A DNA stretch of 64,000 nt from Pseudomonadota bacterium (GTDB taxonomy: Bacteria > Pseudomonadota > Gammaproteobacteria > Burkholderiales > Rhodocyclaceae). Each line of letters starts with the position of its first letter. Position 1 is the stretch's first letter. Under the pieces are notes generated by a model. That model saw nothing but the letters and a program-made list of their open reading frames with translations. It did not search any database and was not told the origin of the DNA. The position numbers were made by a program, and so were the translations under genes. Location of the stretch: assembly GCA_018241665.1 (NCBI GenBank), contig JAFEDK010000002.1, positions 182,144 through 246,143 of the forward strand, read 5' to 3'. Positions 1 through 64,000 of the stretch are shown piece by piece.

Positions 1-665
1 CACTGCAGTCCGCCGAATGGCGGCCGGGGCAGGCTATTCCCAGCGAGCAGGAACTTGCACTGCGATTTAATGTAAGTCAAGGGACTGTGCGCAAGGCCAT
101 CGACGAGTTGGCTGCTGAGAATCTGCTTGTCCGGAAGCAGGGCAAGGGCACATATGTTGCCTCCCATAACGATCCGCGGGCTATGTTCCGGTTCTTGCGG
201 CTCGTTCCGATGGATGGCGATCTGTCACATCCGCAAAGCATTCCCCTTGATTGCTGGAAGGCCAAGGCTGGTAATGAGGCGGCGCGGATGCTCGGTATCG
301 AGCTCGGTGCGCCGGTCACCATCCTGCGGCGCCTGTTACGTTTTTCAGGCAAGCCGGTGGTTGTGGATGAAATCTATTTGCCTGGCGAAATCTTTCATGG
401 GCTCACCATGGAGGTGCTTCAGTCCACGCACGGCTCACTTTATGGCTTGTTCGAAGCGCGTTTTGGCGTCCGTATGATTCGGGCGGAAGAGCGTATTCGT
501 GCGGTGGCTGCCGATCGTATGACCAGTGAAACCCTGGGTGTCGTCGAGGGCGTACCGTTGCTGTCTGTTGAGCGGGTGACCTATACCTATGGCGACCGTC
601 CCGTCGAATGGCGGCGCGGGCTGTATTCGACGGCAGAGCACTATTATTTGAACGAACTCAGTTAG
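1..665 (+). CDS. GntR-family transcriptional regulator with UTRA domain (5' truncated)
   Basis: The reading frame is already open at the window edge, so the start codon lies upstream. The visible N-terminus (W-RPGQAIPSE-ELA-RF-VSQGTVRKAID) is the end of a GntR winged helix-turn-helix, and the remaining ~190 residues look like a UTRA ligand-binding domain, ending in the usual R-Y-A/S-EHYYL-type tail. It is a HutC-type regulator. It ends 120 bp before sdhC on the same strand, so it may regulate the succinate dehydrogenase block; that link is inference from position only. The effector cannot be told from the sequence. Confidence 0.9.
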   Translation, partial: LQSAEWRPGQAIPSEQELALRFNVSQGTVRKAIDELAAENLLVRKQGKGTYVASHNDPRAMFRFLRLVPMDGDLSHPQSIPLDCWKAKAGNEAARMLGIELGAPVTILRRLLRFSGKPVVVDEIYLPGEIFHGLTMEVLQSTHGSLYGLFEARFGVRMIRAEERIRAVAADRMTSETLGVVEGVPLLSVERVTYTYGDRPVEWRRGLYSTAEHYYLNELS

Positions 666-720
666 GTTAAGCAGGGTGAATTGATGGGTGGGCCCGGCCT
701 GTCAATGCAGGGTAAGGGTA

Positions 721-732
721 TATACTTATAAT
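721..732 (+). promoter_or_regulatory. Candidate -10 region for the sdh operon
   Basis: The 120-bp gap between the GntR gene and sdhC contains an AT-rich patch unlike its surroundings, with TATACT at 721-726 directly followed by TATAAT at 727-732. No convincing -35 hexamer lies at the right distance, so promoter strength may depend on an activator or the call may be wrong. The RBS of sdhC (AGAGGG, 772-777) follows. Confidence 0.4.
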
Positions 733-785
733 TTTGTGTGGGAAAAGTGCGATTTGTTGATCGCAATTGCTAGAGGGAAAAATCT

Positions 786-1175
786 ATGACAGAGGTGACT
801 TTGAAAAAACAGCGCCCGAAGCATCTGGCGCTGAACGAGATCAGGCTGCCCTTGCCTGGCAAGGTCTCGATCCTGCACCGGGTTAGTGGTGCAGGTCTCT
901 TCCTGATGCTGCCGGTTCTGCTGTCGCTTTTCGGTAGCAGCGTCGGTTCGCCCGAGTCCTTCGCTTCCTTCAAGGAAGTCGTGGACAACGTGTTCGTCAA
1001 ACTCATCCTGTCGGGTTTGGTGTGGGCTTACCTGCATCATTTCTGTGCCGGCATCCGTTTCCTGCTGCTGGATGTGCATGTTGGTGTGGATAAGCAGTCC
1101 GCCGTGTCCAGCGCCCGTCTCGTGCTGATCGTCAGCCTCATCCTCACTGTCATTCTGGTGTCCAAGCTATGGTAA
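786..1175 (+). CDS. sdhC: Succinate dehydrogenase cytochrome b556 subunit
   Basis: Membrane anchor subunit that holds the heme and part of the quinone site of complex II. The 129-residue protein has an N-terminal RP-HLALNEI-LP-like segment, the conserved HRVSGAGLF motif in the first membrane helix and a second His cluster (AYLHHFCAGIRFL, near residue 85) that supplies the heme ligand, with three predicted membrane helices overall. It starts the sdhCDAB block, and its last 7 bases overlap sdhD, suggesting translational coupling. Length is normal for the family. Confidence 0.95.
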   Translation: MTEVTLKKQRPKHLALNEIRLPLPGKVSILHRVSGAGLFLMLPVLLSLFGSSVGSPESFASFKEVVDNVFVKLILSGLVWAYLHHFCAGIRFLLLDVHVGVDKQSAVSSARLVLIVSLILTVILVSKLW

Positions 1176-1516
1176 AGCCCATCATCGTCGGCGCCCATTA
1201 CGGTTTCCGTGATTGGCTCGCCCAGCGCATCACCGCCGTGGTGATGGCCATTTACACCGTCGTTCTCGCTGTTGCCGTGTTGACTTCCTTCGATGGCTCC
1301 TATGAGAGCTGGCGTGGCGTGTTCAGCGGCGGTTTCATGCGTTTTGCGACCTTCCTGTTCTTCATGTCCCTGTTCTTCCATGCCTGGATTGGCGTGCGGG
1401 ACATCTTCATGGACTACATCAAGCCGACCGGCATTCGCCTGACCCTGCATTCGGTCGTTGCTCTTCTGCTCATCGGTTACGCCGGCTGGGCTGCTCAGAT
1501 TCTCTGGAGGCTGTAA
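1169..1516 (+). CDS. sdhD: Succinate dehydrogenase hydrophobic membrane anchor subunit
   Basis: 115-residue membrane protein with three hydrophobic helices and the family signature HAWIGVRDIFMDYIKP (about residues 70-85), whose His and Asp-Tyr pair belong to the heme/quinone region. The ATG lies inside the end of sdhC (7-bp overlap). The sdhA ribosome binding site is embedded in its last codons, so the first three genes are tightly coupled. Confidence 0.95.
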   Translation: MVKPIIVGAHYGFRDWLAQRITAVVMAIYTVVLAVAVLTSFDGSYESWRGVFSGGFMRFATFLFFMSLFFHAWIGVRDIFMDYIKPTGIRLTLHSVVALLLIGYAGWAAQILWRL

Positions 1517-3310
1517 GTGAAAGTCGCAAAGCGTACCTTTGATGCAGTGATCGTCGGCGCTGGTGGCGCCGGTCTGCGGGCCGCCCTGCAGCTTTCCGAA
1601 GCCGGTCTCAAGACCGCCGTTCTGACCAAGGTCTTCCCGACCCGCTCCCACACCGTGGCGGCACAGGGCGGGGTGGCCGCGTCTCTCGGCAACTCCACCG
1701 AGGACAACTGGCACTGGCACATGTACGACACCGTGAAGGGGTCGGACTGGCTGGGCGACCAGGATGCCATCGAATTCATGGTCAAGAAGGCTAATGAAGT
1801 CGTGGTTGAACTCGAACACTACGGCATGCCTTTCGACCGTACCGACAACGGCAAGATCTACCAGCGTCCGTTCGGTGGTCACTCGCAGAACTACGGTCAG
1901 ACCCCCGTGTCCCGTTCCTGTGCCGCCGCTGACCGTACCGGCCATGCGATGCTGCACGCGCTGTACCAGCGCAACGTGCGCGCCAACACCCAGTTCTTCG
2001 TCGAATGGATGGCGATGGACCTGATCCGCAATGCGGATGGTGATGTGCTCGGCGTGACCGCCATGGAAATGGAAACCGGCGAAGTGTCCATCTTCCACGC
2101 CAAGGCCACCATTTTCGCGACCGGCGGCTCCGGCCGCATCTATTACAGCTCCACCAATGCCTTTATTAACACCGGCGACGGTGTCGGTATGGCGGCCCGT
2201 GCCGGTATTCCTCTGGAAGACATGGAGTTCTGGCAGTTCCACCCCACCGGCGTGGCTGGTGCCGGCGTGCTGATCACCGAAGGTGTGCGCGGCGAAGGCG
2301 GCATCCTGCGTAACGCCTCCGGCGAGCGCTTCATGGAGCGTTATGCGCCGAACCTGAAGGATCTGGCCTCCCGTGACGTGGTGTCCCGTTCGATGGTCAC
2401 CGAGATCAACGAAGGTCGTGGCTGCGGTACCGACAAGGACCACGTGCTGCTCGACATCACCCACCTGTCGCCCGAGACGATCAACAAGCGTCTGCCCGGC
2501 ATCCGCGAGATCTCGATCCAGTTCGCCGGTGTGGATCCGATCAAGGCGCCGATCCCGGTCGTGCCGACCTGCCACTACCAGATGGGCGGCATTCCGACCA
2601 ACTATAAGGGCCAGGTTGTGGTGCCGAAGGATGGCAACCCGAACGTTCCGGTTGCCGGTTTCTACGCCGCTGGCGAATGTGCTTGCGCATCCGTGCATGG
2701 CGCCAATCGCCTGGGTACCAACTCGCTGCTCGACCTGCTGGTCTTCGGCAAGGCGGCTGGTGAAACCGTGGTGTCTGACTTCCAGTCCGGTCAGCTGACC
2801 CTCAAGCCGCTGCCCGAGAACGCCGCCGACGTGTCGCTGGCCCGTATCGCCCGTCTGGAATCCCAGACCAACGGCGAAGAGGTCCACGAAGTTCGTCTGG
2901 CCATGCAGCGCACCATGCAGAAGCACGCCGGTGTGTTCCGTTTTGCCGACATGCTGAAGGAAGGCGTCACCAAGATCCTCGAGGTCGCCGAGCGCGCCAA
3001 GCACACCCAGATCAAGGATAAGTCCAAGGTCTGGAACACCGCCCGTACCGAGGCGCTGGAACTCGACAACCTCATCGAAGTGGCCAAGGCCACGATGGTT
3101 TCCGCCGAAGCCCGCAAGGAATCCCGCGGTGCCCACGTGCGTGACGACGCGATCGATTGCGCCGAGACCCCGAACGGCCGCGACGACAAGAACTGGCTCA
3201 AGCACACGCTGTGGTACAGCGAGGGCAACCGCCTCGATTACAAGCCGGTCACCCTTCAGCCGATGTCGGCCGACGTCGAGCCGATCGCCCTTGCCAAGCG
3301 TACCTACTGA
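1517..3310 (+). CDS. sdhA: Succinate dehydrogenase flavoprotein subunit
   Basis: Catalytic subunit that oxidises succinate to fumarate with covalent FAD. A GTG start directly follows the sdhD stop and is served by a CTGGAGG site at 1504-1510. The 597-residue product shows the dinucleotide fold VIVGAGGAGL (11-20), the flavin-attachment region around His45 (SHTVAAQGG), the FWQFHPTG substrate-binding segment, and the late GA--RLG-NSLLDLLVFG motif. Length is typical of the bacterial enzyme. Confidence 0.97.
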   Translation: MKVAKRTFDAVIVGAGGAGLRAALQLSEAGLKTAVLTKVFPTRSHTVAAQGGVAASLGNSTEDNWHWHMYDTVKGSDWLGDQDAIEFMVKKANEVVVELEHYGMPFDRTDNGKIYQRPFGGHSQNYGQTPVSRSCAAADRTGHAMLHALYQRNVRANTQFFVEWMAMDLIRNADGDVLGVTAMEMETGEVSIFHAKATIFATGGSGRIYYSSTNAFINTGDGVGMAARAGIPLEDMEFWQFHPTGVAGAGVLITEGVRGEGGILRNASGERFMERYAPNLKDLASRDVVSRSMVTEINEGRGCGTDKDHVLLDITHLSPETINKRLPGIREISIQFAGVDPIKAPIPVVPTCHYQMGGIPTNYKGQVVVPKDGNPNVPVAGFYAAGECACASVHGANRLGTNSLLDLLVFGKAAGETVVSDFQSGQLTLKPLPENAADVSLARIARLESQTNGEEVHEVRLAMQRTMQKHAGVFRFADMLKEGVTKILEVAERAKHTQIKDKSKVWNTARTEALELDNLIEVAKATMVSAEARKESRGAHVRDDAIDCAETPNGRDDKNWLKHTLWYSEGNRLDYKPVTLQPMSADVEPIALAKRTY

Positions 3311-3329
3311 GCGTTCCGGAGAATAGAAC

Positions 3330-4043
3330 ATGAGCAGCAAGCGAACCGTACAGTTCAAGATTTACCGCTACGATCCGGACAAGGACGCCGCACCGTACAT
3401 GCAGGACATTTCCGTCGAGCTCGAAGAGTCCGACAAGAAGCTGCTGGACGCCCTGGTGCGCCTGAAGGCCAAGGACGACTCCCTGTCCTTCCGTCGTTCC
3501 TGCCGTGAAGGCGTGTGTGGCTCCGACGCCATGAACATCAATGGCAAGAACGGCCTGGCCTGCCTGACCAGCATGGACGACATCGCCCAGCCGATCACGC
3601 TGCGTCCGCTGCCCGGCCTGCCGGTCATCCGCGACGTGATCGTCGACATGACCCAGTTCTTCAAGCAGTACCACTCGATCAAGCCGTACCTGATCAACAA
3701 CGAGCCCGCTCCCGAGCGTGAGCGCCTGCAATCGCCGGAAGACCGTGATGAACTCAACGGTCTGTACGAGTGCATCCTGTGCGCCTGCTGCTCCACGAGC
3801 TGCCCGTCGTTCTGGTGGAACCCGGACAAGTTCGTCGGTCCCGCCGGTCTGCTCGCGGCCTACCGCTTCCTGGCTGATACGCGTGACCAGGCAACCAGCG
3901 AGCGTCTGGACAACCTGGAAGATCCGTACCGTCTGTTCCGTTGCCACTCCATCATGAACTGCGTCGACGTCTGCCCGAAGCATCTGAATCCGACGAAGGC
4001 GATCGGCAAGATCAAAGACATGATGGTTCGCCGCGCGGTATGA
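3330..4043 (+). CDS. sdhB: Succinate dehydrogenase iron-sulfur subunit
   Basis: 237-residue electron-transfer subunit of complex II. Three cysteine clusters are visible: CREGVCGSDAM plus a later Cys for the [2Fe-2S] centre, CILCACCSTSC for the [4Fe-4S] centre and CHSIMNCVDVCPK for the [3Fe-4S] centre. It follows sdhA after 19 bp and its stop codon overlaps the start of sdhE (ATGA). Confidence 0.97.
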   Translation: MSSKRTVQFKIYRYDPDKDAAPYMQDISVELEESDKKLLDALVRLKAKDDSLSFRRSCREGVCGSDAMNINGKNGLACLTSMDDIAQPITLRPLPGLPVIRDVIVDMTQFFKQYHSIKPYLINNEPAPERERLQSPEDRDELNGLYECILCACCSTSCPSFWWNPDKFVGPAGLLAAYRFLADTRDQATSERLDNLEDPYRLFRCHSIMNCVDVCPKHLNPTKAIGKIKDMMVRRAV

Positions 4044-4276
4044 CGCTCAACCGGGGGCGTGTGCGCTGGCAGTGCCGTCGGGCTCTCCTCGAGCTCGATC
4101 TGGTGTTCACGCGCTTCCTCGAAAGGCACTTCGATCGTCTTGGCGACGATCAGCTGGCCGATCTGGATGACCTCTTGCTAGTCGAAGATCATGACCTGTG
4201 GGCCATGATCAACGGCAGCAAGCCGGTCACCAAGGAGCGCTGGCAGGAAATGGTGGACCTGCTGCGGGCTCCGTAG
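4040..4276 (+). CDS. sdhE: FAD assembly factor SdhE
   Basis: A 78-residue acidic protein of the SdhE/YgfY (SDH5) family that promotes covalent flavinylation of SdhA. It carries the RRALLELDL element near the N-terminus, where the family normally has RRGMLELD with a conserved Gly; here the position reads R-R-A-L-L. The C-terminal half keeps the L-D-DL---D--LW-MI pattern. The ATG at 4040 overlaps the sdhB stop by four bases, so a longer upstream start inside sdhB is unlikely. The short length matches the family. Confidence 0.9.
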   Translation: MTLNRGRVRWQCRRALLELDLVFTRFLERHFDRLGDDQLADLDDLLLVEDHDLWAMINGSKPVTKERWQEMVDLLRAP

Positions 4277-4333
4277 CCGGGCAGGTCTAGTCAATAGGGA
4301 GCTGGAGTTTCAACAGGGAAAAGGGATCAAAAT

Positions 4334-5629
4334 ATGACCACGCAACGTACTGCTACACTGACCGTAGGTGACAAGGCCGTAGATTTTCCGATCATGTCGG
4401 GAACCCATGGCAATGATGTGATCGACATTCGTACCCTGGGCGGCAAGACCGGGTACTTCACGTATGACTCCGGCTTCCTTTCCACGGCCAGCTGTCAGTC
4501 CAAGGTCACCTATATCGATGGCGACAAGGGCGAGCTGCTGTACCGCGGCTATCCGATCGAGCAACTGGCCGAAAACTGCAACTTCCTGGAAGTCACCTAC
4601 CTGCTGAAGAACGGCGAGCTGCCGAACGCCACGCAGAAGACCGACTTCGAAAAGACCATCAAGAACCACACGATGGTCCATGAGCAGCTGACCAAGTTCT
4701 ACTCCGGCTTCCGCCGCGACGCCCACCCGATGGCCGTCATGACCGGCGTGGTCGGTGCCCTGTCCGCGTTCTACCACGACGCGATGGACTTCTCCGACTC
4801 CGAGCATCGCAACATCAGCTTCAACCGTCTGGTTGCCAAGATGCCGACCATCGTCGCGATGGCCTACAAGTACAGCACCGGCATGCCGTTCATGTATCCG
4901 GACAACGAGCTGGACTACACCGCCAACTTCATGCGCATGATGTTCGGTAATCCGTGCGAGAAGTATGAGCCGAATCCGGTGCTGGTTCGCGCCCTCGACA
5001 TCATCTTCACGCTGCACGCCGACCACGAGCAGAACGCGTCCACCTCCACCGTCCGTCTGGCTGGCTCTTCCGGTGCCAACCCGTTCGCCTGTATCGCTGC
5101 CGGTATCGCCTGCCTGTGGGGCCCGGCACACGGTGGCGCGAACGAAGCCTGCCTGCAGATGCTGGAAGAGATCGGCGACGTGTCCCGCGTTGGCGAGTAC
5201 ATCAAGCGTGCGAAGGACAAGAACGATTCCTTCAAGCTGATGGGCTTCGGTCACCGCGTTTACAAGAACTTCGATCCGCGCGCCAAGCTGATGGGCAAGG
5301 TCTGCGCCGACGTCCTTGGCGAACTGGGTCTCGAGAACGACCGCCTGTTCAAGCTGGCCAAGGAACTCGAAAAGATCGCCCTCGAAGACGAATACTTCGT
5401 CGAGAAGAAGCTCTACCCGAACGTGGACTTCTACTCCGGCATCGTCCAGAAGGCGCTCGGCATTCCCACTGAAATGTTCACCTGCATCTTCGCTCTGGCC
5501 CGTACGGTCGGCTGGATGACCCAGTGGGAAGAAATGATCACCGATCCCGAGTACAAGATCGGTCGCCCGCGTCAGCTGTACATCGGCGCCGCTCGCCGCG
5601 ACGTCGTCCCGCTGGCCCAACGCGGCTAA
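4334..5629 (+). CDS. gltA: Citrate synthase
   Basis: Condenses oxaloacetate and acetyl-CoA in the TCA cycle. The 431-residue length and N-terminal extension are those of the hexameric Gram-negative type II enzyme regulated by NADH. The active-site regions include the [10 protein letters not shown] segment, the [12 protein letters not shown] stretch, and [15 protein letters not shown], containing catalytic His and Arg residues. It follows sdhE by 57 bp without a terminator, so it probably shares the sdh transcript. Confidence 0.97.
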
Positions 5630-5667
5630 GTTTGCCCGGAAGGGGAGGGGGAAACAGGAGAGCGAAC

Positions 5668-5706
5668 GCGGGATGGTCGAAGCATCAGGCCATCCCGCTT
5701 CGTTTT
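5668..5706 (+). terminator. Rho-independent terminator after gltA
   Basis: GCGGGATGG (5668-5676) pairs perfectly with CCATCCCGC (5690-5698), followed by TTCGTTTTT. It separates the sdh-gltA unit from sucA, which therefore probably has its own promoter in 5707-5790. Confidence 0.8.
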
Positions 5707-5791
5707 TCTGAAGAAGTGAATCAAACAGGGATTTCTCCCCACCGAAAGCAAGTACCTTCAAAAAGACAAGATATAAGCCAGGTGGTCGCCC

Positions 5792-8617
5792 ATGATGAAA
5801 CAGCTTTTTGAGAGCTCCCAACTGTTCGGCAGCAATGCGCCGTTCGTTGAAGAGCTTTACGAGAACTATCTCGACAATCCGGATTCCGTCTCCGATGAAT
5901 GGCGGACGTATTTCGACTCGCTGCAGAATGTGCCCGGCAAGGGCCGCGACGTCGCCCACTACCCGATCATCAACGCCTTTGCCGACATGGCGAAGCGTGG
6001 CCCGGTCCGCACCGTGGTGGCGTCCGGCGTCGACCAGAAGCAGGTCAGCGTCCTGCAACTGATCAATGCCCACCGCTTCCTCGGTACCCGCTGGGCCCAG
6101 CTCGATCCGCTGAAGCGCACCGAGCGTCCCGAGATCCACGAACTCGAGCTGTCCCACTACGGCTTCACCGAGGCGGATCTCAACCAGACCTTCAATACTG
6201 GCTCCTTCCACGGCCTGCCCGGTGACCACGCCACCCTGCGCGAGATCCTCGACGCGGTGCGCCAGACCTACTGCGGCTCCATCGGCGCCGAGTACATGTA
6301 CATCACCGACATCGGTGAAAAGCGGTGGATCCAGGCTCGTCTCGAGCCCACCAAGGGCCGTCCCGGCTATCAGGCCGAGCAGCAGCGTCGCATCCTCGAG
6401 CGCCTGACTGCTGCCGAAACCCTCGAACGCTACCTGCATACCAAGTACGTCGGCCAGAAGCGCTTCTCCCTCGAAGGCGGTGAAAGCACCATCGTCGCGA
6501 TGGACGAGCTGATCCGTGTTGCGGGCGGCAAGGGCGTGCAGGAAATCGTCATCGGCATGGCCCACCGTGGCCGCCTGAACGTGCTGGTGAACACCCTCGG
6601 CAAGTCGCCGAGCATGCTGTTCTCCGAATTCGAAGGCAAGGCTGCGTCTGACCTGTCGGCTGGTGACGTGAAGTACCACATGGGCTTCTCCAGCGACGTC
6701 ATGACCGCCGGTGGCCCGGTGCACCTGACCCTGGCCTTCAACCCGTCCCACCTGGAGATCGTCAACCCGGTGGTCGAGGGCTCCGTGTATGCCCGCCAGA
6801 CCCGTCGTGGCGCCAAGGGCAAGGCCGAGGTCATCCCGGTCCTGATCCACGGTGACGCGGCCGTCGCCGGCCAGGGCGTCAACCAGGAAATGCTCAATTT
6901 CGCGCAGACCCGCGGCTACGGCACGGGCGGCACGATCCACATCGTGGTGAACAACCAGATCGGTTTCACCACCTCCGATCCGCGCGACTACCGTTCCTCG
7001 TTGTACTGCACCGACATCTTCAAGATGGGCGAGGCGCCGATCTTCCACGTCAATGGCGACGATCCGGAAGCCGTGGCCTTCGTGATGGGCCTGGCCGTCG
7101 AATACCGCCAGGAGTTCAAGAAGGACGTTGTCGTCGACATCGTGTGCTACCGCAAGCTGGGCCACAACGAGGCCGACGAGCCGATGGTCACCCAGCCGCT
7201 GATGTACAAGAAGATCGCCAAGCACCCCGGCACCCGCAAGCTGTACGCGGACAAGCTGAGCCAGCTGGGCATCGTCAAGGCCGACGAGCCGGAACAGTTC
7301 ATCAAGGACTACCGCGCAGCCCTCGACAAGGGCGAGCTGCTGTCCAACCCCGTGCTGTCCGACTTCAAGCGCCAGTTCGCGCAGGATTGGGCGCCGTACG
7401 CCGGCAAGGCCTACACCGACAAGTGCGACACCACCGTGCCGACCGCCGAGCTCGAGCGTCTGGCCACGGCGCTGACCACCGCGCCGGAAGGCTTCGTGCT
7501 GCACCCCCGCGTGCAGAAGATCATCGACGATCGCAAGGCGATGGGCGCCGGCAAGCTGCCCTTCGACTGGGGTATGGCCGAGAACCTGGCCTACGCCAGC
7601 CTGGTGGTACAGGGCTTTGGCATCCGCCTGTCCGGTGAAGACGTCGGCCGTGGCACCTTCTTCCACCGTCACGCCGCGCTGCACGACCAGAATCGTGACC
7701 AGTGGCACGATGGCACCTTCTACCCGCTGCAGAACATCCGCGAAGGCCAGGGCCCGTTCTACTGCTACGACTCCGTGCTGTCCGAAGAAGCCGTGCTGGC
7801 CTTCGAATACGGTTACGCCTCGGCTGAACCGAACCAGCTCGTGATCTGGGAAGCCCAGTTCGGCGACTTTGCCAACGGTGCCCAGGTGGTGATGGACCAG
7901 TTCATCAGCTCCGGCGAAGCCAAGTGGGGCCGTCAGTGCGGTCTCGTCATGATGCTGCCGCACGGCTATGAAGGTCAGGGCCCGGAGCACTCTTCCGCCC
8001 GTATCGAGCGCTATATGCAGCTGTGCGCCGAGATGAACATGGAAGTGTGCATCCCGTCCGGACCGTCGCAGATCTTCCACCTGCTGCGTCGCCAGGCCCT
8101 GCGCAAGCTGCGCAAGCCGCTGGTGATCATCACGCCGAAGTCCCTGCTGCGCCACAAGGACGCGATCTCCTCCCTGGACGATCTGTCCAAGGGCACCTTC
8201 CAGACCGTCATCGGCGAAGTGGACGAGCTCGACGTCAACAAGGTCAAGCGCGTGGTGATCTGCTCCGGCAAGATCTACTACGAACTGCTGGCCCACCGTC
8301 GCGCCAACAACATCGACGACATCGCGCTGGTTCGCCTGGAACAGCTGTACCCGTTCCCGCGCGAAGCCTTCGCGGCGGAAGTCAACAAGTACCCCAACGC
8401 CAAGGAAGTTGTTTGGTGCCAGGAAGAGCCCCGCAACCAGGGCGTGTGGTACTGGCTGGCGTCCCGTCACCATCTGGACAGCGCCCTCGGCGACGAGCGT
8501 AAGTTCCTGCTGGTGGCGCGTCCCGCCGCGGCTTCGCCGGCGGTCGGTTACTACGCCAAGCACAACGCGCAACAAAAGGCAGTCATCGAAAATGCGTTTG
8601 GCGAAATCAAAGCCTGA
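5792..8617 (+). CDS. sucA: 2-oxoglutarate dehydrogenase E1 component
   Basis: 941-residue thiamine-diphosphate enzyme that decarboxylates 2-oxoglutarate and passes succinyl to the lipoyl arm of SucB. It has the N-terminal E2-contact segment (FVEELYENYLDNPDSV), the family signature GMAHRGRLNVLVN and the ThDP/Mg region around GDAAVAGQG...NNQIGFTT. The transketolase-like domain includes HRHAALHDQN and the C-terminal LYPFPREA. Two adjacent ATG codons at 5792 and 5795 could serve as start. Confidence 0.97.
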   Translation: MMKQLFESSQLFGSNAPFVEELYENYLDNPDSVSDEWRTYFDSLQNVPGKGRDVAHYPIINAFADMAKRGPVRTVVASGVDQKQVSVLQLINAHRFLGTRWAQLDPLKRTERPEIHELELSHYGFTEADLNQTFNTGSFHGLPGDHATLREILDAVRQTYCGSIGAEYMYITDIGEKRWIQARLEPTKGRPGYQAEQQRRILERLTAAETLERYLHTKYVGQKRFSLEGGESTIVAMDELIRVAGGKGVQEIVIGMAHRGRLNVLVNTLGKSPSMLFSEFEGKAASDLSAGDVKYHMGFSSDVMTAGGPVHLTLAFNPSHLEIVNPVVEGSVYARQTRRGAKGKAEVIPVLIHGDAAVAGQGVNQEMLNFAQTRGYGTGGTIHIVVNNQIGFTTSDPRDYRSSLYCTDIFKMGEAPIFHVNGDDPEAVAFVMGLAVEYRQEFKKDVVVDIVCYRKLGHNEADEPMVTQPLMYKKIAKHPGTRKLYADKLSQLGIVKADEPEQFIKDYRAALDKGELLSNPVLSDFKRQFAQDWAPYAGKAYTDKCDTTVPTAELERLATALTTAPEGFVLHPRVQKIIDDRKAMGAGKLPFDWGMAENLAYASLVVQGFGIRLSGEDVGRGTFFHRHAALHDQNRDQWHDGTFYPLQNIREGQGPFYCYDSVLSEEAVLAFEYGYASAEPNQLVIWEAQFGDFANGAQVVMDQFISSGEAKWGRQCGLVMMLPHGYEGQGPEHSSARIERYMQLCAEMNMEVCIPSGPSQIFHLLRRQALRKLRKPLVIITPKSLLRHKDAISSLDDLSKGTFQTVIGEVDELDVNKVKRVVICSGKIYYELLAHRRANNIDDIALVRLEQLYPFPREAFAAEVNKYPNAKEVVWCQEEPRNQGVWYWLASRHHLDSALGDERKFLLVARPAAASPAVGYYAKHNAQQKAVIENAFGEIKA

Positions 8618-8656
8618 TGCAAACGTCCACGCCGAACTGAAAACAAGGGAGAAGAT

Positions 8657-9841
8657 ATGCTGATCGAAGTCAAAGTGCCCCAACTGTCCGAGTCCGTTTC
8701 CGAAGCCACGCTGGTCAGCTGGCACAAGAAGGAAGGCGACGCCGTTTCCCGTGACGAGAACCTGATCGACATCGAGACCGACAAGGTCGTGCTCGAAACC
8801 CCGGCTCCGGCCGATGGCGTGCTGGTCAAGATCGTCAAGAACGGCGGCGATTCGGTGACTTCCGGCGAAGTGATCGCCACCATCGATACCGAAGCCAAGG
8901 CTGCCGCCGGTGCTCCGGCCGCTGCTGCCGCACCGGTTGCCGCTGCCCCCGCAGCTGCTACGGCCGCCGGTGCTGCCAGCCCGTCCGCCCGCAAGATCCT
9001 CGACGAGAAGGGCATTGCTGCCGCTGACGTCGCCGGCTCCGGCCGTGGTGGTCGCGTGACCAAGGAAGACGCCGTTGCTGCCCAGCCGAAGGCTGCCGCG
9101 CCGGCAGCTGCGGCTCCGGCCGTGGCCGTCCCGACCGGTGATCGCGTCGAGCAACGTGTTCCGATGACCCGTCTGCGTGCCCGCATCGCCGAGCGCCTGC
9201 TGCAATCGAAGAACGAAAACGCCATCCTGACCACGTTCAACGAAGTGAACATGGCTCCGATCATGGCGCTGCGCAAGCAGTACGGCGACAAGTTCGAGAA
9301 GGCCCACGGCGTGCGTCTGGGCTTCATGGGCTTCTTCGTGAAGGCTGCCGTTGCCGCCCTCAAGAAGTTCCCGATCCTGAACGCTTCCGTCGATGGCAAC
9401 GACATCGTCTACCACGGCTACATCGACATCGGCATCGCTGTCGGTTCGCCGCGTGGCCTGGTGGTGCCCATCCTGCGTGATGTGGACAACATGTCCATCG
9501 CCGACATCGAGAAGAAGATCGCCGAATTCGGCCAGAAGGCCAAGGACGGCAAGATCTCCATCGAAGAGCTCACCGGCGGCACGTTCTCCATCTCCAACGG
9601 TGGCGTGTTCGGTTCCATGATGTCCACCCCGATCATCAACCCGCCCCAGTCCGCGATCCTCGGCATCCACGCCACCAAGGACCGCGCCGTGGTGGAAAAT
9701 GGTCAGGTCGTCGTGCGTCCGATCAACTACCTCGCCATGTCCTACGACCACCGCATCATCGACGGCCGCGAAGCCGTCCTGGGCCTGGTCACCATGAAGG
9801 AAGCCCTGGAAGATCCGGCCCGTTTGATCCTGGACGTCTGA
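8657..9841 (+). CDS. sucB: 2-oxoglutarate dehydrogenase E2, dihydrolipoyl succinyltransferase
   Basis: 394 residues. An N-terminal lipoyl domain carries the modified lysine at Lys43 in ETDKVVLE. An Ala/Pro-rich linker, a peripheral E1/E3-binding domain ([11 protein letters not shown]...[13 protein letters not shown]) and a second Ala-rich linker follow. The C-terminal catalytic domain ends with [13 protein letters not shown], which holds the catalytic His and Asp. A single lipoyl domain is normal for SucB. The ATG at 8657 has AAGGGAGA upstream. Confidence 0.97.
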
Positions 9842-9854
9842 TCGATCCAACCGT

Positions 9855-9900
9855 CGGCACGGTCGCGGCCCGCAAGGGCTGCAGCCGTGCCGCGTTTTTG
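9855..9900 (+). terminator. Hairpin with T-tract between sucB and lpd
   Basis: CGGCACGG (9855-9862) pairs with CCGTGCCG (9885-9892), and CG-TTTTT follows. This has the form of an intrinsic terminator and may reduce lpd transcription relative to sucAB, or separate it if lpd has its own promoter. Only 80 bp separate the two genes. Confidence 0.65.
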
Positions 9901-9921
9901 TCTGCACAAGGAAGAGACTAA

Positions 9922-11343
9922 ATGGCGAAGCAATTTGACGTGCTGGTCATCGGCGGTGGTCCCGGTGGCTACGTGGCAGCGATCCGCGCCGCACAACTCG
10001 GTTTCAACACGGCCTGCGCCGAATCGAATCCCTACGCCGACCCGAAGGGCGAGCCCCGCCTCGGTGGCACCTGCCTGAACGTCGGCTGCATTCCGTCCAA
10101 GGCGCTGCTGCACACCTCGCACCTGTTCGAGGAAGCCGGCCACGCCTTCGAGGAGCAGGGTATCTCCGTCGGCACGCCGAAGATCGACGTGGCCAAGATG
10201 ATCGGCCGCAAGTCCAAGATCGTCGAGCAGCTCACCGCCGGCATCAAGGGTCTGTTCAAGAAGAACAAGGTCACCTTCCTGGCCGGCCACGGCGCCTTCG
10301 TCGGCAAGACCGACGCCGGCTGGCAGGTCAAGGTCGGCGAGGAAGTCGTCGAAGCCAAGCAGGTCATCGTGGCAACCGGCTCCACCGCCCGCCACCTGCC
10401 CGGCATCCCGGTCGACAACAAGCTGGTCTGCGACAACATCGGCGCCCTCGACATCGACGCCGTGCCCAAGCGCCTCGGCCTCATCGGTTCCGGCGTGATC
10501 GGCCTGGAAATGGGCTCCGTGTGGAAGCGCCTCGGCGCCGAAGTCACCATCCTCGAAGCGATGGACAGCTTCCTCGGCGCTGCTGACCAGGACCTGGCCA
10601 AGGAAGCCCTCAAGCTGTTCACCAAGCAAGGCCTCGACATCAAGCTGTCCGTCAAGGTCGGTGCCGTCACCGTCGGCAAGAAGTCCGTCACCGTCGAGTA
10701 CGAAACCAAGGATGGCGCGCAGACGGCCGAGTTCGACCGCCTGATCGTCTCCGTCGGTCGCGTGCCGAACACCGCCGGCCTCAACGCCGAAGCGGTCGGC
10801 CTCAAGATCGACGAGCGCGGCTTCATCGACGTGGATGGCCACAACCGTACCAACCTGGACGGCGTGTGGGCGGTGGGCGACGTGGTGCGTGGCCCGATGC
10901 TGGCCCACAAGGCCATGGAAGAAGGTGTCGCGGTGGCCGAAACCATCGCCGGCCAGAAGGGCCACACCAACTTCGACACCATCCCGTGGGTCATCTACAC
11001 CTCGCCGGAAATCGCCTGGGTCGGCAAGACCGAACAGCAGCTCAAGGCCGAAGGCGCTGCCTACAAGGTCGGCAAGATCCCGTTCATGGCCAACGGCCGT
11101 GCGCTGGGTGCCGGCACCCCGGCCGGTTTCGTGAAGATGATCGCCGACGCCAACACCGACCGTATCCTCGGTGTGCACATCATCGGTTCCAACGCCTCCG
11201 AGCTGATCGGCGAGGCCGTGGTGACGATGGAGTTCGCCGGTGCGTCCGAAGACCTGGCGCGCATCTGCCACGCTCACCCGACCCTGTCGGAAGTGGTGCA
11301 CGAAGCCGCCCTGGCGGTGGACAAGCGTCCGCTGCACTTCTGA
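9922..11343 (+). CDS. lpdA: Dihydrolipoyl dehydrogenase (E3)
   Basis: 473-residue FAD-dependent disulfide oxidoreductase that re-oxidises the lipoyl arm and reduces NAD. It shows the N-terminal GGGPGG FAD motif (11-16), the redox disulfide Cys51/Cys56 in [13 protein letters not shown], a second nucleotide fold ([15 protein letters not shown]), the FAD-ribityl motif ([16 protein letters not shown]) and the dimer-interface catalytic His-Glu in CHAHPTLSE. Position after sucAB argues that it serves the 2-oxoglutarate complex. Confidence 0.97.
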
Positions 11344-11395
11344 TGACGGCGGCCGGCGCTGTGTAGTCCTTTGTAGCCGGCTCCGCGCATCACCC

Positions 11396-11436
11396 GGGGG
11401 TGGTCAGGCAGTAAAATGCCTGACCACCCCCGTTTC
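11396..11436 (+). terminator. Strong intrinsic terminator after lpd
   Basis: A perfect 15-bp stem, GGGGGTGGTCAGGCA (11396-11410) with its complement at 11417-11431, closed by a GTAAAA loop and followed by GTTTCC. It closes the TCA block before zapE. The T-tract is short but the stem is very stable. Confidence 0.8.
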
Positions 11437-11483
11437 CATAAGTGGCGCGACCCTAGAGCGCCCAGACAACACCTGCCACGACG

Positions 11484-12602
11484 ATGCCCCATCGAATCCT
11501 CAAGGTTGCCGAGCACGGCATGCTCGAAGCCTACGACGCCACCCTCAAGGCCCGCGGCTTCAAGTCCGACCCCGCCCAGCGCGCAGCCGCCCAGCGCCTG
11601 CAAGGCCTGTACTCCGAGCTCATCGCCTTCAAGGCGGCCCGCAAGGGCACCCTCCGCAAGCTGCTGTCGCGGCCCAAGCAGCCGCGCAGTGTGTATTTCT
11701 GGGGCGGGGTGGGGCGCGGCAAGAGCTTCCTGATGGACTGCTTCTACGATTCGGTCCCGTACCAGCGCAAGCGCCGCGTGCACTTCCACGCCTTCATGCA
11801 GGAAGTGCAGAACGACCTGAAGAACCTCAACAACGAAGCTGACCCGCTGCAGAAGGTCGCCGACCGCATCGCGCGCCAGACCCGCCTGCTGTGCTTCGAC
11901 GAGTTCCACGTGTCCGACATCGCCGACGCGATGATCCTCGGCCGCCTGCTCGACGCGCTGTTCGCCCGCGGCACCATCTTCGTGATGACCTCCAACTACC
12001 CGCCGGACGGCCTATACCCCAACGGCCTGCAGCGCATCAACTTCCTGCCGACCATCGACATGATCAAGCGCCGTTTCGACGTGGTCGAGGTGGATCACGG
12101 CACCGATTACCGGCTGCGTACGCTGGAGCAGATGGACGCTTTCCTGGTGCCTGCGGACGAAGCTGCGGACAAGCACCTGGCGGCGGACTTCGAGAAGATC
12201 GCCTGCACCAAGGGCAAGCCCGGTGAGATCGAGGTGCTGGAGCGCAAGCTGAAGGTTCAGCGCATCGCGCCCGGCGTGATCTGGTTCGACTTCGACACCT
12301 TGTGCGGCGGCGCACGCTCGCAGAACGACTACCTGGAGATCGCCCGCGAGTACCACACGCTGATCCTCTCCCGCGTGCCGAAGATGAGCGCCGCGATGGC
12401 CTCCGAGGCGCGCCGCTTCACGTGGCTGATCGACGTGCTCTACGACCACCGGGTCAAGCTGCTGGTCAGCGCCGAATGCCAGGCCTACGACCTCTACGTG
12501 GAAGGCCGCCAGGCCAACGAGTTCCACCGCACGGTCAGCCGCCTGATCGAGATGCGCTCCCGCGACTACCTCGCCGAAGCCCACCGGACCTCCGCGGTCT
12601 GA
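11484..12602 (+). CDS. zapE: Cell division protein ZapE (AFG1-family ATPase)
   Basis: 372-residue AFG1-like ATPase; E. coli ZapE acts at the Z-ring late in division. It has Walker A GGVGRGKS (74-81), preceded by the family-specific VYFW, the HFHAFM segment, Walker B LLCFDEFHV (followed by SDIADAMIL), and a sensor-like MTSNYPPDGLYPNGLQR. The C-terminal part carries the FDTLCGG element. Length fits the family. It is followed 7 bp later by the secretin-domain gene on the same strand. Confidence 0.93.
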   Translation: MPHRILKVAEHGMLEAYDATLKARGFKSDPAQRAAAQRLQGLYSELIAFKAARKGTLRKLLSRPKQPRSVYFWGGVGRGKSFLMDCFYDSVPYQRKRRVHFHAFMQEVQNDLKNLNNEADPLQKVADRIARQTRLLCFDEFHVSDIADAMILGRLLDALFARGTIFVMTSNYPPDGLYPNGLQRINFLPTIDMIKRRFDVVEVDHGTDYRLRTLEQMDAFLVPADEAADKHLAADFEKIACTKGKPGEIEVLERKLKVQRIAPGVIWFDFDTLCGGARSQNDYLEIAREYHTLILSRVPKMSAAMASEARRFTWLIDVLYDHRVKLLVSAECQAYDLYVEGRQANEFHRTVSRLIEMRSRDYLAEAHRTSAV

Positions 12603-12609
12603 GCCCGGC

Positions 12610-13398
12610 ATGAAGCGCCGCCAGGCCTGCCTCGCCCTTGCCTTGCTGGCCGTGCTCGCCACGGCCCGGGCGGAGCCGCGCCTGGAGATCGTCACGCTGC
12701 GCCACCGGCCCGCCGAGCAGATCCTGCCGGCGCTGCGGCCGCTGGTGGAGGCTGGCGGGGCCTTGTCCAATATGGGCGACAAGCTGTTGCTGCGTGTGTC
12801 GCCGGCCAACCTGGCCGAACTGCGCGCCGCCATCGATGCGCTGGATACGCCGCTGCGCCGCCTCGTGGTGTCCGTGCGCCAGGATCAGGACGTGGCGGGG
12901 CAGGGCGGGGGCGCCGGCGTGGGCGCCCGCCTGTCGCCCGGCAACAGCCGCGTGATCGTCGAGGCCGGGGCCGGCAGCTCCCGCCGCAACGAGCAGCTCA
13001 GCCAGCAGGTCCAGGTGGTGGAGGGCGGACGCGCGCTGATCCGCGTCGGCCAGTCCCTGCCCATCGCGATGCGCGAGTGGCGCGCCGGCCCAGCCGGCTG
13101 GCAGGCCGTGGACAGCGTGCGCTTCCTGGACGTGGGCAGCGGCTTCATGGCCGCGCCGCAGCTGATCGGCGAGCAGGTCAGCATAGCCATCACGCCGGCC
13201 GTCGAGCAGATCCGCCCTGACGGCAGCATCGAATCCTCCCGCCTGTCCACCCAGGTCCGCGGCCGCCTCGGCGAATGGATCCCCCTCGGCGGCAGTCAAA
13301 CCGACAGCCGCCGCTCCGACTACGGCACCGGCGGCCTCCGCCAGGGCGACAATCAGAGCCGCGGCCAGGTCTGGCTGCGGGTCGATGCCCTCGACTGA
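12610..13398 (+). CDS. Exported protein with a secretin N (NolW-like) short domain
   Basis: 262 residues with a clear Sec signal peptide (MKRR then a hydrophobic stretch, cleavage likely after TARA, residue 21). Residues about 25-85 (LEIVTLRHRPAEQILPALRP... ending AAIDALDTPLRRLVVSV) match the NolW/N-domain pattern found in type II and III secretin subunits. There is no secretin beta-barrel domain, so it is not a full secretin. The rest contains a Gly-rich loop and an S-Q-V-V-EGGRALIRVG-like repeat reminiscent of secretin N modules. Function unknown; probably periplasmic. Confidence 0.7.
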   Translation: MKRRQACLALALLAVLATARAEPRLEIVTLRHRPAEQILPALRPLVEAGGALSNMGDKLLLRVSPANLAELRAAIDALDTPLRRLVVSVRQDQDVAGQGGGAGVGARLSPGNSRVIVEAGAGSSRRNEQLSQQVQVVEGGRALIRVGQSLPIAMREWRAGPAGWQAVDSVRFLDVGSGFMAAPQLIGEQVSIAITPAVEQIRPDGSIESSRLSTQVRGRLGEWIPLGGSQTDSRRSDYGTGGLRQGDNQSRGQVWLRVDALD

Positions 13399-13421
13399 GC
13401 CACCCCTTGCTTTTCAGTACC

Positions 13422-15377
<1,956 letters not shown>

Positions 15378-15382
15378 TCGGT

Positions 15383-15446
15383 GTGGGGGCGAATTCATTC
15401 GCCCGCGGACTTTATTCAACCGATAGAGGGCGAATGAATTCGCCCC
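15383..15446. repeat. REPIN-like doublet 1 (GGGCGAATGAATTCGCCC family)
   Basis: Two inverted copies of the palindromic unit: left arm 15383-15404 (GTGGGGGCGAATTCATTCGC...) and right arm 15428-15446, with a 23-bp AT-richer spacer. Located between the helicase gene and mobB. Confidence 0.85.
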
Positions 15447-15525
15447 AACAGGGGGTAGGTCAAGGATTTTGGCGGCACGCCCTTGCTACAATCCCGCGCC
15501 TGTCAATCCGTTGGTGGCGCGGGTC

Positions 15526-16020
15526 ATGAAGGTATTCGGGTTTGCCGGCTGGTCCGGTTCGGGCAAGACCACGCTGATCGAGAAGATCATTCCGGAGATC
15601 ACCGCCCGGGGTTTCCGGGTGTCGGTGATCAAGCATGCGCATCATGGTTTCGACATCGACAAGCCGGGCAAGGACTCCTGGCGCCACCGGGAGGCGGGGG
15701 CGAGCGAGATCCTGCTGGTGTCGGACGAGCGCTGGGTGCTGATGCACGAATTGCGCGGCGAGACGGAACCCGATCTGGGCGCCCAACTCCAACGCCTGTC
15801 GCCCTGCGACATCGTGCTGGTGGAAGGCTTCAAGGCGGTGCCGATACCCAAGATCGAGGTGTATCGCCCGGCCCACGGCCGTCCGCTGCAGTATCCCGAC
15901 AATCCGTCCGTCGTCGCGATCGCCACCGACGCGGCACTCGATGCCCCCATGACCTGTCTGAATCTCAACGATGCGGCCGCCGTGGCCGATTTCATCCTCC
16001 ACCATCAGGGGCTCCTATGA
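15526..16020 (+). CDS. mobB: Molybdopterin-guanine dinucleotide biosynthesis adaptor MobB
   Basis: 164-residue P-loop GTP-binding protein that assists MobA in adding GMP to molybdopterin. It has Walker A GWSGSGKTTL at residues 7-16, the family segment VIKHAHHGFDIDKPGKDSWRHREAG and the VEGFK motif with IPKIEV. The ATG at 15526 places the P-loop at the usual N-terminal position; longer in-frame starts add unrelated residues. Its stop overlaps the moeA start (ATGA). Confidence 0.93.
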   Translation: MKVFGFAGWSGSGKTTLIEKIIPEITARGFRVSVIKHAHHGFDIDKPGKDSWRHREAGASEILLVSDERWVLMHELRGETEPDLGAQLQRLSPCDIVLVEGFKAVPIPKIEVYRPAHGRPLQYPDNPSVVAIATDAALDAPMTCLNLNDAAAVADFILHHQGLL

Positions 16021-17240
16021 ATACTTCCCTGCGTCCTTTCGAAGAGGTGCGCGACGCGCTCTTGGCGGCCGCCCAGCCGGTGACGGCCGTCGATACGGTA
16101 CCCACGTCGGTAGCCCTCGGCCGCGTGCTGGCCGCCGACCAGGTGTCCGGCCTCAACGTGCCGCCCCTCGACAATTCCCACATGGACGGCTACGCGGTGA
16201 ACACCGCCGATCTGCCAGCCGCCGGCACGCGCCTCGTCATCGGCCAGCGCATCCCGGCCGGCAGCGTCGGCCACACGCTGGCCCGCGGCACCGCGGCGCG
16301 CATCTTCACCGGCGCGCCGATTCCGGCTGGTGCCGATGCTGTGGTGATGCAGGAGCTGTGCGAAACGGACGGCGACGGAGTGGTCATCAACCATCTGCCC
16401 AAGCCCGGCGAGTGGGTGCGCCGTGCCGGCGAGGACATCGCAGAGGGCAGCACCGTGCTGTCCGCCGGTGTGCGCCTCAATCCGCAGATGCTGGGCCTCG
16501 CCGCATCGGTGGGCTGCGCGACGCTGCCGGTGCTGCGGCGCCTGCGGGTGGCGCTGTTCTCCACCGGCGACGAGCTGGTGATGCCCGGCGAGCCGTTGCC
16601 GCCCGGCGCCATCTACAACTCCAACCGCTACGTGCTGCGCGGCCTGCTGGAAGCCCTCGGCTGCGAGGTCAGCGACCTGGGCATCGTGCCGGACAAGCTC
16701 GATGCGACCCGCGCGGCGCTGCGCGAGGCGGCCGGCCGGCATGACCTGATCGTCACCAGCGGCGGCGTGTCGATGGGTGAGGAAGACCACATCAAGCCGG
16801 CGGTGACGGGGGAAGGGCGGCTGGATTCCTGGCTGATCGCGATGAAGCCCGGCAAGCCGGTGGCCTACGGCCATGTGAACGATCCGGCCGGCGGCGCCGG
16901 CGCGGCCTTCATCGGCCTGCCGGGCAACCCGGTGTCGAGCTTCGTCACCTTCATCCTGCTGGTGCGGCCCTTCGTGCTGCGCGCCCAGGGCGTCAAGGAC
17001 TGCCTGCCCAAGGCGATCCCGCTGGAGGCGGCCTTCGACTGGCCCAAACCCGACCGCCGTCGGGAATTCCTGCGCGCGCGCCTGGGCGCCGACGGCCGCG
17101 TCGAGCTGTATCCCAACCAGGGGCCCGGCGTGCTCACGTCCACCGTGTGGGCCGACGGCCTCGTGGACAATCCTTCCGGGCAGGTCATCAAGGCCGGCGA
17201 CCGGGTGCGTTTCATTCCTTATTCCGAACTACTGTCATGA
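16017..17240 (+). CDS. moeA: Molybdopterin molybdenumtransferase MoeA
   Basis: 407-residue enzyme that inserts molybdenum into adenylated molybdopterin. Visible motifs are PPLDNSHMDGYAV near residue 50, IFTGAPIPAGADAVVMQE, FSTGDELV, GAIYNSNRY, the TSGGVSMGEEDHIKP substrate site, and LPGNPVSSFVTF. Start and stop codons overlap those of mobB and moaD by four bases each, so the four genes form one translationally coupled operon. Confidence 0.96.
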   Translation: MNTSLRPFEEVRDALLAAAQPVTAVDTVPTSVALGRVLAADQVSGLNVPPLDNSHMDGYAVNTADLPAAGTRLVIGQRIPAGSVGHTLARGTAARIFTGAPIPAGADAVVMQELCETDGDGVVINHLPKPGEWVRRAGEDIAEGSTVLSAGVRLNPQMLGLAASVGCATLPVLRRLRVALFSTGDELVMPGEPLPPGAIYNSNRYVLRGLLEALGCEVSDLGIVPDKLDATRAALREAAGRHDLIVTSGGVSMGEEDHIKPAVTGEGRLDSWLIAMKPGKPVAYGHVNDPAGGAGAAFIGLPGNPVSSFVTFILLVRPFVLRAQGVKDCLPKAIPLEAAFDWPKPDRRREFLRARLGADGRVELYPNQGPGVLTSTVWADGLVDNPSGQVIKAGDRVRFIPYSELLS

Positions 17241-17491
17241 GTGTCAAGGTTCTGTATTTCGCCAATCTGCGGGAGACCCTCGGTTACTCCCACGAAACCC
17301 TCACGCTGCCCGCCGGCATTGCTACGCTGGGCGACCTGCGCGCCCACCTGGCCCGCCGCGGCGGGGTGTGGGAGGCCCTCGGGGAAGGCCGCAACGTGCG
17401 TGCGGCGATCAACCAGGAAATGGTCGGAGCCGACGTGGCGGTGGCGGACCGGGACGAGATCGCCTTTTTCCCGCCGGTCACCGGAGGCTGA
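17237..17491 (+). CDS. moaD: Molybdopterin synthase sulfur-carrier subunit
   Basis: 84-residue ubiquitin-like protein ending in the Gly-Gly tail (PPVTGG) that is thiocarboxylated and donates sulfur to precursor Z. It begins SVKVLYFANLRE, the typical MoaD start. ATG at 17237 overlaps the moeA stop; moaE begins one base after its stop codon. Confidence 0.95.
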   Translation: MSVKVLYFANLRETLGYSHETLTLPAGIATLGDLRAHLARRGGVWEALGEGRNVRAAINQEMVGADVAVADRDEIAFFPPVTGG

Positions 17492-17492
17492 C

Positions 17493-17975
17493 ATGAGTGA
17501 AATCCAGCGGCAGTTCGATTCCGTGGCGGTCCAGGAGGCCGACTTCGACGTCGGCGCGGAGATCGCGGCGCTGTCCGCCGGCCGTGCCGACGTGGGCGCG
17601 GTGGCCAGCTTCGTCGGCCTGGTGCGGGCCGACAAGCTGAGCGGGGAAGGCAGCGAGGTGTCGGCGATGACCCTCGAACACTATCCCGGCATGACCGAGA
17701 AGTCCCTCGAAGCCATCGTCACGGAAGCCTACGGCCGCTGGAGCCTGCTCGGCACGCGGGTGATCCACCGCTTTGGGCGGCTGGTGCCCGGTGATCGCAT
17801 CGTCTTCGTCGGCGTGGCGTCCTCCCACCGGGGCGATGCGTTCGCGGCCTGCGAGTTCATCATGGACTACCTGAAAACCCGCGCCCCGTTCTGGAAGAAG
17901 GAAGACACGCCGGAGGGCGGGCGCTGGGTGGATGCCCGCGAGGCGGACGACGACGCGGCGTCCCGCTGGGACTGA
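17493..17975 (+). CDS. moaE: Molybdopterin synthase catalytic subunit
   Basis: 160-residue large subunit of molybdopterin synthase. It shows GAVASFVGLVR, the LEHYPGMTEKSL segment, IHRFGRLVPGD, and the SSHRGDAFAACEFIMDYLKTRAPFWKKE stretch with the catalytic lysines. Length is normal. It is the last gene of the mobB-moeA-moaD-moaE operon and is followed by two hairpins. Confidence 0.95.
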   Translation: MSEIQRQFDSVAVQEADFDVGAEIAALSAGRADVGAVASFVGLVRADKLSGEGSEVSAMTLEHYPGMTEKSLEAIVTEAYGRWSLLGTRVIHRFGRLVPGDRIVFVGVASSHRGDAFAACEFIMDYLKTRAPFWKKEDTPEGGRWVDAREADDDAASRWD

Positions 17976-17990
17976 TTGCGCTTGCGTTGC

Positions 17991-18010
17991 GGGCAGCAGC
18001 CCTGCTGCCC
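17991..18010 (+). terminator. GC-rich hairpin after moaE
   Basis: GGGCAGCAG/CTGCTGCCC is a near-perfect palindrome 15 bp after the moaE stop. It lacks a T-tract, so it is more likely a pause or 3'-end stabilising structure than a terminator by itself. Confidence 0.4.
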
Positions 18011-18027
18011 GGATGTCGTCATTTCAA

Positions 18028-18058
18028 CAGGCCGCTGCCGTCCGCAGCGGCCTGTTTG
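18028..18058 (+). terminator. Probable terminator of the molybdenum cofactor operon
   Basis: CAGGCCGCTGC (18028-18038) pairs perfectly with GCAGCGGCCTG (18044-18054), 5-nt loop, followed by TTTGCATT. The stem is strong and the T-tract short. Confidence 0.65.
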
Positions 18059-18074
18059 CATTGCAGGGGCGGAA

Positions 18075-18204
18075 ATGAGGCTGGCGCGATTGCTGCTATG
18101 AAAGCGGATGGCACGTAGCCGCGTGCCAAACAAACCGTTCCGTTCCTGATCGAAGCCTCCAGCGAGGGGCCAGCCTCATGCCTCCCCAATTCAAATCCGC
18201 TTTC
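18075..18204 (+). other. Leader region of the RND operon with crossing inverted repeats
   Basis: Three perfect complementarities occur in this 130-bp stretch just before the RND permease gene. ATGAGGCTGGC (18075-18085) matches 18169-18179; GAAAGCGGAT (18100-18109) matches 18195-18204; and TGGCACG (18109-18115) matches 18122-18128 as a local hairpin. The first two cross each other, so they form either a pseudoknot or two alternative folds. It could be a regulatory leader, a small RNA or paired protein-binding sites; no known family is recognised. Confidence 0.5.
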
Positions 18205-18242
18205 CTGCCGTCAGCCGGACGCTGATACGGACGAGCCAGACC

Positions 18243-21200
18243 ATGTGGATCGTCAATATCGCGCTGCGCCGCCCCTACACCTTCATCGTGATGGCCTTGC
18301 TGATCTTCCTGGCCACGCCACTGGCGCTGCTGCGCATCGCCACGGACGTGCTGCCGGAGATCAACATCCCGGTCATCAGCATCATCTGGAGCTACAACGG
18401 CCTGTCGCCGCAGGAGATGGCGCAGCGCATCACCACGCCGAACGAGCGCTTGCTGGGCACCACGGTGAGTGACATCGAGCATCTGGAATCCCAGTCCTAC
18501 AACGGGATGTCGATCATCAAGGTGTTCCTCCAGCCCCATGGCAGCGTGGAAACCGCGCTGGCCCAGATCGCCTCGACCGAGGGCGGCGCGCTGCGCCTGC
18601 TGCCGCCCGGCCTCAATCCGCCGCTGGTGATCAAATACACCGCCTCGGCGATCCCGGTGGTGCAACTCGGGGTGTCGAGCAAGACGCTGCCGGAGCAGGT
18701 GCTCTTCGATACCACCTTCAACAGCCTGCGCCCCAAGCTGGTCTCCATCCCCGGGGTGGCGATGCCCTTCCCGTATGGTGGCAAGAGCCGGGTGGTGTCG
18801 GTGGACATCGACACCAATGCGCTGCAGGCAAAGGGTCTGGTGCCCCTCGACGTGGTCAACGCGATCAACGCCCAAAACCTGATCCTGCCCGGTGGCACCG
18901 CCAAGCTCGGCGCCACCGAGTTCAACGTCAAGGTGAACGGCGCATCCCGCACCGTCGAGGAGTTGAACGACCTGCCGGTGCGCATCGGCAATGGCCAGGC
19001 GGTTTACGTGCGCGACGTGGCGGTGGTGCGCGACGGCTTCTCGCCGCAGACCAATATCGTGCGGCAGGACGGCAGCCGTGGTGTGCTGCAGTCGGTGCTG
19101 AAGAGCGGTGGTGCATCCACGCTGCAGATCATCGACTCCCTCCGCACGGCCCTGGCCGACGCCCTGCCGAGCCTGCCGGAGGACATCACCGTTACGCCGC
19201 TGTTCGACCAGTCGGTGTTCGTCAAGGCGGCGATCTCCGGCGTGGTGCATGAAGGCCTCATCGCCGCCTGCCTGACCGCCGCGATGATCCTGCTGTTCCT
19301 CGGTAACTGGCGCACCACCTGCATCATCGCCATCTCCATTCCGCTGTCGGTGCTGTCGTCCATCCTGGTGCTGTACGCCCTCGGCGAGACGATCAACATC
19401 ATGACCCTCGGGGGGCTGGCGCTGGCGGTCGGCATCCTGGTGGACGACGCGACGGTGACCATCGAGAACATCGAGCGCTACCTGCACCTGGGCCACGACC
19501 TGGAGACGGCGATCCGCGAAGGCGCCGGGGAGATCGCCGTGCCGGCGCTGGTGTCCACACTGTGCATCTGCATCGTCTTCGTGCCGATGTTCTTCCTAAC
19601 CGGTGTGGCGCGCTTCCTGTTCGTGCCGCTGGCCGAGGCGGTGATCTTCGCGATGATCGCTTCCTACATCCTGTCCCGCACGCTAGTGCCGACGCTGGCG
19701 CTGCTGTTCATGAAGAACCAGCGCCACGGTGCCGACCGGGAAACGGGCGGGGACAGCCTGCTGCAGCGCCTGTACCGGCGCTTCGATGCCGGCTTCGAGC
19801 GCCTGCGCGGCAGTTACATCGTGCTGCTCAGTGCGCTGCTGCCGCGCCGCCGCGGCTTCATCGCGATCTTCCTGGGGGCTTGCATGCTGTCGTCCGGGCT
19901 GTATTTCTTCCTCGGCCGCGATTTCTTCCCGGCGGTGGACGCCGGCGTCATCCGTCTGCACTTCCGCACGCCCACCGGCACCCGCATTGAGGAGACGGCG
20001 CGTATCGCCGACCGCATCGACGCGGTGATCCGGGAGCAGATCCCGGCGGCAGAGCTGGAAACCATCGTGGACAACCTGGGCCTGCCCTACAGCGGCATCA
20101 ACCTGTCTTACAGCAACGCTGGCACCATCGGTACGCTGGACGGGGAAATCCTGGTGGCACTGAAGGCGGGGCACGGACCGTCGGCGGTCTATGTGGACCG
20201 CCTGCGCGAGGAACTGCCGCGCCGCTTTCCGGGCGTCGAGTTCTTCTTCCAGCCCGCCGAAGTGGTGACCCAGATCCTCAATTTCGGCCTGCCCGCGGCG
20301 ATCGACGTGCAGGTGGCCGGCAACAAGCTGCAGGACAACTACCGTTTCGCCGCCCTGGTGGAGAACGCGGTGCGGCAGGTGCCCGGCGCGGTGGACGTGC
20401 ATATCCACCAGCGCCTCGACCAGCCGGCCCTGCAACTGTCGATGGACCGCAGCCGCCTGCAGCAACTGGGCCTGAGCCCGGCCAACGTGGCGCAGAACAT
20501 CCTGATCCCCTTGTCCGGCAGTTCCCAGACTGCGCCGAGTTTCTGGCTCAATCCGAAGAACGGCGTGGCCTACAACATCTCGGTGCAGACGCCCCAGTAC
20601 AAGGTCGACTCCATCGATTCGATGCTGCAGATCCCGGTGGCCGGCACCGGCGGGGCACCCAACCAGCTGCTCAACAATCTGGTCCAGGTGTCGTCCGCAA
20701 GGGAGCCCGCCATCATCTCGAATTACAACATCGAGCCGGTGATTGACCTCTACGTGAGCGTGAGCGGGCGCGACCTGGGTTCGGTGGTGGCCGACGTGGA
20801 GCGCATCGTGGAGGAACTCCGGCCGCAGCTGCCGAAGGGCAGCAAGGTCACCCTGCGCGGCCAGGCACGCACGATGGACTCGTCCTTCATCGGTTTGGGT
20901 GTCGGGGTGGTGATGGCCATCGTGCTGGTCTACCTGCTGATCGTCGTCAATTTCCAGTCGTGGGTGGACGCCTTCATCATCATCACGGCGCTGCCGGCGG
21001 CCCTGGCCGGCATCGCGTGGATGCTGTTCCTCACCGGCACCACCCTCAGCGTGCCGGCGCTCACCGGGGCGATCATGACGATCGGGGTGGCCACCGCCAA
21101 CAGCATCCTGATGGTGTCCTTCGCCCGCGAACGCCTCGCCGCCGGCGAGCCGCCCCTGTCGGCCGCGCTGGAAGCCGGGGCCACGCGGCTGCGCCCGGTG

Positions 21201-21437
21201 CTGATGACCGCGCTGGCGATGATCATGGGCATGCTGCCGATGGCCATCGGCCTCGGGGAGGGCGGAGAGCAGAACGCGCCCCTCGGCCGCGCGGCCATCG
21301 GCGGCCTGCTGTTCGCCACGTTGTCCACGCTGGTCTTCGTGCCGTTGGTGTTTGCCGCGGTACATCAAACTCTCGCCCGCCGGGCCGCGGCCCGGCCGCA
21401 ACAGCCCCAGGGCAGCCTTGCCGAAGGACATTCCTGA
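18243..21437 (+). CDS. RND-superfamily efflux pump permease
   Basis: 1064-residue inner-membrane proton antiporter of the HAE-like group, with 12 predicted membrane helices and two large periplasmic loops. The N-terminus WIVNIALRRPYTF and the TM4 motif AVGILVDDATV (Asp401-Asp402, equivalent to Asp407/408 of AcrB) are clear. In TM10 the segment aligned with AcrB GLSAKNAIL reads GVATANSIL, so the relay lysine is absent. It is followed by the adaptor gene after 1 bp, the reverse of the usual adaptor-permease order, and no outer-membrane channel gene is nearby. Substrate unknown. Confidence 0.93.
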   Translation: MWIVNIALRRPYTFIVMALLIFLATPLALLRIATDVLPEINIPVISIIWSYNGLSPQEMAQRITTPNERLLGTTVSDIEHLESQSYNGMSIIKVFLQPHGSVETALAQIASTEGGALRLLPPGLNPPLVIKYTASAIPVVQLGVSSKTLPEQVLFDTTFNSLRPKLVSIPGVAMPFPYGGKSRVVSVDIDTNALQAKGLVPLDVVNAINAQNLILPGGTAKLGATEFNVKVNGASRTVEELNDLPVRIGNGQAVYVRDVAVVRDGFSPQTNIVRQDGSRGVLQSVLKSGGASTLQIIDSLRTALADALPSLPEDITVTPLFDQSVFVKAAISGVVHEGLIAACLTAAMILLFLGNWRTTCIIAISIPLSVLSSILVLYALGETINIMTLGGLALAVGILVDDATVTIENIERYLHLGHDLETAIREGAGEIAVPALVSTLCICIVFVPMFFLTGVARFLFVPLAEAVIFAMIASYILSRTLVPTLALLFMKNQRHGADRETGGDSLLQRLYRRFDAGFERLRGSYIVLLSALLPRRRGFIAIFLGACMLSSGLYFFLGRDFFPAVDAGVIRLHFRTPTGTRIEETARIADRIDAVIREQIPAAELETIVDNLGLPYSGINLSYSNAGTIGTLDGEILVALKAGHGPSAVYVDRLREELPRRFPGVEFFFQPAEVVTQILNFGLPAAIDVQVAGNKLQDNYRFAALVENAVRQVPGAVDVHIHQRLDQPALQLSMDRSRLQQLGLSPANVAQNILIPLSGSSQTAPSFWLNPKNGVAYNISVQTPQYKVDSIDSMLQIPVAGTGGAPNQLLNNLVQVSSAREPAIISNYNIEPVIDLYVSVSGRDLGSVVADVERIVEELRPQLPKGSKVTLRGQARTMDSSFIGLGVGVVMAIVLVYLLIVVNFQSWVDAFIIITALPAALAGIAWMLFLTGTTLSVPALTGAIMTIGVATANSILMVSFARERLAAGEPPLSAALEAGATRLRPVLMTALAMIMGMLPMAIGLGEGGEQNAPLGRAAIGGLLFATLSTLVFVPLVFAAVHQTLARRAAARPQQPQGSLAEGHS

Positions 21438-21438
21438 C

Positions 21439-22677
21439 ATGACTGATTCCCGCCATTCGAACATCGGTATCCACGGCCTGCATGCCCACGAGGCCGCCCA
21501 CGGCATCCATCGCCTGCGCCTGCTCAAGCGCAGCCGCAACCTGGCACTGCTGGGCCTGGCCGCGCTGGGCGCCGGTGTGGCTGGCATCGCGGCGCAGCGC
21601 ACGGCTACCGCCAACGATCTGGCTGCCGCGGCCCAAGTCCATGCGACCCGCCACGTTAACGTCGTATCGCCGAAGAGCGGTGGTGGCGAAAACCTGCTGA
21701 GCCTCCCGGGCACCCTGCAGGGCTATTCCGAGGCGCCGATCTATGCCCGGACCAGCGGCTACCTGGCCGCCTGGTACAAGGACATCGGCGACAACGTGAA
21801 GCCGGGCGAGGTGCTGGCGCGCATCGACACGCCAGAGGTGGTCCAGCAACTGGTCGAGGCCAAGGCCGCCCACAATCAGGCCCTGGCGGCGCTGGCCCTG
21901 GCCAGGAGTTCCCTGGAGCGCTGGGAGAGCCTGCGCAAGCTGGACTCCGTGTCCCAGCAGGAGGTGGATGAGCGCCGCAACGCCCACGCCCAGGCGGTTG
22001 CCGCCACCGCGCTGACCGCCGCCACCGTGCAGCGCCTGCAGAGCCAGCTCGGCTACAACCAGGTCACCGCGCCCTTCGCCGGCGTGATTACCCGGCGCAC
22101 GGTGGACGTGGGCAACCTGGTCGATGCGGGCGGCAGCACCAAGCAGCTCTTCGTGCTTACGCGCGCCGACCCACTGCGCATTTACCTACAAGTGCCCCAG
22201 GGCTTTGCCCGCCAGGTCAAGCCGGGCGACAAGGCCAGCGTGAGCCTGCAGGAATGGCCGGGGCGCGTCTTCAGCGGCAGCATCGTGCGCACGGCCAAGG
22301 CCATCGACACCGTCAGCCGTACGCTGCAGGTCGAGATCACCCTGCCCAATCCGAACGGAGAGCTGCTGCCGGGGGCTTACGCCCGGGTGGACATCAAGGC
22401 CGCCGCCGCAGACAACGAGGGGCACTTCCGCCTGCCGAGCAACACGCTGCTGTTCCGTCCCGAGGGGCCGCGGGTGGCGGTGCTCGGTAGCGATGGCAAG
22501 GTGCACCTGCAGCCGGTCACCATCAAGCGCGAGCTGGGCGTGGAGGTGGAATTGGGCAGCGGTGTGAAGGCCGCCGACCGGATCGTGCTGAATCCGGCCG
22601 ATTCCCTCGCCGACGGCGATGTGGTGGTCGTGGCGCCGGTTGCCGACAAGAAACCCGAAGCGAGGAAGGCGGGTTAG
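21439..22677 (+). CDS. RND efflux periplasmic adaptor (membrane fusion protein)
   Basis: 412-residue HlyD/AcrA-type adaptor. It has an N-terminal cytoplasmic His-rich stretch, one membrane helix (about 36-52), a biotinyl-lipoyl half motif (YAWYKDIGDNVKPGEVLARI-like), an alpha-helical hairpin (about 140-195) and a beta-barrel region (YNQVTAPFAGVITRRTVDVGNLV). There is no lipobox, so it is anchored by the helix rather than by lipid. ATG 21439 was chosen over an in-frame upstream start that would run through the end of the permease gene. Confidence 0.9.
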   Translation: MTDSRHSNIGIHGLHAHEAAHGIHRLRLLKRSRNLALLGLAALGAGVAGIAAQRTATANDLAAAAQVHATRHVNVVSPKSGGGENLLSLPGTLQGYSEAPIYARTSGYLAAWYKDIGDNVKPGEVLARIDTPEVVQQLVEAKAAHNQALAALALARSSLERWESLRKLDSVSQQEVDERRNAHAQAVAATALTAATVQRLQSQLGYNQVTAPFAGVITRRTVDVGNLVDAGGSTKQLFVLTRADPLRIYLQVPQGFARQVKPGDKASVSLQEWPGRVFSGSIVRTAKAIDTVSRTLQVEITLPNPNGELLPGAYARVDIKAAAADNEGHFRLPSNTLLFRPEGPRVAVLGSDGKVHLQPVTIKRELGVEVELGSGVKAADRIVLNPADSLADGDVVVVAPVADKKPEARKAG

Positions 22678-22730
22678 TCCCTCCGCCCCCGCAGCGGAAT
22701 GCCTTAGCGGATCTCCGGGGTTCCATTACC

Positions 22731-22757
22731 GTGGGGGCGAATGAATTCGCCCCTACG
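22731..22757. repeat. Solo copy of the GGGCGAATGAATTCGCCC palindrome (2)
   Basis: A single unit with flanking GTGG/CTAC extending the stem. It lies between the convergent adaptor and TRAP permease genes, where it could act as a bidirectional hairpin. No partner arm is nearby. Confidence 0.8.
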
Positions 22758-22768
22758 GGGCAGCCAGT

Positions 22769-24574
22769 TCATCCCAGCCAGCCTGGCAGTCCGGTGGCCA
22801 GCCACGGCAGCCAGGAGATCGCCAGCGCGCCGAGGAAGATCGCCAGCAGGGCCGGCAGTACCGACACCGCCACCTCGCGGATCGGCTTGGCGAACATCGC
22901 CGACGCGAAGAAGATGTTCATGCCCGCCGGCGGGCACAGGAAGCCCATCTCCATCACCGCCAGGAAGATCACCCCGAAGTGCACCGGGTCGATGCCGTAG
23001 CTGATCGCCACCGGCAACAGCAGCGGCACCAGCACGACGATGGCGGCGTAGATCTCCATCAGCGCGCCGGCGAGGAACAGGAACACGTTGAGCGCCACCA
23101 GGAAGGCGAACTTGTTCGGCAGCGCCTGTTGCACCCATTCCACGGCAGCGTCCGGAATGCCGGCGTCCACCAGGTAGTTGGTGAGGCCCAGCGCCATGCC
23201 GAGGATCAGCATCACGCCGCCGATGACCTGTGCGCAGTCGGCCAGGCAGCGGCGCAGCCGCGCCCAGTCCAGCTCCCGGTGGGCGATGGCCTGGGTGAGG
23301 ATCGCGTAGGCGGCGGTCAGGGCCGCGCTCTCGGTGGGCGTCGCCATGCCGCTGACCAGCGAGCCGATGGCCACCAGCGGGGCGAGGATCTCCCAGCGGG
23401 CCGCCCAGGCGGCGGTCAGCGCGGCGCGGGCATCGGGGCGAGGCTGGGCGGTGTCCGTGGAGCTACCGTTGCCGCGGCGCAGATAGCCGCCGATGAGCAG
23501 CAGGAACGCGACCATCACCAGCGCCGGGACGATGCCGGCCAGGAACATGGTGTTGATCGGTACGCGGGCGATGATCGCGTACATGATCAGCGGCACCGAC
23601 GGCGCCAGCAGCACGCCCAGGGCGCTGGCGCTGGTCACCAGGCTGATGCCCTTGCGCTCCGGAAAGCCGGCGTCCCGCAGCAGCGGCAGCAGCAGCCCGC
23701 CGAGGGCCAGGATGGTGACGCCGCTACCGCCGGTGAAGGCGGTGAAGAAGGAGCACAGCAGCGCCGCGGCAATGGCCGTGCCAGTGACGCCGCCGCCGAA
23801 GCAGGCAGTGAATAGGGTGCCGAGGCGGCCGGCCGCGCCGCTGCGGGCGAAGACCAGGCCGGCCAGCGTGAACAGCGGCAGCGCCGGCAGGGACGGATTG
23901 ACGGTGATCTGGTAATGGCTGAGGGGTACCGAGGCCAGCGGCTGGCCCTCAGACCAGAACAGGGCCAGCGCGAGGCCGCCGAGGATGGTGAAGATCGGCG
24001 CCCCGGCCAGCAGCGCCAGCACCAGCCACAGGGCGAGCGGCGCGAGGGGCAGCGTCGCGTCGTCGAAATGGCGGGCGAAGGCGAAGCCGCCGGCGGTCAG
24101 CGCAATCCCGAGCAGCAGGCTGGCGATCCGGTAGTCGGAGCAGCGGCTACCCAGCTTGAGGCCCAGCAGCACGAAGCCGGCCGGCATCAGCGCCTGCACG
24201 CCCCATACCGGAATGCCGTAGGCGAGTTCGCGGCCGGCCTCCAGTTCGCTGGCGACGAAGTTCCAGCTGGCGCTGCCGAGCATGCCGCACAGCACAGCGG
24301 CGCTCCCCTTGGCGAACACCGTCGAGGCCGTGCGCACCACCGGGTTTCGCGATGTGGAGAAGCCGTTGCCGAGACTGGTCAGGTGTCCACCCCGTTCGGC
24401 GACGAGGGCACCGAACATCGCCAGCGCGAGACCCAGGTGCTGGACCAGCAGCGGCGCATTGTCGATGCCCTTGCCGTGCAGCGGCCGCAGGGCGATCTCC
24501 ACCAGCGGGATCAGGGTCATCAGCGCCAGTGCCGCGGAGGCGATGGCTTCATCGAAGGAAAGCAGGCGGCGCAT
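22769..24574 (-). CDS. TRAP transporter permease, fused small and large subunits (DctQM)
   Basis: 601-residue membrane protein. Residues about 1-165 are a DctQ-like four-helix small subunit and the rest is a DctM-like large subunit with many hydrophobic helices (for example GGSGVTILALGGLLLPLL and FLAVMEMGFLCPPAGMNIFFA near the C-terminus). Such fusions are known in the TRAP family. With the downstream-acting binding protein 24768-25772 and the TatT lipoprotein 25847-26746 it forms a Na+-dependent uptake system. Substrate not identifiable. Confidence 0.93.
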   Translation of the reverse strand: MRRLLSFDEAIASAALALMTLIPLVEIALRPLHGKGIDNAPLLVQHLGLALAMFGALVAERGGHLTSLGNGFSTSRNPVVRTASTVFAKGSAAVLCGMLGSASWNFVASELEAGRELAYGIPVWGVQALMPAGFVLLGLKLGSRCSDYRIASLLLGIALTAGGFAFARHFDDATLPLAPLALWLVLALLAGAPIFTILGGLALALFWSEGQPLASVPLSHYQITVNPSLPALPLFTLAGLVFARSGAAGRLGTLFTACFGGGVTGTAIAAALLCSFFTAFTGGSGVTILALGGLLLPLLRDAGFPERKGISLVTSASALGVLLAPSVPLIMYAIIARVPINTMFLAGIVPALVMVAFLLLIGGYLRRGNGSSTDTAQPRPDARAALTAAWAARWEILAPLVAIGSLVSGMATPTESAALTAAYAILTQAIAHRELDWARLRRCLADCAQVIGGVMLILGMALGLTNYLVDAGIPDAAVEWVQQALPNKFAFLVALNVFLFLAGALMEIYAAIVVLVPLLLPVAISYGIDPVHFGVIFLAVMEMGFLCPPAGMNIFFASAMFAKPIREVAVSVLPALLAIFLGALAISWLPWLATGLPGWLG

Positions 24575-24600
24575 GGGGGATCCGGTGGAGCGAGGCGCTC

Positions 24601-24759
24601 GTGGGGGCGAATTCAGTCGCCCTCAGGGAGTGAGAAAGGTTGGTTGACCACAGGGCGAGGGCGAATGAATTCGCCCCCACAGCAAGAGCCCACAGCAAGA
24701 GCCTGTGGTTGTGATGGCTGTGCATCGGATCGGGCCGTAGGGGCGAATTCATTCGCCCG
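24601..24759. repeat. Triple cluster of GGGCGAATGAATTCGCCC palindromes (3)
   Basis: Three units fill the gap between the TRAP binding-protein and permease genes: 24601-24622 (variant with AGTCGCCC), 24657-24680 and 24737-24759. The first two form an inverted doublet; the third is inverted relative to the second. A tandem 13-bp repeat CACAGCAAGAGCC sits at 24678-24703. Confidence 0.85.
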
Positions 24760-24767
24760 TCACAGCT

Positions 24768-25772
24768 TCAGCGCTTGCCAGCCCGATAAGCCTTCAGCAG
24801 TGCGAACACCTCGTCGAAGGTGTCGGCCGGCACCATCTTCCCGCGGATGCGCGGGTAGAGCTTGTCGGCCAGGTCGTTCCATTCCTTCATCTGCTCGGCG
24901 TTGGGCTTATGTACCTGCAGGCCGCGTTTCTTCATCGCCTCGACGGCTTCGTCCACTTCCTGGCGGGCCTTGGTGCGCATCTGCAGGCCGGCCTTGGCGC
25001 CGGCGCTGCGCAGGGCTTCCTGGGCAGCGGGGCTCATCTCGTCCCAGCTTTTCTTGGTGACCACCAGCGCGCCGACGATGGGCGCCCAGTTGATGTCGAG
25101 CATGTGCGGGGCGGTGTTATAGACCTGGCTGGCCAGCGCGAAGTAAGGCGTGGCGGGCACCGCATTGATCATGCCGGTCTGGATCGACGGCAGGATGTCG
25201 GAGGTTTCCAGCGGCACCGGCGTGTAGCCGAGGCTCTTCATGATCTCCTGCTGCTCCGATTCGCCGGCCCAGGCGAAGAACTTCATCTTCTTGTAGTCGT
25301 CGGGGCGTAGGGCCGGCTCCTTGGAAAAGAAGCGCACCCAGCCGGCGTCGCCCCAAGCGAGCACGACGAAGCCCTTGTCGAGGAACTTCTTTTCCATGCC
25401 GGCACGCATCTTCTCGCGCACGTAGTCCACTTCGTCCCAGCTGCGGAACAGCAGCGGCATGTTCTGCAGCGCGGCAATGGACGGCTCGATCTCGCGCAGG
25501 CCGACCACCGATAGCAGGGCGCCCTGCAACTGGCCGATGCGCATGCGGCGGGCCATGTCGGTTTCGCCGCCTTGGGCGCCGTCCGGGTAGATCACGTACT
25601 TGGCGCCGTCGCCTTGGGCGTTGCGCCAGGCTTCGCCGACCTCCATCAGCTGGCGGTGGTAGAGGGAGTTTTTCGGGGCCAGGGTGCCGATGCGCAGCTG
25701 GCCGGCGGCCATGGCATTGGCGCCGAGGAAGAGTCCGACAGCGAGGGCGGCGAGGCGGCTGAACTTGAACAT
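24768..25772 (-). CDS. TRAP transporter solute-binding protein (DctP family)
   Basis: 334-residue periplasmic binding protein with a Sec signal peptide (cleavage probably after AMA, about residue 23). It begins its mature part with LRIGTLAPKNSLYH, and the DctP signature region around FFAWAGESEQQEIMKSLGYTPVPLETSDILPSIQTG is clear. The conserved Arg expected to bind a carboxylate is plausible in the EPALRPDDYKKMKF region but not certain. It lies between the TatT gene and the fused permease on the - strand. Confidence 0.92.
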   Translation of the reverse strand: MFKFSRLAALAVGLFLGANAMAAGQLRIGTLAPKNSLYHRQLMEVGEAWRNAQGDGAKYVIYPDGAQGGETDMARRMRIGQLQGALLSVVGLREIEPSIAALQNMPLLFRSWDEVDYVREKMRAGMEKKFLDKGFVVLAWGDAGWVRFFSKEPALRPDDYKKMKFFAWAGESEQQEIMKSLGYTPVPLETSDILPSIQTGMINAVPATPYFALASQVYNTAPHMLDINWAPIVGALVVTKKSWDEMSPAAQEALRSAGAKAGLQMRTKARQEVDEAVEAMKKRGLQVHKPNAEQMKEWNDLADKLYPRIRGKMVPADTFDEVFALLKAYRAGKR

Positions 25773-25846
25773 GGGGCGTCTTTCTGTACGTTGAGGGCGG
25801 CCGGGTGGAGCCGTGGGTGGCGGGCGGCGGGCGGCCGGAGCGGGCT

Positions 25847-26746
25847 TCAGAACAGGTCGTCGGCCGACTCGATCAGCCAGCGCGCGCGGCGGCGCATGAC
25901 TTCGTTCGACAGGGCCAGCGGGCTGCCCGGTGGGGCCTGGATTGCGACGGCTTGCTGGAGCAGGTCGAGGAAGGCCGCCTTGTCGCCGGCCGGTTGGGCG
26001 ATGCCCTCGGCCTTGCCGACGAAGGCGCCGGCATTGCGCCCGTTGCCGAGGCGCAGGGCCTCGTCGAAATAGGCCAGGGCCTGCTGGCGGCTGCCATCGG
26101 GGCGGGCGACTTCGAAGCTGCCCATCAGGCCGGCCAGGCTGCCGTTGCCGAAGCCCGGGTCAGTGCGCCAGGCCAACTGCGCCAGCGCGATGGCGAGAGG
26201 CAGGTCGGCAACGGTGTCGGGGTCGTCCTTGGACAGGGAGATCAGGCCGCCCCACGAGGCGGCGCCCCAGTAGGCAAGGGCGACCTGTTCGGGCTCGAGG
26301 CGCAGGGGGCGACCAGCGGCGAGTTGGGCGCGGAAGCCAGGCTGGGCTGCTTCGAGGGCCGTGAGGGCGTGGTCGCGGCCACGCAGGTACAGGCGGGCGG
26401 CGCGTTCGCGCAGGCGCTGGGCGGCCTTGGCGTCGGTGGCTTCCAGGCGGTCGGCCTCGAAGGCGACGAAGGCGTAGGCGTACTGGGTGAAGCCACCCGC
26501 CACCGCCGCGGCCAGCGGGGCGTGACGGGGCTGCTGGCGCAGCACCGATTCGGACAGCTTGAGGTAGAAGGCGCTGGCATCGCGTGCGAGCTCCAGGTCA
26601 TCCTCGCTGGATTGGCCCTGAGCGGCCAGCTGGTCGGCAACGCCGCGCATGACCAGCTGGGTCGGCGAACAGGCGCTCAGGCCGGTAGCGAGCAGGAGAG
26701 GAGCAACAAGGCGCGCCAGACGGGCTGGCGTGGCGGTGATCGGCAT
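25847..26746 (-). CDS. TRAP transporter TatT-type lipoprotein
   Basis: 299 residues. A signal peptide ends in the lipobox LATGLSAC with Cys26, so the protein is a lipoprotein. The rest is helical, Ala/Leu-rich and TPR-like (ALAYFDEALRLGNGRNAGAFVGKAEG), matching the TatT (T component of TRAP transporters, Tp0956-like) family, whose treponemal member forms a trimer with the binding protein. Immediate linkage with dctP and dctQM supports this. Its exact role in ligand delivery is not established. Confidence 0.8.
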   Translation of the reverse strand: MPITATPARLARLVAPLLLATGLSACSPTQLVMRGVADQLAAQGQSSEDDLELARDASAFYLKLSESVLRQQPRHAPLAAAVAGGFTQYAYAFVAFEADRLEATDAKAAQRLRERAARLYLRGRDHALTALEAAQPGFRAQLAAGRPLRLEPEQVALAYWGAASWGGLISLSKDDPDTVADLPLAIALAQLAWRTDPGFGNGSLAGLMGSFEVARPDGSRQQALAYFDEALRLGNGRNAGAFVGKAEGIAQPAGDKAAFLDLLQQAVAIQAPPGSPLALSNEVMRRRARWLIESADDLF

Positions 26747-26867
26747 GGAAGGGCGTGGGTCTGGTGGTCCGGCGCTTCGGGCCGCAGGCCCGAGATGTCG
26801 AAAAGATAGCCCGCCAATGTTGCGCGGGCGTGACCACCGGGCGCACGCAGGTGCATGCCGGGAGGGA

Positions 26868-27539
26868 TCAGCGGATCAGCTCGGCGAGTTTTCCCCTGGG
26901 GACATTGAGGAAGCTGCCGATGGCGGCCAGATGTTCGTTGTGATCCGTGAGCTGGATCAGTCGTGGTTCCAGCACGTGCATGTCGAAATGCCCCGGCCGG
27001 CTGCCGTACTGTTGCACCGAGTAGCCCCACGTGATGCCGGTGTTGTAGAGACGGCCGATCGGGCCGTCGAGTTCGACGACGTAGTTGGCGAACTTGGTGT
27101 TGGTGAGACCGGTGAATACGCCCCGCTCGAAGTTGCCGTTGATCTCCCGCGGGGTATCGATCAGCCAGCATTCGTTTTCGCCGAGCTGGCGCATCTCCTG
27201 GCCGGCGTAGGTGTCCGAGTGCCCGCCGATCTTCACCCCGTCGCTGCCGTAAAGGCACTGCTCGAGAACGATGGCGGTGTCGTCTTCGGGATAGCGCTTG
27301 TCGATGTTCCACTCGCCGACGACGGTGTGGGCGAACAGCTGGGTGCGGGGCAGGATCAGCTGGAGCAGTCCGAGCTTATGCTCGTGGCTGCCCTGGCGGG
27401 TGAAGCGGACCTGGAAGTCCGCACCGTACTGCACGGCGACGCCGGCCTCGTGGGGATTGAGTTCGCGGGTCACATAGGGCGTGATGTCCAGTGCGAAGTG
27501 ATCGAGCTGGTAGTGCGCCAGCTGTCCGTAGTTGCTCAT
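26868..27539 (-). CDS. Uncharacterised 223-residue protein
   Basis: Not recognised. Starts MSNYGQLAHYQLDHFALD; a weak AAGG-type site precedes the ATG at 27539. There is no signal peptide or membrane helix, so it is likely cytosolic. It contains acidic and aromatic-rich segments, one cysteine at ENECWLID and another at EQCLYGSD, and motifs such as GDGVKIGGHSDTY-like loops. A longer in-frame upstream region exists but is Gly/Arg-rich and lacks a better RBS. The neighbours (TRAP set and a periplasmic orphan) give no clear hint. Confidence 0.6.
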   Translation of the reverse strand: MSNYGQLAHYQLDHFALDITPYVTRELNPHEAGVAVQYGADFQVRFTRQGSHEHKLGLLQLILPRTQLFAHTVVGEWNIDKRYPEDDTAIVLEQCLYGSDGVKIGGHSDTYAGQEMRQLGENECWLIDTPREINGNFERGVFTGLTNTKFANYVVELDGPIGRLYNTGITWGYSVQQYGSRPGHFDMHVLEPRLIQLTDHNEHLAAIGSFLNVPRGKLAELIR

Positions 27540-27671
27540 GGCCGTACCTTTCATGCTTGGGTAGGGGCAAGAATGCCCTGCGACGCAGCCGGACCGCCCT
27601 GTGAATCCTCTCCCTCCGCGATCCGCCTGCATCAATATATAAATAGCATTTTTTTGGCGCGGCCGGGGGAA

Positions 27672-28337
27672 TCAATCGAGCAGGTCTGAATATTCCTTTT
27701 GCACATAGCCGTCGAGGCGGGTCCACGGCAGCCTGGCGGGCATGGCCTCGCGGGTGGCGATCAGGGTGCTGCGCTGGGTGCCGGCTGGATTGGCCGATTC
27801 GATGCGGCGCGGGTATTGTTCCTTCTCGTCCCACAGCACCTGCACGCGGGTCTGCGAGGTGCCACCTTCATACCAGCGGGTACCGGCCGGGGCGCTGCGG
27901 CTGCTGGTCTTCATGCGCTTGAGCTGTTCGGGGTCGAGCAGCTGGTTGGCGGTGGTCCATTTGCCATCAAAGCCGATGTTGGCGTAATCCACCGGGGCGA
28001 TGTCGACGATCATCCTTTCGTGCCCATTGACGATGCGCACGCGCAGCTTGCCGTCGTTGCCGCGCTGCACCCAGCGGGCGGCGGCGGAGGTGTCCATGTG
28101 CTTGTGATTCTTGTCGCCGGCCTTGTGGTCTTCGGTTTCGTGGGCGTGGGCCGGAAGGATGCGCTCGACCCAGCTTTGCTCGTCCCGGCGGACCAGGCGT
28201 TCGCCGAAGCGCACGATGCGGGTCACGCCGTCGGCGCCGAGGGTGGTGATGTCGTGTTCGACTTTGAGGGCCAGGTCGCCGGCGACGGCGGGGGCGGCGA
28301 GGAGAATGCCCAGCAGGGCGGGGAGCAGTCGTTTCAT
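27672..28337 (-). CDS. Uncharacterised periplasmic protein with a His-rich loop
   Basis: 221 residues. A clear Sec signal peptide (MKRLLPALLGILLAAPAVA, cleavage after residue 19) indicates export. The mature part is predominantly beta by pattern, with a striking His/Asp-rich insertion at about residues 63-82 (HAHETEDHKAGDKNHKHMD) that could bind a divalent metal. No known family is recognised. It sits between the alkaline phosphatase genes and the orphan 26868-27539, all on -. Confidence 0.65.
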   Translation of the reverse strand: MKRLLPALLGILLAAPAVAGDLALKVEHDITTLGADGVTRIVRFGERLVRRDEQSWVERILPAHAHETEDHKAGDKNHKHMDTSAAARWVQRGNDGKLRVRIVNGHERMIVDIAPVDYANIGFDGKWTTANQLLDPEQLKRMKTSSRSAPAGTRWYEGGTSQTRVQVLWDEKEQYPRRIESANPAGTQRSTLIATREAMPARLPWTRLDGYVQKEYSDLLD

Positions 28338-28415
28338 GGTGATCGGGGTGAAGGATGGTTGCAGGGTGGATTCTGTGTGGCGAGTTTGTGGGGTGAGTTC
28401 TGTGAGGTTTTGCCT

Positions 28416-28482
28416 GTAGGGGCGAATTCATTCGCCCGCTGCGTGCACTTCGAGCGCCGTGGGCGAATGAATTCGCCCCCAC
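28416..28482. repeat. REPIN-like doublet 4
   Basis: Left arm 28416-28437 (GTAGGGGCGAATTCATTCGC...), right arm 28459-28482, 67 bp overall, with a 21-bp spacer. Same size and order as the doublets at 52147 and 60505. Confidence 0.88.
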
Positions 28483-28541
28483 AGGCAGAGCCCCTACAAG
28501 CGGAGCCCCCCACAGGTAAAGCCTCAACAGGCAGAGTCTCG
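28481..28541. repeat. Degenerate tandem ~15-bp repeats
   Basis: Four consecutive units resembling ACAGGCAGAGCCCCT: 28481-28495, 28496-28511, 28512-28526 and 28527-28541. They start directly at the right edge of the doublet. A related 13-bp tandem repeat follows the element at 24680. Confidence 0.6.
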
Positions 28542-28575
28542 TGGGCCACTGTCCGGGCTCGAGCCGCGGACAAAC

Positions 28576-28604
28576 GAAAAAAGCCCGACCTGGAAAGGTC
28601 GGGC
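28576..28604 (-). terminator. Intrinsic terminator of the alkaline phosphatase operon
   Basis: Read on the - strand: GCCCGACC stem, TTTCCA loop, GGTCGGGC stem, then TTTTTT. A canonical Rho-independent terminator 55 bp after the phosphatase stop codon. Confidence 0.9.
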
Positions 28605-28658
28605 GAATAGGGGCTGGTTTTCAGTCCAGGGATGCCCCTTGGGATGGCTCGACCGGGA

Positions 28659-30071
28659 TCAGAGGCCGAGGGCGGACTTCACCAGGCTGAAGACTTTGGT
28701 GTTGACCATGGTGCCCTTGAAGCCGGCATTGCCGGCACCGCCGGCGAACAGCATCACGTCGCCGCCGCCGTGGGTTTCGTTGCCGACAGCGCCAAGGTTG
28801 ACACCGACTTCCTGGATGTAGTCGTCGGCGCTGGTGTCCACATTGGTCAGGTCGTCGCGGACAGCCTTGCGGGGGCCGCCGCCGTTGCCGAACACCAGTG
28901 CCGTGTAGGGCTTGCTGTCGGCGGCGTTGGCCAGCACGGGCTTGCCCTGCACGGTGGTCTGCTTGATATCGGTGACCTTGCCCAGGATGGGGTTGCCCTT
29001 GTGGGCGTAGCCGTTGATGGTCATCGTGTGGTCGTGGTCGGCAGTGACGACGATCAGCGTGTTCTTCAGGTCCACCAGGCCGAGGGCGCGCTTGATGGCG
29101 TCGTCGAAGGCGATGGTGTCTTCCAGCGCGCGCTTGGCGTTGGTCCCGTGCAGCGCGTGGTCGATGCGGCCGCCTTCGACCATCAGGAAATAGCCCTTGC
29201 TGTTCTTCTGCAGGATCTTGATGGCCTTCTCGGTCATGTCGGCGAGGCTGGGCTCGTCGATGTTGTTGGCCGTCTTGGCGCGATCCAGCTCGTAGTTGAG
29301 GTGGTCCTTGTTGAACAGGCCGACCAGCTTGCCGGTGGCGGCCGGGTCGATCGCCTTGAAGGCGGTGCCGCTGTTCACGTAGGTGTAGCCGGCTGCCTGC
29401 AGCAGGGCGGTGAGGTCCTTGCCGTCGGTGCGCTTGCCGCCGGCGGTGCTCGGCACGAAATGGCGCCAGCCGCCGCCGAGCAGCACGTCCACGCCGCTGC
29501 CGAGGGCCGCGTTGAACTTGCCGGAGCCCGGTACCACCTGGGCGGCGATGTCGTTCTCACCGTCGCGATGGCAGATGTGGGAATAGGTCGCGGCCGGAGT
29601 GGCGTGGGTGATGCGGGTGGTGGTCACCGCGCCGACCGACTTGCCGGCGGCCTTTGACAGTTCCAGCAAGGTCGGCACGGCGGTGCCGTTGCCGCTGGCC
29701 GGGCAGGTGCTGTCGCCGGTGGCGCTGTTCACATACGCGGTGGCGCCGTTGTAGGCCTTGGTGTCGGCGCTCATGGAGATGACTTCGTTGTTCATCTTCA
29801 CGCCGGTCATATAGGCGGCCATCGACGGGGCGGAGTCGGTGGTCTGGGCGTCGTTGGAGTAGGTCTTGATGCGCGCGGTGCGCTTCAGGGTTTCCATCGT
29901 CAGCTGGCCGGCTTCGCCGTATTTGTAGATGCGGCTGGCGGTGACGCTGGTGGGGCCCATGCCGTCGCCGAGGAAGAAGATGACGTTGGTGGCTTCGCCG
30001 GCGGCGATAGCGGAGGAGGTGGCGCCGATCAGGGCGATGGCGGCCGCGCAGGTCTTGAACTGGGTTTTCAT
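28659..30071 (-). CDS. Alkaline phosphatase, secreted/periplasmic
   Basis: 470-residue PhoA-superfamily phosphomonoesterase with a Sec signal peptide (cleavage after AIA, about residue 23). Metal and catalytic motifs are present: FFLGDGMG (metal Asp), TDSAPSMAAYMTG (nucleophile Ser), VEGGRIDHALH and TADHDHT with His ligands. It lies 16 bp downstream of a paralogue with the same architecture, probably in one operon, and is followed by a terminator. It would release phosphate from organic esters. Confidence 0.93.
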   Translation of the reverse strand: MKTQFKTCAAAIALIGATSSAIAAGEATNVIFFLGDGMGPTSVTASRIYKYGEAGQLTMETLKRTARIKTYSNDAQTTDSAPSMAAYMTGVKMNNEVISMSADTKAYNGATAYVNSATGDSTCPASGNGTAVPTLLELSKAAGKSVGAVTTTRITHATPAATYSHICHRDGENDIAAQVVPGSGKFNAALGSGVDVLLGGGWRHFVPSTAGGKRTDGKDLTALLQAAGYTYVNSGTAFKAIDPAATGKLVGLFNKDHLNYELDRAKTANNIDEPSLADMTEKAIKILQKNSKGYFLMVEGGRIDHALHGTNAKRALEDTIAFDDAIKRALGLVDLKNTLIVVTADHDHTMTINGYAHKGNPILGKVTDIKQTTVQGKPVLANAADSKPYTALVFGNGGGPRKAVRDDLTNVDTSADDYIQEVGVNLGAVGNETHGGGDVMLFAGGAGNAGFKGTMVNTKVFSLVKSALGL

Positions 30072-30087
30072 CGTGGGTGAGCTCCGC

Positions 30088-31503
30088 TTACAGGCCGACC
30101 GACTGGCGGATCAGGTTGAAGACTTCGGTGTTGGTGATGACGCCGGTGAACTTGTCCGCACCGCGGCCGATGGCGCCGAGGAAGACGTCGGTGCCGCCGT
30201 GGGTTTCGCTGCCCGCGGCCATCGGGATGGCGGCTTCCTGGTGGTAGCTCTTGTCGGCGACCTGGGCATCGGTGAGGGCGGTGCGGGTGGCCGGACGGTT
30301 TTCGCCGTTGCCGAAGCCGATGATGGTGAAGGGGGTGCCGGAGCTGTCGAGGTTCAGCGCGCCGGTGACGAAGTTCTTCAGCAGGCCGAGCACGCCAGGG
30401 TTGCTGGCGGTGGTGGCGCCGGTGCGGGCGGCGTAGCCGTTCAGCACGATGGTGTGGTCGTGGTCGGCGGTGACGACGATCAGCGTGTTCTTCAGGTCGG
30501 CATCGACGGTCTTCATCTTGGCGATGGCGGTCTTGATCGCCTCATCGAAGGCCACGGTGTCCTGCAGCGCCTTCTTGGCGGTGGTCTCGTGCAGGGCGTG
30601 GTCGATGCGGCCGCCTTCCACCATCAGGAAGAAGCCCTTGTCGTTCTTCGACAGGATGTCGATGGCCTTGGTGGTCATCTCGGCCAGGCTGGGCTCGACG
30701 GCCGGGTCGCGGTCGAGGTCGTAGCTCATGTGGCTGCTGGTGAACAGGCCGACGAGCTTCTTGGTGGAGCTGGCCGCGGCGGCGTCGAACTCGGTCTTGT
30801 TCTTGACGTAGGTGTAGCCCTTGGTCACGAACTCGGCGGTCAGATCGCGGCCGTCGGTGCGCTTGCCACCGGCGGTGGTGGGCAGGAAGAACTGGCGGCC
30901 ACCGCCGAGGAGAACATCCACGCCGTCGCCGAGGGCCGTGTTGTAGCCGGCGCCGCCGGGCACGGCCTGGGCGGCGATGGTGTTTTCGGCGTCCCGGTGG
31001 CAGACGTGGGCGTAGGTGACGGCCGGGGTGGCGTGGGTGATGCGGGTGGTAGTCACCGCGCCGGTGCTCCAACCGGCGGACTTGGCCAGTTCGAGCAGGG
31101 TGGTGACGGCCTTGCCGTTGCCGGTGCTCGGACAGGTGCTGTCGGTGCCGTTCAGGTAGTCCTTGCCGGTGGCGTCGAAGGCCGAGGTCTCCGCCGACAT
31201 GGAGATGACTTCGTTGTTCATCTTCACGCCGGTCATGTAGGCCGCCATCGACGGGGCCGAGTCGGTGACCTGCGCGTTGTTCGAATAGGTCTTGACGAAG
31301 GCGGTCTCGGGCAGCGTGTCGATGGTCAGATCGCCGTCCTCGCCGACCTTGTAGATGCGTGCCGCGGTCAGGGTGTTGATGCCCATGCCGTCGCCGAGGA
31401 AGAAGATGACGTTCTTCGGCGCATCATGGCTACTGCTGTTGCCACCACAGCCGGCGAGGAGTGCCGTGGCTGCTGCGACGGCGAGGAAGACGGGTTTCAA
31501 CAT
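30088..31503 (-). CDS. Alkaline phosphatase, lipoprotein form
   Basis: 471-residue paralogue of the adjacent enzyme, with the same GDGMG, TDSAPSMAAYMTG, VEGGRIDHALH and TADHDHT motifs. Its N-terminus, however, is a lipoprotein signal ending LLAGCGG. ATG 31503 (MLKPVFLAVAAATALLAGC) was preferred to an upstream in-frame start because it gives a normal lipobox signal. One phosphatase membrane-tethered and one soluble may divide extracellular and periplasmic phosphate release. Confidence 0.9.
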   Translation of the reverse strand: MLKPVFLAVAAATALLAGCGGNSSSHDAPKNVIFFLGDGMGINTLTAARIYKVGEDGDLTIDTLPETAFVKTYSNNAQVTDSAPSMAAYMTGVKMNNEVISMSAETSAFDATGKDYLNGTDSTCPSTGNGKAVTTLLELAKSAGWSTGAVTTTRITHATPAVTYAHVCHRDAENTIAAQAVPGGAGYNTALGDGVDVLLGGGRQFFLPTTAGGKRTDGRDLTAEFVTKGYTYVKNKTEFDAAAASSTKKLVGLFTSSHMSYDLDRDPAVEPSLAEMTTKAIDILSKNDKGFFLMVEGGRIDHALHETTAKKALQDTVAFDEAIKTAIAKMKTVDADLKNTLIVVTADHDHTIVLNGYAARTGATTASNPGVLGLLKNFVTGALNLDSSGTPFTIIGFGNGENRPATRTALTDAQVADKSYHQEAAIPMAAGSETHGGTDVFLGAIGRGADKFTGVITNTEVFNLIRQSVGL

Positions 31504-31614
31504 GCTGCGGAAGCCTCCGAGGGAAAGGGGATTTGTCAAAGACGGCAAATATGGCAGTGATGTATTGCGATTACATGAAAGCCAGGTGATTGCTTCAGGG
31601 CCGGAATGCCGCTC

Positions 31615-31680
31615 GTGGGGGCGGATTCATTCGATCTCTGCGCGCCAATCGGGTACGCGGGAGAATGAATTCGCCCCCAC
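31615..31680. repeat. REPIN-like doublet 5 (degenerate left arm)
   Basis: Left arm 31615-31636 is decayed (GTGGGGGCGGATTCATTCGA), right arm 31659-31680 is nearly canonical; total 66 bp. Between the glycerophosphodiesterase and phosphatase genes. Confidence 0.8.
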
Positions 31681-31704
31681 GGAGGCAACCCCCGCAGTGG
31701 AGGC

Positions 31705-32925
31705 TCAGCGGCCCATTTCCTTCAGGTAGGTCTTGCGGGCGGCCAGCGCGGTGTCGGCGAAGTCGGAGAACACGCCGTCTACGCCAAGGCGGTAGAAGGC
31801 CAGGTATTCGTTCTGCGGGTCGCCCTTGTAGTCGCTGGCGAGGCGGCGCTTTTCGTTGCGGAAGGTGTAGGGGTGGACGAACAGGCCGGCCTTGTGGGCA
31901 TCGGCGATCAGCGTGGTGGCAGGCTGGCTGACGGTGTCGGCTTCGTTGATTTTGCCGTCGCCGTTGATGTCCTTCAGGTTGCCGCTGGCGTCCAGCGTGC
32001 CCTTGACGGTGATGATGTAGCGCTTCCACGGGCCGATGCCGTCGGCGTAGGTCTTGATCTCGGCGAGGCCGGCCGGGGTGACCATGGCGCTGAACAGGCG
32101 GCTGTCGCCGGCCTTAGCCCAGTCGTAGGGCTTGTCGTAAGGCATGGCGTAGGTGAGGGCACCGGTCTTGAGGTTTACGTCATCCGCATCGATCAGCTGG
32201 ATCAGCTTGGTGTTGAGGCCCTTGCTGCGCATGTACTTGAGGCTGCTCGGCTCGAAGGACTGCACGAAGATCGGGGCGGTCTTGCTGTTCCAGCCGGCCT
32301 TGTTGATCAGGTCGATGAGCTTGTCTTCCAGCGGCAGGCCGAGATCGCGGTGGTAGGTCGGGTTCTTGGTTTCCGGATAGACGGCGATGCTGCGGCCGCT
32401 GGCGGTGCTCTTGGCCTTCACCAGGTCGATCAGTTCCTGGAAGGTGATGACCTTGTAGAGGCCGTTGTACTGCTGAGGGCGCTCGGCATCGGTGGAGATG
32501 CCGCCGAGGGTCTTGATCTCGGCCAGTGTGAAATCGCTGGCGAACCAGCCGGTCTGGGTCTCGCCGTCCACCTGGATGGTCTTCTTGCGGGATGCGAATT
32601 CCGGGTGGTTGGCCACGTCGGTGCTGTAGGCCAGGTTGGGATCGTGGCGGGCGATCAGCACGCCGTCCTTGGTGGAGATCAGGTCCGGTTCGACCACGTC
32701 GGCGCCCATGTCGATGGCCATGCTGTAGGCCTCGAGGGTTTCTTCGGGCAGATAGCCCGAGGCGCCGCGGTGGGCGACGACGAGGGGCGCGTCGCCGTTC
32801 AGCGTCGGCAGGCTGTTGCCATCGTTGGAGCCGCCGCAGGCGGACAGCAGCAAGGCGCTGCAACAGGCCAGCGCGACGGGGGTGAGGCGGAAGGGAGAGG
32901 ACGGGGCGAGAGCGGGCTTGAGCAT
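31705..32925 (-). CDS. glpQ: Glycerophosphodiester phosphodiesterase, lipoprotein
   Basis: 406-residue GDPD enzyme that hydrolyses glycerophosphodiesters to glycerol 3-phosphate. The signal peptide ends in lipobox LLSACGG. The catalytic segment VVAHRGASGYLPEETLEAY, EPDLISTKDGVLIARHDPNL and the later YPETKNP and FQELIDLVK elements fit the periplasmic GlpQ type. Together with the two phosphatases downstream it forms a phosphate-scavenging group on the - strand. Confidence 0.92.
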   Translation of the reverse strand: MLKPALAPSSPFRLTPVALACCSALLLSACGGSNDGNSLPTLNGDAPLVVAHRGASGYLPEETLEAYSMAIDMGADVVEPDLISTKDGVLIARHDPNLAYSTDVANHPEFASRKKTIQVDGETQTGWFASDFTLAEIKTLGGISTDAERPQQYNGLYKVITFQELIDLVKAKSTASGRSIAVYPETKNPTYHRDLGLPLEDKLIDLINKAGWNSKTAPIFVQSFEPSSLKYMRSKGLNTKLIQLIDADDVNLKTGALTYAMPYDKPYDWAKAGDSRLFSAMVTPAGLAEIKTYADGIGPWKRYIITVKGTLDASGNLKDINGDGKINEADTVSQPATTLIADAHKAGLFVHPYTFRNEKRRLASDYKGDPQNEYLAFYRLGVDGVFSDFADTALAARKTYLKEMGR

Positions 32926-33050
32926 GGAAATCTCCGGGTAAAAGCCCGTGACGATGCCATCCTCTTATGACGAATTCGTTATTTCGCGGTGAAGTCGGTA
33001 GTTTTCACATCCGCTGTGGCTGTGTCGCTTGCGCGTTTTCTGGTCGAGAC

Positions 33051-33154
33051 AGGGCGAATGAATTCGCCCCCACGGGGAGGTGGCCGTGGACCGGCGGAAC
33101 GACACCAGGATGCTGTTGCCGGTCATGTGGATGTGGGGTCGAATTCATTCGACC
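33051..33154. repeat. Palindrome pair 6, reversed arm order, with compensated variant
   Basis: Unit 33051-33073 (GGGCGAATGAATTCGCCC core) and unit 33133-33154, whose core reads GGTCGAATTCATTCGACC: both sides of the stem carry a changed base so that pairing is kept. The arms are in the opposite order to the other doublets and 59 bp apart. Confidence 0.8.
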
Positions 33155-33202
33155 AAACCCTGCCTATTCATGTGCAGCACAGCGGAATGGGCGCTACCAA
33201 TG

Positions 33203-33227
33203 AAAAACGGCGCCCGCAGGCGCCGTT
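33203..33227 (-). terminator. Intrinsic terminator after the phasin gene
   Basis: On the - strand: AACGGCGCC, TGCG loop, GGCGCCGTT, then TTT. 23 bp after the phasin stop codon. Confidence 0.85.
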
Positions 33228-33249
33228 CGATACCAGCAGACCGATGGAA

Positions 33250-33753
33250 TTACTTCTTCGGGGTCAGCTTGGTGAAGGCCTGGAAGGCTTCGGTCGAGGC
33301 CTTGGTCATCTGCTCGTAGGCGGCACGAGCGGTGTCCATGGCGCTCTGGATGGAGCCCAGGGCGTTGTGGTCGCCGATCGGCAGGCCCTTGAAGAGCTTC
33401 TGGAAGGAATCAACCACGTCCTGGCCGCCGCCGGTCAGCTGCTCGGTGACCATCTTGCCGACTTCGGCCTGGGTCTTGGCGGTGATCTCGGCGATCTCGC
33501 GCGCACAGGTCAGCATCTTTTCGGTGGTGCTCTGGGCGTAGGCGGTGCGCAGGTTCAGGGCTTCGGCCGGATCCTTGACGCTGGACAGGGCCTTGGCGTT
33601 GGCGACGCCTTCTTCGAAAAGGGACTTGGCGGTGCCGACCTGCAGCTCCATGATGCGCTGGGAGTTCTCGATGGAGAGCTGGGCCAGGCGCATGGCGGCT
33701 TCCAGGCTCTTCTTCTGAATTTCGTTGAATTGCTGTTCTTGCTTTGTAGCCAT
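33250..33753 (-). CDS. phaP: Phasin (polyhydroxyalkanoate granule-associated protein)
   Basis: 167-residue alpha-helical protein of the phasin_2 type (FNEIQKKSLEAAMRLAQLS..., AKSLFEEGVANAKALSSVKDPAEALNL, ITAKTQAEVGKMVTEQ), ending in a Lys tail. It coats storage granules. The ATG at 33753 has GGAG nine bases upstream; a GTG four codons earlier is less likely. It is a single-gene unit with its own terminator and a TGC-rich palindrome upstream, as expected for a PhaR-controlled gene. Confidence 0.9.
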   Translation of the reverse strand: MATKQEQQFNEIQKKSLEAAMRLAQLSIENSQRIMELQVGTAKSLFEEGVANAKALSSVKDPAEALNLRTAYAQSTTEKMLTCAREIAEITAKTQAEVGKMVTEQLTGGGQDVVDSFQKLFKGLPIGDHNALGSIQSAMDTARAAYEQMTKASTEAFQAFTKLTPKK

Positions 33754-33892
33754 AGTTTTCTCCACACGTTGTTATCGAACAGTAAAAGCCCCAGATTGAA
33801 TCCCTCCCGTGGCCTCCTGTGAAAAACGATAGCACAGGCTCTTCTAAGGACGATGGCAAGGGTGTAAAAATTCAGCGCGATATCGTGCATTA

Positions 33893-33910
33893 TGTTGCAC
33901 TGCAGCAACA
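33893..33910 (-). promoter_or_regulatory. TGC-rich palindrome upstream of phasin, possible PhaR site
   Basis: TGTTGCACTGCAGCAACA: TGTTGC and GCAACA are perfect inverted arms around a CTGCA centre, about 140 bp upstream of the phasin start. PhaR regulators of other bacteria recognise TGC-rich sites at phasin genes. The match is by motif style only. Confidence 0.4.
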
Positions 33911-33927
33911 GCTGTCGCGAATAACCC

Positions 33928-35931
33928 TCACTGGTTGTCGGTCAGCCCTGCGCGAGCCTCTTCGGCGGAGTCGAAAATCTTCGGCGGAACATGTCGTGCG
34001 CTCAGGGCTTCCCCGAGTTTCGCCCGCAGGAAAGGGTTGGTGGCGTAGCGGGTCACCCGGGTGTAATGGGTCTCCATCAAGCCTTTGATCATGTTCGCGT
34101 AAGGTTCGATGAGGTCGTCGAGGATGTCGAAGCCGTGGTAGTTCACGACGACCGGCACCTTGTGGCCGACCGGGTCGAGGATGCTGGCGACCAGGGCGCG
34201 GATCTTCTCGATGTCGCCCGGATGGCGCAGGCGGAGGTTGTCGAAGTCGATGAAGAACAGGTTCTGTTCGGTGTCATAGTGAAAGCGTGACTCGAGCGGC
34301 GTTGCGACGATGCTTTGGCGCAGTTCCATTGGTGCGTCGCGGAAGATGCGTTCGTCCATCAGGCACGGCGTGCCGCGGATGACCGGCTTGAAAGCCATGT
34401 GGGCGAGGATGTCCCGTTCCACGTCGATGCCCGGCGCGATCTCGATCAGCTCGACGCCGTCCGGCGTCAGCTCGAACACGCAGCGCTCGGTGATGTACAG
34501 CACTGGTTGCCTGCGTCGCACGGCTTCGGCGCCGCTGAAGGTGCGGTGCTCCACCTCCTTGACGAACTTGACCGCTTTGCCTTCGACGAGGATCTTCAGC
34601 TGCCCGTCCTCCAGCGCCACTTCGAGGCCGCCGGCGGTGAAGGTGCCGACGAAGACGACCTTCTTGGCGTTCTGGCTGATGTTGATGAAGCCGCCGGCGC
34701 CGGTCAGCTTGGGGCCGAACTTGGAGACGTTGAGGTTGCCCTGCTCATCGGCCTGGGCGAGGCCCAGGAAGGCGATGTCGAGGCCGCCGCCGTCGTAGAA
34801 ATCGAACTGACTCGGCTGGTCCACGATGGCCGCAGTGTTGACCGCCGCGCCGAAGTTGAGCCCGCCTTGCGGAATGCCGCCGATCACGCCGGGCTCGGCG
34901 GTGAGGGTCAGCAGGTCGATGACCCGCTCCTCGGCGGCCACCGCAGCGACGCCTTCGGGCATGCCGATGCCGAGGTTCACCACCGCGTTGGGAATCAGCT
35001 CCATTGCCGCGCGGCGGGCGATGATCTTCCGTTCGCTCATCTCCATCGGCTCGAGGGAGGTGACCGGGATGCGGATCTCGCCGGAGAAGGCCGGGCTGTA
35101 CTGCTCCATGAAGGTCTGCATATGCCACTCGGGGCGCTCGGCCACCACCACGCAGTCCACCAGGATGCCGGGGATTTTCACCTGCCGTGGGTTGAGGGAA
35201 CCGGATTCGGCGATGCGCTCCACTTGCGCAATGACGATGCCGCCGCTGTTGCGCACCGCCATCGCGATGGCCTGGCCTTCCAACGTCAGGGCTTCCTTCT
35301 CCATCGTGATGTTGCCGTCCTGGTCGGCGGTGGTGCCGCGCACGATGCCGACGCTGATCGGGAAGGCCTTGTAGAACAGGTATTCCTCGCCGTCGATCTC
35401 CATGACCCGCACCAGATCCTCGGTGGTGCAGCTGTTCACCTTGCCGCCGCCGAAGCGCGGATCGACGAAGGTGCCGAGGCCGACGCGAGTCAGCGTGCCC
35501 GGCTTGCCGGCGGCGATGTCCCGGTACAGGTGGGTGATGACGCCCTGGGGCAGGTTGTAGCCCTCGATGCGGTTGGCGACGGCCAGTTCCTGCAGGCGCG
35601 GCACCAGGCCCCAGTGGCCGCCGACGACGCGCTTGACCAGGCCTTCGTGGCCGAGATGGTTTAGGCCACGGTCCTTGCCATCGCCCTGGCCGGCCCCGTA
35701 GACGAGGGTCAGCCCCTCGGGCTTGCCGCGCCCGTCGCTACTCTGGTCGCGGGTTTCGAGGAAGCGCTGTTCAAGGGCGATGGCGATGTTCTCGGGAAAG
35801 CCGATGCCGACGAAGCCGGTGGTGGCGACGGTGTCGCCCGAGCGGATCAGCTTGACCGCATCGGCGGCGCTGACCACCTTGCCGGTGTTGCGGCCCTGGG
35901 GCGGGGTGATTTTCTGTTTGGTGGGGCTCAT
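33928..35931 (-). CDS. Acyl-CoA:acetate/3-ketoacid CoA-transferase (YdiF/Pct type) with C-terminal extension
   Basis: 667-residue family I CoA-transferase with alpha and beta halves fused: alpha part about 10-290 ([24 protein letters not shown]) and beta part about 300-520 ([26 protein letters not shown]). The catalytic Glu346 lies in TAEPGVIGG. YdiF is about 530 residues; here about 120 extra residues (547-667, containing [12 protein letters not shown] and [15 protein letters not shown]) follow. It lies 32 bp after the GntP-type permease gene in the same operon, which suggests activation of an imported short-chain or ketoacid such as acetoacetate; this is inference. Confidence 0.85.
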
Positions 35932-35963
35932 CGGTTTGTCTCCTCTGGCACTCGGGGCAAGGC

Positions 35964-37355
35964 TCAAACGATACCGAAAAGATAATAGGCGGCAATCACC
36001 ACGAACACCGCTGAGGTCTTGATGACGGTGATTGCGAAGATGTCGCCGTAGGACTGCCGGTGGGTCAGGCCGGTGACCGCCAGCAGGGTGATCACGGCGC
36101 CGTTGTGGGGCAGGGTGTCCATGCCACCGGAGGCCATCGAGGCGACCCGGTGGAAGACTTCCAGCGGAATGCCGGCCGCCTGGGCGTTGGCGATGAAGGT
36201 CTCGGCCATGGCGGCCAGTGCGATGCTCATCCCGCCGGACGCCGAGCCTGTGATGCCGGCCAGCGTGGTGATGCTGATCGCCTCGTTGATGAGCGGGTTG
36301 GGGATCGCCTTGAGGGCGTCGGCGATGTAGATGAAGCCCGGCAGCGCGGCGATGATGGCGCCAAAGCCGTACTCGGAGGCGGTGTTCATCGAGGCCAGCA
36401 GCGCGCCGCCGACGGCCGCCTTGGAGCCCTCGGCGAATTTTTCCATCACCGGCTTGAAGGCGAACACCAGCACGCACAGGATACCCAGCAGCAGCGCCGC
36501 CTCCACGGCCCAGATGGCGGCGATCTTGGTGACATCGGTGGACACCGGTTTGGCCAGGCCAGGCAGCGCCAGTTCATGCACCTTGCCGTAGAGGTCGGGG
36601 ATGAGGTTGGTGAACACCTTGTTGAAGATGCCGACCACGAACAGCGGCAGGATTGCGATGACCGGGTTGGCGAGCTTCTCGTGGGTGAAGGGTTCCGGTT
36701 CGTTGAGCAGCTTGTCGCCGTAGCCCTCGCCGGCGTTCTGGGCAGTGCGGCGGCGCCAGTTGAGGAAGGTCAGGCCGACGATCAGGATGAAGATGCCGCC
36801 GATCACGCCCAGCGACGGGGCGGCCCAGGTGTTGGTCTTGAAGAAGGTGGTCGGGATGATGTTCTGGATCTGCGGCGTGCCGGGCAGGGAGTCCATCGTG
36901 AAGGTGAAGGCACCCAGCGCGATGGTGCCGGGGATCAGACGCTTGGGGATGTTGCCTTGGCGGAACATCTCGGCGGCGAAGGGATAGACCGCGAAGACCA
37001 CCACGAACAGGGATACGCCGCCATAGGTGAGCAGCGCGCAGACCAGCACGATGGACAGCATCGCCCTTTCGCGCCCGACCATGTTGATCACCGACGAGAC
37101 GATGGCCTTCGAGAAGCCGGACAGCTCGATGACCTTGCCGAACACCGCGCCCAGCATGAAGACCGGAAAATACAGCTTCACGAAACCGACCATCTTGTCC
37201 ATGAAGAGACCGGTGAAGGCCGGCGCAACGAGGCCCGGATCGGTGAACAGGACGGCCCCGAGGGCCGCCACGGGCGCGAACAGAATGACACTGTAGCCCC
37301 GGTAGGCAATGAACATCAGAAACACCAGGGCTGCGATGACTATCAGGAAATCCAT
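35964..37355 (-). CDS. GntP-family permease
   Basis: 463-residue polytopic permease of the gluconate:H+ symporter/GntP group, with about 12 hydrophobic helices. Segments such as [38 protein letters not shown] and [18 protein letters not shown] are typical of GntP members annotated as 3-hydroxybutyrate permeases. ATG 37355 begins [10 protein letters not shown]; the longer frame from a TTG adds a non-hydrophobic tail. The downstream CoA-transferase and the nearby phasin make a PHB-monomer or ketoacid substrate plausible. Confidence 0.85.
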
Positions 37356-37508
37356 GGTCCTTACCTTTCTGTAACGACATTGAAACGGAACGGAAACGGG
37401 AGCGTGAACGGAAATGCTGATGCCGCCGTATTGCGTGGCGACGCCCGAACTCAAAAAAATGATCGGCAAAGATTACGCCATGTGAGTGATGCGCATGGCG
37501 TTGTTTTG

Positions 37509-37550
37509 TTAGGGGTATTCCCTTAGATATAAGGGCTTAGGGGATTACCC
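37509..37550 (-). promoter_or_regulatory. Direct and inverted repeat block upstream of the GntP operon
   Basis: TTAGGGGTATTCCC (37509-37522) and TTAGGGGATTACCC (37537-37550) are direct repeats 28 bp apart; between them CCCTTA-GATA-TAAGGG (37520-37535) is an inverted repeat. The block lies 155-195 bp upstream of the permease start, a good place for an activator. The binding protein is unknown. Confidence 0.5.
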
Positions 37551-38077
37551 GGGGGGCGTGCGGGATGAGCCTGGCTGATTTGGGAAGGGCGTTTCGGGCG
37601 GACTGGGAAACTGCAGGATCAGAAGGCCTGATCCCATTTCGGAGAAAGACTGTTTGTCGGGTGGGCGGGAAGCGGGCGATTCCGGTGCCAAAAGGCTCGC
37701 GGGCAGGATCACGTTGTCGGGAAACTTTACTAGACAACTGAGGGAGCGTTCCGAAGCAGGGTCAAGCGACTGAATTGATTGCGGTTTTCTTTCTGGCGTA
37801 TATATTGCTCATTATAGGCACCGGGAAAATAGCATTGCCCGTTTTCAAAGGAGGGGGAGTGGCGTGCAATAAGGAAATATTGTGGGCTCTCCGTGAAAGA
37901 GTCCGCACACAGGCAGGGTCGGCAGGCGCAAGCTAGACCCGCTGTATCGCATGTCGTAACTTTTTTCGGCTTTTCGGGATTTTCCGCATCCGGGGGGCAA
38001 AGTGAGTTTTCAAGCATTTCGCTGGCCCGTTCCGGACTTCCTTGCGGCATGAAGAAAGGTCGAGGAGGAACTGGATC

Positions 38078-38203
38078 ATGAGCCCGCTGAGTTGGTGGCT
38101 TGATTACTGGGCCGGCGCCTTTGACGCTTGCCTGTCGCACATGGGCGTATGGCGGCCCGCGAGGCCGCTGGACGAACACGTTCAGGACAGTGTCTGGAGG
38201 TAA
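38078..38203 (+). CDS. Small ORF, 41 residues, with strong Shine-Dalgarno
   Basis: ATG at 38078 is preceded by GAGGAGG (38062-38068) at ideal distance. The product starts MSPLSWWLDYWAGAFDACL and ends DEHVQDSVWR; it is Trp-rich (five Trp), with an amphipathic N-terminal half. A T-tracted terminator follows 84 bp after the stop, so the ORF looks like a small independent transcript. No family is recognised, and it may also be non-coding. Confidence 0.45.
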   Translation: MSPLSWWLDYWAGAFDACLSHMGVWRPARPLDEHVQDSVWR

Positions 38204-38286
38204 CCCGCGGATACCCGGGCGGCTTGCGTGAAGTCGGCCCTGCCGGCTCTCAACGGAGGTCGCGGCCGACCGGTGCATCCAATACG

Positions 38287-38324
38287 AATGCCCTTTGTCC
38301 AAATGGCGAAGGGCATTGCTTTTT
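38287..38324 (+). terminator. Intrinsic terminator after the small ORF
   Basis: AATGCCCTT (38287-38295) pairs with AAGGGCATT (38309-38317), followed by GCTTTTT. Oriented on +, it isolates 38078-38203 from the c-di-GMP gene 170 bp downstream. Confidence 0.8.
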
Positions 38325-38494
38325 CCTCGGCAGGCCGTGGTGTGGAATACGGCACGGACACCGTCGTCCTGTGTTCAAGTCCGCCAGGCCGGCGTCGTTA
38401 AGGGCAGGTTTGTCCGGCCCGGCATCGGGTGGGGCAACACCGGAATGCACATTTGTCGGCATGCCGGTGGTGGTGTTGTCCGAGATTCGTCCGT

Positions 38495-40906
38495 ATGGAA
38501 AACGAGAACCGCCTGGACCAGTTGCTGCGCTGGTCCTTGATCGAGAATGCCTTTGCCCAAGGGCAGGGGGGGGCCCTGCTCAATGGCATCGCCGTGATTG
38601 GCATTGCCTGGCTGCACAAGTCGATGACCGGCGACTGGCTGGCGACCCCGTGGCTGATGGCGATGTTCGCGGTGATTGCCGTCCGGCTGGTGACGCTGCG
38701 CTGGGGCGAGCGGACCTTCGCTGAACATTCCCTGCCGTTCATGGAGCGCCTGTTCTGGATGCCGCTGGCGGCCGTCTCCCTGTCGTGGGCGCTGTTGCCG
38801 TTCCAGCTGCGGCCGGACATAGGCACCGAGGAAGTTCTGGTGCTGGCCCTCATTCATTTCGGCCTGGCCGGGCGGGCCGCGTCGGTGCTGGCGCCCGTCC
38901 TGTGGTCGGCGCGTTTCTACATCGGCTGTCTGCTGCTGCCGGGCGCCATCGTGTTCTTTGTGTTGCCGTCGCCGGGTTCAGCGATTCTCGGTGGGCTGAC
39001 GATCGGCTACCTGCTGACCATGTTGTCGGCGCACCATTGGGCCCGCCGGACCCTGCTGACGGCCCGGCGCAGCCTGATCGAGAACCAGGGGCTGTTGGGC
39101 GAGGCGCGGCACCAGCAGGAGATCGTCGAGGCCCTGAACCGGGATCTGGTCGTCGCCCGCGATGCATTGACGACGCAGAATGCGGGGCTGGAGAAGATGG
39201 TGGCCGAACGCACCGCGAAGGTTCGTCTGGCCTCGGCCGCCATCGAGAACATCGCGGCCGGTGTCATCGTTACCGACGCGGAAGGCCTGATCGTCGAGGC
39301 CAATCCGGCCTTTTGCGCGATGACCGGGATGTCGCCCGCCAGCATCGTGGGGCAGCCCATCGGGACCCTCAACCCGGCCGATCACGACCCGCTCGCCGTC
39401 GAGGCCATGTGGGGCGAATTGCGCCGCCTGGGGCACTGGAGCGGCGAGGTGTGGAGCCGCAAGGCGGACGGCGGCCTGTTCCTCGAGCGCCGCTCCATCG
39501 ACGCGGTGCGCGGTGCGGACGGCGCGGTCACGCATTATGTCTTTGCCGTCATGGACATCACCGAGTCCCAGGAGAAGGACGAGCGTATCCGCTTCCTGGC
39601 CTTCCACGATGCGCTGACGGGTTTGCCGAACCGCTTCCTCCTCGAGGATCGCCTGCGTCACGGCATCGAGATGGCGCGCCGGGACCGGGAGCAACTGGGG
39701 CTGATGTTCCTCGACCTGGATCAGTTCAAGAGCGTCAATGACAGCCTTGGCCACCAGGTCGGGGACATGCTGCTGATGGAGGTCGCCCAGCGGGTGAAGG
39801 GGCTGGTGCGTCAGTCCGACACTGTCGCGCGCCTGGGAGGCGACGAATTCGTCGTGCTGGTACGCGGCCTGCAGAACGGCCGCGTCTGCGCGATGCTGGC
39901 CCGCAAGATCATCGAGGCGATCAGCGAGCCGATCCAGGTTCTGTCTCACCGCATCAATATCGGTACGTCGATCGGCGTCGCGGTGTTTCCGGATGACGGT
40001 ACGGACGGCACGACGCTGATGAAGAACGCCGACGTGGCGATGTACGCCGCCAAGGCCGCGGGGCGGGGCGTGTACCGCTTCTTCGAGCCTGCGATGTCGG
40101 ACGCCGCCCAGTTGCGCCTGGAATTGGAGACGGCCTTGCGCCATGCGCTGGCCCATGGGGAGCTGAGCCTGCACTACCAGCCCAAGGTGGTGGCCGGTAG
40201 CGGAGAGATCGTAGGTTACGAGGCGCTGTTGCGCTGGCACAACGCGGAACGCGGTGCCATCCAGCCGTCCCAGTTCATTCCGGTCGCGGAGGATTGCGGA
40301 TTGATTGGCGAGCTGGGGCGGTGGACCCTGCGTGAGGCCTGCCGGCAGATTGCCGCTTGGCACCGTGCCGGCTACGGCTGGCAGCGGGTGGCGGTGAACA
40401 TCTCGGCCCGCCAGTTCGTCGAAGGTGATCTGGTCGGCGAGATCCTGTGTCAGGCGGAGGCGGCGGAGATCCCGCCGACGCTGCTGGAGATCGAGCTGAC
40501 CGAGAGCATGGTGATGAACCGGCCGGACGACGCGGCGCAAACCCTGCAGGCCCTGAAGGAACTGGGCGTGACGGTGGCCATCGACGATTTCGGTACCGGC
40601 TATTCCAGCCTTGCCTACCTGCGCCGCCTGCCGATCGACGTGCTGAAGATCGATCGCTCTTTCGTCGGCGAGGCCGATCTGGACGAGCATGGGGTGGCGA
40701 TCATCCACACCATCCTCGCGCTGGCCCGCACCCTCGGCCTGGCGGTGGTCGCCGAGGGGGTGGAGACGGAAAGCCAGGCGGACCTGTTGCGGCGTGGCGG
40801 TTGCGATTTCCTGCAGGGCTATCTGTTCAGCCGGCCGGTGCCCGCGGAGGTCATCGAAGAGCGCTGGCGTACTGCCGCTGCGACCACTCTGGCCTCCGCC
40901 GGCTGA
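38495..40906 (+). CDS. Membrane-bound PAS-GGDEF-EAL protein
   Basis: 803 residues. An N-terminal membrane sensor with five or six helices (about 35-180) is followed by a coiled coil (190-240), a PAS domain (about 245-365, AIENIAAGVIVTDAEG), a GGDEF domain with intact RLGGDEFVVL, and an EAL domain with YEALLRW, TESMVMN and DDFGTGYSSL. Both cyclic-di-GMP synthesis and breakdown motifs are intact, so either activity is possible. The ATG at 38495 starts just before the first conserved segment. It runs toward the convergent DmpR gene, 18 bp away. Confidence 0.9.
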   Translation: MENENRLDQLLRWSLIENAFAQGQGGALLNGIAVIGIAWLHKSMTGDWLATPWLMAMFAVIAVRLVTLRWGERTFAEHSLPFMERLFWMPLAAVSLSWALLPFQLRPDIGTEEVLVLALIHFGLAGRAASVLAPVLWSARFYIGCLLLPGAIVFFVLPSPGSAILGGLTIGYLLTMLSAHHWARRTLLTARRSLIENQGLLGEARHQQEIVEALNRDLVVARDALTTQNAGLEKMVAERTAKVRLASAAIENIAAGVIVTDAEGLIVEANPAFCAMTGMSPASIVGQPIGTLNPADHDPLAVEAMWGELRRLGHWSGEVWSRKADGGLFLERRSIDAVRGADGAVTHYVFAVMDITESQEKDERIRFLAFHDALTGLPNRFLLEDRLRHGIEMARRDREQLGLMFLDLDQFKSVNDSLGHQVGDMLLMEVAQRVKGLVRQSDTVARLGGDEFVVLVRGLQNGRVCAMLARKIIEAISEPIQVLSHRINIGTSIGVAVFPDDGTDGTTLMKNADVAMYAAKAAGRGVYRFFEPAMSDAAQLRLELETALRHALAHGELSLHYQPKVVAGSGEIVGYEALLRWHNAERGAIQPSQFIPVAEDCGLIGELGRWTLREACRQIAAWHRAGYGWQRVAVNISARQFVEGDLVGEILCQAEAAEIPPTLLEIELTESMVMNRPDDAAQTLQALKELGVTVAIDDFGTGYSSLAYLRRLPIDVLKIDRSFVGEADLDEHGVAIIHTILALARTLGLAVVAEGVETESQADLLRRGGCDFLQGYLFSRPVPAEVIEERWRTAAATTLASAG

Positions 40907-40924
40907 GTGCGGCCGGCCGGTGTC

Positions 40925-42604
<1,680 letters not shown>

Positions 42605-42750
42605 GATGTCTCCTCCAGCGTCTTCCGCCGCTTGATAGGAATAGTGATGGCCGGCGTGTCGCCGGGCGGCGGGAAGACAGGGCCTTATACCACGTGCCCG
42701 ATGTGGGGCTGCGGACGCTCTGCACGGCGGAGCGTCGATTCCTCATCAGC

Positions 42751-42779
42751 TTGCGTTATAAGAATATTGGCGATAATAA
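42751..42779 (+). promoter_or_regulatory. Candidate sigma70 promoter for the ferredoxin gene
   Basis: TTGCGT (42751-42756), 17-bp spacer, TAATAA (42774-42779). The ATCTCGAGA motif follows directly, where RNA polymerase would start transcription. Confidence 0.5.
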
Positions 42780-42785
42780 TACAGA

Positions 42786-42794
42786 ATCTCGAGA
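42786..42794 (+). promoter_or_regulatory. ATCTCGAGA operator copy 1 (ferredoxin gene)
   Basis: ATCTCGAGA followed by AAAA, just downstream of the candidate -10. A weak second arm (GTCGATT at 42809-42815) lies about where the inverted arm is in copies 3 and 4. See the copies at 47333, 52265 and 58473. Confidence 0.55.
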
Positions 42795-42863
42795 AAAATG
42801 AAGCCGGGTCGATTCGCCAGCAAGAGCGAGCAATCCGGATCGACGATACGCCAGGAGGAGACC

Positions 42864-43241
42864 ATGGCCCAGAAGTACCTGATCCATATCGGAAACAGCG
42901 GTGAGGACTACACCTGCGATGCCGAACTGAACCTGTTGCGCGGCATGGAAGTGCTGGGGCGGCGGGGCATTCCCGTCGGCTGCCGCGGCGGCGGCTGTGG
43001 CGTATGCAAGGTGGCGATCCACTCCGGCAGCTACGAAGCCCGCAAGATGAGCCGTGACTGCGTGAGCGCGGAGGAGGAGGCCAGCGGCGTGGTGCTGGCC
43101 TGCCGGGTTTTCCCCCGCGGGGAAATGTCCCTGACCGTGGTTGGCAAGATGGTCAAGGCGCTGGAGCGGGGGATGGAGAAGCAGACGGGGGCGCCCGTGG
43201 ACGCCCCCGCTGTGCAGTTGCCGGCCAGGCCGGCAAACTAG
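42864..43241 (+). CDS. dmpQ: [2Fe-2S] ferredoxin of phenol/xylene type (DmpQ/XylT-like)
   Basis: 125 residues; ligands Cys40, Cys45, Cys48 and Cys80 in GCRGGGCGVCK and LACRVF give a chloroplast-type [2Fe-2S] centre. The KMSRDCVSAEEE segment is typical of XylT/DmpQ, which reduce and reactivate oxidised catechol 2,3-dioxygenase. ATG 42864 has AGGAGGAG upstream. In most dmp clusters this gene directly precedes dmpB; here it sits beside dmpR, 9.5 kb from dmpB. The C-terminal 30 residues (EKQTGAPVDAPAVQL) form an unusual extension. Confidence 0.85.
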   Translation: MAQKYLIHIGNSGEDYTCDAELNLLRGMEVLGRRGIPVGCRGGGCGVCKVAIHSGSYEARKMSRDCVSAEEEASGVVLACRVFPRGEMSLTVVGKMVKALERGMEKQTGAPVDAPAVQLPARPAN

Positions 43242-43251
43242 AGCACGGAAC

Positions 43252-44247
43252 TCAGAACGGCTGCGGCCGCGGCGTGTTGTCCACGGACGGCGGCAGGATG
43301 GGCAGCTTGAACGAGGGCTGCTGGCCGGTGAGGGTCTTCAGGAAGGCGACGATCTTCGCATTTTCGTCGGCGCTGAACTTGCGGCCCAACTGGAGCCGGC
43401 CCATGGTGTCCACCGCTTCGCCGAGGGTTGCCGCACCGCCGTCGTGGAAGTACGGATAGGTGAGCTCCACGTTGCGCAGCGTGGGCACCTTGAACAGGAA
43501 GCGGTCGGCCTCCTTGCCGGTCACCGCGATGCGCCCTTCGGCCGGGCTGTTTGCCTTGTAGGCTTCCACTACCCCCATCTTCTGGAAGGAATTGCCACCG
43601 ACGGCAGGGCCGTTGTGGCAGGCCACGCAGCCGCTGTCCTTGAACAGCTTGTAGCCGGCCAGCTCTTCCGCATTGAGCGCCTTTTTGTTGCCCTTCAGCC
43701 ACTGGTCGAAGCGGGAGTCGGGCGTGACCAGCGTCTCTTCGAAAGCGGCGATCGCGCCGGTGATGCGGTCCACGTTGATCTCGTCCGAACCGAAAGCCTT
43801 GCGGAAGGCCGTTACGTAGCCGGGAATGGTCTTCAGGGTGTTCACCGCCAGTTCGTGGCTGAAGGCCATCTCGCCCGGGTTGGCGATCGGACCACCGGCC
43901 TGGGCCTTCAGGTCGGCGGCGCGGCCGTCCCAGAACTGGGCCAGGTTGTAGCGGGCATTGAGCACCGTCGGGGAGTTGATCGGCCCTTTCTGCCAGCCGT
44001 GGCCGATGGAGCTCTTCAGGTTGTCGCTGCCGCCCATCGACAGGTTGTGGCAGGAGTTGCAAGAGATGGAGCCTGACTTGGACAGGCGCGGGTCGAAGAA
44101 CAGGGCCTTACCCAACTCGACGGCGGCCGGGTTGGTCACCTTCGGCGGCACGATGGGCTGGATCGGCTCTGCGGCCGGCGCGGCATGGGCGGGGCCGAAG
44201 GCGCCCAAGGCTAGGGCGACAAGTGCGGCGGTACGGCGGATGGTCAT
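43252..44247 (-). CDS. Di-heme cytochrome c peroxidase (CcpA/MauG family)
   Basis: 331 residues with a Sec signal peptide (cleaved after AHA, about residue 22). Two heme c sites are C63-x2-C66-H67 and C207-x2-C210-H211. The spacing and segments such as NSPTVLNARYNLAQFWDGRA and LRNVELTYPYFHDG are those of bacterial cytochrome c peroxidases, which detoxify hydrogen peroxide in the periplasm. It is convergent with the ferredoxin gene, 10 bp away, and divergent from the TonB receptor. A link to phenol oxidation (peroxide from uncoupled oxygenase) is inference. Confidence 0.92.
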   Translation of the reverse strand: MTIRRTAALVALALGAFGPAHAAPAAEPIQPIVPPKVTNPAAVELGKALFFDPRLSKSGSISCNSCHNLSMGGSDNLKSSIGHGWQKGPINSPTVLNARYNLAQFWDGRAADLKAQAGGPIANPGEMAFSHELAVNTLKTIPGYVTAFRKAFGSDEINVDRITGAIAAFEETLVTPDSRFDQWLKGNKKALNAEELAGYKLFKDSGCVACHNGPAVGGNSFQKMGVVEAYKANSPAEGRIAVTGKEADRFLFKVPTLRNVELTYPYFHDGGAATLGEAVDTMGRLQLGRKFSADENAKIVAFLKTLTGQQPSFKLPILPPSVDNTPRPQPF

Positions 44248-44660
44248 CAGGGACTCCTTGCAAGTGGGGAAAGTGGATGGTCGCTGTCTGCAGGACTGTG
44301 GTGCCCCGGGCGACTCGGACCGGATGTTCCGTGAAAAGGTTTAAGAAATCCTTAAGGAATATGCGTTTAGGGATTTTGTATGTCAAATGCCTATTTTGGG
44401 TCTCGCGTCAGGTGTGATCCGGGAGCGGTGGGGTGAGCGGAAACGGTGCTCGGCTGATGACGTTGTGTTGCGGTGCAAGCACCCGCTGAAAAAGACGCCG
44501 GCATTCCCGCCAGCCTTGGCTGGCGCGGAGCACGGTCATTACGCTGAAAGATCATCCGCTTGGCATTGGTCGCCGGCTCGCCTGGCCGGATGTGACCGGT
44601 CCGATTTCATTGGCATGATTGCTGCCACGGCATGCGCTTTCCAATCAGGAGGTGATGCCG
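44248..44660. other. 413-bp divergent region between peroxidase and TonB receptor
   Basis: No gene is seen. It contains TTAAG-N5-CTTAA at 44341-44355 (94 bp upstream of the peroxidase start, a possible operator), a GC-rich palindrome CGCCAGCCTTGGCTGGCG at 44508-44525, and the receptor's AGGAGG at 44647-44652. No Fur-like box was found by eye. Confidence 0.5.
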
Positions 44661-47216
44661 ATGAAACCGTCTTTCAATCATGCTCAGCCCGGGCACCAGC
44701 TGCAGACCGGGCGGTCCGCTCCACGCCTGTCCATGCTGGCGCTTGCCGTCGCCGCGGCCTTGCTGGGCAGTGCGCCCTTGCAGGCCGCCGAAGGGGGCGA
44801 TGGGAAATCCGCCGCAGAAACAACCGGCAGCGCGCTGGATACCGTCATCGTCACCGGGGTGCGTGGCGGCCGGCGGACGGTGGTCGAGAGCCCGGCGCCG
44901 ATCGATATCATCAGTGCGGACCAACTGGCGCGCAGCAGTGGCCGGGCCGAGCTGGGAGAGGCGCTGACCAAGCTGCTGCCATCCTTCAATTTCGGCTACC
45001 ACGTGGCCGGCGTGAATTCCATCGTGCGGCCGGTTTCCAACCGTGGCCTCGGGCCGGCCTATACGCTGGTGCTGGTCAATGGCAAGCGCCGCCACAACAG
45101 TGCGCTGCTGACCAACGGCGGCGGCGACAGCAGCGGCGTCAATGCGGTGGACCTGGACCTGATCCCCCTCAGTGCCGTGCATCACATCGAGGTGCTGAAG
45201 GACAGCGCGGCAGCGCAATACGGCACGGATGCGGTGGCCGGCGTGGTGAACATCGTGCTCAAGCGCAATTTTGGTGGCCACGTGGGCCTGTCCAGCGGCC
45301 GGTTGTATGAGGGCGACGGGGATCTGACGACCACCAAGGGAGAGGCGGATTTCGGGACCGAGCTGGGTACCGACGGCTTCATCCATTTCAGCGTCGACGC
45401 GCGCAAGCGCGGCCAGTCGTGGAACAACTTCCCGGCGACCAATACCGTCAATTGGTCGCCGGCTTCCAACCCGAAGAACGCCACCTGGAACCGGGACGGC
45501 GCGCACAACGGGGATCCGCAGATCGAGGCCTGGAACCTGTCCTACAACGCCGAACTGCCGGTCAATAGCGAGGTGTCCCTGTACTCCTTCGGTACTGGTG
45601 GGCAGCGCGATACGGTGGCCGGCAACAACTTCCGCCGCGCCAATGGCCTGGCGACGATCACCCAGCTGTTTCCCGACGGTTACTTCGCCCTCAACAATTC
45701 CCACGAGATCGATTTCCAGTTCGTCTTCGGTGCGAAGGGGCGGAGCAACGACTGGGAGTGGGATCTGAGCACCTCCTATGGCAAGAGCCGCAATCGGCAG
45801 TTCAGTGACCTGACCATCAACCCGTCCCTCGGCCCGGCGTCGCCGACGCGCTTCGACAACCTGGCCACCTACCAGTTTGCCCAGTGGGTGAACAACCTGG
45901 ACGTGACCCGCGCCTTCGACATCGGCCTGAAGAAGCCACTGCAGGTGTCTTTTGGCGGGGAGTTCCGTCAGGACGGCTTCGACACCTTCGCCGGCGACCC
46001 CCTCGGCTATACCAACGGCGGCTACGTCTTCAAGGCCGGCGACCAGGAGGGCGACCCCAACGTGGGCAAGCCGGCCAACGTCGGTGCCCAGGCTGCTGTG
46101 GTGCTGGCGCCGATCGACGAGGCCCGTCTCAAGCGTAACGTGGCGGCGGCCTACCTGGACCTGGGCTTCCACCCGCGGGAGAACTGGTTCGTCGATACCG
46201 CTGTGCGGGCCGAACACTATGGCGACAGCTCCGGCAACACGGTGAGCGGCAAGCTCAATTCCCGCTATGACCTCACGCCCCAGTTCGCAGTGCGCGGCAC
46301 CGTGGGCTCGGGCTTCCGCGCCCCGTCCCTGTCCCAGATCGGCTATGCGCAGACGGACAACCGCACCAATACCGATATCAACGGCAACCTGGTGCCCAGC
46401 CTGTCCAAGCTGCTGCGCAATACCTCGCCGCTGGCGCGGGAACTAGGGGCAGAAGACCTGAAGCCGGAGAAGTCCACCAACTTCGGCCTGGGCGTGACCT
46501 TCCAACCCAACCGCCAGACCAGCATCACGCTCGATGCCTACCGGGTGGACATCCGCGACCGCATCATCCGCACCGGCTACCTGTACGGCCCGGCCTTCGT
46601 GCCGCTGCTGCAGAAGTACGGCTACACCGGGAGCGAATGGGTACAGTACTTCGCCAACGCGGTGGATACCAAGACCACCGGCGTGGATCTGGTCGCGGAG
46701 ACGACGCGGGACTACGCCCGATTGGGGACGGTGCGCTGGAGCGCCGCCTTCAACTGGAACAAGACCGAGGTGGAGAGGATCAGGAACACGCCGTCGGCGA
46801 TCGCCAAGCTGGGTGTCAACCCCGGCGGCAATACGATCTGGTTCCCACGCTCGTCGGTGGGCGGGCTCACCGACGGTTATCCGCAGACCAAGTTGATTCT
46901 TGGCGCGCGCTGGTTCATCGACCGCTTCGACATCAACCTCGCCGCTACCCGCTATGACAAGCTGACCTGGTTCCGTTCCGAGAGATCGGCCCAGGACGTA
47001 AGCTTCGGCGCCAAGTGGATCACCGACCTGGATGTGAACTACGCGTTGACGAAGTCGTGGAAGCTCACCGTGGGCGCAGCCAACCTGTTCAACGTGCGTC
47101 CGGACAAGAACGGGCCCGGCGAGCCGACCACCGGGACGTCGAGCGCCGTATACGGCACCCAACCCTACGCCACCGGCGGCGGCTTCTACTACGGCAAGAT
47201 CGCCTACGATTTTTGA
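44661..47216 (+). CDS. TonB-dependent outer-membrane receptor
   Basis: 851 residues. A long N-terminal signal (about 1-47, hydrophobic LSMLALAVAAALLGSAPLQA) is followed by a TonB-box-like DTVIVTG, a plug domain (about 75-195, with RGLGPAYTLVLVNGKRRH and IEVLKDSAAAQYGTDAVAGVVNIVLK) and a beta-barrel ending in an aromatic residue (IAYDF). ATG 44661 has an ideal AGGAGG. It resembles iron-complex receptors, but the ligand is not identifiable. Its position inside the phenol cluster, just upstream of dmpK, makes an aromatic or metal ligand needed for phenol oxidation possible. Confidence 0.9.
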   Translation: MKPSFNHAQPGHQLQTGRSAPRLSMLALAVAAALLGSAPLQAAEGGDGKSAAETTGSALDTVIVTGVRGGRRTVVESPAPIDIISADQLARSSGRAELGEALTKLLPSFNFGYHVAGVNSIVRPVSNRGLGPAYTLVLVNGKRRHNSALLTNGGGDSSGVNAVDLDLIPLSAVHHIEVLKDSAAAQYGTDAVAGVVNIVLKRNFGGHVGLSSGRLYEGDGDLTTTKGEADFGTELGTDGFIHFSVDARKRGQSWNNFPATNTVNWSPASNPKNATWNRDGAHNGDPQIEAWNLSYNAELPVNSEVSLYSFGTGGQRDTVAGNNFRRANGLATITQLFPDGYFALNNSHEIDFQFVFGAKGRSNDWEWDLSTSYGKSRNRQFSDLTINPSLGPASPTRFDNLATYQFAQWVNNLDVTRAFDIGLKKPLQVSFGGEFRQDGFDTFAGDPLGYTNGGYVFKAGDQEGDPNVGKPANVGAQAAVVLAPIDEARLKRNVAAAYLDLGFHPRENWFVDTAVRAEHYGDSSGNTVSGKLNSRYDLTPQFAVRGTVGSGFRAPSLSQIGYAQTDNRTNTDINGNLVPSLSKLLRNTSPLARELGAEDLKPEKSTNFGLGVTFQPNRQTSITLDAYRVDIRDRIIRTGYLYGPAFVPLLQKYGYTGSEWVQYFANAVDTKTTGVDLVAETTRDYARLGTVRWSAAFNWNKTEVERIRNTPSAIAKLGVNPGGNTIWFPRSSVGGLTDGYPQTKLILGARWFIDRFDINLAATRYDKLTWFRSERSAQDVSFGAKWITDLDVNYALTKSWKLTVGAANLFNVRPDKNGPGEPTTGTSSAVYGTQPYATGGGFYYGKIAYDF

Positions 47217-47291
47217 GCCGGAAGAGGGCGGATCCGGCGCGGCCGGGTTCGCCTGACTGTTTCACCAGATCATCAAGCCGCACTGCAGCAT

Positions 47292-47311
47292 TTGATCAAT
47301 TGATTCATCAA
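47292..47311 (+). promoter_or_regulatory. DmpR/XylR-type upstream activating sequence
   Basis: TTGATCAATTGATTCATCAA fits the XylR/DmpR consensus TTGANCAATTGATCAA in its first 13 bases and keeps a second CATCAA half. It is centred about 108 bp upstream of the predicted start point, the usual distance for these enhancer sites. Only one clear copy is seen. Confidence 0.75.
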
Positions 47312-47312
47312 T

Positions 47313-47354
47313 AAAATCCGCTTTTTCTCGTAATCTCGAGAAAAAGCGGATTTT
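47313..47354. other. Perfect 18-bp inverted repeat containing operator copy 2
   Basis: 47313-47330 pairs perfectly with 47337-47354 (loop TAATCT). T-rich sequence GTCTTTTT follows, so it may terminate the TonB receptor transcript. Its centre carries ATCTCGAGA (47333-47341), the same motif found at three other promoters of the cluster. It lies between the activator site and the -24/-12 promoter. Confidence 0.7.
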
Positions 47355-47383
47355 GTCTTTTTGGATCAGTGAGTTGTCAGATC

Positions 47384-47399
47384 TGGTACGGGGCTTGAA
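47384..47399 (+). promoter_or_regulatory. Sigma54 (-24/-12) promoter of the phenol hydroxylase operon
   Basis: TGGTACGGGGCTTGAA: GG and GA are separated by exactly 10 bases, with TGG-ACG and TTG preserved; the -12 element has GA in place of the usual GC. Predicted start near 47410. An IHF-like match (GATCAGTGAGTTG, 47364-47376, one deviation) lies just upstream. Confidence 0.65.
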
Positions 47400-47435
47400 T
47401 AGGAGAAGCCTGTTGCAGACCAGACCGAGGACACG

Positions 47436-47702
47436 ATGATCGATCCGACCACCCCGCCGCCCGTGGATGTGAACCGCAAGTACGTACGCCTGGTGGAGCG
47501 GCGGCCCGACGGCCTGGTGGAGTTCGAGTTTTCCATTTCCGACCCCGCGCTCTTCGTCGAGATGCTGCTGCCCGAGGCGGCCTACGAGGAGTTCTGCCAG
47601 ACCAACCGGGTGATCCTCCTCGAGGGTTCCCGGCCGGAGGCGGAGGAGGACGGCGACTTCAACTGGAGTCTCCACGAGGCCACGCACCAACGCTTCAGAT
47701 GA
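47436..47702 (+). CDS. dmpK: Phenol hydroxylase assembly subunit P0
   Basis: 88-residue DmpK/PhhK-type protein, needed in the DmpKLMNOP system for assembly of active oxygenase with iron. It contains RKYVRLVERRPDGLVEFEFSISDP and the conserved ERRP..FVEFEF pattern of this family. First gene of the hydroxylase operon; ATG 47436 follows the -24/-12 promoter. Length is normal. Confidence 0.92.
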   Translation: MIDPTTPPPVDVNRKYVRLVERRPDGLVEFEFSISDPALFVEMLLPEAAYEEFCQTNRVILLEGSRPEAEEDGDFNWSLHEATHQRFR

Positions 47703-47754
47703 ACCGGCCGGGCCGAGCGCCCGGAATTTGAATAGAAGAAGGAGGAGAGACACC

Positions 47755-48753
47755 ATGCAGATGGATCTGCGCACCGTCACCATCAAGCCGCAGCGGCAGA
47801 CTTTCGACCACATCGCCCGCCGCATCGGCGCGGACAAGGCGGCGACCCGCTACCAGGAAGGCACGCTGGAAGTTCAGGCGACCCACAACTTCCACTACCG
47901 CCCGACCTGGGATCCGGACCATGAGATCTTCGATGCGTCCCGCAGCGCGATCAAGATGGCCGACTGGTACGCCTTCAAGGACCCGCGCCAGTTCTACTAC
48001 GGCGCCTACACGCTGGCCCGCGCCAAGCAGCAGGAAACCGCCGAGTCCAACTTCGACTTTGTCGAGGGCCGCGGCCTGGCCGACACTCTGCCGGCCGAGC
48101 TGACCGACACCGTGCTCAAGCTGCTGCTGCCGCTGCGCCATGCAGCCTGGGGCGGCAACATGAACGCTGCCTTCATCACCGCCTACGGCTACGGCACCGC
48201 GCTGACCCAGCCGTGCATCTTCCATTCGATGGACATGCTGGGCATCGCCCAGTACATCACCCGCGTCGGCCTGCTGCTCGGCGACGACGTGGAGGTGCTC
48301 GACACTGCCAAGCAGAGCTGGATGGAAGACAGCGCCTGGCAGGGCCTGCGTCGCTACGTGGAAGACTGTTTCGTGCTGAAGGACCCGCTGGAAGTCTTCG
48401 TCGCCCAGATGGTGGCGCTGGACGGCCTGCTGTACCCGCTGGTGTACGAAACCATCATCGACAACGTGCTCTCGTCCAAGGGCGGCACGCCGATCGCGAT
48501 GCTCACCCAGTTCATGACCGACTGGTTCGCCGAAACCAGGAAGTGGGTCGATGCCACGGTGAAGACCGCTGCCGCCGAATCCGCCGAAAACAAGACCCAG
48601 ATGGAAACCTGGATCACCCACTGGCGCGACCGCGCCGCCGCCGCGCTGATGCCGATCGCCCAGATCGCCCTCGGTGCCGAAGCCGACGCCATCACCAGCG
48701 AGGTGGTGGACCAGTTCAACGCGCGCATGGCCAAGGCCGGCGTCAGCCTCTGA
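47755..48753 (+). CDS. dmpL: Phenol hydroxylase P1, oxygenase beta subunit
   Basis: 332-residue non-catalytic subunit of the (DmpLNO)2 oxygenase. It resembles the diiron alpha subunit in fold but lacks its full ligand set. Begins QMDLRTVTIKPQRQTFDHIARRIG; contains RPTWDPDHEIFDASR and LLLPLRHAAWGGNMNAAF, family-typical. ATG 47755 is preceded by GGAGGAG; a longer in-frame start at 47728 overlaps nothing but lacks an RBS. Confidence 0.95.
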   Translation: MQMDLRTVTIKPQRQTFDHIARRIGADKAATRYQEGTLEVQATHNFHYRPTWDPDHEIFDASRSAIKMADWYAFKDPRQFYYGAYTLARAKQQETAESNFDFVEGRGLADTLPAELTDTVLKLLLPLRHAAWGGNMNAAFITAYGYGTALTQPCIFHSMDMLGIAQYITRVGLLLGDDVEVLDTAKQSWMEDSAWQGLRRYVEDCFVLKDPLEVFVAQMVALDGLLYPLVYETIIDNVLSSKGGTPIAMLTQFMTDWFAETRKWVDATVKTAAAESAENKTQMETWITHWRDRAAAALMPIAQIALGAEADAITSEVVDQFNARMAKAGVSL

Positions 48754-48764
48754 TAGGAAGCCCC

Positions 48765-49034
48765 ATGTCCAAGGTATTCATCGCGCTGCAAACCAACGAC
48801 GACACCCGCCAGATCATCCAGGCCATCCTCGCCGACAACCCCCACGCCATCTGCAACGAGCAGCCGGCGATGGTGAAGATCGACGCCGAAGGCTCGCTGG
48901 TCGTGCGCCGCTCGACCATCGAAGAACTGATCGGCCGCGACTTCGACCTGCAGGAACTGCACATCAACCTGATTTCCCTCACGGGCAACGTCGACGAGAC
49001 CGACGACGAGCTGACCCTGAGCTGGAACGCCTGA
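48765..49034 (+). CDS. dmpM: Phenol hydroxylase P2, effector/regulatory subunit
   Basis: 89-residue cofactorless effector that binds the oxygenase and tunes its activity. VFIALQTNDDTRQIIQAIL and the central ACPUTE-like AMVKIDAEGSLVV stretch are typical; it ends DELTLSWNA. ATG 48765 lies 11 bp after the dmpL stop. Confidence 0.94.
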   Translation: MSKVFIALQTNDDTRQIIQAILADNPHAICNEQPAMVKIDAEGSLVVRRSTIEELIGRDFDLQELHINLISLTGNVDETDDELTLSWNA

Positions 49035-49056
49035 ACCCCTCGAGGAGACACGCAAG

Positions 49057-50613
49057 ATGGACATGAAAGTCGGCAAGAAAAAGCTGGGCCTCAAGGAGAA
49101 GTACCAGCACATGACCCGCGGCCTGGGCTGGGAAACCACCTACCAGTCGATGGACGACGTGTTCCCCTTCGTCAAGTACGAGGGCATCAAGATCCATGAC
49201 TGGGACAAGTGGGAAGACCCGTTCCGTCTGACCATGGACGCCTACTGGAAGTATCAGGCCGAGAAGGAGCGCAAGCTGTACGCGATCATCGACGCCTATG
49301 CCCAGAACAACGGCCACCTCAACGTCACCGATGCGCGCTACCTCAACGCCATCAAGCTGTTCCTGAACGGCATCAGCCCGCTGGAGTACATGGCCCACCG
49401 CGGCTTCGCGATGACCGGCCGCCAGTTCCCCGGCGTCGGCGCACGGGTCGCCTGCCTGATGCAGTCCCTGGACGAGATCCGCCACGCCCAGACGCAGATC
49501 CACTCCCTGTCCAACTACAACAAGTACTACAACGGCTTCCACGACTACCGGCACATGCTGGAGCGCGTGTGGTACCTGTCGGTGCCGCGCTCGTTCTTCG
49601 ACGACGCCGTCACCGCCGGCCCCTTCGAGTTCATGGTGGCGATCGGCTTCAGCTTCGAGTACGTGCTGACCAACCTGCTGTTTGTGCCCTTCGTGTCCGG
49701 TGCCGCCTACAACGGCGACATGGGCACCATGACCTTCGGCTTCTCGGCCCAGTCCGACGAAGCCCGCCACATGACGCTGGGCCTGGAAGTCATCAAGTTC
49801 GTGCTGGAGCAGGACCCGGACAACCTGCCCATCGTGCAGCAGTGGATCGACAAGTGGACCTGGCGTGGCTACCGCGTGCTGACCCTGGTCGGCATGATGA
49901 TGGACTACATGCTGCCCAAGCGCATCATGAGCTGGAAGGAGGCCTGGGAGGTCTACTTCGAGGAGAACGGCGGTGCGCTGTTCAAGGACCTGGCCCGCTA
50001 CGGCATCCGTCCGCCGAAGTGGCTCGACCAGATCGAGCAGGACAAGGACCACATCTCCCATCAGGCCTGGGCGACCTTCTACAACTACGCCGCGGCGTGC
50101 AACTTCCACACCTGGATCCCCACCGACGACGAGCTGGACTGGCTGTCGCAGAAGTACCCGAACAGCTTCGACAAGTACTACCGGCCGCGCCTGGAGCACT
50201 GGCGCGAGGAGGCCAAGAAGGGCAACCGCTTCTACAACAAGACGCTGCCCATGCTGTGCCAGACCTGCCAGATCCCGATGATCTTCACCGAGCCGGGCGA
50301 CCCGACGCAGATCTGCTACCGCGAGGTCGATTACAAGGACAACAAGTACCACTTCTGCTCCGACGGCTGCAAAGAGATCTTCGAGCACGAGCCGGAGAAG
50401 TACATCCAGGCCTGGCTGCCGGTGCACCAGATCTACCAGGGCAACTGCTTCGAGGAAGGCGTCGATCCGACCGCCGAGGGCTTCGACCCGCTGTCGGCCG
50501 TGCTCGACTACTACCACCTGGCCCAGGGTCGCGACAACCTGGACTTCGAAGGATCGGAAGACCAGAAGAACTTCGAGGCCTGGCGCGGCATGGCGACCAA
50601 GAACGCTGCCTGA
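49057..50613 (+). CDS. dmpN: Phenol hydroxylase P3, oxygenase alpha subunit (diiron)
   Basis: 518-residue catalytic subunit of the bacterial multicomponent monooxygenase family. Diiron ligands are Glu110, Glu140 and His143 (DEIRH), Glu202, Glu236 and His239 (DEARH), in the spacing of toluene and phenol monooxygenases. C-terminal region has zinc-type cysteines (MLCQTCQIPM and FCSDGCKEIF). It hydroxylates phenol to catechol with O2. Start ATG 49057 (MDMKVGKKKLGLKEKY). Confidence 0.97.
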   Translation: MDMKVGKKKLGLKEKYQHMTRGLGWETTYQSMDDVFPFVKYEGIKIHDWDKWEDPFRLTMDAYWKYQAEKERKLYAIIDAYAQNNGHLNVTDARYLNAIKLFLNGISPLEYMAHRGFAMTGRQFPGVGARVACLMQSLDEIRHAQTQIHSLSNYNKYYNGFHDYRHMLERVWYLSVPRSFFDDAVTAGPFEFMVAIGFSFEYVLTNLLFVPFVSGAAYNGDMGTMTFGFSAQSDEARHMTLGLEVIKFVLEQDPDNLPIVQQWIDKWTWRGYRVLTLVGMMMDYMLPKRIMSWKEAWEVYFEENGGALFKDLARYGIRPPKWLDQIEQDKDHISHQAWATFYNYAAACNFHTWIPTDDELDWLSQKYPNSFDKYYRPRLEHWREEAKKGNRFYNKTLPMLCQTCQIPMIFTEPGDPTQICYREVDYKDNKYHFCSDGCKEIFEHEPEKYIQAWLPVHQIYQGNCFEEGVDPTAEGFDPLSAVLDYYHLAQGRDNLDFEGSEDQKNFEAWRGMATKNAA

Positions 50614-50687
50614 CAGACAGGCGTGAGTCCGGCCCGGTGCAGGGCGCCGGCCGGATTCCGCATCGGAAAAATACAAGGAGACAAACC

Positions 50688-51047
50688 ATGGGCGTAGCCG
50701 CCATCAAGGAATATTCCTTCGAGTCCGCCGACCGGCTCGAGAACTTTCACGGCAACCAACTGCTGTACATCGGCTGGGACCAGCACCTGCTGTTCTGTGC
50801 GCCGTTCTGCCTGCCGTTCCCGCCGAGCATGCGTTTCGGCGACATCATCGACAAGGTTCTGCCGGGCGTCTTCGGCTACCACCCCGACTTCGCCAAGGTC
50901 GACTGGAGCAAGGTCGAGTGGCTGAAGTCCAGCCAGCCGTGGCAACCGGACTTCAACAAGACGCTGGCCGAACTGGGGCTCAAGCACAAGGACGTGCTGC
51001 GCTTCCGCACCCCGGGCCTTACCGGCATCAAGGGTTCTGCGAGCTGA
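50688..51047 (+). CDS. dmpO: Phenol hydroxylase P4, oxygenase gamma subunit
   Basis: 119-residue small oxygenase subunit. Starts MGVAAIKEYSF and holds FHGNQLLYIGWDQHLLFCAPFCLPFPP, characteristic of DmpO. ATG 50688 has AAGGAG nine bases upstream. It is followed after 3 bp by dmpP. Confidence 0.95.
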   Translation: MGVAAIKEYSFESADRLENFHGNQLLYIGWDQHLLFCAPFCLPFPPSMRFGDIIDKVLPGVFGYHPDFAKVDWSKVEWLKSSQPWQPDFNKTLAELGLKHKDVLRFRTPGLTGIKGSAS

Positions 51048-51050
51048 ATC

Positions 51051-52106
51051 ATGTCCTACGAGCTGACCATCGAACCCCTCGGCCAGACCATCGAGGTCGA
51101 GGAGGGGCAGACCATTCTCGATGCCTCCCTGCGTGCCGGCATCTGGCTGCCCCACGCGTGCTGCCACGGCCTGTGCGCCACCTGCAAGGTGCAGGTGGTG
51201 GACGGGGAAGTGGATCACGGTGAAGCGTCGAGCTTCGCGCTGATGGATTTCGAGCGCACCGAAGGCAAGACCCTGGCCTGCTGTGCGCGCCTCGAAAGCG
51301 ACGTGACCATCGAAGCGGAAATCGAGGAGGAGCCGGATGCCGAATCCATCCCGGTGAAGGACTTCCCCGGCACCGTGAAGCGCATCGAGCAGCTCACGCC
51401 GACCATCAAGGGTATCTTCGTCGAGCTCGACGAGCCCATCCACTTCCAGGCCGGCCAGTACATCAACCTGGACATTCCCGGCCTCGGCATCAGCCGCGCC
51501 TTCTCCCTGGCCAACGTGCCGTCGACGGGGCGGGAGATCGAGCTCAACGTGCGCATCGTGCCCGGCGGCACCGGTACCGGCTATCTCCACGAGAAGCTGG
51601 CGGAAGGGGATGGTGTCAAGCTCTCAGGCCCCTACGGTCGCTTCTTCGTGCGCAAGTCGGCCAATGTGCCGCTGCTCTTCATGGCCGGCGGCTCGGGGTT
51701 GTCCAGCCCGCGCAGCATGATCCTCGACCTGCTGGCCGAGGGCAGCACGCTGCCGATCACCCTGGTGTACGGCCAGCGCAGCCGCGCAGAGCTCTATTAC
51801 CACGACGAGTTCCTGGCGCTGGCGGAGAAGTATCCCAACTTCACCTACGTGCCGGCGCTGTCGGACGAGCCGGCAGATTCGTCGTGGCAGGGCTTCCGGG
51901 GTTTCGTGCACGAGGCGGCCAAGGCCCACTTCGACAACGACTTCCGCGGGCGCAAGGCCTATCTGTGCGGCCCGCCGATGATGATCGACGCGTGCATCTC
52001 GACGCTGATGCAGGGCCGCCTGTTCGAGAACGACATCTATACGGAGAAATTCTTCTCTGCGGCGGATGCCCAGCAGGTGCGCAGCCCGCTGTTCAAGCGG
52101 GTGTAG
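51051..52106 (+). CDS. dmpP: Phenol hydroxylase P5, NADH:ferredoxin-type reductase
   Basis: 351-residue reductase that delivers NADH electrons to the oxygenase. The N-terminal plant-type [2Fe-2S] domain has CCHGLCATC and ACCAR cysteines; the FAD domain has RAFSLANVPS; the NAD domain has FMAGGSGLSSPRSMI and LCGPPMMIDACI. It is the last hydroxylase gene and is followed by a REPIN-like doublet. Confidence 0.96.
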   Translation: MSYELTIEPLGQTIEVEEGQTILDASLRAGIWLPHACCHGLCATCKVQVVDGEVDHGEASSFALMDFERTEGKTLACCARLESDVTIEAEIEEEPDAESIPVKDFPGTVKRIEQLTPTIKGIFVELDEPIHFQAGQYINLDIPGLGISRAFSLANVPSTGREIELNVRIVPGGTGTGYLHEKLAEGDGVKLSGPYGRFFVRKSANVPLLFMAGGSGLSSPRSMILDLLAEGSTLPITLVYGQRSRAELYYHDEFLALAEKYPNFTYVPALSDEPADSSWQGFRGFVHEAAKAHFDNDFRGRKAYLCGPPMMIDACISTLMQGRLFENDIYTEKFFSAADAQQVRSPLFKRV

Positions 52107-52146
52107 GCGGAACGGTACCCCCCGGAAAAGGCAAGCTCATATCCCT

Positions 52147-52213
52147 GTGGGGGCGAATTCATTCGCCCGACAAGCGCGGATCAAGCACCACGGGCGAATG
52201 AATTCGCCCCCAC
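52147..52213. repeat. REPIN-like doublet 7
   Basis: Left arm 52147-52168 and right arm 52192-52213 are exact inverted copies of the 22-bp unit, 67 bp overall, between dmpP and dmpB. Could end the hydroxylase transcript. Confidence 0.9.
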
Positions 52214-52264
52214 AGCGAGGAGTGCCGAGGCTCCGTTTGCGATTTAAATCGATATAAAAATAAA

Positions 52265-52293
52265 ATCTCGAGAATAAATTGACTTATCGAGAT
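52265..52293 (+). promoter_or_regulatory. 29-bp inverted operator, copy 3 (dmpB promoter)
   Basis: Arms ATCTCGA (52265-52271) and TCGAGAT (52287-52293) enclose a TTGAC. The left arm extends to ATCTCGAGAA as at the other three sites. It overlaps the -35 box of the dmpB promoter, so a bound protein would block RNA polymerase. Confidence 0.65.
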
Positions 52294-52306
52294 GAGTGTT
52301 TAAGAT
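52279..52306 (+). promoter_or_regulatory. Sigma70-type promoter of dmpB
   Basis: TTGACT (52279-52284), 16-bp spacer, TAAGAT (52301-52306). It would start transcription about 80 bp before dmpB. Confidence 0.6.
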
Positions 52307-52396
52307 AACCACAGTGCCCGCCGGGTCGGGAAACCGCGCCGCAACGCGGTTTCCCGGACCATGCCGGCATCCACAAGGACAAGAGGAGATAACGAA

Positions 52397-53326
52397 ATGG
52401 CAATGACCGGAGTTCTGCGTCCCGGCCACATGCAGCTGCGTGTGCTGGATCTGGAAGAGGGCGTCAATCACTACAAGAATGTGCTGGGCCTCATCGAGAC
52501 CGGCCGCGACGCCCAGGGCCGCGTGTACTTCAAGGCCTGGGACGAGCGTGACCACCACAGCCTGATCCTGCGCGAGGCGGAATCCGCCGGCATGGACTTC
52601 TTCGCCTTCAAGGTGGCCGACAAGGCCACGCTGGAAAAGCTCAATGGCGATCTGCGGGCCTACGGCGTCCAGACCGAGCGCATCCCCGCCGGCGAGCTGC
52701 TGGAAACCGGCGAGCGCGTGCGCTTCGAGATTCCGTCCGGCCACCAGATCGAGCTCTACGCCGAGAAGACCGACGTGGGCAACGGCATGAGCTACGTCAA
52801 TCCGGACCCGTGGACGCCCGATGCCGAGCGTGGCATCGCGCCGGTGCGCCTCGACCACTGTCTGCTCTACGGGCCGGACATCGAGAAGGTGCAGAAGCTG
52901 TTCAAGGACGTGCTGGGCTTCTACCTGGTCGAGCGCGTGCTGATGGAAGACGGCGAAACCGACCTGGCGATCTGGCTGTCCTGCTCCCACAAGGCCCACG
53001 ACATCGCCTTCGTGCGCCACCCGGAGCCGGGCAAGCTGCACCACGTGTCCTTCCTGCTGGATACCTGGGAGAAGGTCCTGCGCGCCGCCGACATCATGTC
53101 GATGAACAAGGTGTCCATCGACATTGGCCCGACCCGCCACGGCGTGACCCGCGGTACCACGATCTACGCCTTCGACCCGTCAGGCAACCGCTTCGAGACC
53201 TTCTGCGGCGGCTACCAGCCCTATCCGGACTACGCGCCGATCACCTGGACCTGGGAAGAGGTCGGGACGGGCGTGTTCTACCATGACCGCAAGCTCAACG
53301 AGCGCTTCCTGACGGTCGTTTCCTGA
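52397..53326 (+). CDS. dmpB: Catechol 2,3-dioxygenase
   Basis: 309-residue Fe(II) extradiol dioxygenase that opens catechol to 2-hydroxymuconic semialdehyde. Iron ligands are His154 (RLDHC), His215/216 region (KLHHVSF) and Glu267 (RFETFCGG); length equals XylE/DmpB. ATG 52397 has AGAGGAG upstream. It is a separate transcription unit with its own promoter and operator rather than the end of the dmpKLMNOP message, and is followed by a hairpin. Confidence 0.97.
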   Translation: MAMTGVLRPGHMQLRVLDLEEGVNHYKNVLGLIETGRDAQGRVYFKAWDERDHHSLILREAESAGMDFFAFKVADKATLEKLNGDLRAYGVQTERIPAGELLETGERVRFEIPSGHQIELYAEKTDVGNGMSYVNPDPWTPDAERGIAPVRLDHCLLYGPDIEKVQKLFKDVLGFYLVERVLMEDGETDLAIWLSCSHKAHDIAFVRHPEPGKLHHVSFLLDTWEKVLRAADIMSMNKVSIDIGPTRHGVTRGTTIYAFDPSGNRFETFCGGYQPYPDYAPITWTWEEVGTGVFYHDRKLNERFLTVVS

Positions 53327-53335
53327 GCACCCCAA

Positions 53336-53356
53336 GGGCTGGGCCAAGCCCAGCCC
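53336..53356. terminator. Hairpin between convergent dmpB and PAS-GGDEF-EAL genes
   Basis: GGGCTGGGC (53336-53344) pairs with GCCCAGCCC (53348-53356), loop CAA. No T-tract on either strand, but it fills the 32-bp gap between the two stop codons. Confidence 0.5.
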
Positions 53357-53358
53357 GC

Positions 53359-56300
53359 TCAGTGATGCCGGCCGGCCGCGGTACCCGCGGTCAGGCCGGC
53401 GGTCAGGATCGCCGCCTCGACGGGGCGGCTCATCAGATAGCCCTGCACTTCGTGGCAGCCGATGCCCGACAGGAAATCCAGCTGCTCGCGGGTTTCCACC
53501 CCTTCGGCAATCACCCTCAGCTTCAGTGACTGGCCCATGCGCACGATGGCCTCGGCGATGGCGCGGTCTTCCTCGTCGTCCGGGATGTCCTTGACGAAGG
53601 ACTGGTCCACCTTCAGCTTGCTGACCTGGAAACGCTTCAGATAAGCCAGGCTTGAGTAGCCGGTGCCGAAGTCGTCGATGGCCACCGACATGCCAAGGCT
53701 GCGCACGTAGGCGATCAGCTCGATGAAGCGGGCGGCGTCGCTCATCAGCGCCGACTCGGTGAGTTCCAGCTCGATCAGCTGCGGGTCGGCGCCGGTGTCC
53801 CTCAGCACGGCAGCCAGCGTGGCCGAGAAGTCGTCCCGGTGCAGCTGCACCGCCGACACGTTGACGGCGATCTTCAAGGCCTTGCCAGCGTCAGCCCAGG
53901 TACGGGCCTGGCGGCAGGATTCGTACAGCGCCCATTCGCCGATCGGCAGGATCAAGCCGGTGTCTTCGGCCAGCGGGATGAAGCGTCCCGGGCTGATCTC
54001 GCCCAGCTGCGGCGAGCGCCAGCGCATCAATGCTTCGGCGCCGATCATGCGGCCGTCGCCGATGGTGAACTGGGGTTGATAGACCAGCCGCAACTCGCCT
54101 GCGCCGAGGGCCCGGCGCAGCTGGGTGGTCAGGGACAGGCGCTCGGCCGAGTCCTGGTTCATCCGTTCGTCGAAGAAGCTGAAGGTTGCGCGACCGCGGG
54201 CCTTGGCGTGGTACATGGCCATATCGGCCTTCTTCAGCAGGGTGTCGAAATCCTTGCCGTCACCCGGTGACACGGCGACGCCCAGCGTGCCGGTGGCGGT
54301 CAGCGCGTGGCCGCCGAGCTCGAAGGGCTTTTCCAGGGCGCGGCAGATCTTCTCCGCCACCGCGGCGTAGAAGCGCGTGGACTCGTCCCCTTCGACCAGG
54401 ATGATGAACTCGTCGCCGCCCAGGCGGCTGATCGTGTCGCTGTGGCGCAGGCAGCCGGCCAGGCGGTTGGTCACGGCCATCAGCAGGTCGTCGCCGATGG
54501 CGTGGCCGAGGGTGTCGTTGATGTGCTTGAACTGGTCCAGGTCGAGGAAGAACATCCCCAGCGTGCCGTTGTTGCGGACGCTGCGCTGGAAGGACTGCTC
54601 GAACCGGTCACGCAACAGGATGCGGTTGGGTAGGCCGGTCAGCGCGTCGTGGTGGGCCATGTATTGGATCTGCGCTTCGGCAGCCTTGCGGGCGCTGATG
54701 TCGCTGAAGGCCGCCACGTAGTGGGCGACGCTGGCGTCGGGATTGCGCACGACGCGGATGGTCAGCCACTTGGGGTAGACGCGGCCGCTCTTGTGGCGGT
54801 CCACGATCTCGCCCTCCCAGCGGTCGTCCCGGGCCAGGGCTTCCCACATGGACTTGTAGAAGTCGTCCTCGTGCTGGCCGGACTTCAGGATGGACGGGCT
54901 GCGGCCGAGCACCTCCGCCGCCGCGTAGCCGGTGATGGTGCTGAAGGCCGAGTTGACGCTCTCGATACGGTTGTTTGCATCGGTCACCATCAGCGCCTCG
55001 TTGCTGTGGTTGAAGACCAGCTGGGCCAGTTCCAGCTGGGCGTGCTGCTCGCGCTGGCGGGTGATGTCGCTGAAGACCCAGATGGCGCCTTCGCTGCCGC
55101 TGCGTGCATCCACCGGCCTGCCCGACAGGCGGATCCATACGTGGCTGCCGTCCTTGCGCAGCATGCGGACGTCGCCCTCGCTGTAGCCGCGGGTTGCCAG
55201 CTCCTGGTAGATATGGCCGCCGACCTCCAGGTAGTCCGTACGGCTCGAATAGAGGATCTCGGTGCTCTGGCCGATCAGGTCCGAGGGCGAGTGGTAGCCG
55301 AAGATCGCCGCCATGTGCTGGTTGGCGTCGAGGATCAGGCGGTCGCGGCAGAAAATGATGCCCACATGGGCGTTGTCGAAGATCGCCCGCTGCTGGACCA
55401 GCAGGCGGCCGATGCGGGCCTCGCCTTCCTTCAGCGAAGTGATGTCGCCAACCGTCAGCACGAAGCCTTCGTCGGGCATCGGGAAGCGCCCGAGCTCCAG
55501 TACCGGGCCGTCGCCGCTGCGCTGCTCGAAGCGCGTGGCCCTGGATTGGGGGGCCAGGCCCGGCGGGCACAGGCGGCTGATCGCCGCGCTGTGGCGGCGC
55601 AGGGTGGCGAGGGGGCTGCCGGTTTCGGCGAGGGGCGCCGGCAGGGCCAGCAGCGTGAAGAAGCGCTGGTTGCAGGCCACCAGGCGTTCGTCCCGGTCGA
55701 AGACGGCGATGCCCTGGTCGATGCTGTCCAGGGTGGATTGCAGCAGCTGGGACTTGCGGGCCAGGGCTTCCTGGCGCAGCAGGGCCTCCTCGGCCTTCAG
55801 GTCGGTCACGTCGGAATAGATGCCGACCAGGCCGCCGTCGTCCATGCGCCGTTCGCGGATCTGCAGGATCTGCCCCGACGGAAGCTTCAGTTCGCTGCGC
55901 TCCCGCCTGTTGCGGCAGGCCTGGAAGCGGTGGGGCAGCGTGGGGTCGGTGGCGCAGGCGGCCAGCAGCTCGCCGAAGGGGCGGCCGCCGAGGTGGCCGT
56001 CGAGGCCCCACAGCCGCCGGAAGGCTTCGTTGCAGAGCAGGATGTGGTCGTCGGCATCGAACAGCGCGAAGCCGTCGGACATGTTGTCCATCGCTGCCTC
56101 GAGCTGGTGGCGGGCGGCGCTGGCCTCGGCGGACATCTCGCGCAGGGCCTTCAGGGTGGCGACCAGCTCCTCGGTGCGCTGGCGGATCTGCTCTTCCAGC
56201 ATGAAGGTGGTCTGCAGCAGCCCGTAGCCCCGTTCTGGCGCCGCCGGGTTGCTCTCCACCTGGTAGACCAGGGCGTCGATCATGCGGTCCCGGCGCTCGA

Positions 56301-56361
56301 TCTCGGCGCGCAGGCCGGCGGGGTCGTCCGGGGCGCAGCGCAGGTCGTCCGGCGGGCTCAT
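53359..56361 (-). CDS. Multi-PAS GGDEF-EAL cyclic-di-GMP protein
   Basis: 1000 residues, no membrane helix. A coiled-coil start (about 45-85) is followed by four PAS domains (from roughly 85, 205, 335 and 455; for example AMDNMSDGFALFDADD and VFNHSNEALMVTDANN), a GGDEF domain with RLGGDEFIIL and an EAL domain with GAEALMRW and DDFGTGYSSL. Both enzymatic motifs are intact. Its ATG overlaps the stop codon of the FIST gene, so the two are translated together and probably work as a sensor pair. Confidence 0.92.
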   Translation of the reverse strand: MSPPDDLRCAPDDPAGLRAEIERRDRMIDALVYQVESNPAAPERGYGLLQTTFMLEEQIRQRTEELVATLKALREMSAEASAARHQLEAAMDNMSDGFALFDADDHILLCNEAFRRLWGLDGHLGGRPFGELLAACATDPTLPHRFQACRNRRERSELKLPSGQILQIRERRMDDGGLVGIYSDVTDLKAEEALLRQEALARKSQLLQSTLDSIDQGIAVFDRDERLVACNQRFFTLLALPAPLAETGSPLATLRRHSAAISRLCPPGLAPQSRATRFEQRSGDGPVLELGRFPMPDEGFVLTVGDITSLKEGEARIGRLLVQQRAIFDNAHVGIIFCRDRLILDANQHMAAIFGYHSPSDLIGQSTEILYSSRTDYLEVGGHIYQELATRGYSEGDVRMLRKDGSHVWIRLSGRPVDARSGSEGAIWVFSDITRQREQHAQLELAQLVFNHSNEALMVTDANNRIESVNSAFSTITGYAAAEVLGRSPSILKSGQHEDDFYKSMWEALARDDRWEGEIVDRHKSGRVYPKWLTIRVVRNPDASVAHYVAAFSDISARKAAEAQIQYMAHHDALTGLPNRILLRDRFEQSFQRSVRNNGTLGMFFLDLDQFKHINDTLGHAIGDDLLMAVTNRLAGCLRHSDTISRLGGDEFIILVEGDESTRFYAAVAEKICRALEKPFELGGHALTATGTLGVAVSPGDGKDFDTLLKKADMAMYHAKARGRATFSFFDERMNQDSAERLSLTTQLRRALGAGELRLVYQPQFTIGDGRMIGAEALMRWRSPQLGEISPGRFIPLAEDTGLILPIGEWALYESCRQARTWADAGKALKIAVNVSAVQLHRDDFSATLAAVLRDTGADPQLIELELTESALMSDAARFIELIAYVRSLGMSVAIDDFGTGYSSLAYLKRFQVSKLKVDQSFVKDIPDDEEDRAIAEAIVRMGQSLKLRVIAEGVETREQLDFLSGIGCHEVQGYLMSRPVEAAILTAGLTAGTAAGRHH

Positions 56362-57527
56362 CTGCGTGCCTCCTTGCCGAACGCGATGCCGGTGAAGGTC
56401 TGGTTCAGGTGCAGGCCGAGGAACTGCTCGCCAAAGGTGTTGAAGCCGACGACGCGACCATCGGCCAGGCGACGGCCGACCACGTCTGCAATGCCGGTCT
56501 CGGTGGCTGCCAGGCGGCGCAGGATGCAGTCGCAGCCGAGGATCAGGTCGGCCTCGCCGACGGCCGTGGAGGCGGCGCCGAGGGCCTTGTCCAGATTCGT
56601 CAGCAGGTTTTCGCCGCGGGCGATCTTGAAGACGATGCCGCGGTCGATGGCACAGAAGAAGTCGAGGCTGCCGTCCGGGTTGGCGCGCTGGATCGAACGC
56701 ACGAAGTCGGTGCCGCCAATGCGCACGAGGACGGGGTTGGCGGCAAAGATGGCGGGGGTCAGCTCGGCAGCCGTGAGGCCGAGGGCATGAGCGTATTCAT
56801 CGGCCGCCGGGCAGCCGTTCAGTTCGGTGACGCGGCGCTCGGTGGGGATCGCTCCGGTGACGATCAGGCGTGCGCTGGTGGGGGTGAAATGCTGGGTGTG
56901 GAAGACCTCCAGCGGGCGGTGGCTGACGCCCACCAGCAGGACGGCCGCGTTCTTCACCAGCCGCCCCTTGTAGATCACCCGGGTATCCACGAAGTGCAGG
57001 TCGTCACCAGCCGAGCCGCCGGACAGGGGAATTCCGCCGAGGCCGTCGTGGAAGGCACGGGCGACGCTTTCCTCGCGGCCGCACAACCCGTCCACCAGCA
57101 TGAAGGCGAAGCAGGACAGGCTGTCCAGACGAGTGTGGCGGGCCTGCAGGGCGTTGCGCAGGTCGCGGGCGAAGGCCGTCATGCAGTGCAGGTCGAGGCG
57201 ATCCAGGCCGTCGAGCAGCCCGATCTCGAAGTCGATCACGTCGTCGCCGAGGGAGGCGCCGGCCAGGCTGGCCTGCTGGTAGCCCCGTGGGCCGATTTCG
57301 CCGGCGGTCGTGCAGCCGATCTGCGGCGTGCGTCCGAAGGCCATGGCGAGACCGGCCTCGAGTTGTTCCGGTGCAAAACTGCTGGAGGCGAATACCAGGG
57401 ACAGGCGGTTGGGCGCAGGGGCGAGCTGGCTGGCGAGCTGGCGGGCCGCTTCGGTGGCGTCCGCGTGCTGGCTTTCGCCGACGCGGATGCCCTCCGCGGG
57501 GTCTCCGTTGGCGGGGTGGGGCTTCAT
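56358..57527 (-). CDS. FIST-domain sensor protein
   Basis: 389 residues with a FIST N domain (about 40-225: LSLVFASSSF, GCTTAGEIGPRGY, GGIPLSGGSAGDD) and a FIST C domain (about 235-375: CPAADEYAHALG, DFFCAIDRGIVFKIARGENL, FNTFGEQF). FIST proteins are thought to sense small molecules, often amino acids, and occur with signalling enzymes. ATG 57527 has GAGGAG upstream. It overlaps the GGDEF-EAL gene by four bases. Confidence 0.88.
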   Translation of the reverse strand: MKPHPANGDPAEGIRVGESQHADATEAARQLASQLAPAPNRLSLVFASSSFAPEQLEAGLAMAFGRTPQIGCTTAGEIGPRGYQQASLAGASLGDDVIDFEIGLLDGLDRLDLHCMTAFARDLRNALQARHTRLDSLSCFAFMLVDGLCGREESVARAFHDGLGGIPLSGGSAGDDLHFVDTRVIYKGRLVKNAAVLLVGVSHRPLEVFHTQHFTPTSARLIVTGAIPTERRVTELNGCPAADEYAHALGLTAAELTPAIFAANPVLVRIGGTDFVRSIQRANPDGSLDFFCAIDRGIVFKIARGENLLTNLDKALGAASTAVGEADLILGCDCILRRLAATETGIADVVGRRLADGRVVGFNTFGEQFLGLHLNQTFTGIAFGKEARR

Positions 57528-57667
57528 TGTAATTGTGTCTCCTCGGCGTGGCGCGTCGGGCGCGGCCACTGCGGCCGGCGTGGGCACGCCGGCAGGAGAT
57601 TAACGGAGCGGCGGGCGTATGTCTTTAGTTATATCGCACCGAAGCCGGCAGTCCGGCTGGCGTGGAT

Positions 57668-58378
57668 CTAGCTAATGAAGTCCGCTGGCAGCTGGCGGAC
57701 TGCATCCAGCGTGCGCAGGATGTGATCGGAGAGGATACGCGTGGCCTCGGCGCTGTTGCGGGCCAGCGCCGCATCGACGATGGCCTGGTGCTCGGCGTGG
57801 ACGTCCCGCGGGATCGGCTGGCGGAACAGGGACAGGCGGCGGTAGCGCTCCGACTGGTGGTACAGGATGTTCTGGAAGTGGCGGATCCAGCGTGACGGGC
57901 AGGCCGAGATCAGCACCTCGTGGAAGGCCCGGTTGCGCAGCTCCCATTCCTCCCGGGTGCCCTTGGCGCCATCGACGAGCTTGTCTTCGGCGCGGGACAG
58001 CATGTGGAAGGCCGCCACCACGTTGGCCTCCCAGGTGTCGTCGCCGAGCTCGATGGACTGCTGCAGCGCCGACGTTTCAAGCAGTACGCGGGTGCGGGTG
58101 ATGTCGGCGAAATCGTCGAGGGAGATCGGCGCGACACGGAAGCCGCGCTGCCCCTGGGCAACCACCAGCGCGTCGGTGACGAGCAGCTGCAGCGCCTCGC
58201 GCAGGGTGCCGGCACCCACTTCATATTGATCCTTCAGGTGCTCGACCCGCAGCTTTTCGCCGGGGCGGTGCACGCCTTCGATGATGTCCCGGCGCAGCTG
58301 GCGGTAGGCCGCCTCGGCCAGGGTCTTGGGTTCGTCGGCCTCGCTGGCGAGGTCGGTGCTGGTGACTAGGTCGTTCAT
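57668..58378 (-). CDS. FCD-type GntR repressor of the phenol cluster (AphS-like)
   Basis: 236 residues: winged HTH (about 18-85, LAEAAYRQLRRDIIEGVHRPGEKLRVEHLKDQYEVGAGTLREALQ, quoted in part as RPGEKLRVEHL and GTLREAL) followed by an FCD ligand domain with metal-binding His residues (NRAFHEVLI, HQAIVDAAL). Divergent from the lower-pathway operon. In Comamonas testosteroni the GntR proteins AphS/PhcS repress phenol genes, so this is a likely counterpart. The repeated ATCTCGAGA sites are the best candidate operators. ATG 58378 follows a long non-conserved open frame that was discarded. Confidence 0.82.
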   Translation of the reverse strand: MNDLVTSTDLASEADEPKTLAEAAYRQLRRDIIEGVHRPGEKLRVEHLKDQYEVGAGTLREALQLLVTDALVVAQGQRGFRVAPISLDDFADITRTRVLLETSALQQSIELGDDTWEANVVAAFHMLSRAEDKLVDGAKGTREEWELRNRAFHEVLISACPSRWIRHFQNILYHQSERYRRLSLFRQPIPRDVHAEHQAIVDAALARNSAEATRILSDHILRTLDAVRQLPADFIS

Positions 58379-58472
58379 GGTGTGGATTTCCGGTGTTTCC
58401 GGCGGGTCCCGTGGGTACCTGCCTGTTGTTATGAATTCTAGCCGAAGCGGCTTGGTACGATCATAATCAAAA

Positions 58473-58501
58473 ATCTCGAGAAAAGTTGTTGACGTCGAGA
58501 T
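58473..58501 (+). promoter_or_regulatory. 29-bp inverted operator, copy 4 (lower-pathway operon)
   Basis: Arms ATCTCGA (58473-58479) and TCGAGAT (58495-58501), the same 29-bp span as the dmpB site, again around a TTGAC. It sits between the GntR gene and the operon it faces and overlaps the -35 box. Confidence 0.68.
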
Positions 58502-58517
58502 AAGAAGGAAATATCGT
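58489..58517 (+). promoter_or_regulatory. Candidate sigma70 promoter of the lower meta-pathway operon
   Basis: TTGACG (58489-58494), 17-bp spacer, TATCGT (58512-58517), about 35 bp before the first start codon. The -10 is weak (four of six), which suits a regulated promoter. Confidence 0.5.
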
Positions 58518-58550
58518 TCCATCAACGACACTGATTCAGGACTGCCCACA

Positions 58551-58994
58551 ATGAGCCAGCCATCCGCCACCCCCCTTTCCGTTCCCCAAGCCGTGATTTC
58601 CGCCGAGGCGGCCAGCCTGGCCTTGCAGGCGGCGGTGGATCACGCCAGGCAGATCGGCGTGCGCATCAATGTGGCGGTGGCCGACAGCGGCGGCAACCTA
58701 GCTGGCTTCCTGCGCATGCCGGGCGCCTTCGTGCAGTCCATCGACATCGCCATCGACAAGGCCTACACCGCGGCCGGCTTCGGCTTCTCGACCAAGGACT
58801 GGATGGCGGTGATCGGCCACGACGAGGGCATGAAGCTGGGCTTCTCCGCCCGGCCGCGCCTGGTGGTGTTCGGCGGTGGCCTGCCGATCCGCGGTGCGGA
58901 CGGCCTGATCGGCGGCATCGGCGTGTCCGGTGCGTCCGAAGCCCAGGATGAGGAATGCGCACGGGCGGCCCTCAAGGCCATCGGCGCCGAGTGA
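58551..58994 (+). CDS. GlcG/HbpS family protein
   Basis: 147-residue member of the GlcG/HbpS (DUF336) fold: ISAEAASLALQAAVDHARQIGV, VAVADSGGNLAGFLRM, the DKAYTAAGF motif, and GGLPIRGADGLIGGIGVSGA. Family members bind heme or small molecules, and some accompany aromatic degradation operons. There is no signal peptide. It is the first gene of the lower-pathway operon, 37 bp before dmpC. Function here unknown; protecting or reactivating the iron enzyme is speculation. Confidence 0.85.
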   Translation: MSQPSATPLSVPQAVISAEAASLALQAAVDHARQIGVRINVAVADSGGNLAGFLRMPGAFVQSIDIAIDKAYTAAGFGFSTKDWMAVIGHDEGMKLGFSARPRLVVFGGGLPIRGADGLIGGIGVSGASEAQDEECARAALKAIGAE

Positions 58995-59031
58995 ACAAGA
59001 CAAGCTCTTCACCAAGAAGGACGAACAGCAG

Positions 59032-60492
59032 ATGAAACTGATCAAGAACTTCATCAACGGAGAATTCGTCGAGGCCGCCGGCGGCCGCCTCTTCGAGAAG
59101 CACTCCCCGCTCGACAACAGCGTCATTGCCCAGGTCAGCGAAGCCGGCCTGCCCGAGGTGAATGCGGCGGTCGCCGCCGGTCATGCGGCGCTCGAAGGCG
59201 AATGGGGCCGCATCACCGTCGCCGACCGTGTCGAGCTGCTGTATGGCGTGGCCAACGAGATCAACCGCCGCTTCGAGGACTTCCTCGCTGCGGAAGTCGC
59301 CGACACCGGCAAGCCGCGCAGCCTGGCCAGCCACCTGGATATTCCCCGCGGCGCGGCCAACTTCAAGATCTTCGCCGACGTGGTGAAGAACGTGCCCAGC
59401 GAGTTCTTCGAGATGGCCACGCCGGATGGCCGCGGCGCGATCAACTACGCGCTGCGCCGTCCGGTCGGCGTGGTCGGCGTGGTGTGCCCGTGGAACCTGC
59501 CGCTGCTGCTGATGACCTGGAAGGTCGGTCCCGCGCTGGCCTGCGGCAACGCGGTGGTGGTCAAGCCGTCTGAAGAAACCCCGCAAACCGCCACGCTGCT
59601 CGGCGAGGTGATGAACGCGGTCGGCATCCCGAAGGGCGTCTATAACGTCGTGCATGGCTTCGGTCCGGATTCCGCTGGCGAGTTCCTGACCCGTCACCAG
59701 GGCGTCAACGCGATCACCTTCACCGGCGAGACCCGCACCGGCGCGGCGATCATGAAGGCCGCCTCCGACGGTGCCCGTCCGGTGTCCCTGGAAATGGGCG
59801 GCAAGAACCCGGCCATCGTGTTTGCCGACGCCGACCTGGATGCGGCCATCGAAGGCACGCTGCGTTCCTGTTTCGCCAACTGCGGCCAGGTCTGCCTGGG
59901 CACCGAGCGCGTGTATGTGGAGCGCCCGCTGTTCGACACCTTCGTCGCCCGCCTGAAGGAAGGTGCCGAGAAGCTGGTCGTCGGCCTGCCCGACAAGCCG
60001 GAAACCGGCATGGGCCCGCTGATCTCCCTGGAGCACAAGCAGAAGGTGCTGTCCTACTACCGCAAGGCGGTGGAGGAGGGCGCCACCGTGGTGACCGGCG
60101 GCGGCGTGCCCGACATGCCGGGCAGCCTGAGTGAAGGCGCCTGGGTCCAGCCGACCATCTGGACCGGCCTCGGCGACGACGCGGCCATTGCCCGCGAGGA
60201 AATCTTCGGGCCCTGCACGCTGGTGATGCCCTTCGACAGCGAAGAGGAAGTCGTCCGCCGCGCCAACAACACCACCTACGGTCTCGCCGCCTCGGTGTGG
60301 ACCAAGGACGTGACCCGCGCCCACCGCGTCGCCGGCCGTCTGGAAGTGGGCCTGGTGTGGGTCAACTCCTGGTTCCTGCGCGACCTGCGTACGCCCTTCG
60401 GCGGTGCCAAGCAGTCCGGTATCGGCCGCGAAGGCGGTGTGCATTCCCTCGAGTTCTATACCGAACTGAAGAACGTCTGCGTAAAGCTCTGA
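59032..60492 (+). CDS. dmpC: 2-hydroxymuconic semialdehyde dehydrogenase
   Basis: 486-residue NAD-dependent aldehyde dehydrogenase that converts the ring-cleavage product to 4-oxalocrotonate. It has PWNLPLLLMTWKVGPALACGN, the catalytic Glu in LEMGGKNP and the nucleophile Cys in NCGQVCLGTERVYVE, with a C-terminal FGGAKQSGIGREGG. The best family fit among aldehyde dehydrogenases is DmpC/XylG given the context. A REPIN-like doublet separates it from dmpD. Confidence 0.93.
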   Translation: MKLIKNFINGEFVEAAGGRLFEKHSPLDNSVIAQVSEAGLPEVNAAVAAGHAALEGEWGRITVADRVELLYGVANEINRRFEDFLAAEVADTGKPRSLASHLDIPRGAANFKIFADVVKNVPSEFFEMATPDGRGAINYALRRPVGVVGVVCPWNLPLLLMTWKVGPALACGNAVVVKPSEETPQTATLLGEVMNAVGIPKGVYNVVHGFGPDSAGEFLTRHQGVNAITFTGETRTGAAIMKAASDGARPVSLEMGGKNPAIVFADADLDAAIEGTLRSCFANCGQVCLGTERVYVERPLFDTFVARLKEGAEKLVVGLPDKPETGMGPLISLEHKQKVLSYYRKAVEEGATVVTGGGVPDMPGSLSEGAWVQPTIWTGLGDDAAIAREEIFGPCTLVMPFDSEEEVVRRANNTTYGLAASVWTKDVTRAHRVAGRLEVGLVWVNSWFLRDLRTPFGGAKQSGIGREGGVHSLEFYTELKNVCVKL

Positions 60493-60504
60493 CAGCTCCA
60501 AACA

Positions 60505-60571
60505 GTAGGGGCGCATTCATTCGCCCTCGGCTGCCTGAATTAAGTCCGCGGGCGAATGAATGCGCCCCCAC
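60505..60571. repeat. REPIN-like doublet 8 inside the lower-pathway operon
   Basis: Left arm 60505-60526 and right arm 60550-60571, 67 bp. Both arms carry the same substitution (GCGCATTCATTCGCCC and its complement), so they remain exact inverted copies of each other though each is no longer the standard palindrome. Confidence 0.88.
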
Positions 60572-60601
60572 GGTGAAACGATAAAAAGGATTTCAACGAT
60601 C

Positions 60602-61462
60602 ATGAGCAGCATTCCGTCCTCCCCGGAAATCGGCCGCTTCCTCCCGGCGGCCGGCCGGCAGACCAACGTCCATGACCTGGGCTCTGGCGAGCCGGTGCTG
60701 CTCATCCACGGCTCGGGGCCGGGCGTCACCGCCTGGGCCAACTGGCGTCTGGTGATGCCGGCCCTGGCCGAGGCCCGTCGCGTTATCGCGCCGGACATGC
60801 TCGGCTTCGGCTACACCGAGCGCTTGCCCGGCGATGTCTATTCGATGGACCGCCAGGTTGCCCATGCGATCGCCGTGCTCGACGCCCTCGACGTCGAGCG
60901 CACCGACCTGGTCGGCAACTCTTTCGGTGGTGCTATTGCGCTGGCGCTGGCGATTCGCCATCCCGAGCGGGTCCGCCGCCTGGTGCTGATGGGCAGCGTC
61001 GGTGTGCCCTTCGAAATCACCCCGGCGCTGGACGCCGTGTGGGGCTATCAGCCGTCTTTCGAGGCCATGCGCGGCCTGCTCGATCTGTTCGCCTACGACC
61101 GCAACCTGGTTAACGATGAGCTCGCCCAGCTGCGCTACGAGGCCAGCATCCGGCCGGGCTTCCAGGAGTCCTTCGGCGCCATGTTTCCGGCCCCGCGTCA
61201 GCGCTGGGTGGATGTGATGGTCAGCAATGAGGCCGATATCCGCGCGCTGCCGAACCAGACCCTGGTGATCCACGGTCGCGAGGACAAGGTGATCCCGCTG
61301 CAAACGTCCCTGACTCTCGCCAGCTGGATTCCCCGTGCCCAGCTCCACGTGTTCGGCCAGTGCGGCCACTGGACCCAGATCGAGCACGCCAACCGTTTCG
61401 CCCGTCTCGTCGCCGACTTCCTCGCCGAAGCCACCGACGCCGAACCCCAACCGCTTTCCTGA
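60602..61462 (+). CDS. dmpD: 2-hydroxymuconic semialdehyde hydrolase
   Basis: 286-residue alpha/beta hydrolase that cleaves the ring-fission product to 2-hydroxypenta-2,4-dienoate and formate. It has the oxyanion segment HGSGPGVTAWANW, the nucleophile Ser in GNSFGG, the acid in HGREDKVIP and the His in GHWTQIEHANRF. ATG 60602 was chosen over an upstream in-frame start in the repeat element. Length matches DmpD/XylF. Confidence 0.94.
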   Translation: MSSIPSSPEIGRFLPAAGRQTNVHDLGSGEPVLLIHGSGPGVTAWANWRLVMPALAEARRVIAPDMLGFGYTERLPGDVYSMDRQVAHAIAVLDALDVERTDLVGNSFGGAIALALAIRHPERVRRLVLMGSVGVPFEITPALDAVWGYQPSFEAMRGLLDLFAYDRNLVNDELAQLRYEASIRPGFQESFGAMFPAPRQRWVDVMVSNEADIRALPNQTLVIHGREDKVIPLQTSLTLASWIPRAQLHVFGQCGHWTQIEHANRFARLVADFLAEATDAEPQPLS

Positions 61463-61471
61463 GAGAAATCC

Positions 61472-62254
61472 ATGGACAAGGCCCTGATCACCCAGCTTGG
61501 CGACGAGCTCTACAACGCCCTCGTCAATCGCGAAACCCTGACCCCGCTCACCGAGCGCCATCCCGAGATCACCATCGAGGATGCCTACCAGATCCAGCAG
61601 CAGATGATCGCCCGCCGCCTGGCGGCCGGCGAGCGCGTGGTCGGCAAGAAGATCGGCGTGACCTCCAAGGTCGTCATGAACATGCTCGGCGTGCATCAGC
61701 CCGACTTCGGCTGGCTGCTCGACGGCATGGTGTACAACGAAGGCGAGGCGATCCCGGCCAACACCCTGATCCAGCCCCGCGCCGAAGGCGAGATCGCCTT
61801 CCTGATGAAGAAGGACCTGATGGGCCCCGGCCTCACCGCCGCCGACGTGCTGGCCGCCACCGAGGGCGTGATGGCCTGTTTCGAGATCGTCGACAGCCGC
61901 ATCAAGGACTGGAAGATCAAAATCCAGGACACCGTCGCCGACAACGCTTCCTGCGGCGTGCTGGTGCTGGGTGACCGCATGGTCGATCCGCGCAAGGTGG
62001 ACCTCGCCACCTGCGGCATGGTCCTCGAGAAGAACGGCGAGATCGTCGGCACCGGCTCCGGCGCGGCGGCCCTCGGACACCCGTGCAATGCCGTGGCCTG
62101 GCTGGCCAACACCCTCGGCCGCCTGGGCATTGGCCTGAAGGCCGGTGACATCGTGTTGTCCGGCTCCCTGGCTGCGCTGATCCCGGTGCAGGCCGGCGAC
62201 AGCCTGCGCGTCACCATCGGTGGCATCGGCGGCTGTTCCGTCCGTTTCAGCTGA
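61472..62254 (+). CDS. dmpE: 2-hydroxypenta-2,4-dienoate (2-oxopent-4-enoate) hydratase
   Basis: 260-residue hydratase of the MhpD/DmpE family, producing 4-hydroxy-2-oxovalerate. It shows the family segments IEDAYQIQQQM, GKKIGVTSK, GEGEIAFLMKKDL-like stretch, ACFEIVDSRI and NPLNAVAWLAN (here CNAVAWLANTLG). It starts 9 bp after dmpD. Confidence 0.94.
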   Translation: MDKALITQLGDELYNALVNRETLTPLTERHPEITIEDAYQIQQQMIARRLAAGERVVGKKIGVTSKVVMNMLGVHQPDFGWLLDGMVYNEGEAIPANTLIQPRAEGEIAFLMKKDLMGPGLTAADVLAATEGVMACFEIVDSRIKDWKIKIQDTVADNASCGVLVLGDRMVDPRKVDLATCGMVLEKNGEIVGTGSGAAALGHPCNAVAWLANTLGRLGIGLKAGDIVLSGSLAALIPVQAGDSLRVTIGGIGGCSVRFS

Positions 62255-62261
62255 GGCCGCC

Positions 62262-63056
62262 ATGGATCTGCAACTGACCGGCAAACGCGCTCTCGTCACC
62301 GGCTCCACGTCGGGCATCGGCTTCGCCATCGCGCGCCAGCTGGCTGCCGAAGGCGCCGAGGTGATCATCAACGGGCGCAGCCGCTCCGGCGTCTCCGCCA
62401 CCATCGCCCGCCTGCTCGAAGCGCTTCCGGAAGCCAAGGTCACCGGTATCGCTGCCGATCTGGGAACGGCCACCGGCTGCGAGGCGCTGGTCACCACCTG
62501 TCCGGACGTGGACATCCTGGTGAACAACCTCGGCATCTTCGATCCGCGTCCGTTCGAGGAGATCGACGACACCGAGTGGTTCCATTTCTTCGAGACCAAC
62601 GTGATGAGCGGCGTGCGCCTGTCCCGCCACTACCTGCCGGCGATGAAGGCCCGCAACTGTGGCCGCATCGTGTTCATCTCCAGCGAATCCGGCATCTGCC
62701 CGCCGGCCGAGATGGTGCATTACGGCATGAGCAAGTCGGCCCAGCTGTCGGTGGCCCGTGGTATTGCCGAAACCTGTACCGGCTCCGGCGTGACGGTCAA
62801 TTCCGTGCTGCCCGGCCCGACCCGCACCGAAGGCGTCGCCACCTTCTTCGGCCGCCTGGCGGAAGAGCAGGGCGTGTCCCTGGAGCAGGCGGAGAAGGAT
62901 TTCTTCGCCAACGCCCGGCCGACCTCGCTGCTCAAGCGCTTCATCGATCCGGCGGAGGTGGCGAATCTCGTCGCCTACGTCTGCAGTCCCCTTTCGTCTG
63001 CCACCCACGGCGCGGCCCTGCGGGTCGAAGGCGGTGTGGTGCGCAGCATGGTTTAA
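62262..63056 (+). CDS. Short-chain dehydrogenase/reductase in the lower-pathway operon
   Basis: 264-residue classical SDR: TGSTSGIGFAIA (nucleotide motif), NNLG (NNAG position), catalytic Ser in ISSESG and YGMSK (Tyr-x3-Lys), and a NSVLPGPTRT segment. It starts 7 bp after dmpE and precedes dmpF in the same direction, so it is co-transcribed. It is not one of the standard dmp genes; an accessory dehydrogenase for substituted intermediates is possible but unproved. ATG 62262 avoids a long upstream extension. Confidence 0.9.
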   Translation: MDLQLTGKRALVTGSTSGIGFAIARQLAAEGAEVIINGRSRSGVSATIARLLEALPEAKVTGIAADLGTATGCEALVTTCPDVDILVNNLGIFDPRPFEEIDDTEWFHFFETNVMSGVRLSRHYLPAMKARNCGRIVFISSESGICPPAEMVHYGMSKSAQLSVARGIAETCTGSGVTVNSVLPGPTRTEGVATFFGRLAEEQGVSLEQAEKDFFANARPTSLLKRFIDPAEVANLVAYVCSPLSSATHGAALRVEGGVVRSMV

Positions 63057-63086
63057 CCCTTCGCGACCCCAAAAGGAAACACAGCG

Positions 63087-63995
63087 ATGACCAAGAAAAT
63101 CAAATGTGCCCTGATCGGCCCGGGCAACATCGGCACGGACCTGCTGGCCAAGCTGCAGCGCAGCCCCGTGCTGGAGCCGGTGTGGATGGTCGGTATCGAC
63201 CCGGAATCAGACGGCCTCAAGCGGGCCCGTGAGATGGGCCTCAAGACCACCGCCGATGGCGTGGACGGCCTGCTGCCCCACGTGCTGGCCGACGGCGTGC
63301 AGATCGCCTTCGACGCCACCAGCGCCTACGTGCATGCCGAGAACAGCCGCAAGCTCAACGAGCTCGGCGTGCTGATGGTCGACCTCACCCCCGCCGCCAT
63401 CGGCCCCTACTGCGTGCCGCCGGTGAACCTCAAGCAGCACGTCGGCCAGCGTGAGATGAACGTCAACATGGTCACCTGTGGCGGCCAGGCGACGATCCCG
63501 ATGGTCGCCGCGATCTCCCGCGTGCAGCCGGTGGAGTACGGCGAGATCATCGCCACCGTCTCCAGCAAGAGCGCCGGTCCCGGCACCCGCAAGAACATCG
63601 ACGAATTCACCCGCACCACCGCCGGTGCCGTCGAGAAGGTCGGCGGGGCGAAGAAGGGCAAGGCCATCATCATCATCAACCCGGCCGAGCCCCCGCTGAT
63701 GATGCGCGACACCGTGCATTGCCTCGTCGAAGGCGAGCCCCAGCAGGACGCGATCCGCGAATCCATCCAGGCCATGATCCAGGAAGTGCAGAAGTACGTG
63801 CCCGGCTACCGCCTGGTCAATGGCCCGGTCTTCGACGGCAACCGCGTGTCGGTCTTCCTCGAGGTCGAAGGCCTCGGCGACTACCTGCCCAAGTACGCCG
63901 GCAACCTCGACATCATGACCGCCGCCGCCGCCCGCACCGCCGAGATGTTCGCCGAGGAAATCCTGGCGGGCAACCTGACCCTGCAGCCGGCCTGA
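63087..63995 (+). CDS. dmpF: Acetaldehyde dehydrogenase (acylating)
   Basis: 302-residue enzyme that converts acetaldehyde with CoA and NAD to acetyl-CoA. It has the N-terminal [13 protein letters not shown], the conserved [17 protein letters not shown], the catalytic Cys in [12 protein letters not shown] and the [10 protein letters not shown] segment. In the known pathway it works with the aldolase DmpG through a substrate channel; dmpG is expected just beyond the right edge. The stop codon is at 63993-63995. Confidence 0.96.
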
Positions 63996-64000
63996 ACTGA

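Follow-up and report, generated by a model that had tools for sequence, protein, structure and literature searches.

The four copies of ATCTCGAGA in the phenol cluster of the window (the whole stretch of 64,000 nucleotides analysed here) are, to judge from sequence, very probably operators of a GntR repressor of the AphS/PhcS type encoded at 57668-58378. The repressor would keep the phenol-degradation genes of this Zoogloea-like bacterium switched off. The motif and the type of repressor have already been described in related bacteria, and the regulon has already been predicted in a related genus. The first-pass annotation had taken the operator code to be unfamiliar; however, PMC6449761 gives it as the AphS/BphS consensus, a 14-nt palindrome AAATmTCGAkATTT credited to work of 1999-2001, and ATCTCGAGA is the core of this consensus. 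The further proposal that one repressor serves all four units is plausible because the protein is AphS-like, the boxes match the consensus, and the box and the gene are conserved together. The boxes, their geometry and conservation, their co-occurrence with the gene, and the protein family are observed; binding, repression, the inducer, and any influence on the two divergent genes (aphS and aphR-like) are inferred.

Putative operators in the window and in the genome

An exact search of the window found ATCTCGAGA at 42786, 47333, 52265, and 58473, all on the plus strand, which bears out the earlier statement that one copy lies upstream of each named unit and none elsewhere. Shuffled windows contained 0.33 exact copies on average, and none of 100 shuffles reached four. 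When one mismatch was allowed, the 9-mer had 16 matches in the window versus 11.5 expected, which is not unusual. The agreement with the published consensus is 10 to 12 of 14 letters at the four promoters (Table 1), and one other TCGA-centred match of 10 of 14 is present in the window, at 15849.

Table 1. Genes, boxes, and predicted promoter elements in the window; agreement is with the published 14-bp consensus
Feature	Position	Strand	Remarks
DmpR/AphR-like sigma-54 activator gene	40925..42604	-	Pfam XylR_N, V4R, sigma-54 domain
Box 1	42784..42797	+	10 of 14; between the DmpR-like gene and ferredoxin
Unit 1, 2Fe-2S ferredoxin (AphQ-like)	42864..43241	+	Fer2; starts with ATG; name AphQ by analogy
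DmpR/XylR-type upstream activator site	47292..47307	+	2 mismatches; 0.07 expected
Box 2	47331..47344	+	10 of 14; phenol hydroxylase, between the DmpR-type site and the sigma-54 promoter
Sigma-54 -24/-12 promoter TGGTACGGGGCTTGAA	47384..47399	+	aligned in 19 loci
Unit 2, multicomponent phenol hydroxylase	47436..52106	+	Pfam Phenol_hyd_sub, Phenol_Hydrox, MmoB_DmpM, Phenol_monoox
Possible weak third core TCGA	52249..52252	+	scored by hand, 9 of 14; lies 19 bp ahead of 3a; also in L119-L122
Box 3a	52263..52276	+	12 of 14; catechol 2,3-dioxygenase promoter
Box 3b	52282..52295	+	10 of 14; 19 bp downstream of 3a; -35 TTGACT at 52279 between the cores
Unit 3, catechol 2,3-dioxygenase	52397..53326	+	TIGR03211 above cut-off
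aphS-like gene, FCD-GntR repressor (236 aa)	57668..58378	-	Pfam GntR + FCD; relatives in phenol clusters; VGAGTLREAL
Box 4a	58471..58484	+	11 of 14; lower-pathway/aphS divergent region; first palindrome in 34 of 36 loci
Element 4b, right half-site	58490..58503	+	8 of 14; 19 bp from 4a; -35 TTGACG at 58489, -10 TATCGT 17 bases on
Unit 4, lower pathway	58551..63995	+	continues towards the window end

The annotation had also described a 29-bp inverted pair around a TTGAC -35 box. The exact form ATCTCGA-N15-TCGAGAT does occur twice in the window, at 52265-52293 and 58473-58501 (shuffles, 0.00), yet it is really a strong palindrome plus a weaker neighbour. A single 29-bp palindrome was rejected on the comparison of 34 related loci, in which the first palindrome is nearly invariant and the second arm drifts, keeping its 19-bp step from the first palindrome in 32. 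The predicted operator unit is the 14-bp palindrome AAATmTCGAkATTT, which at two promoters has a weaker neighbour 19 bp away.

The whole genome (5.43 Mb) holds 20 exact matches to ATCTCGAGA, of which the 16 outside the four boxes fall at 14 places, nine of them inside ORFs as called by a crude ORF caller whose "no ORF" calls are weak. That the motif might be equally common outside the cluster was checked genome-wide and is not the case: the density of the other matches predicts 0.046 in the 15.7 kb in which four are found (P about 2e-7, a post hoc value). The genome has three copies of the 29-mer: the two of the window and one at C51:53073, which is inside an ORF. These further 9-mer matches and the share of them in ORFs are what could speak for a chance origin of the four copies, or for a dispersed repeat. 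Such an origin is contradicted by the excess over shuffles, by the clustering, and by the conservation at orthologous promoters; we rejected chance on the shuffles, the genome density, and the count of the 29-bp pair, and give this explanation practically no credence.

The sequence WAATMTCGAKAWWW without mismatch is found at five places in the genome, three in the phenol cluster and two on contig C15; matches with one mismatch were not counted as regulon members. The C15 boxes agree with the consensus in 13 and 14 of 14 letters and lie at positions 4947 and 11579 of locus L257 (G000:C15:110000-129900). One is upstream of a ring-hydroxylating dioxygenase operon, by eye between a DmpR-type site and a sigma-54-like promoter, and the other is between the genes for a catechol dioxygenase and an aldehyde dehydrogenase. 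The divergent regulator of this cluster is DmpR-like and 49% identical to the DmpR-like protein of the window. The fetched stretches of a second phenol hydroxylase cluster (C42) and of a catechol dioxygenase region (C18) contained no box of at least 11 of 14.

The putative repressor

The gene at 57668-58378 looks like a gene for an AphS/PhcS-type repressor. Its product has both the GntR helix-turn-helix and the FCD domain (Pfam) and is 98% identical to a GntR protein of Zoogloea sp. LCSB751; among solved structures it has only distant GntR relatives (best E 1.6e-09). The gene lies in the same 18-kb cluster as the phenol hydroxylase and the AphR/DmpR-type gene. Its neighbours are phenol and meta-cleavage genes, not the bph genes that would be expected of a BphS.

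We fetched 80 GntR loci: 36 of the Rhodocyclales type (L039-L073 and L108; 71-98% identical; records of Zoogloea, Azoarcus, Thauera, and similar), 15 in which the gene directly follows an aphR-type gene (L074-L088; 51-54% identical; Rhodoferax, Polaromonas, Comamonas, Comamonadaceae, unnamed Burkholderiales, and beta-proteobacteria), and 29 others. The stretch VGAGTLREAL, which by the fold is the predicted recognition helix, is identical in all 36 Rhodocyclales-type and all 15 aphR-aphS loci, and is present in none of the 18 mappable among the 29 other loci. Two plasmid relatives have VGAGTLREAM and VGAGTLREAL. The window protein thus has the recognition stretch of the aphR-linked AphS proteins, although its gene is not adjacent to aphR, as it is in the 15 loci L074-L088 and in L056 and L057. 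Each of these 15 loci has a box of at least 12 of 14 immediately upstream of the aphR-type gene; where the contig includes the oxygenase operon, the box faces it. None of 11 loci of other GntR proteins (L089-L099) has a box at this threshold.

Box and gene also occur together across the family. Among 150 family genomes, the GntR gene was found in 34 (E<=1e-40) and the exact 14-mer AAATCTCGAGAWWW in 31; 27 genomes have both, 4 the box only, 7 the gene only, and 112 neither (Fisher P 3e-19, kinship ignored). The reversed 14-mer pattern was found in none of the 150. The four genomes that carry the 14-mer without the gene would fit another owner of the box (such as a protein of the LysR or AraC type, or a GntR protein encoded elsewhere), with AphS having some other target, and in relatives the regulators AphT and BenR are reported to act on such promoters as well (PMC6449761). 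We consider this improbable: the motif is the one published for AphS/BphS, it goes with the gene both in Rhodocyclales and in the aphR-aphS loci, and the genome of the window has one GntR gene of the AphS kind at E<=1e-40.

Conservation of the boxes in related bacteria

The first-pass annotation proposed that the same gaps be compared in related phenol degraders, and in this comparison the relatives have boxes at the corresponding promoters, with a patchy distribution at phenol hydroxylase. Of the 36 Rhodocyclales-type loci, 34 have the first palindrome (at least 10 of 11 letters) ahead of the GntR gene; these 34 also have TTGAC, and 33 loci have a -10-like hexamer that follows the -35 by 17 bases. 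The palindrome and TTGAC are lacking at this position in Azoarcus sp. TTM-91 (L056) and in Azoarcus indigens (L057), whose GntR genes follow aphR. A. indigens still has boxes upstream of all four units: the agreement is 13 of 14 at the HbpS-like gene and also at catechol dioxygenase, 12 at ferredoxin, and 11 at phenol hydroxylase; L056, a shorter contig, has one box, at ferredoxin. In a family sample of 30 loci, 28 of which were read (L019 and L020 were left out), a match of at least 10 of 14 lies within 450 bases in 24 of the 28 upstream regions and is missing from the other four; the total is 33 matches versus 4.4 in shuffles.

For units 1-3, 30 loci each were examined, paralogs included; the labels "closest" and "ortholog" follow identity. 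The ferredoxin box is present in 17 loci, which are the 17 closest. The catechol dioxygenase box is also present in 17, namely 14 of the 15 in L119-L133, a set marked off after the result was seen, plus three doubtful ones; it is missing in L125 and, among the GntR loci, in L048 and L049. L143, which is 79% identical and represents a second copy in its genome, is also without a box. The distribution at phenol hydroxylase is patchy, with boxes in 16 loci (all of the 11 closest, 3 of the next 8, and 2 of the remaining 11), and the box is missing in five of the eight Zoogloea loci at middle distance (L160-L167). In 11 of the 36 GntR loci the contig includes all four genes (the HbpS-like gene and those for catechol dioxygenase, phenol hydroxylase, and ferredoxin). 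At a threshold of at least 11 of 14, five of these have all four boxes (L051, L057, L058, L061, and L064), five have three, and one has two; at this threshold the window itself shows two of four, boxes 1 and 2 reaching only 10.

Layout of the four promoters

The only DmpR-type upstream site in the window is at the phenol hydroxylase promoter (47292..47307), and its form is that of DmpR/XylR-type sites. This form is also in line with the AphR motif of PMC6449761. The sigma-54 scan of the window gave 2 matches versus 2.35 expected, and the promoter at 47384 rests on position and conservation. A two-layer circuit of repressor and DmpR had been proposed for all four units; it would apply to phenol hydroxylase and not to the other three, which are without DmpR or sigma-54 signals. 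The latter promoters look like the sigma-70 type, and the putative AphS is the only regulator recognised at them. The best NCBIfam match of the DmpR/AphR-like activator is MobR, below the cut-off.

At the catechol dioxygenase promoter (TTGACT-16-TAAGAT) and the lower-pathway promoter (TTGACG-17-TATCGT), the -35 lies between two AphS-type elements, so that bound AphS would exclude RNA polymerase. By eye, the 19-bp spacing extends at catechol dioxygenase to a third, weak core (52249). For ferredoxin, a promoter was found by eye (TTGCGT at 42751, TAATAA at 42774, spacing 17) and none was called by the promoter scan; box 1 lies over the expected transcription start in a block conserved in 17 of the 17 closest ferredoxin loci. 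Box 2 falls in the gap that corresponds to one AphS site of Comamonas testosteroni TA441, which is described in PMC3063778 as lying around a putative IHF site, outside the activator sites. AphS bound in this gap might, by analogy, hamper IHF, as was suggested for Comamonas AphS. By analogy with BphS of KKS102, which is released by HOPD (PMC10282184), AphS would be released by a ring-cleavage metabolite, and a ring-cleavage product is probably the inducer.

AphS could also bind the boxes and activate at some of them. The GntR relative BphR1 of KF707 is reported to activate where operator and promoter do not overlap (PMC10282184). However, at three of the promoters the boxes overlap the -35 or the expected start, which is the layout of repression in KKS102, and AphS and PhcS are described as repressors (PMC3063778). 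Activation is therefore unlikely, and we keep to repression.

A wider proposal is that this one repressor sets different thresholds at the four promoters by box geometry, that an ordered release of ring cleavage and the lower pathway keeps catechol and semialdehyde from building up, and that its reach extends to the separate benzoate-type cluster. Three geometries would be involved. Ferredoxin has one box that covers the start; catechol dioxygenase and the lower pathway have tandem sites that surround the -35 in 19-bp steps; and at phenol hydroxylase the box is placed in the gap that separates the activator site from the sigma-54 promoter. We regard this proposal as speculative and somewhat doubtful.

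Other features of the gene cluster

Several further features were observed between the units. Box 2 is surrounded by a perfect 18-bp inverted repeat (47313-47330/47337-47354); it was considered as a functional unit and set aside, being present among 19 aligned loci only in the four closest, L149-L152. A MauG-like di-heme gene (43252-44247) and a TonB-dependent receptor gene (44619-47216) separate ferredoxin from phenol hydroxylase in the window; in several related loci the two are close neighbours. At 52142-52218 there is a REPIN-like inverted pair of 28-nt arms, 96% complementary, whose core GGGCGAATTCATTCGCCC has 309 + 340 exact matches in the genome (reversed control, 0); many of the matches listed form inverted pairs with a distance of 41 bp. 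The region 53359-57587, which separates catechol dioxygenase from the GntR gene, contains a gene for a NosP-like nitric-oxide sensor and a PAS-GGDEF-EAL gene. These two genes are present in eight Zoogloea-type loci (L039-L046) and missing in nine (L047-L055), where the catechol dioxygenase and GntR genes adjoin. Unit 4 encodes an HbpS-like protein, 2-hydroxymuconic semialdehyde dehydrogenase, a hydrolase, a hydratase, an SDR protein, and acetaldehyde dehydrogenase.

Comparison with known systems

The analysis extends the AphS regulon to Zoogloea-type genomes, and promoters with boxes are also found in Azoarcus and Thauera loci for the same four units (ferredoxin, phenol hydroxylase, catechol dioxygenase, and the lower pathway). 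No new class of regulation follows from this. Box geometry varies naturally among the 36 loci, which offer material for tests of its effect on the order of derepression.

The closest known systems are AphS of C. testosteroni TA441 and PhcS of strain R5, with which the 15 aphR-aphS loci stood in for a direct protein comparison. They are like the window in having a GntR protein with a DmpR-type partner on the phenol hydroxylase promoter, a site around the IHF region, and the published box AAATmTCGAkATTT (PMC6449761, PMC3063778). The motif from AphS gel shifts, TATCGTAT, resembles but differs from TCTCGAGA, and AphS is stated to repress aphKLMNOP even when phenol is present (PMC3063778). In TA441 and R5, aphS follows aphR, whereas the aphS-like gene of the window lies by the lower operon; also unlike TA441 and R5, catechol dioxygenase, ferredoxin, and the lower pathway of the window each have their own boxed promoter.

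The window also resembles the AphS regulon predicted for Azoarcus sp. BH72 (azo2437), where most aph genes are placed under AphS and aphKLMN under AphS and AphR; the likeness is drawn from the text of PMC6449761. According to the same source, multiple AphS/BphS sites imply cooperative binding. The gene content of the C15 cluster resembles that of benzoate clusters under AphS and BenR in Dechloromonas and Thauera (PMC6449761), although the regulator here is DmpR-like.

BphS of KKS102 and of P. naphthalenivorans CJ2 is likewise a GntR repressor, and the KKS102 operator overlaps its promoter (PMC10282184), but both belong to the biphenyl pathway. The CJ2 protein, encoded beside bph genes, is 48% identical to the window protein and has a different helix stretch (VSGGTVREAL); beside its gene are two sites, of only 11 of 14, that lie 19 bp apart, like the 19-bp step in the window.
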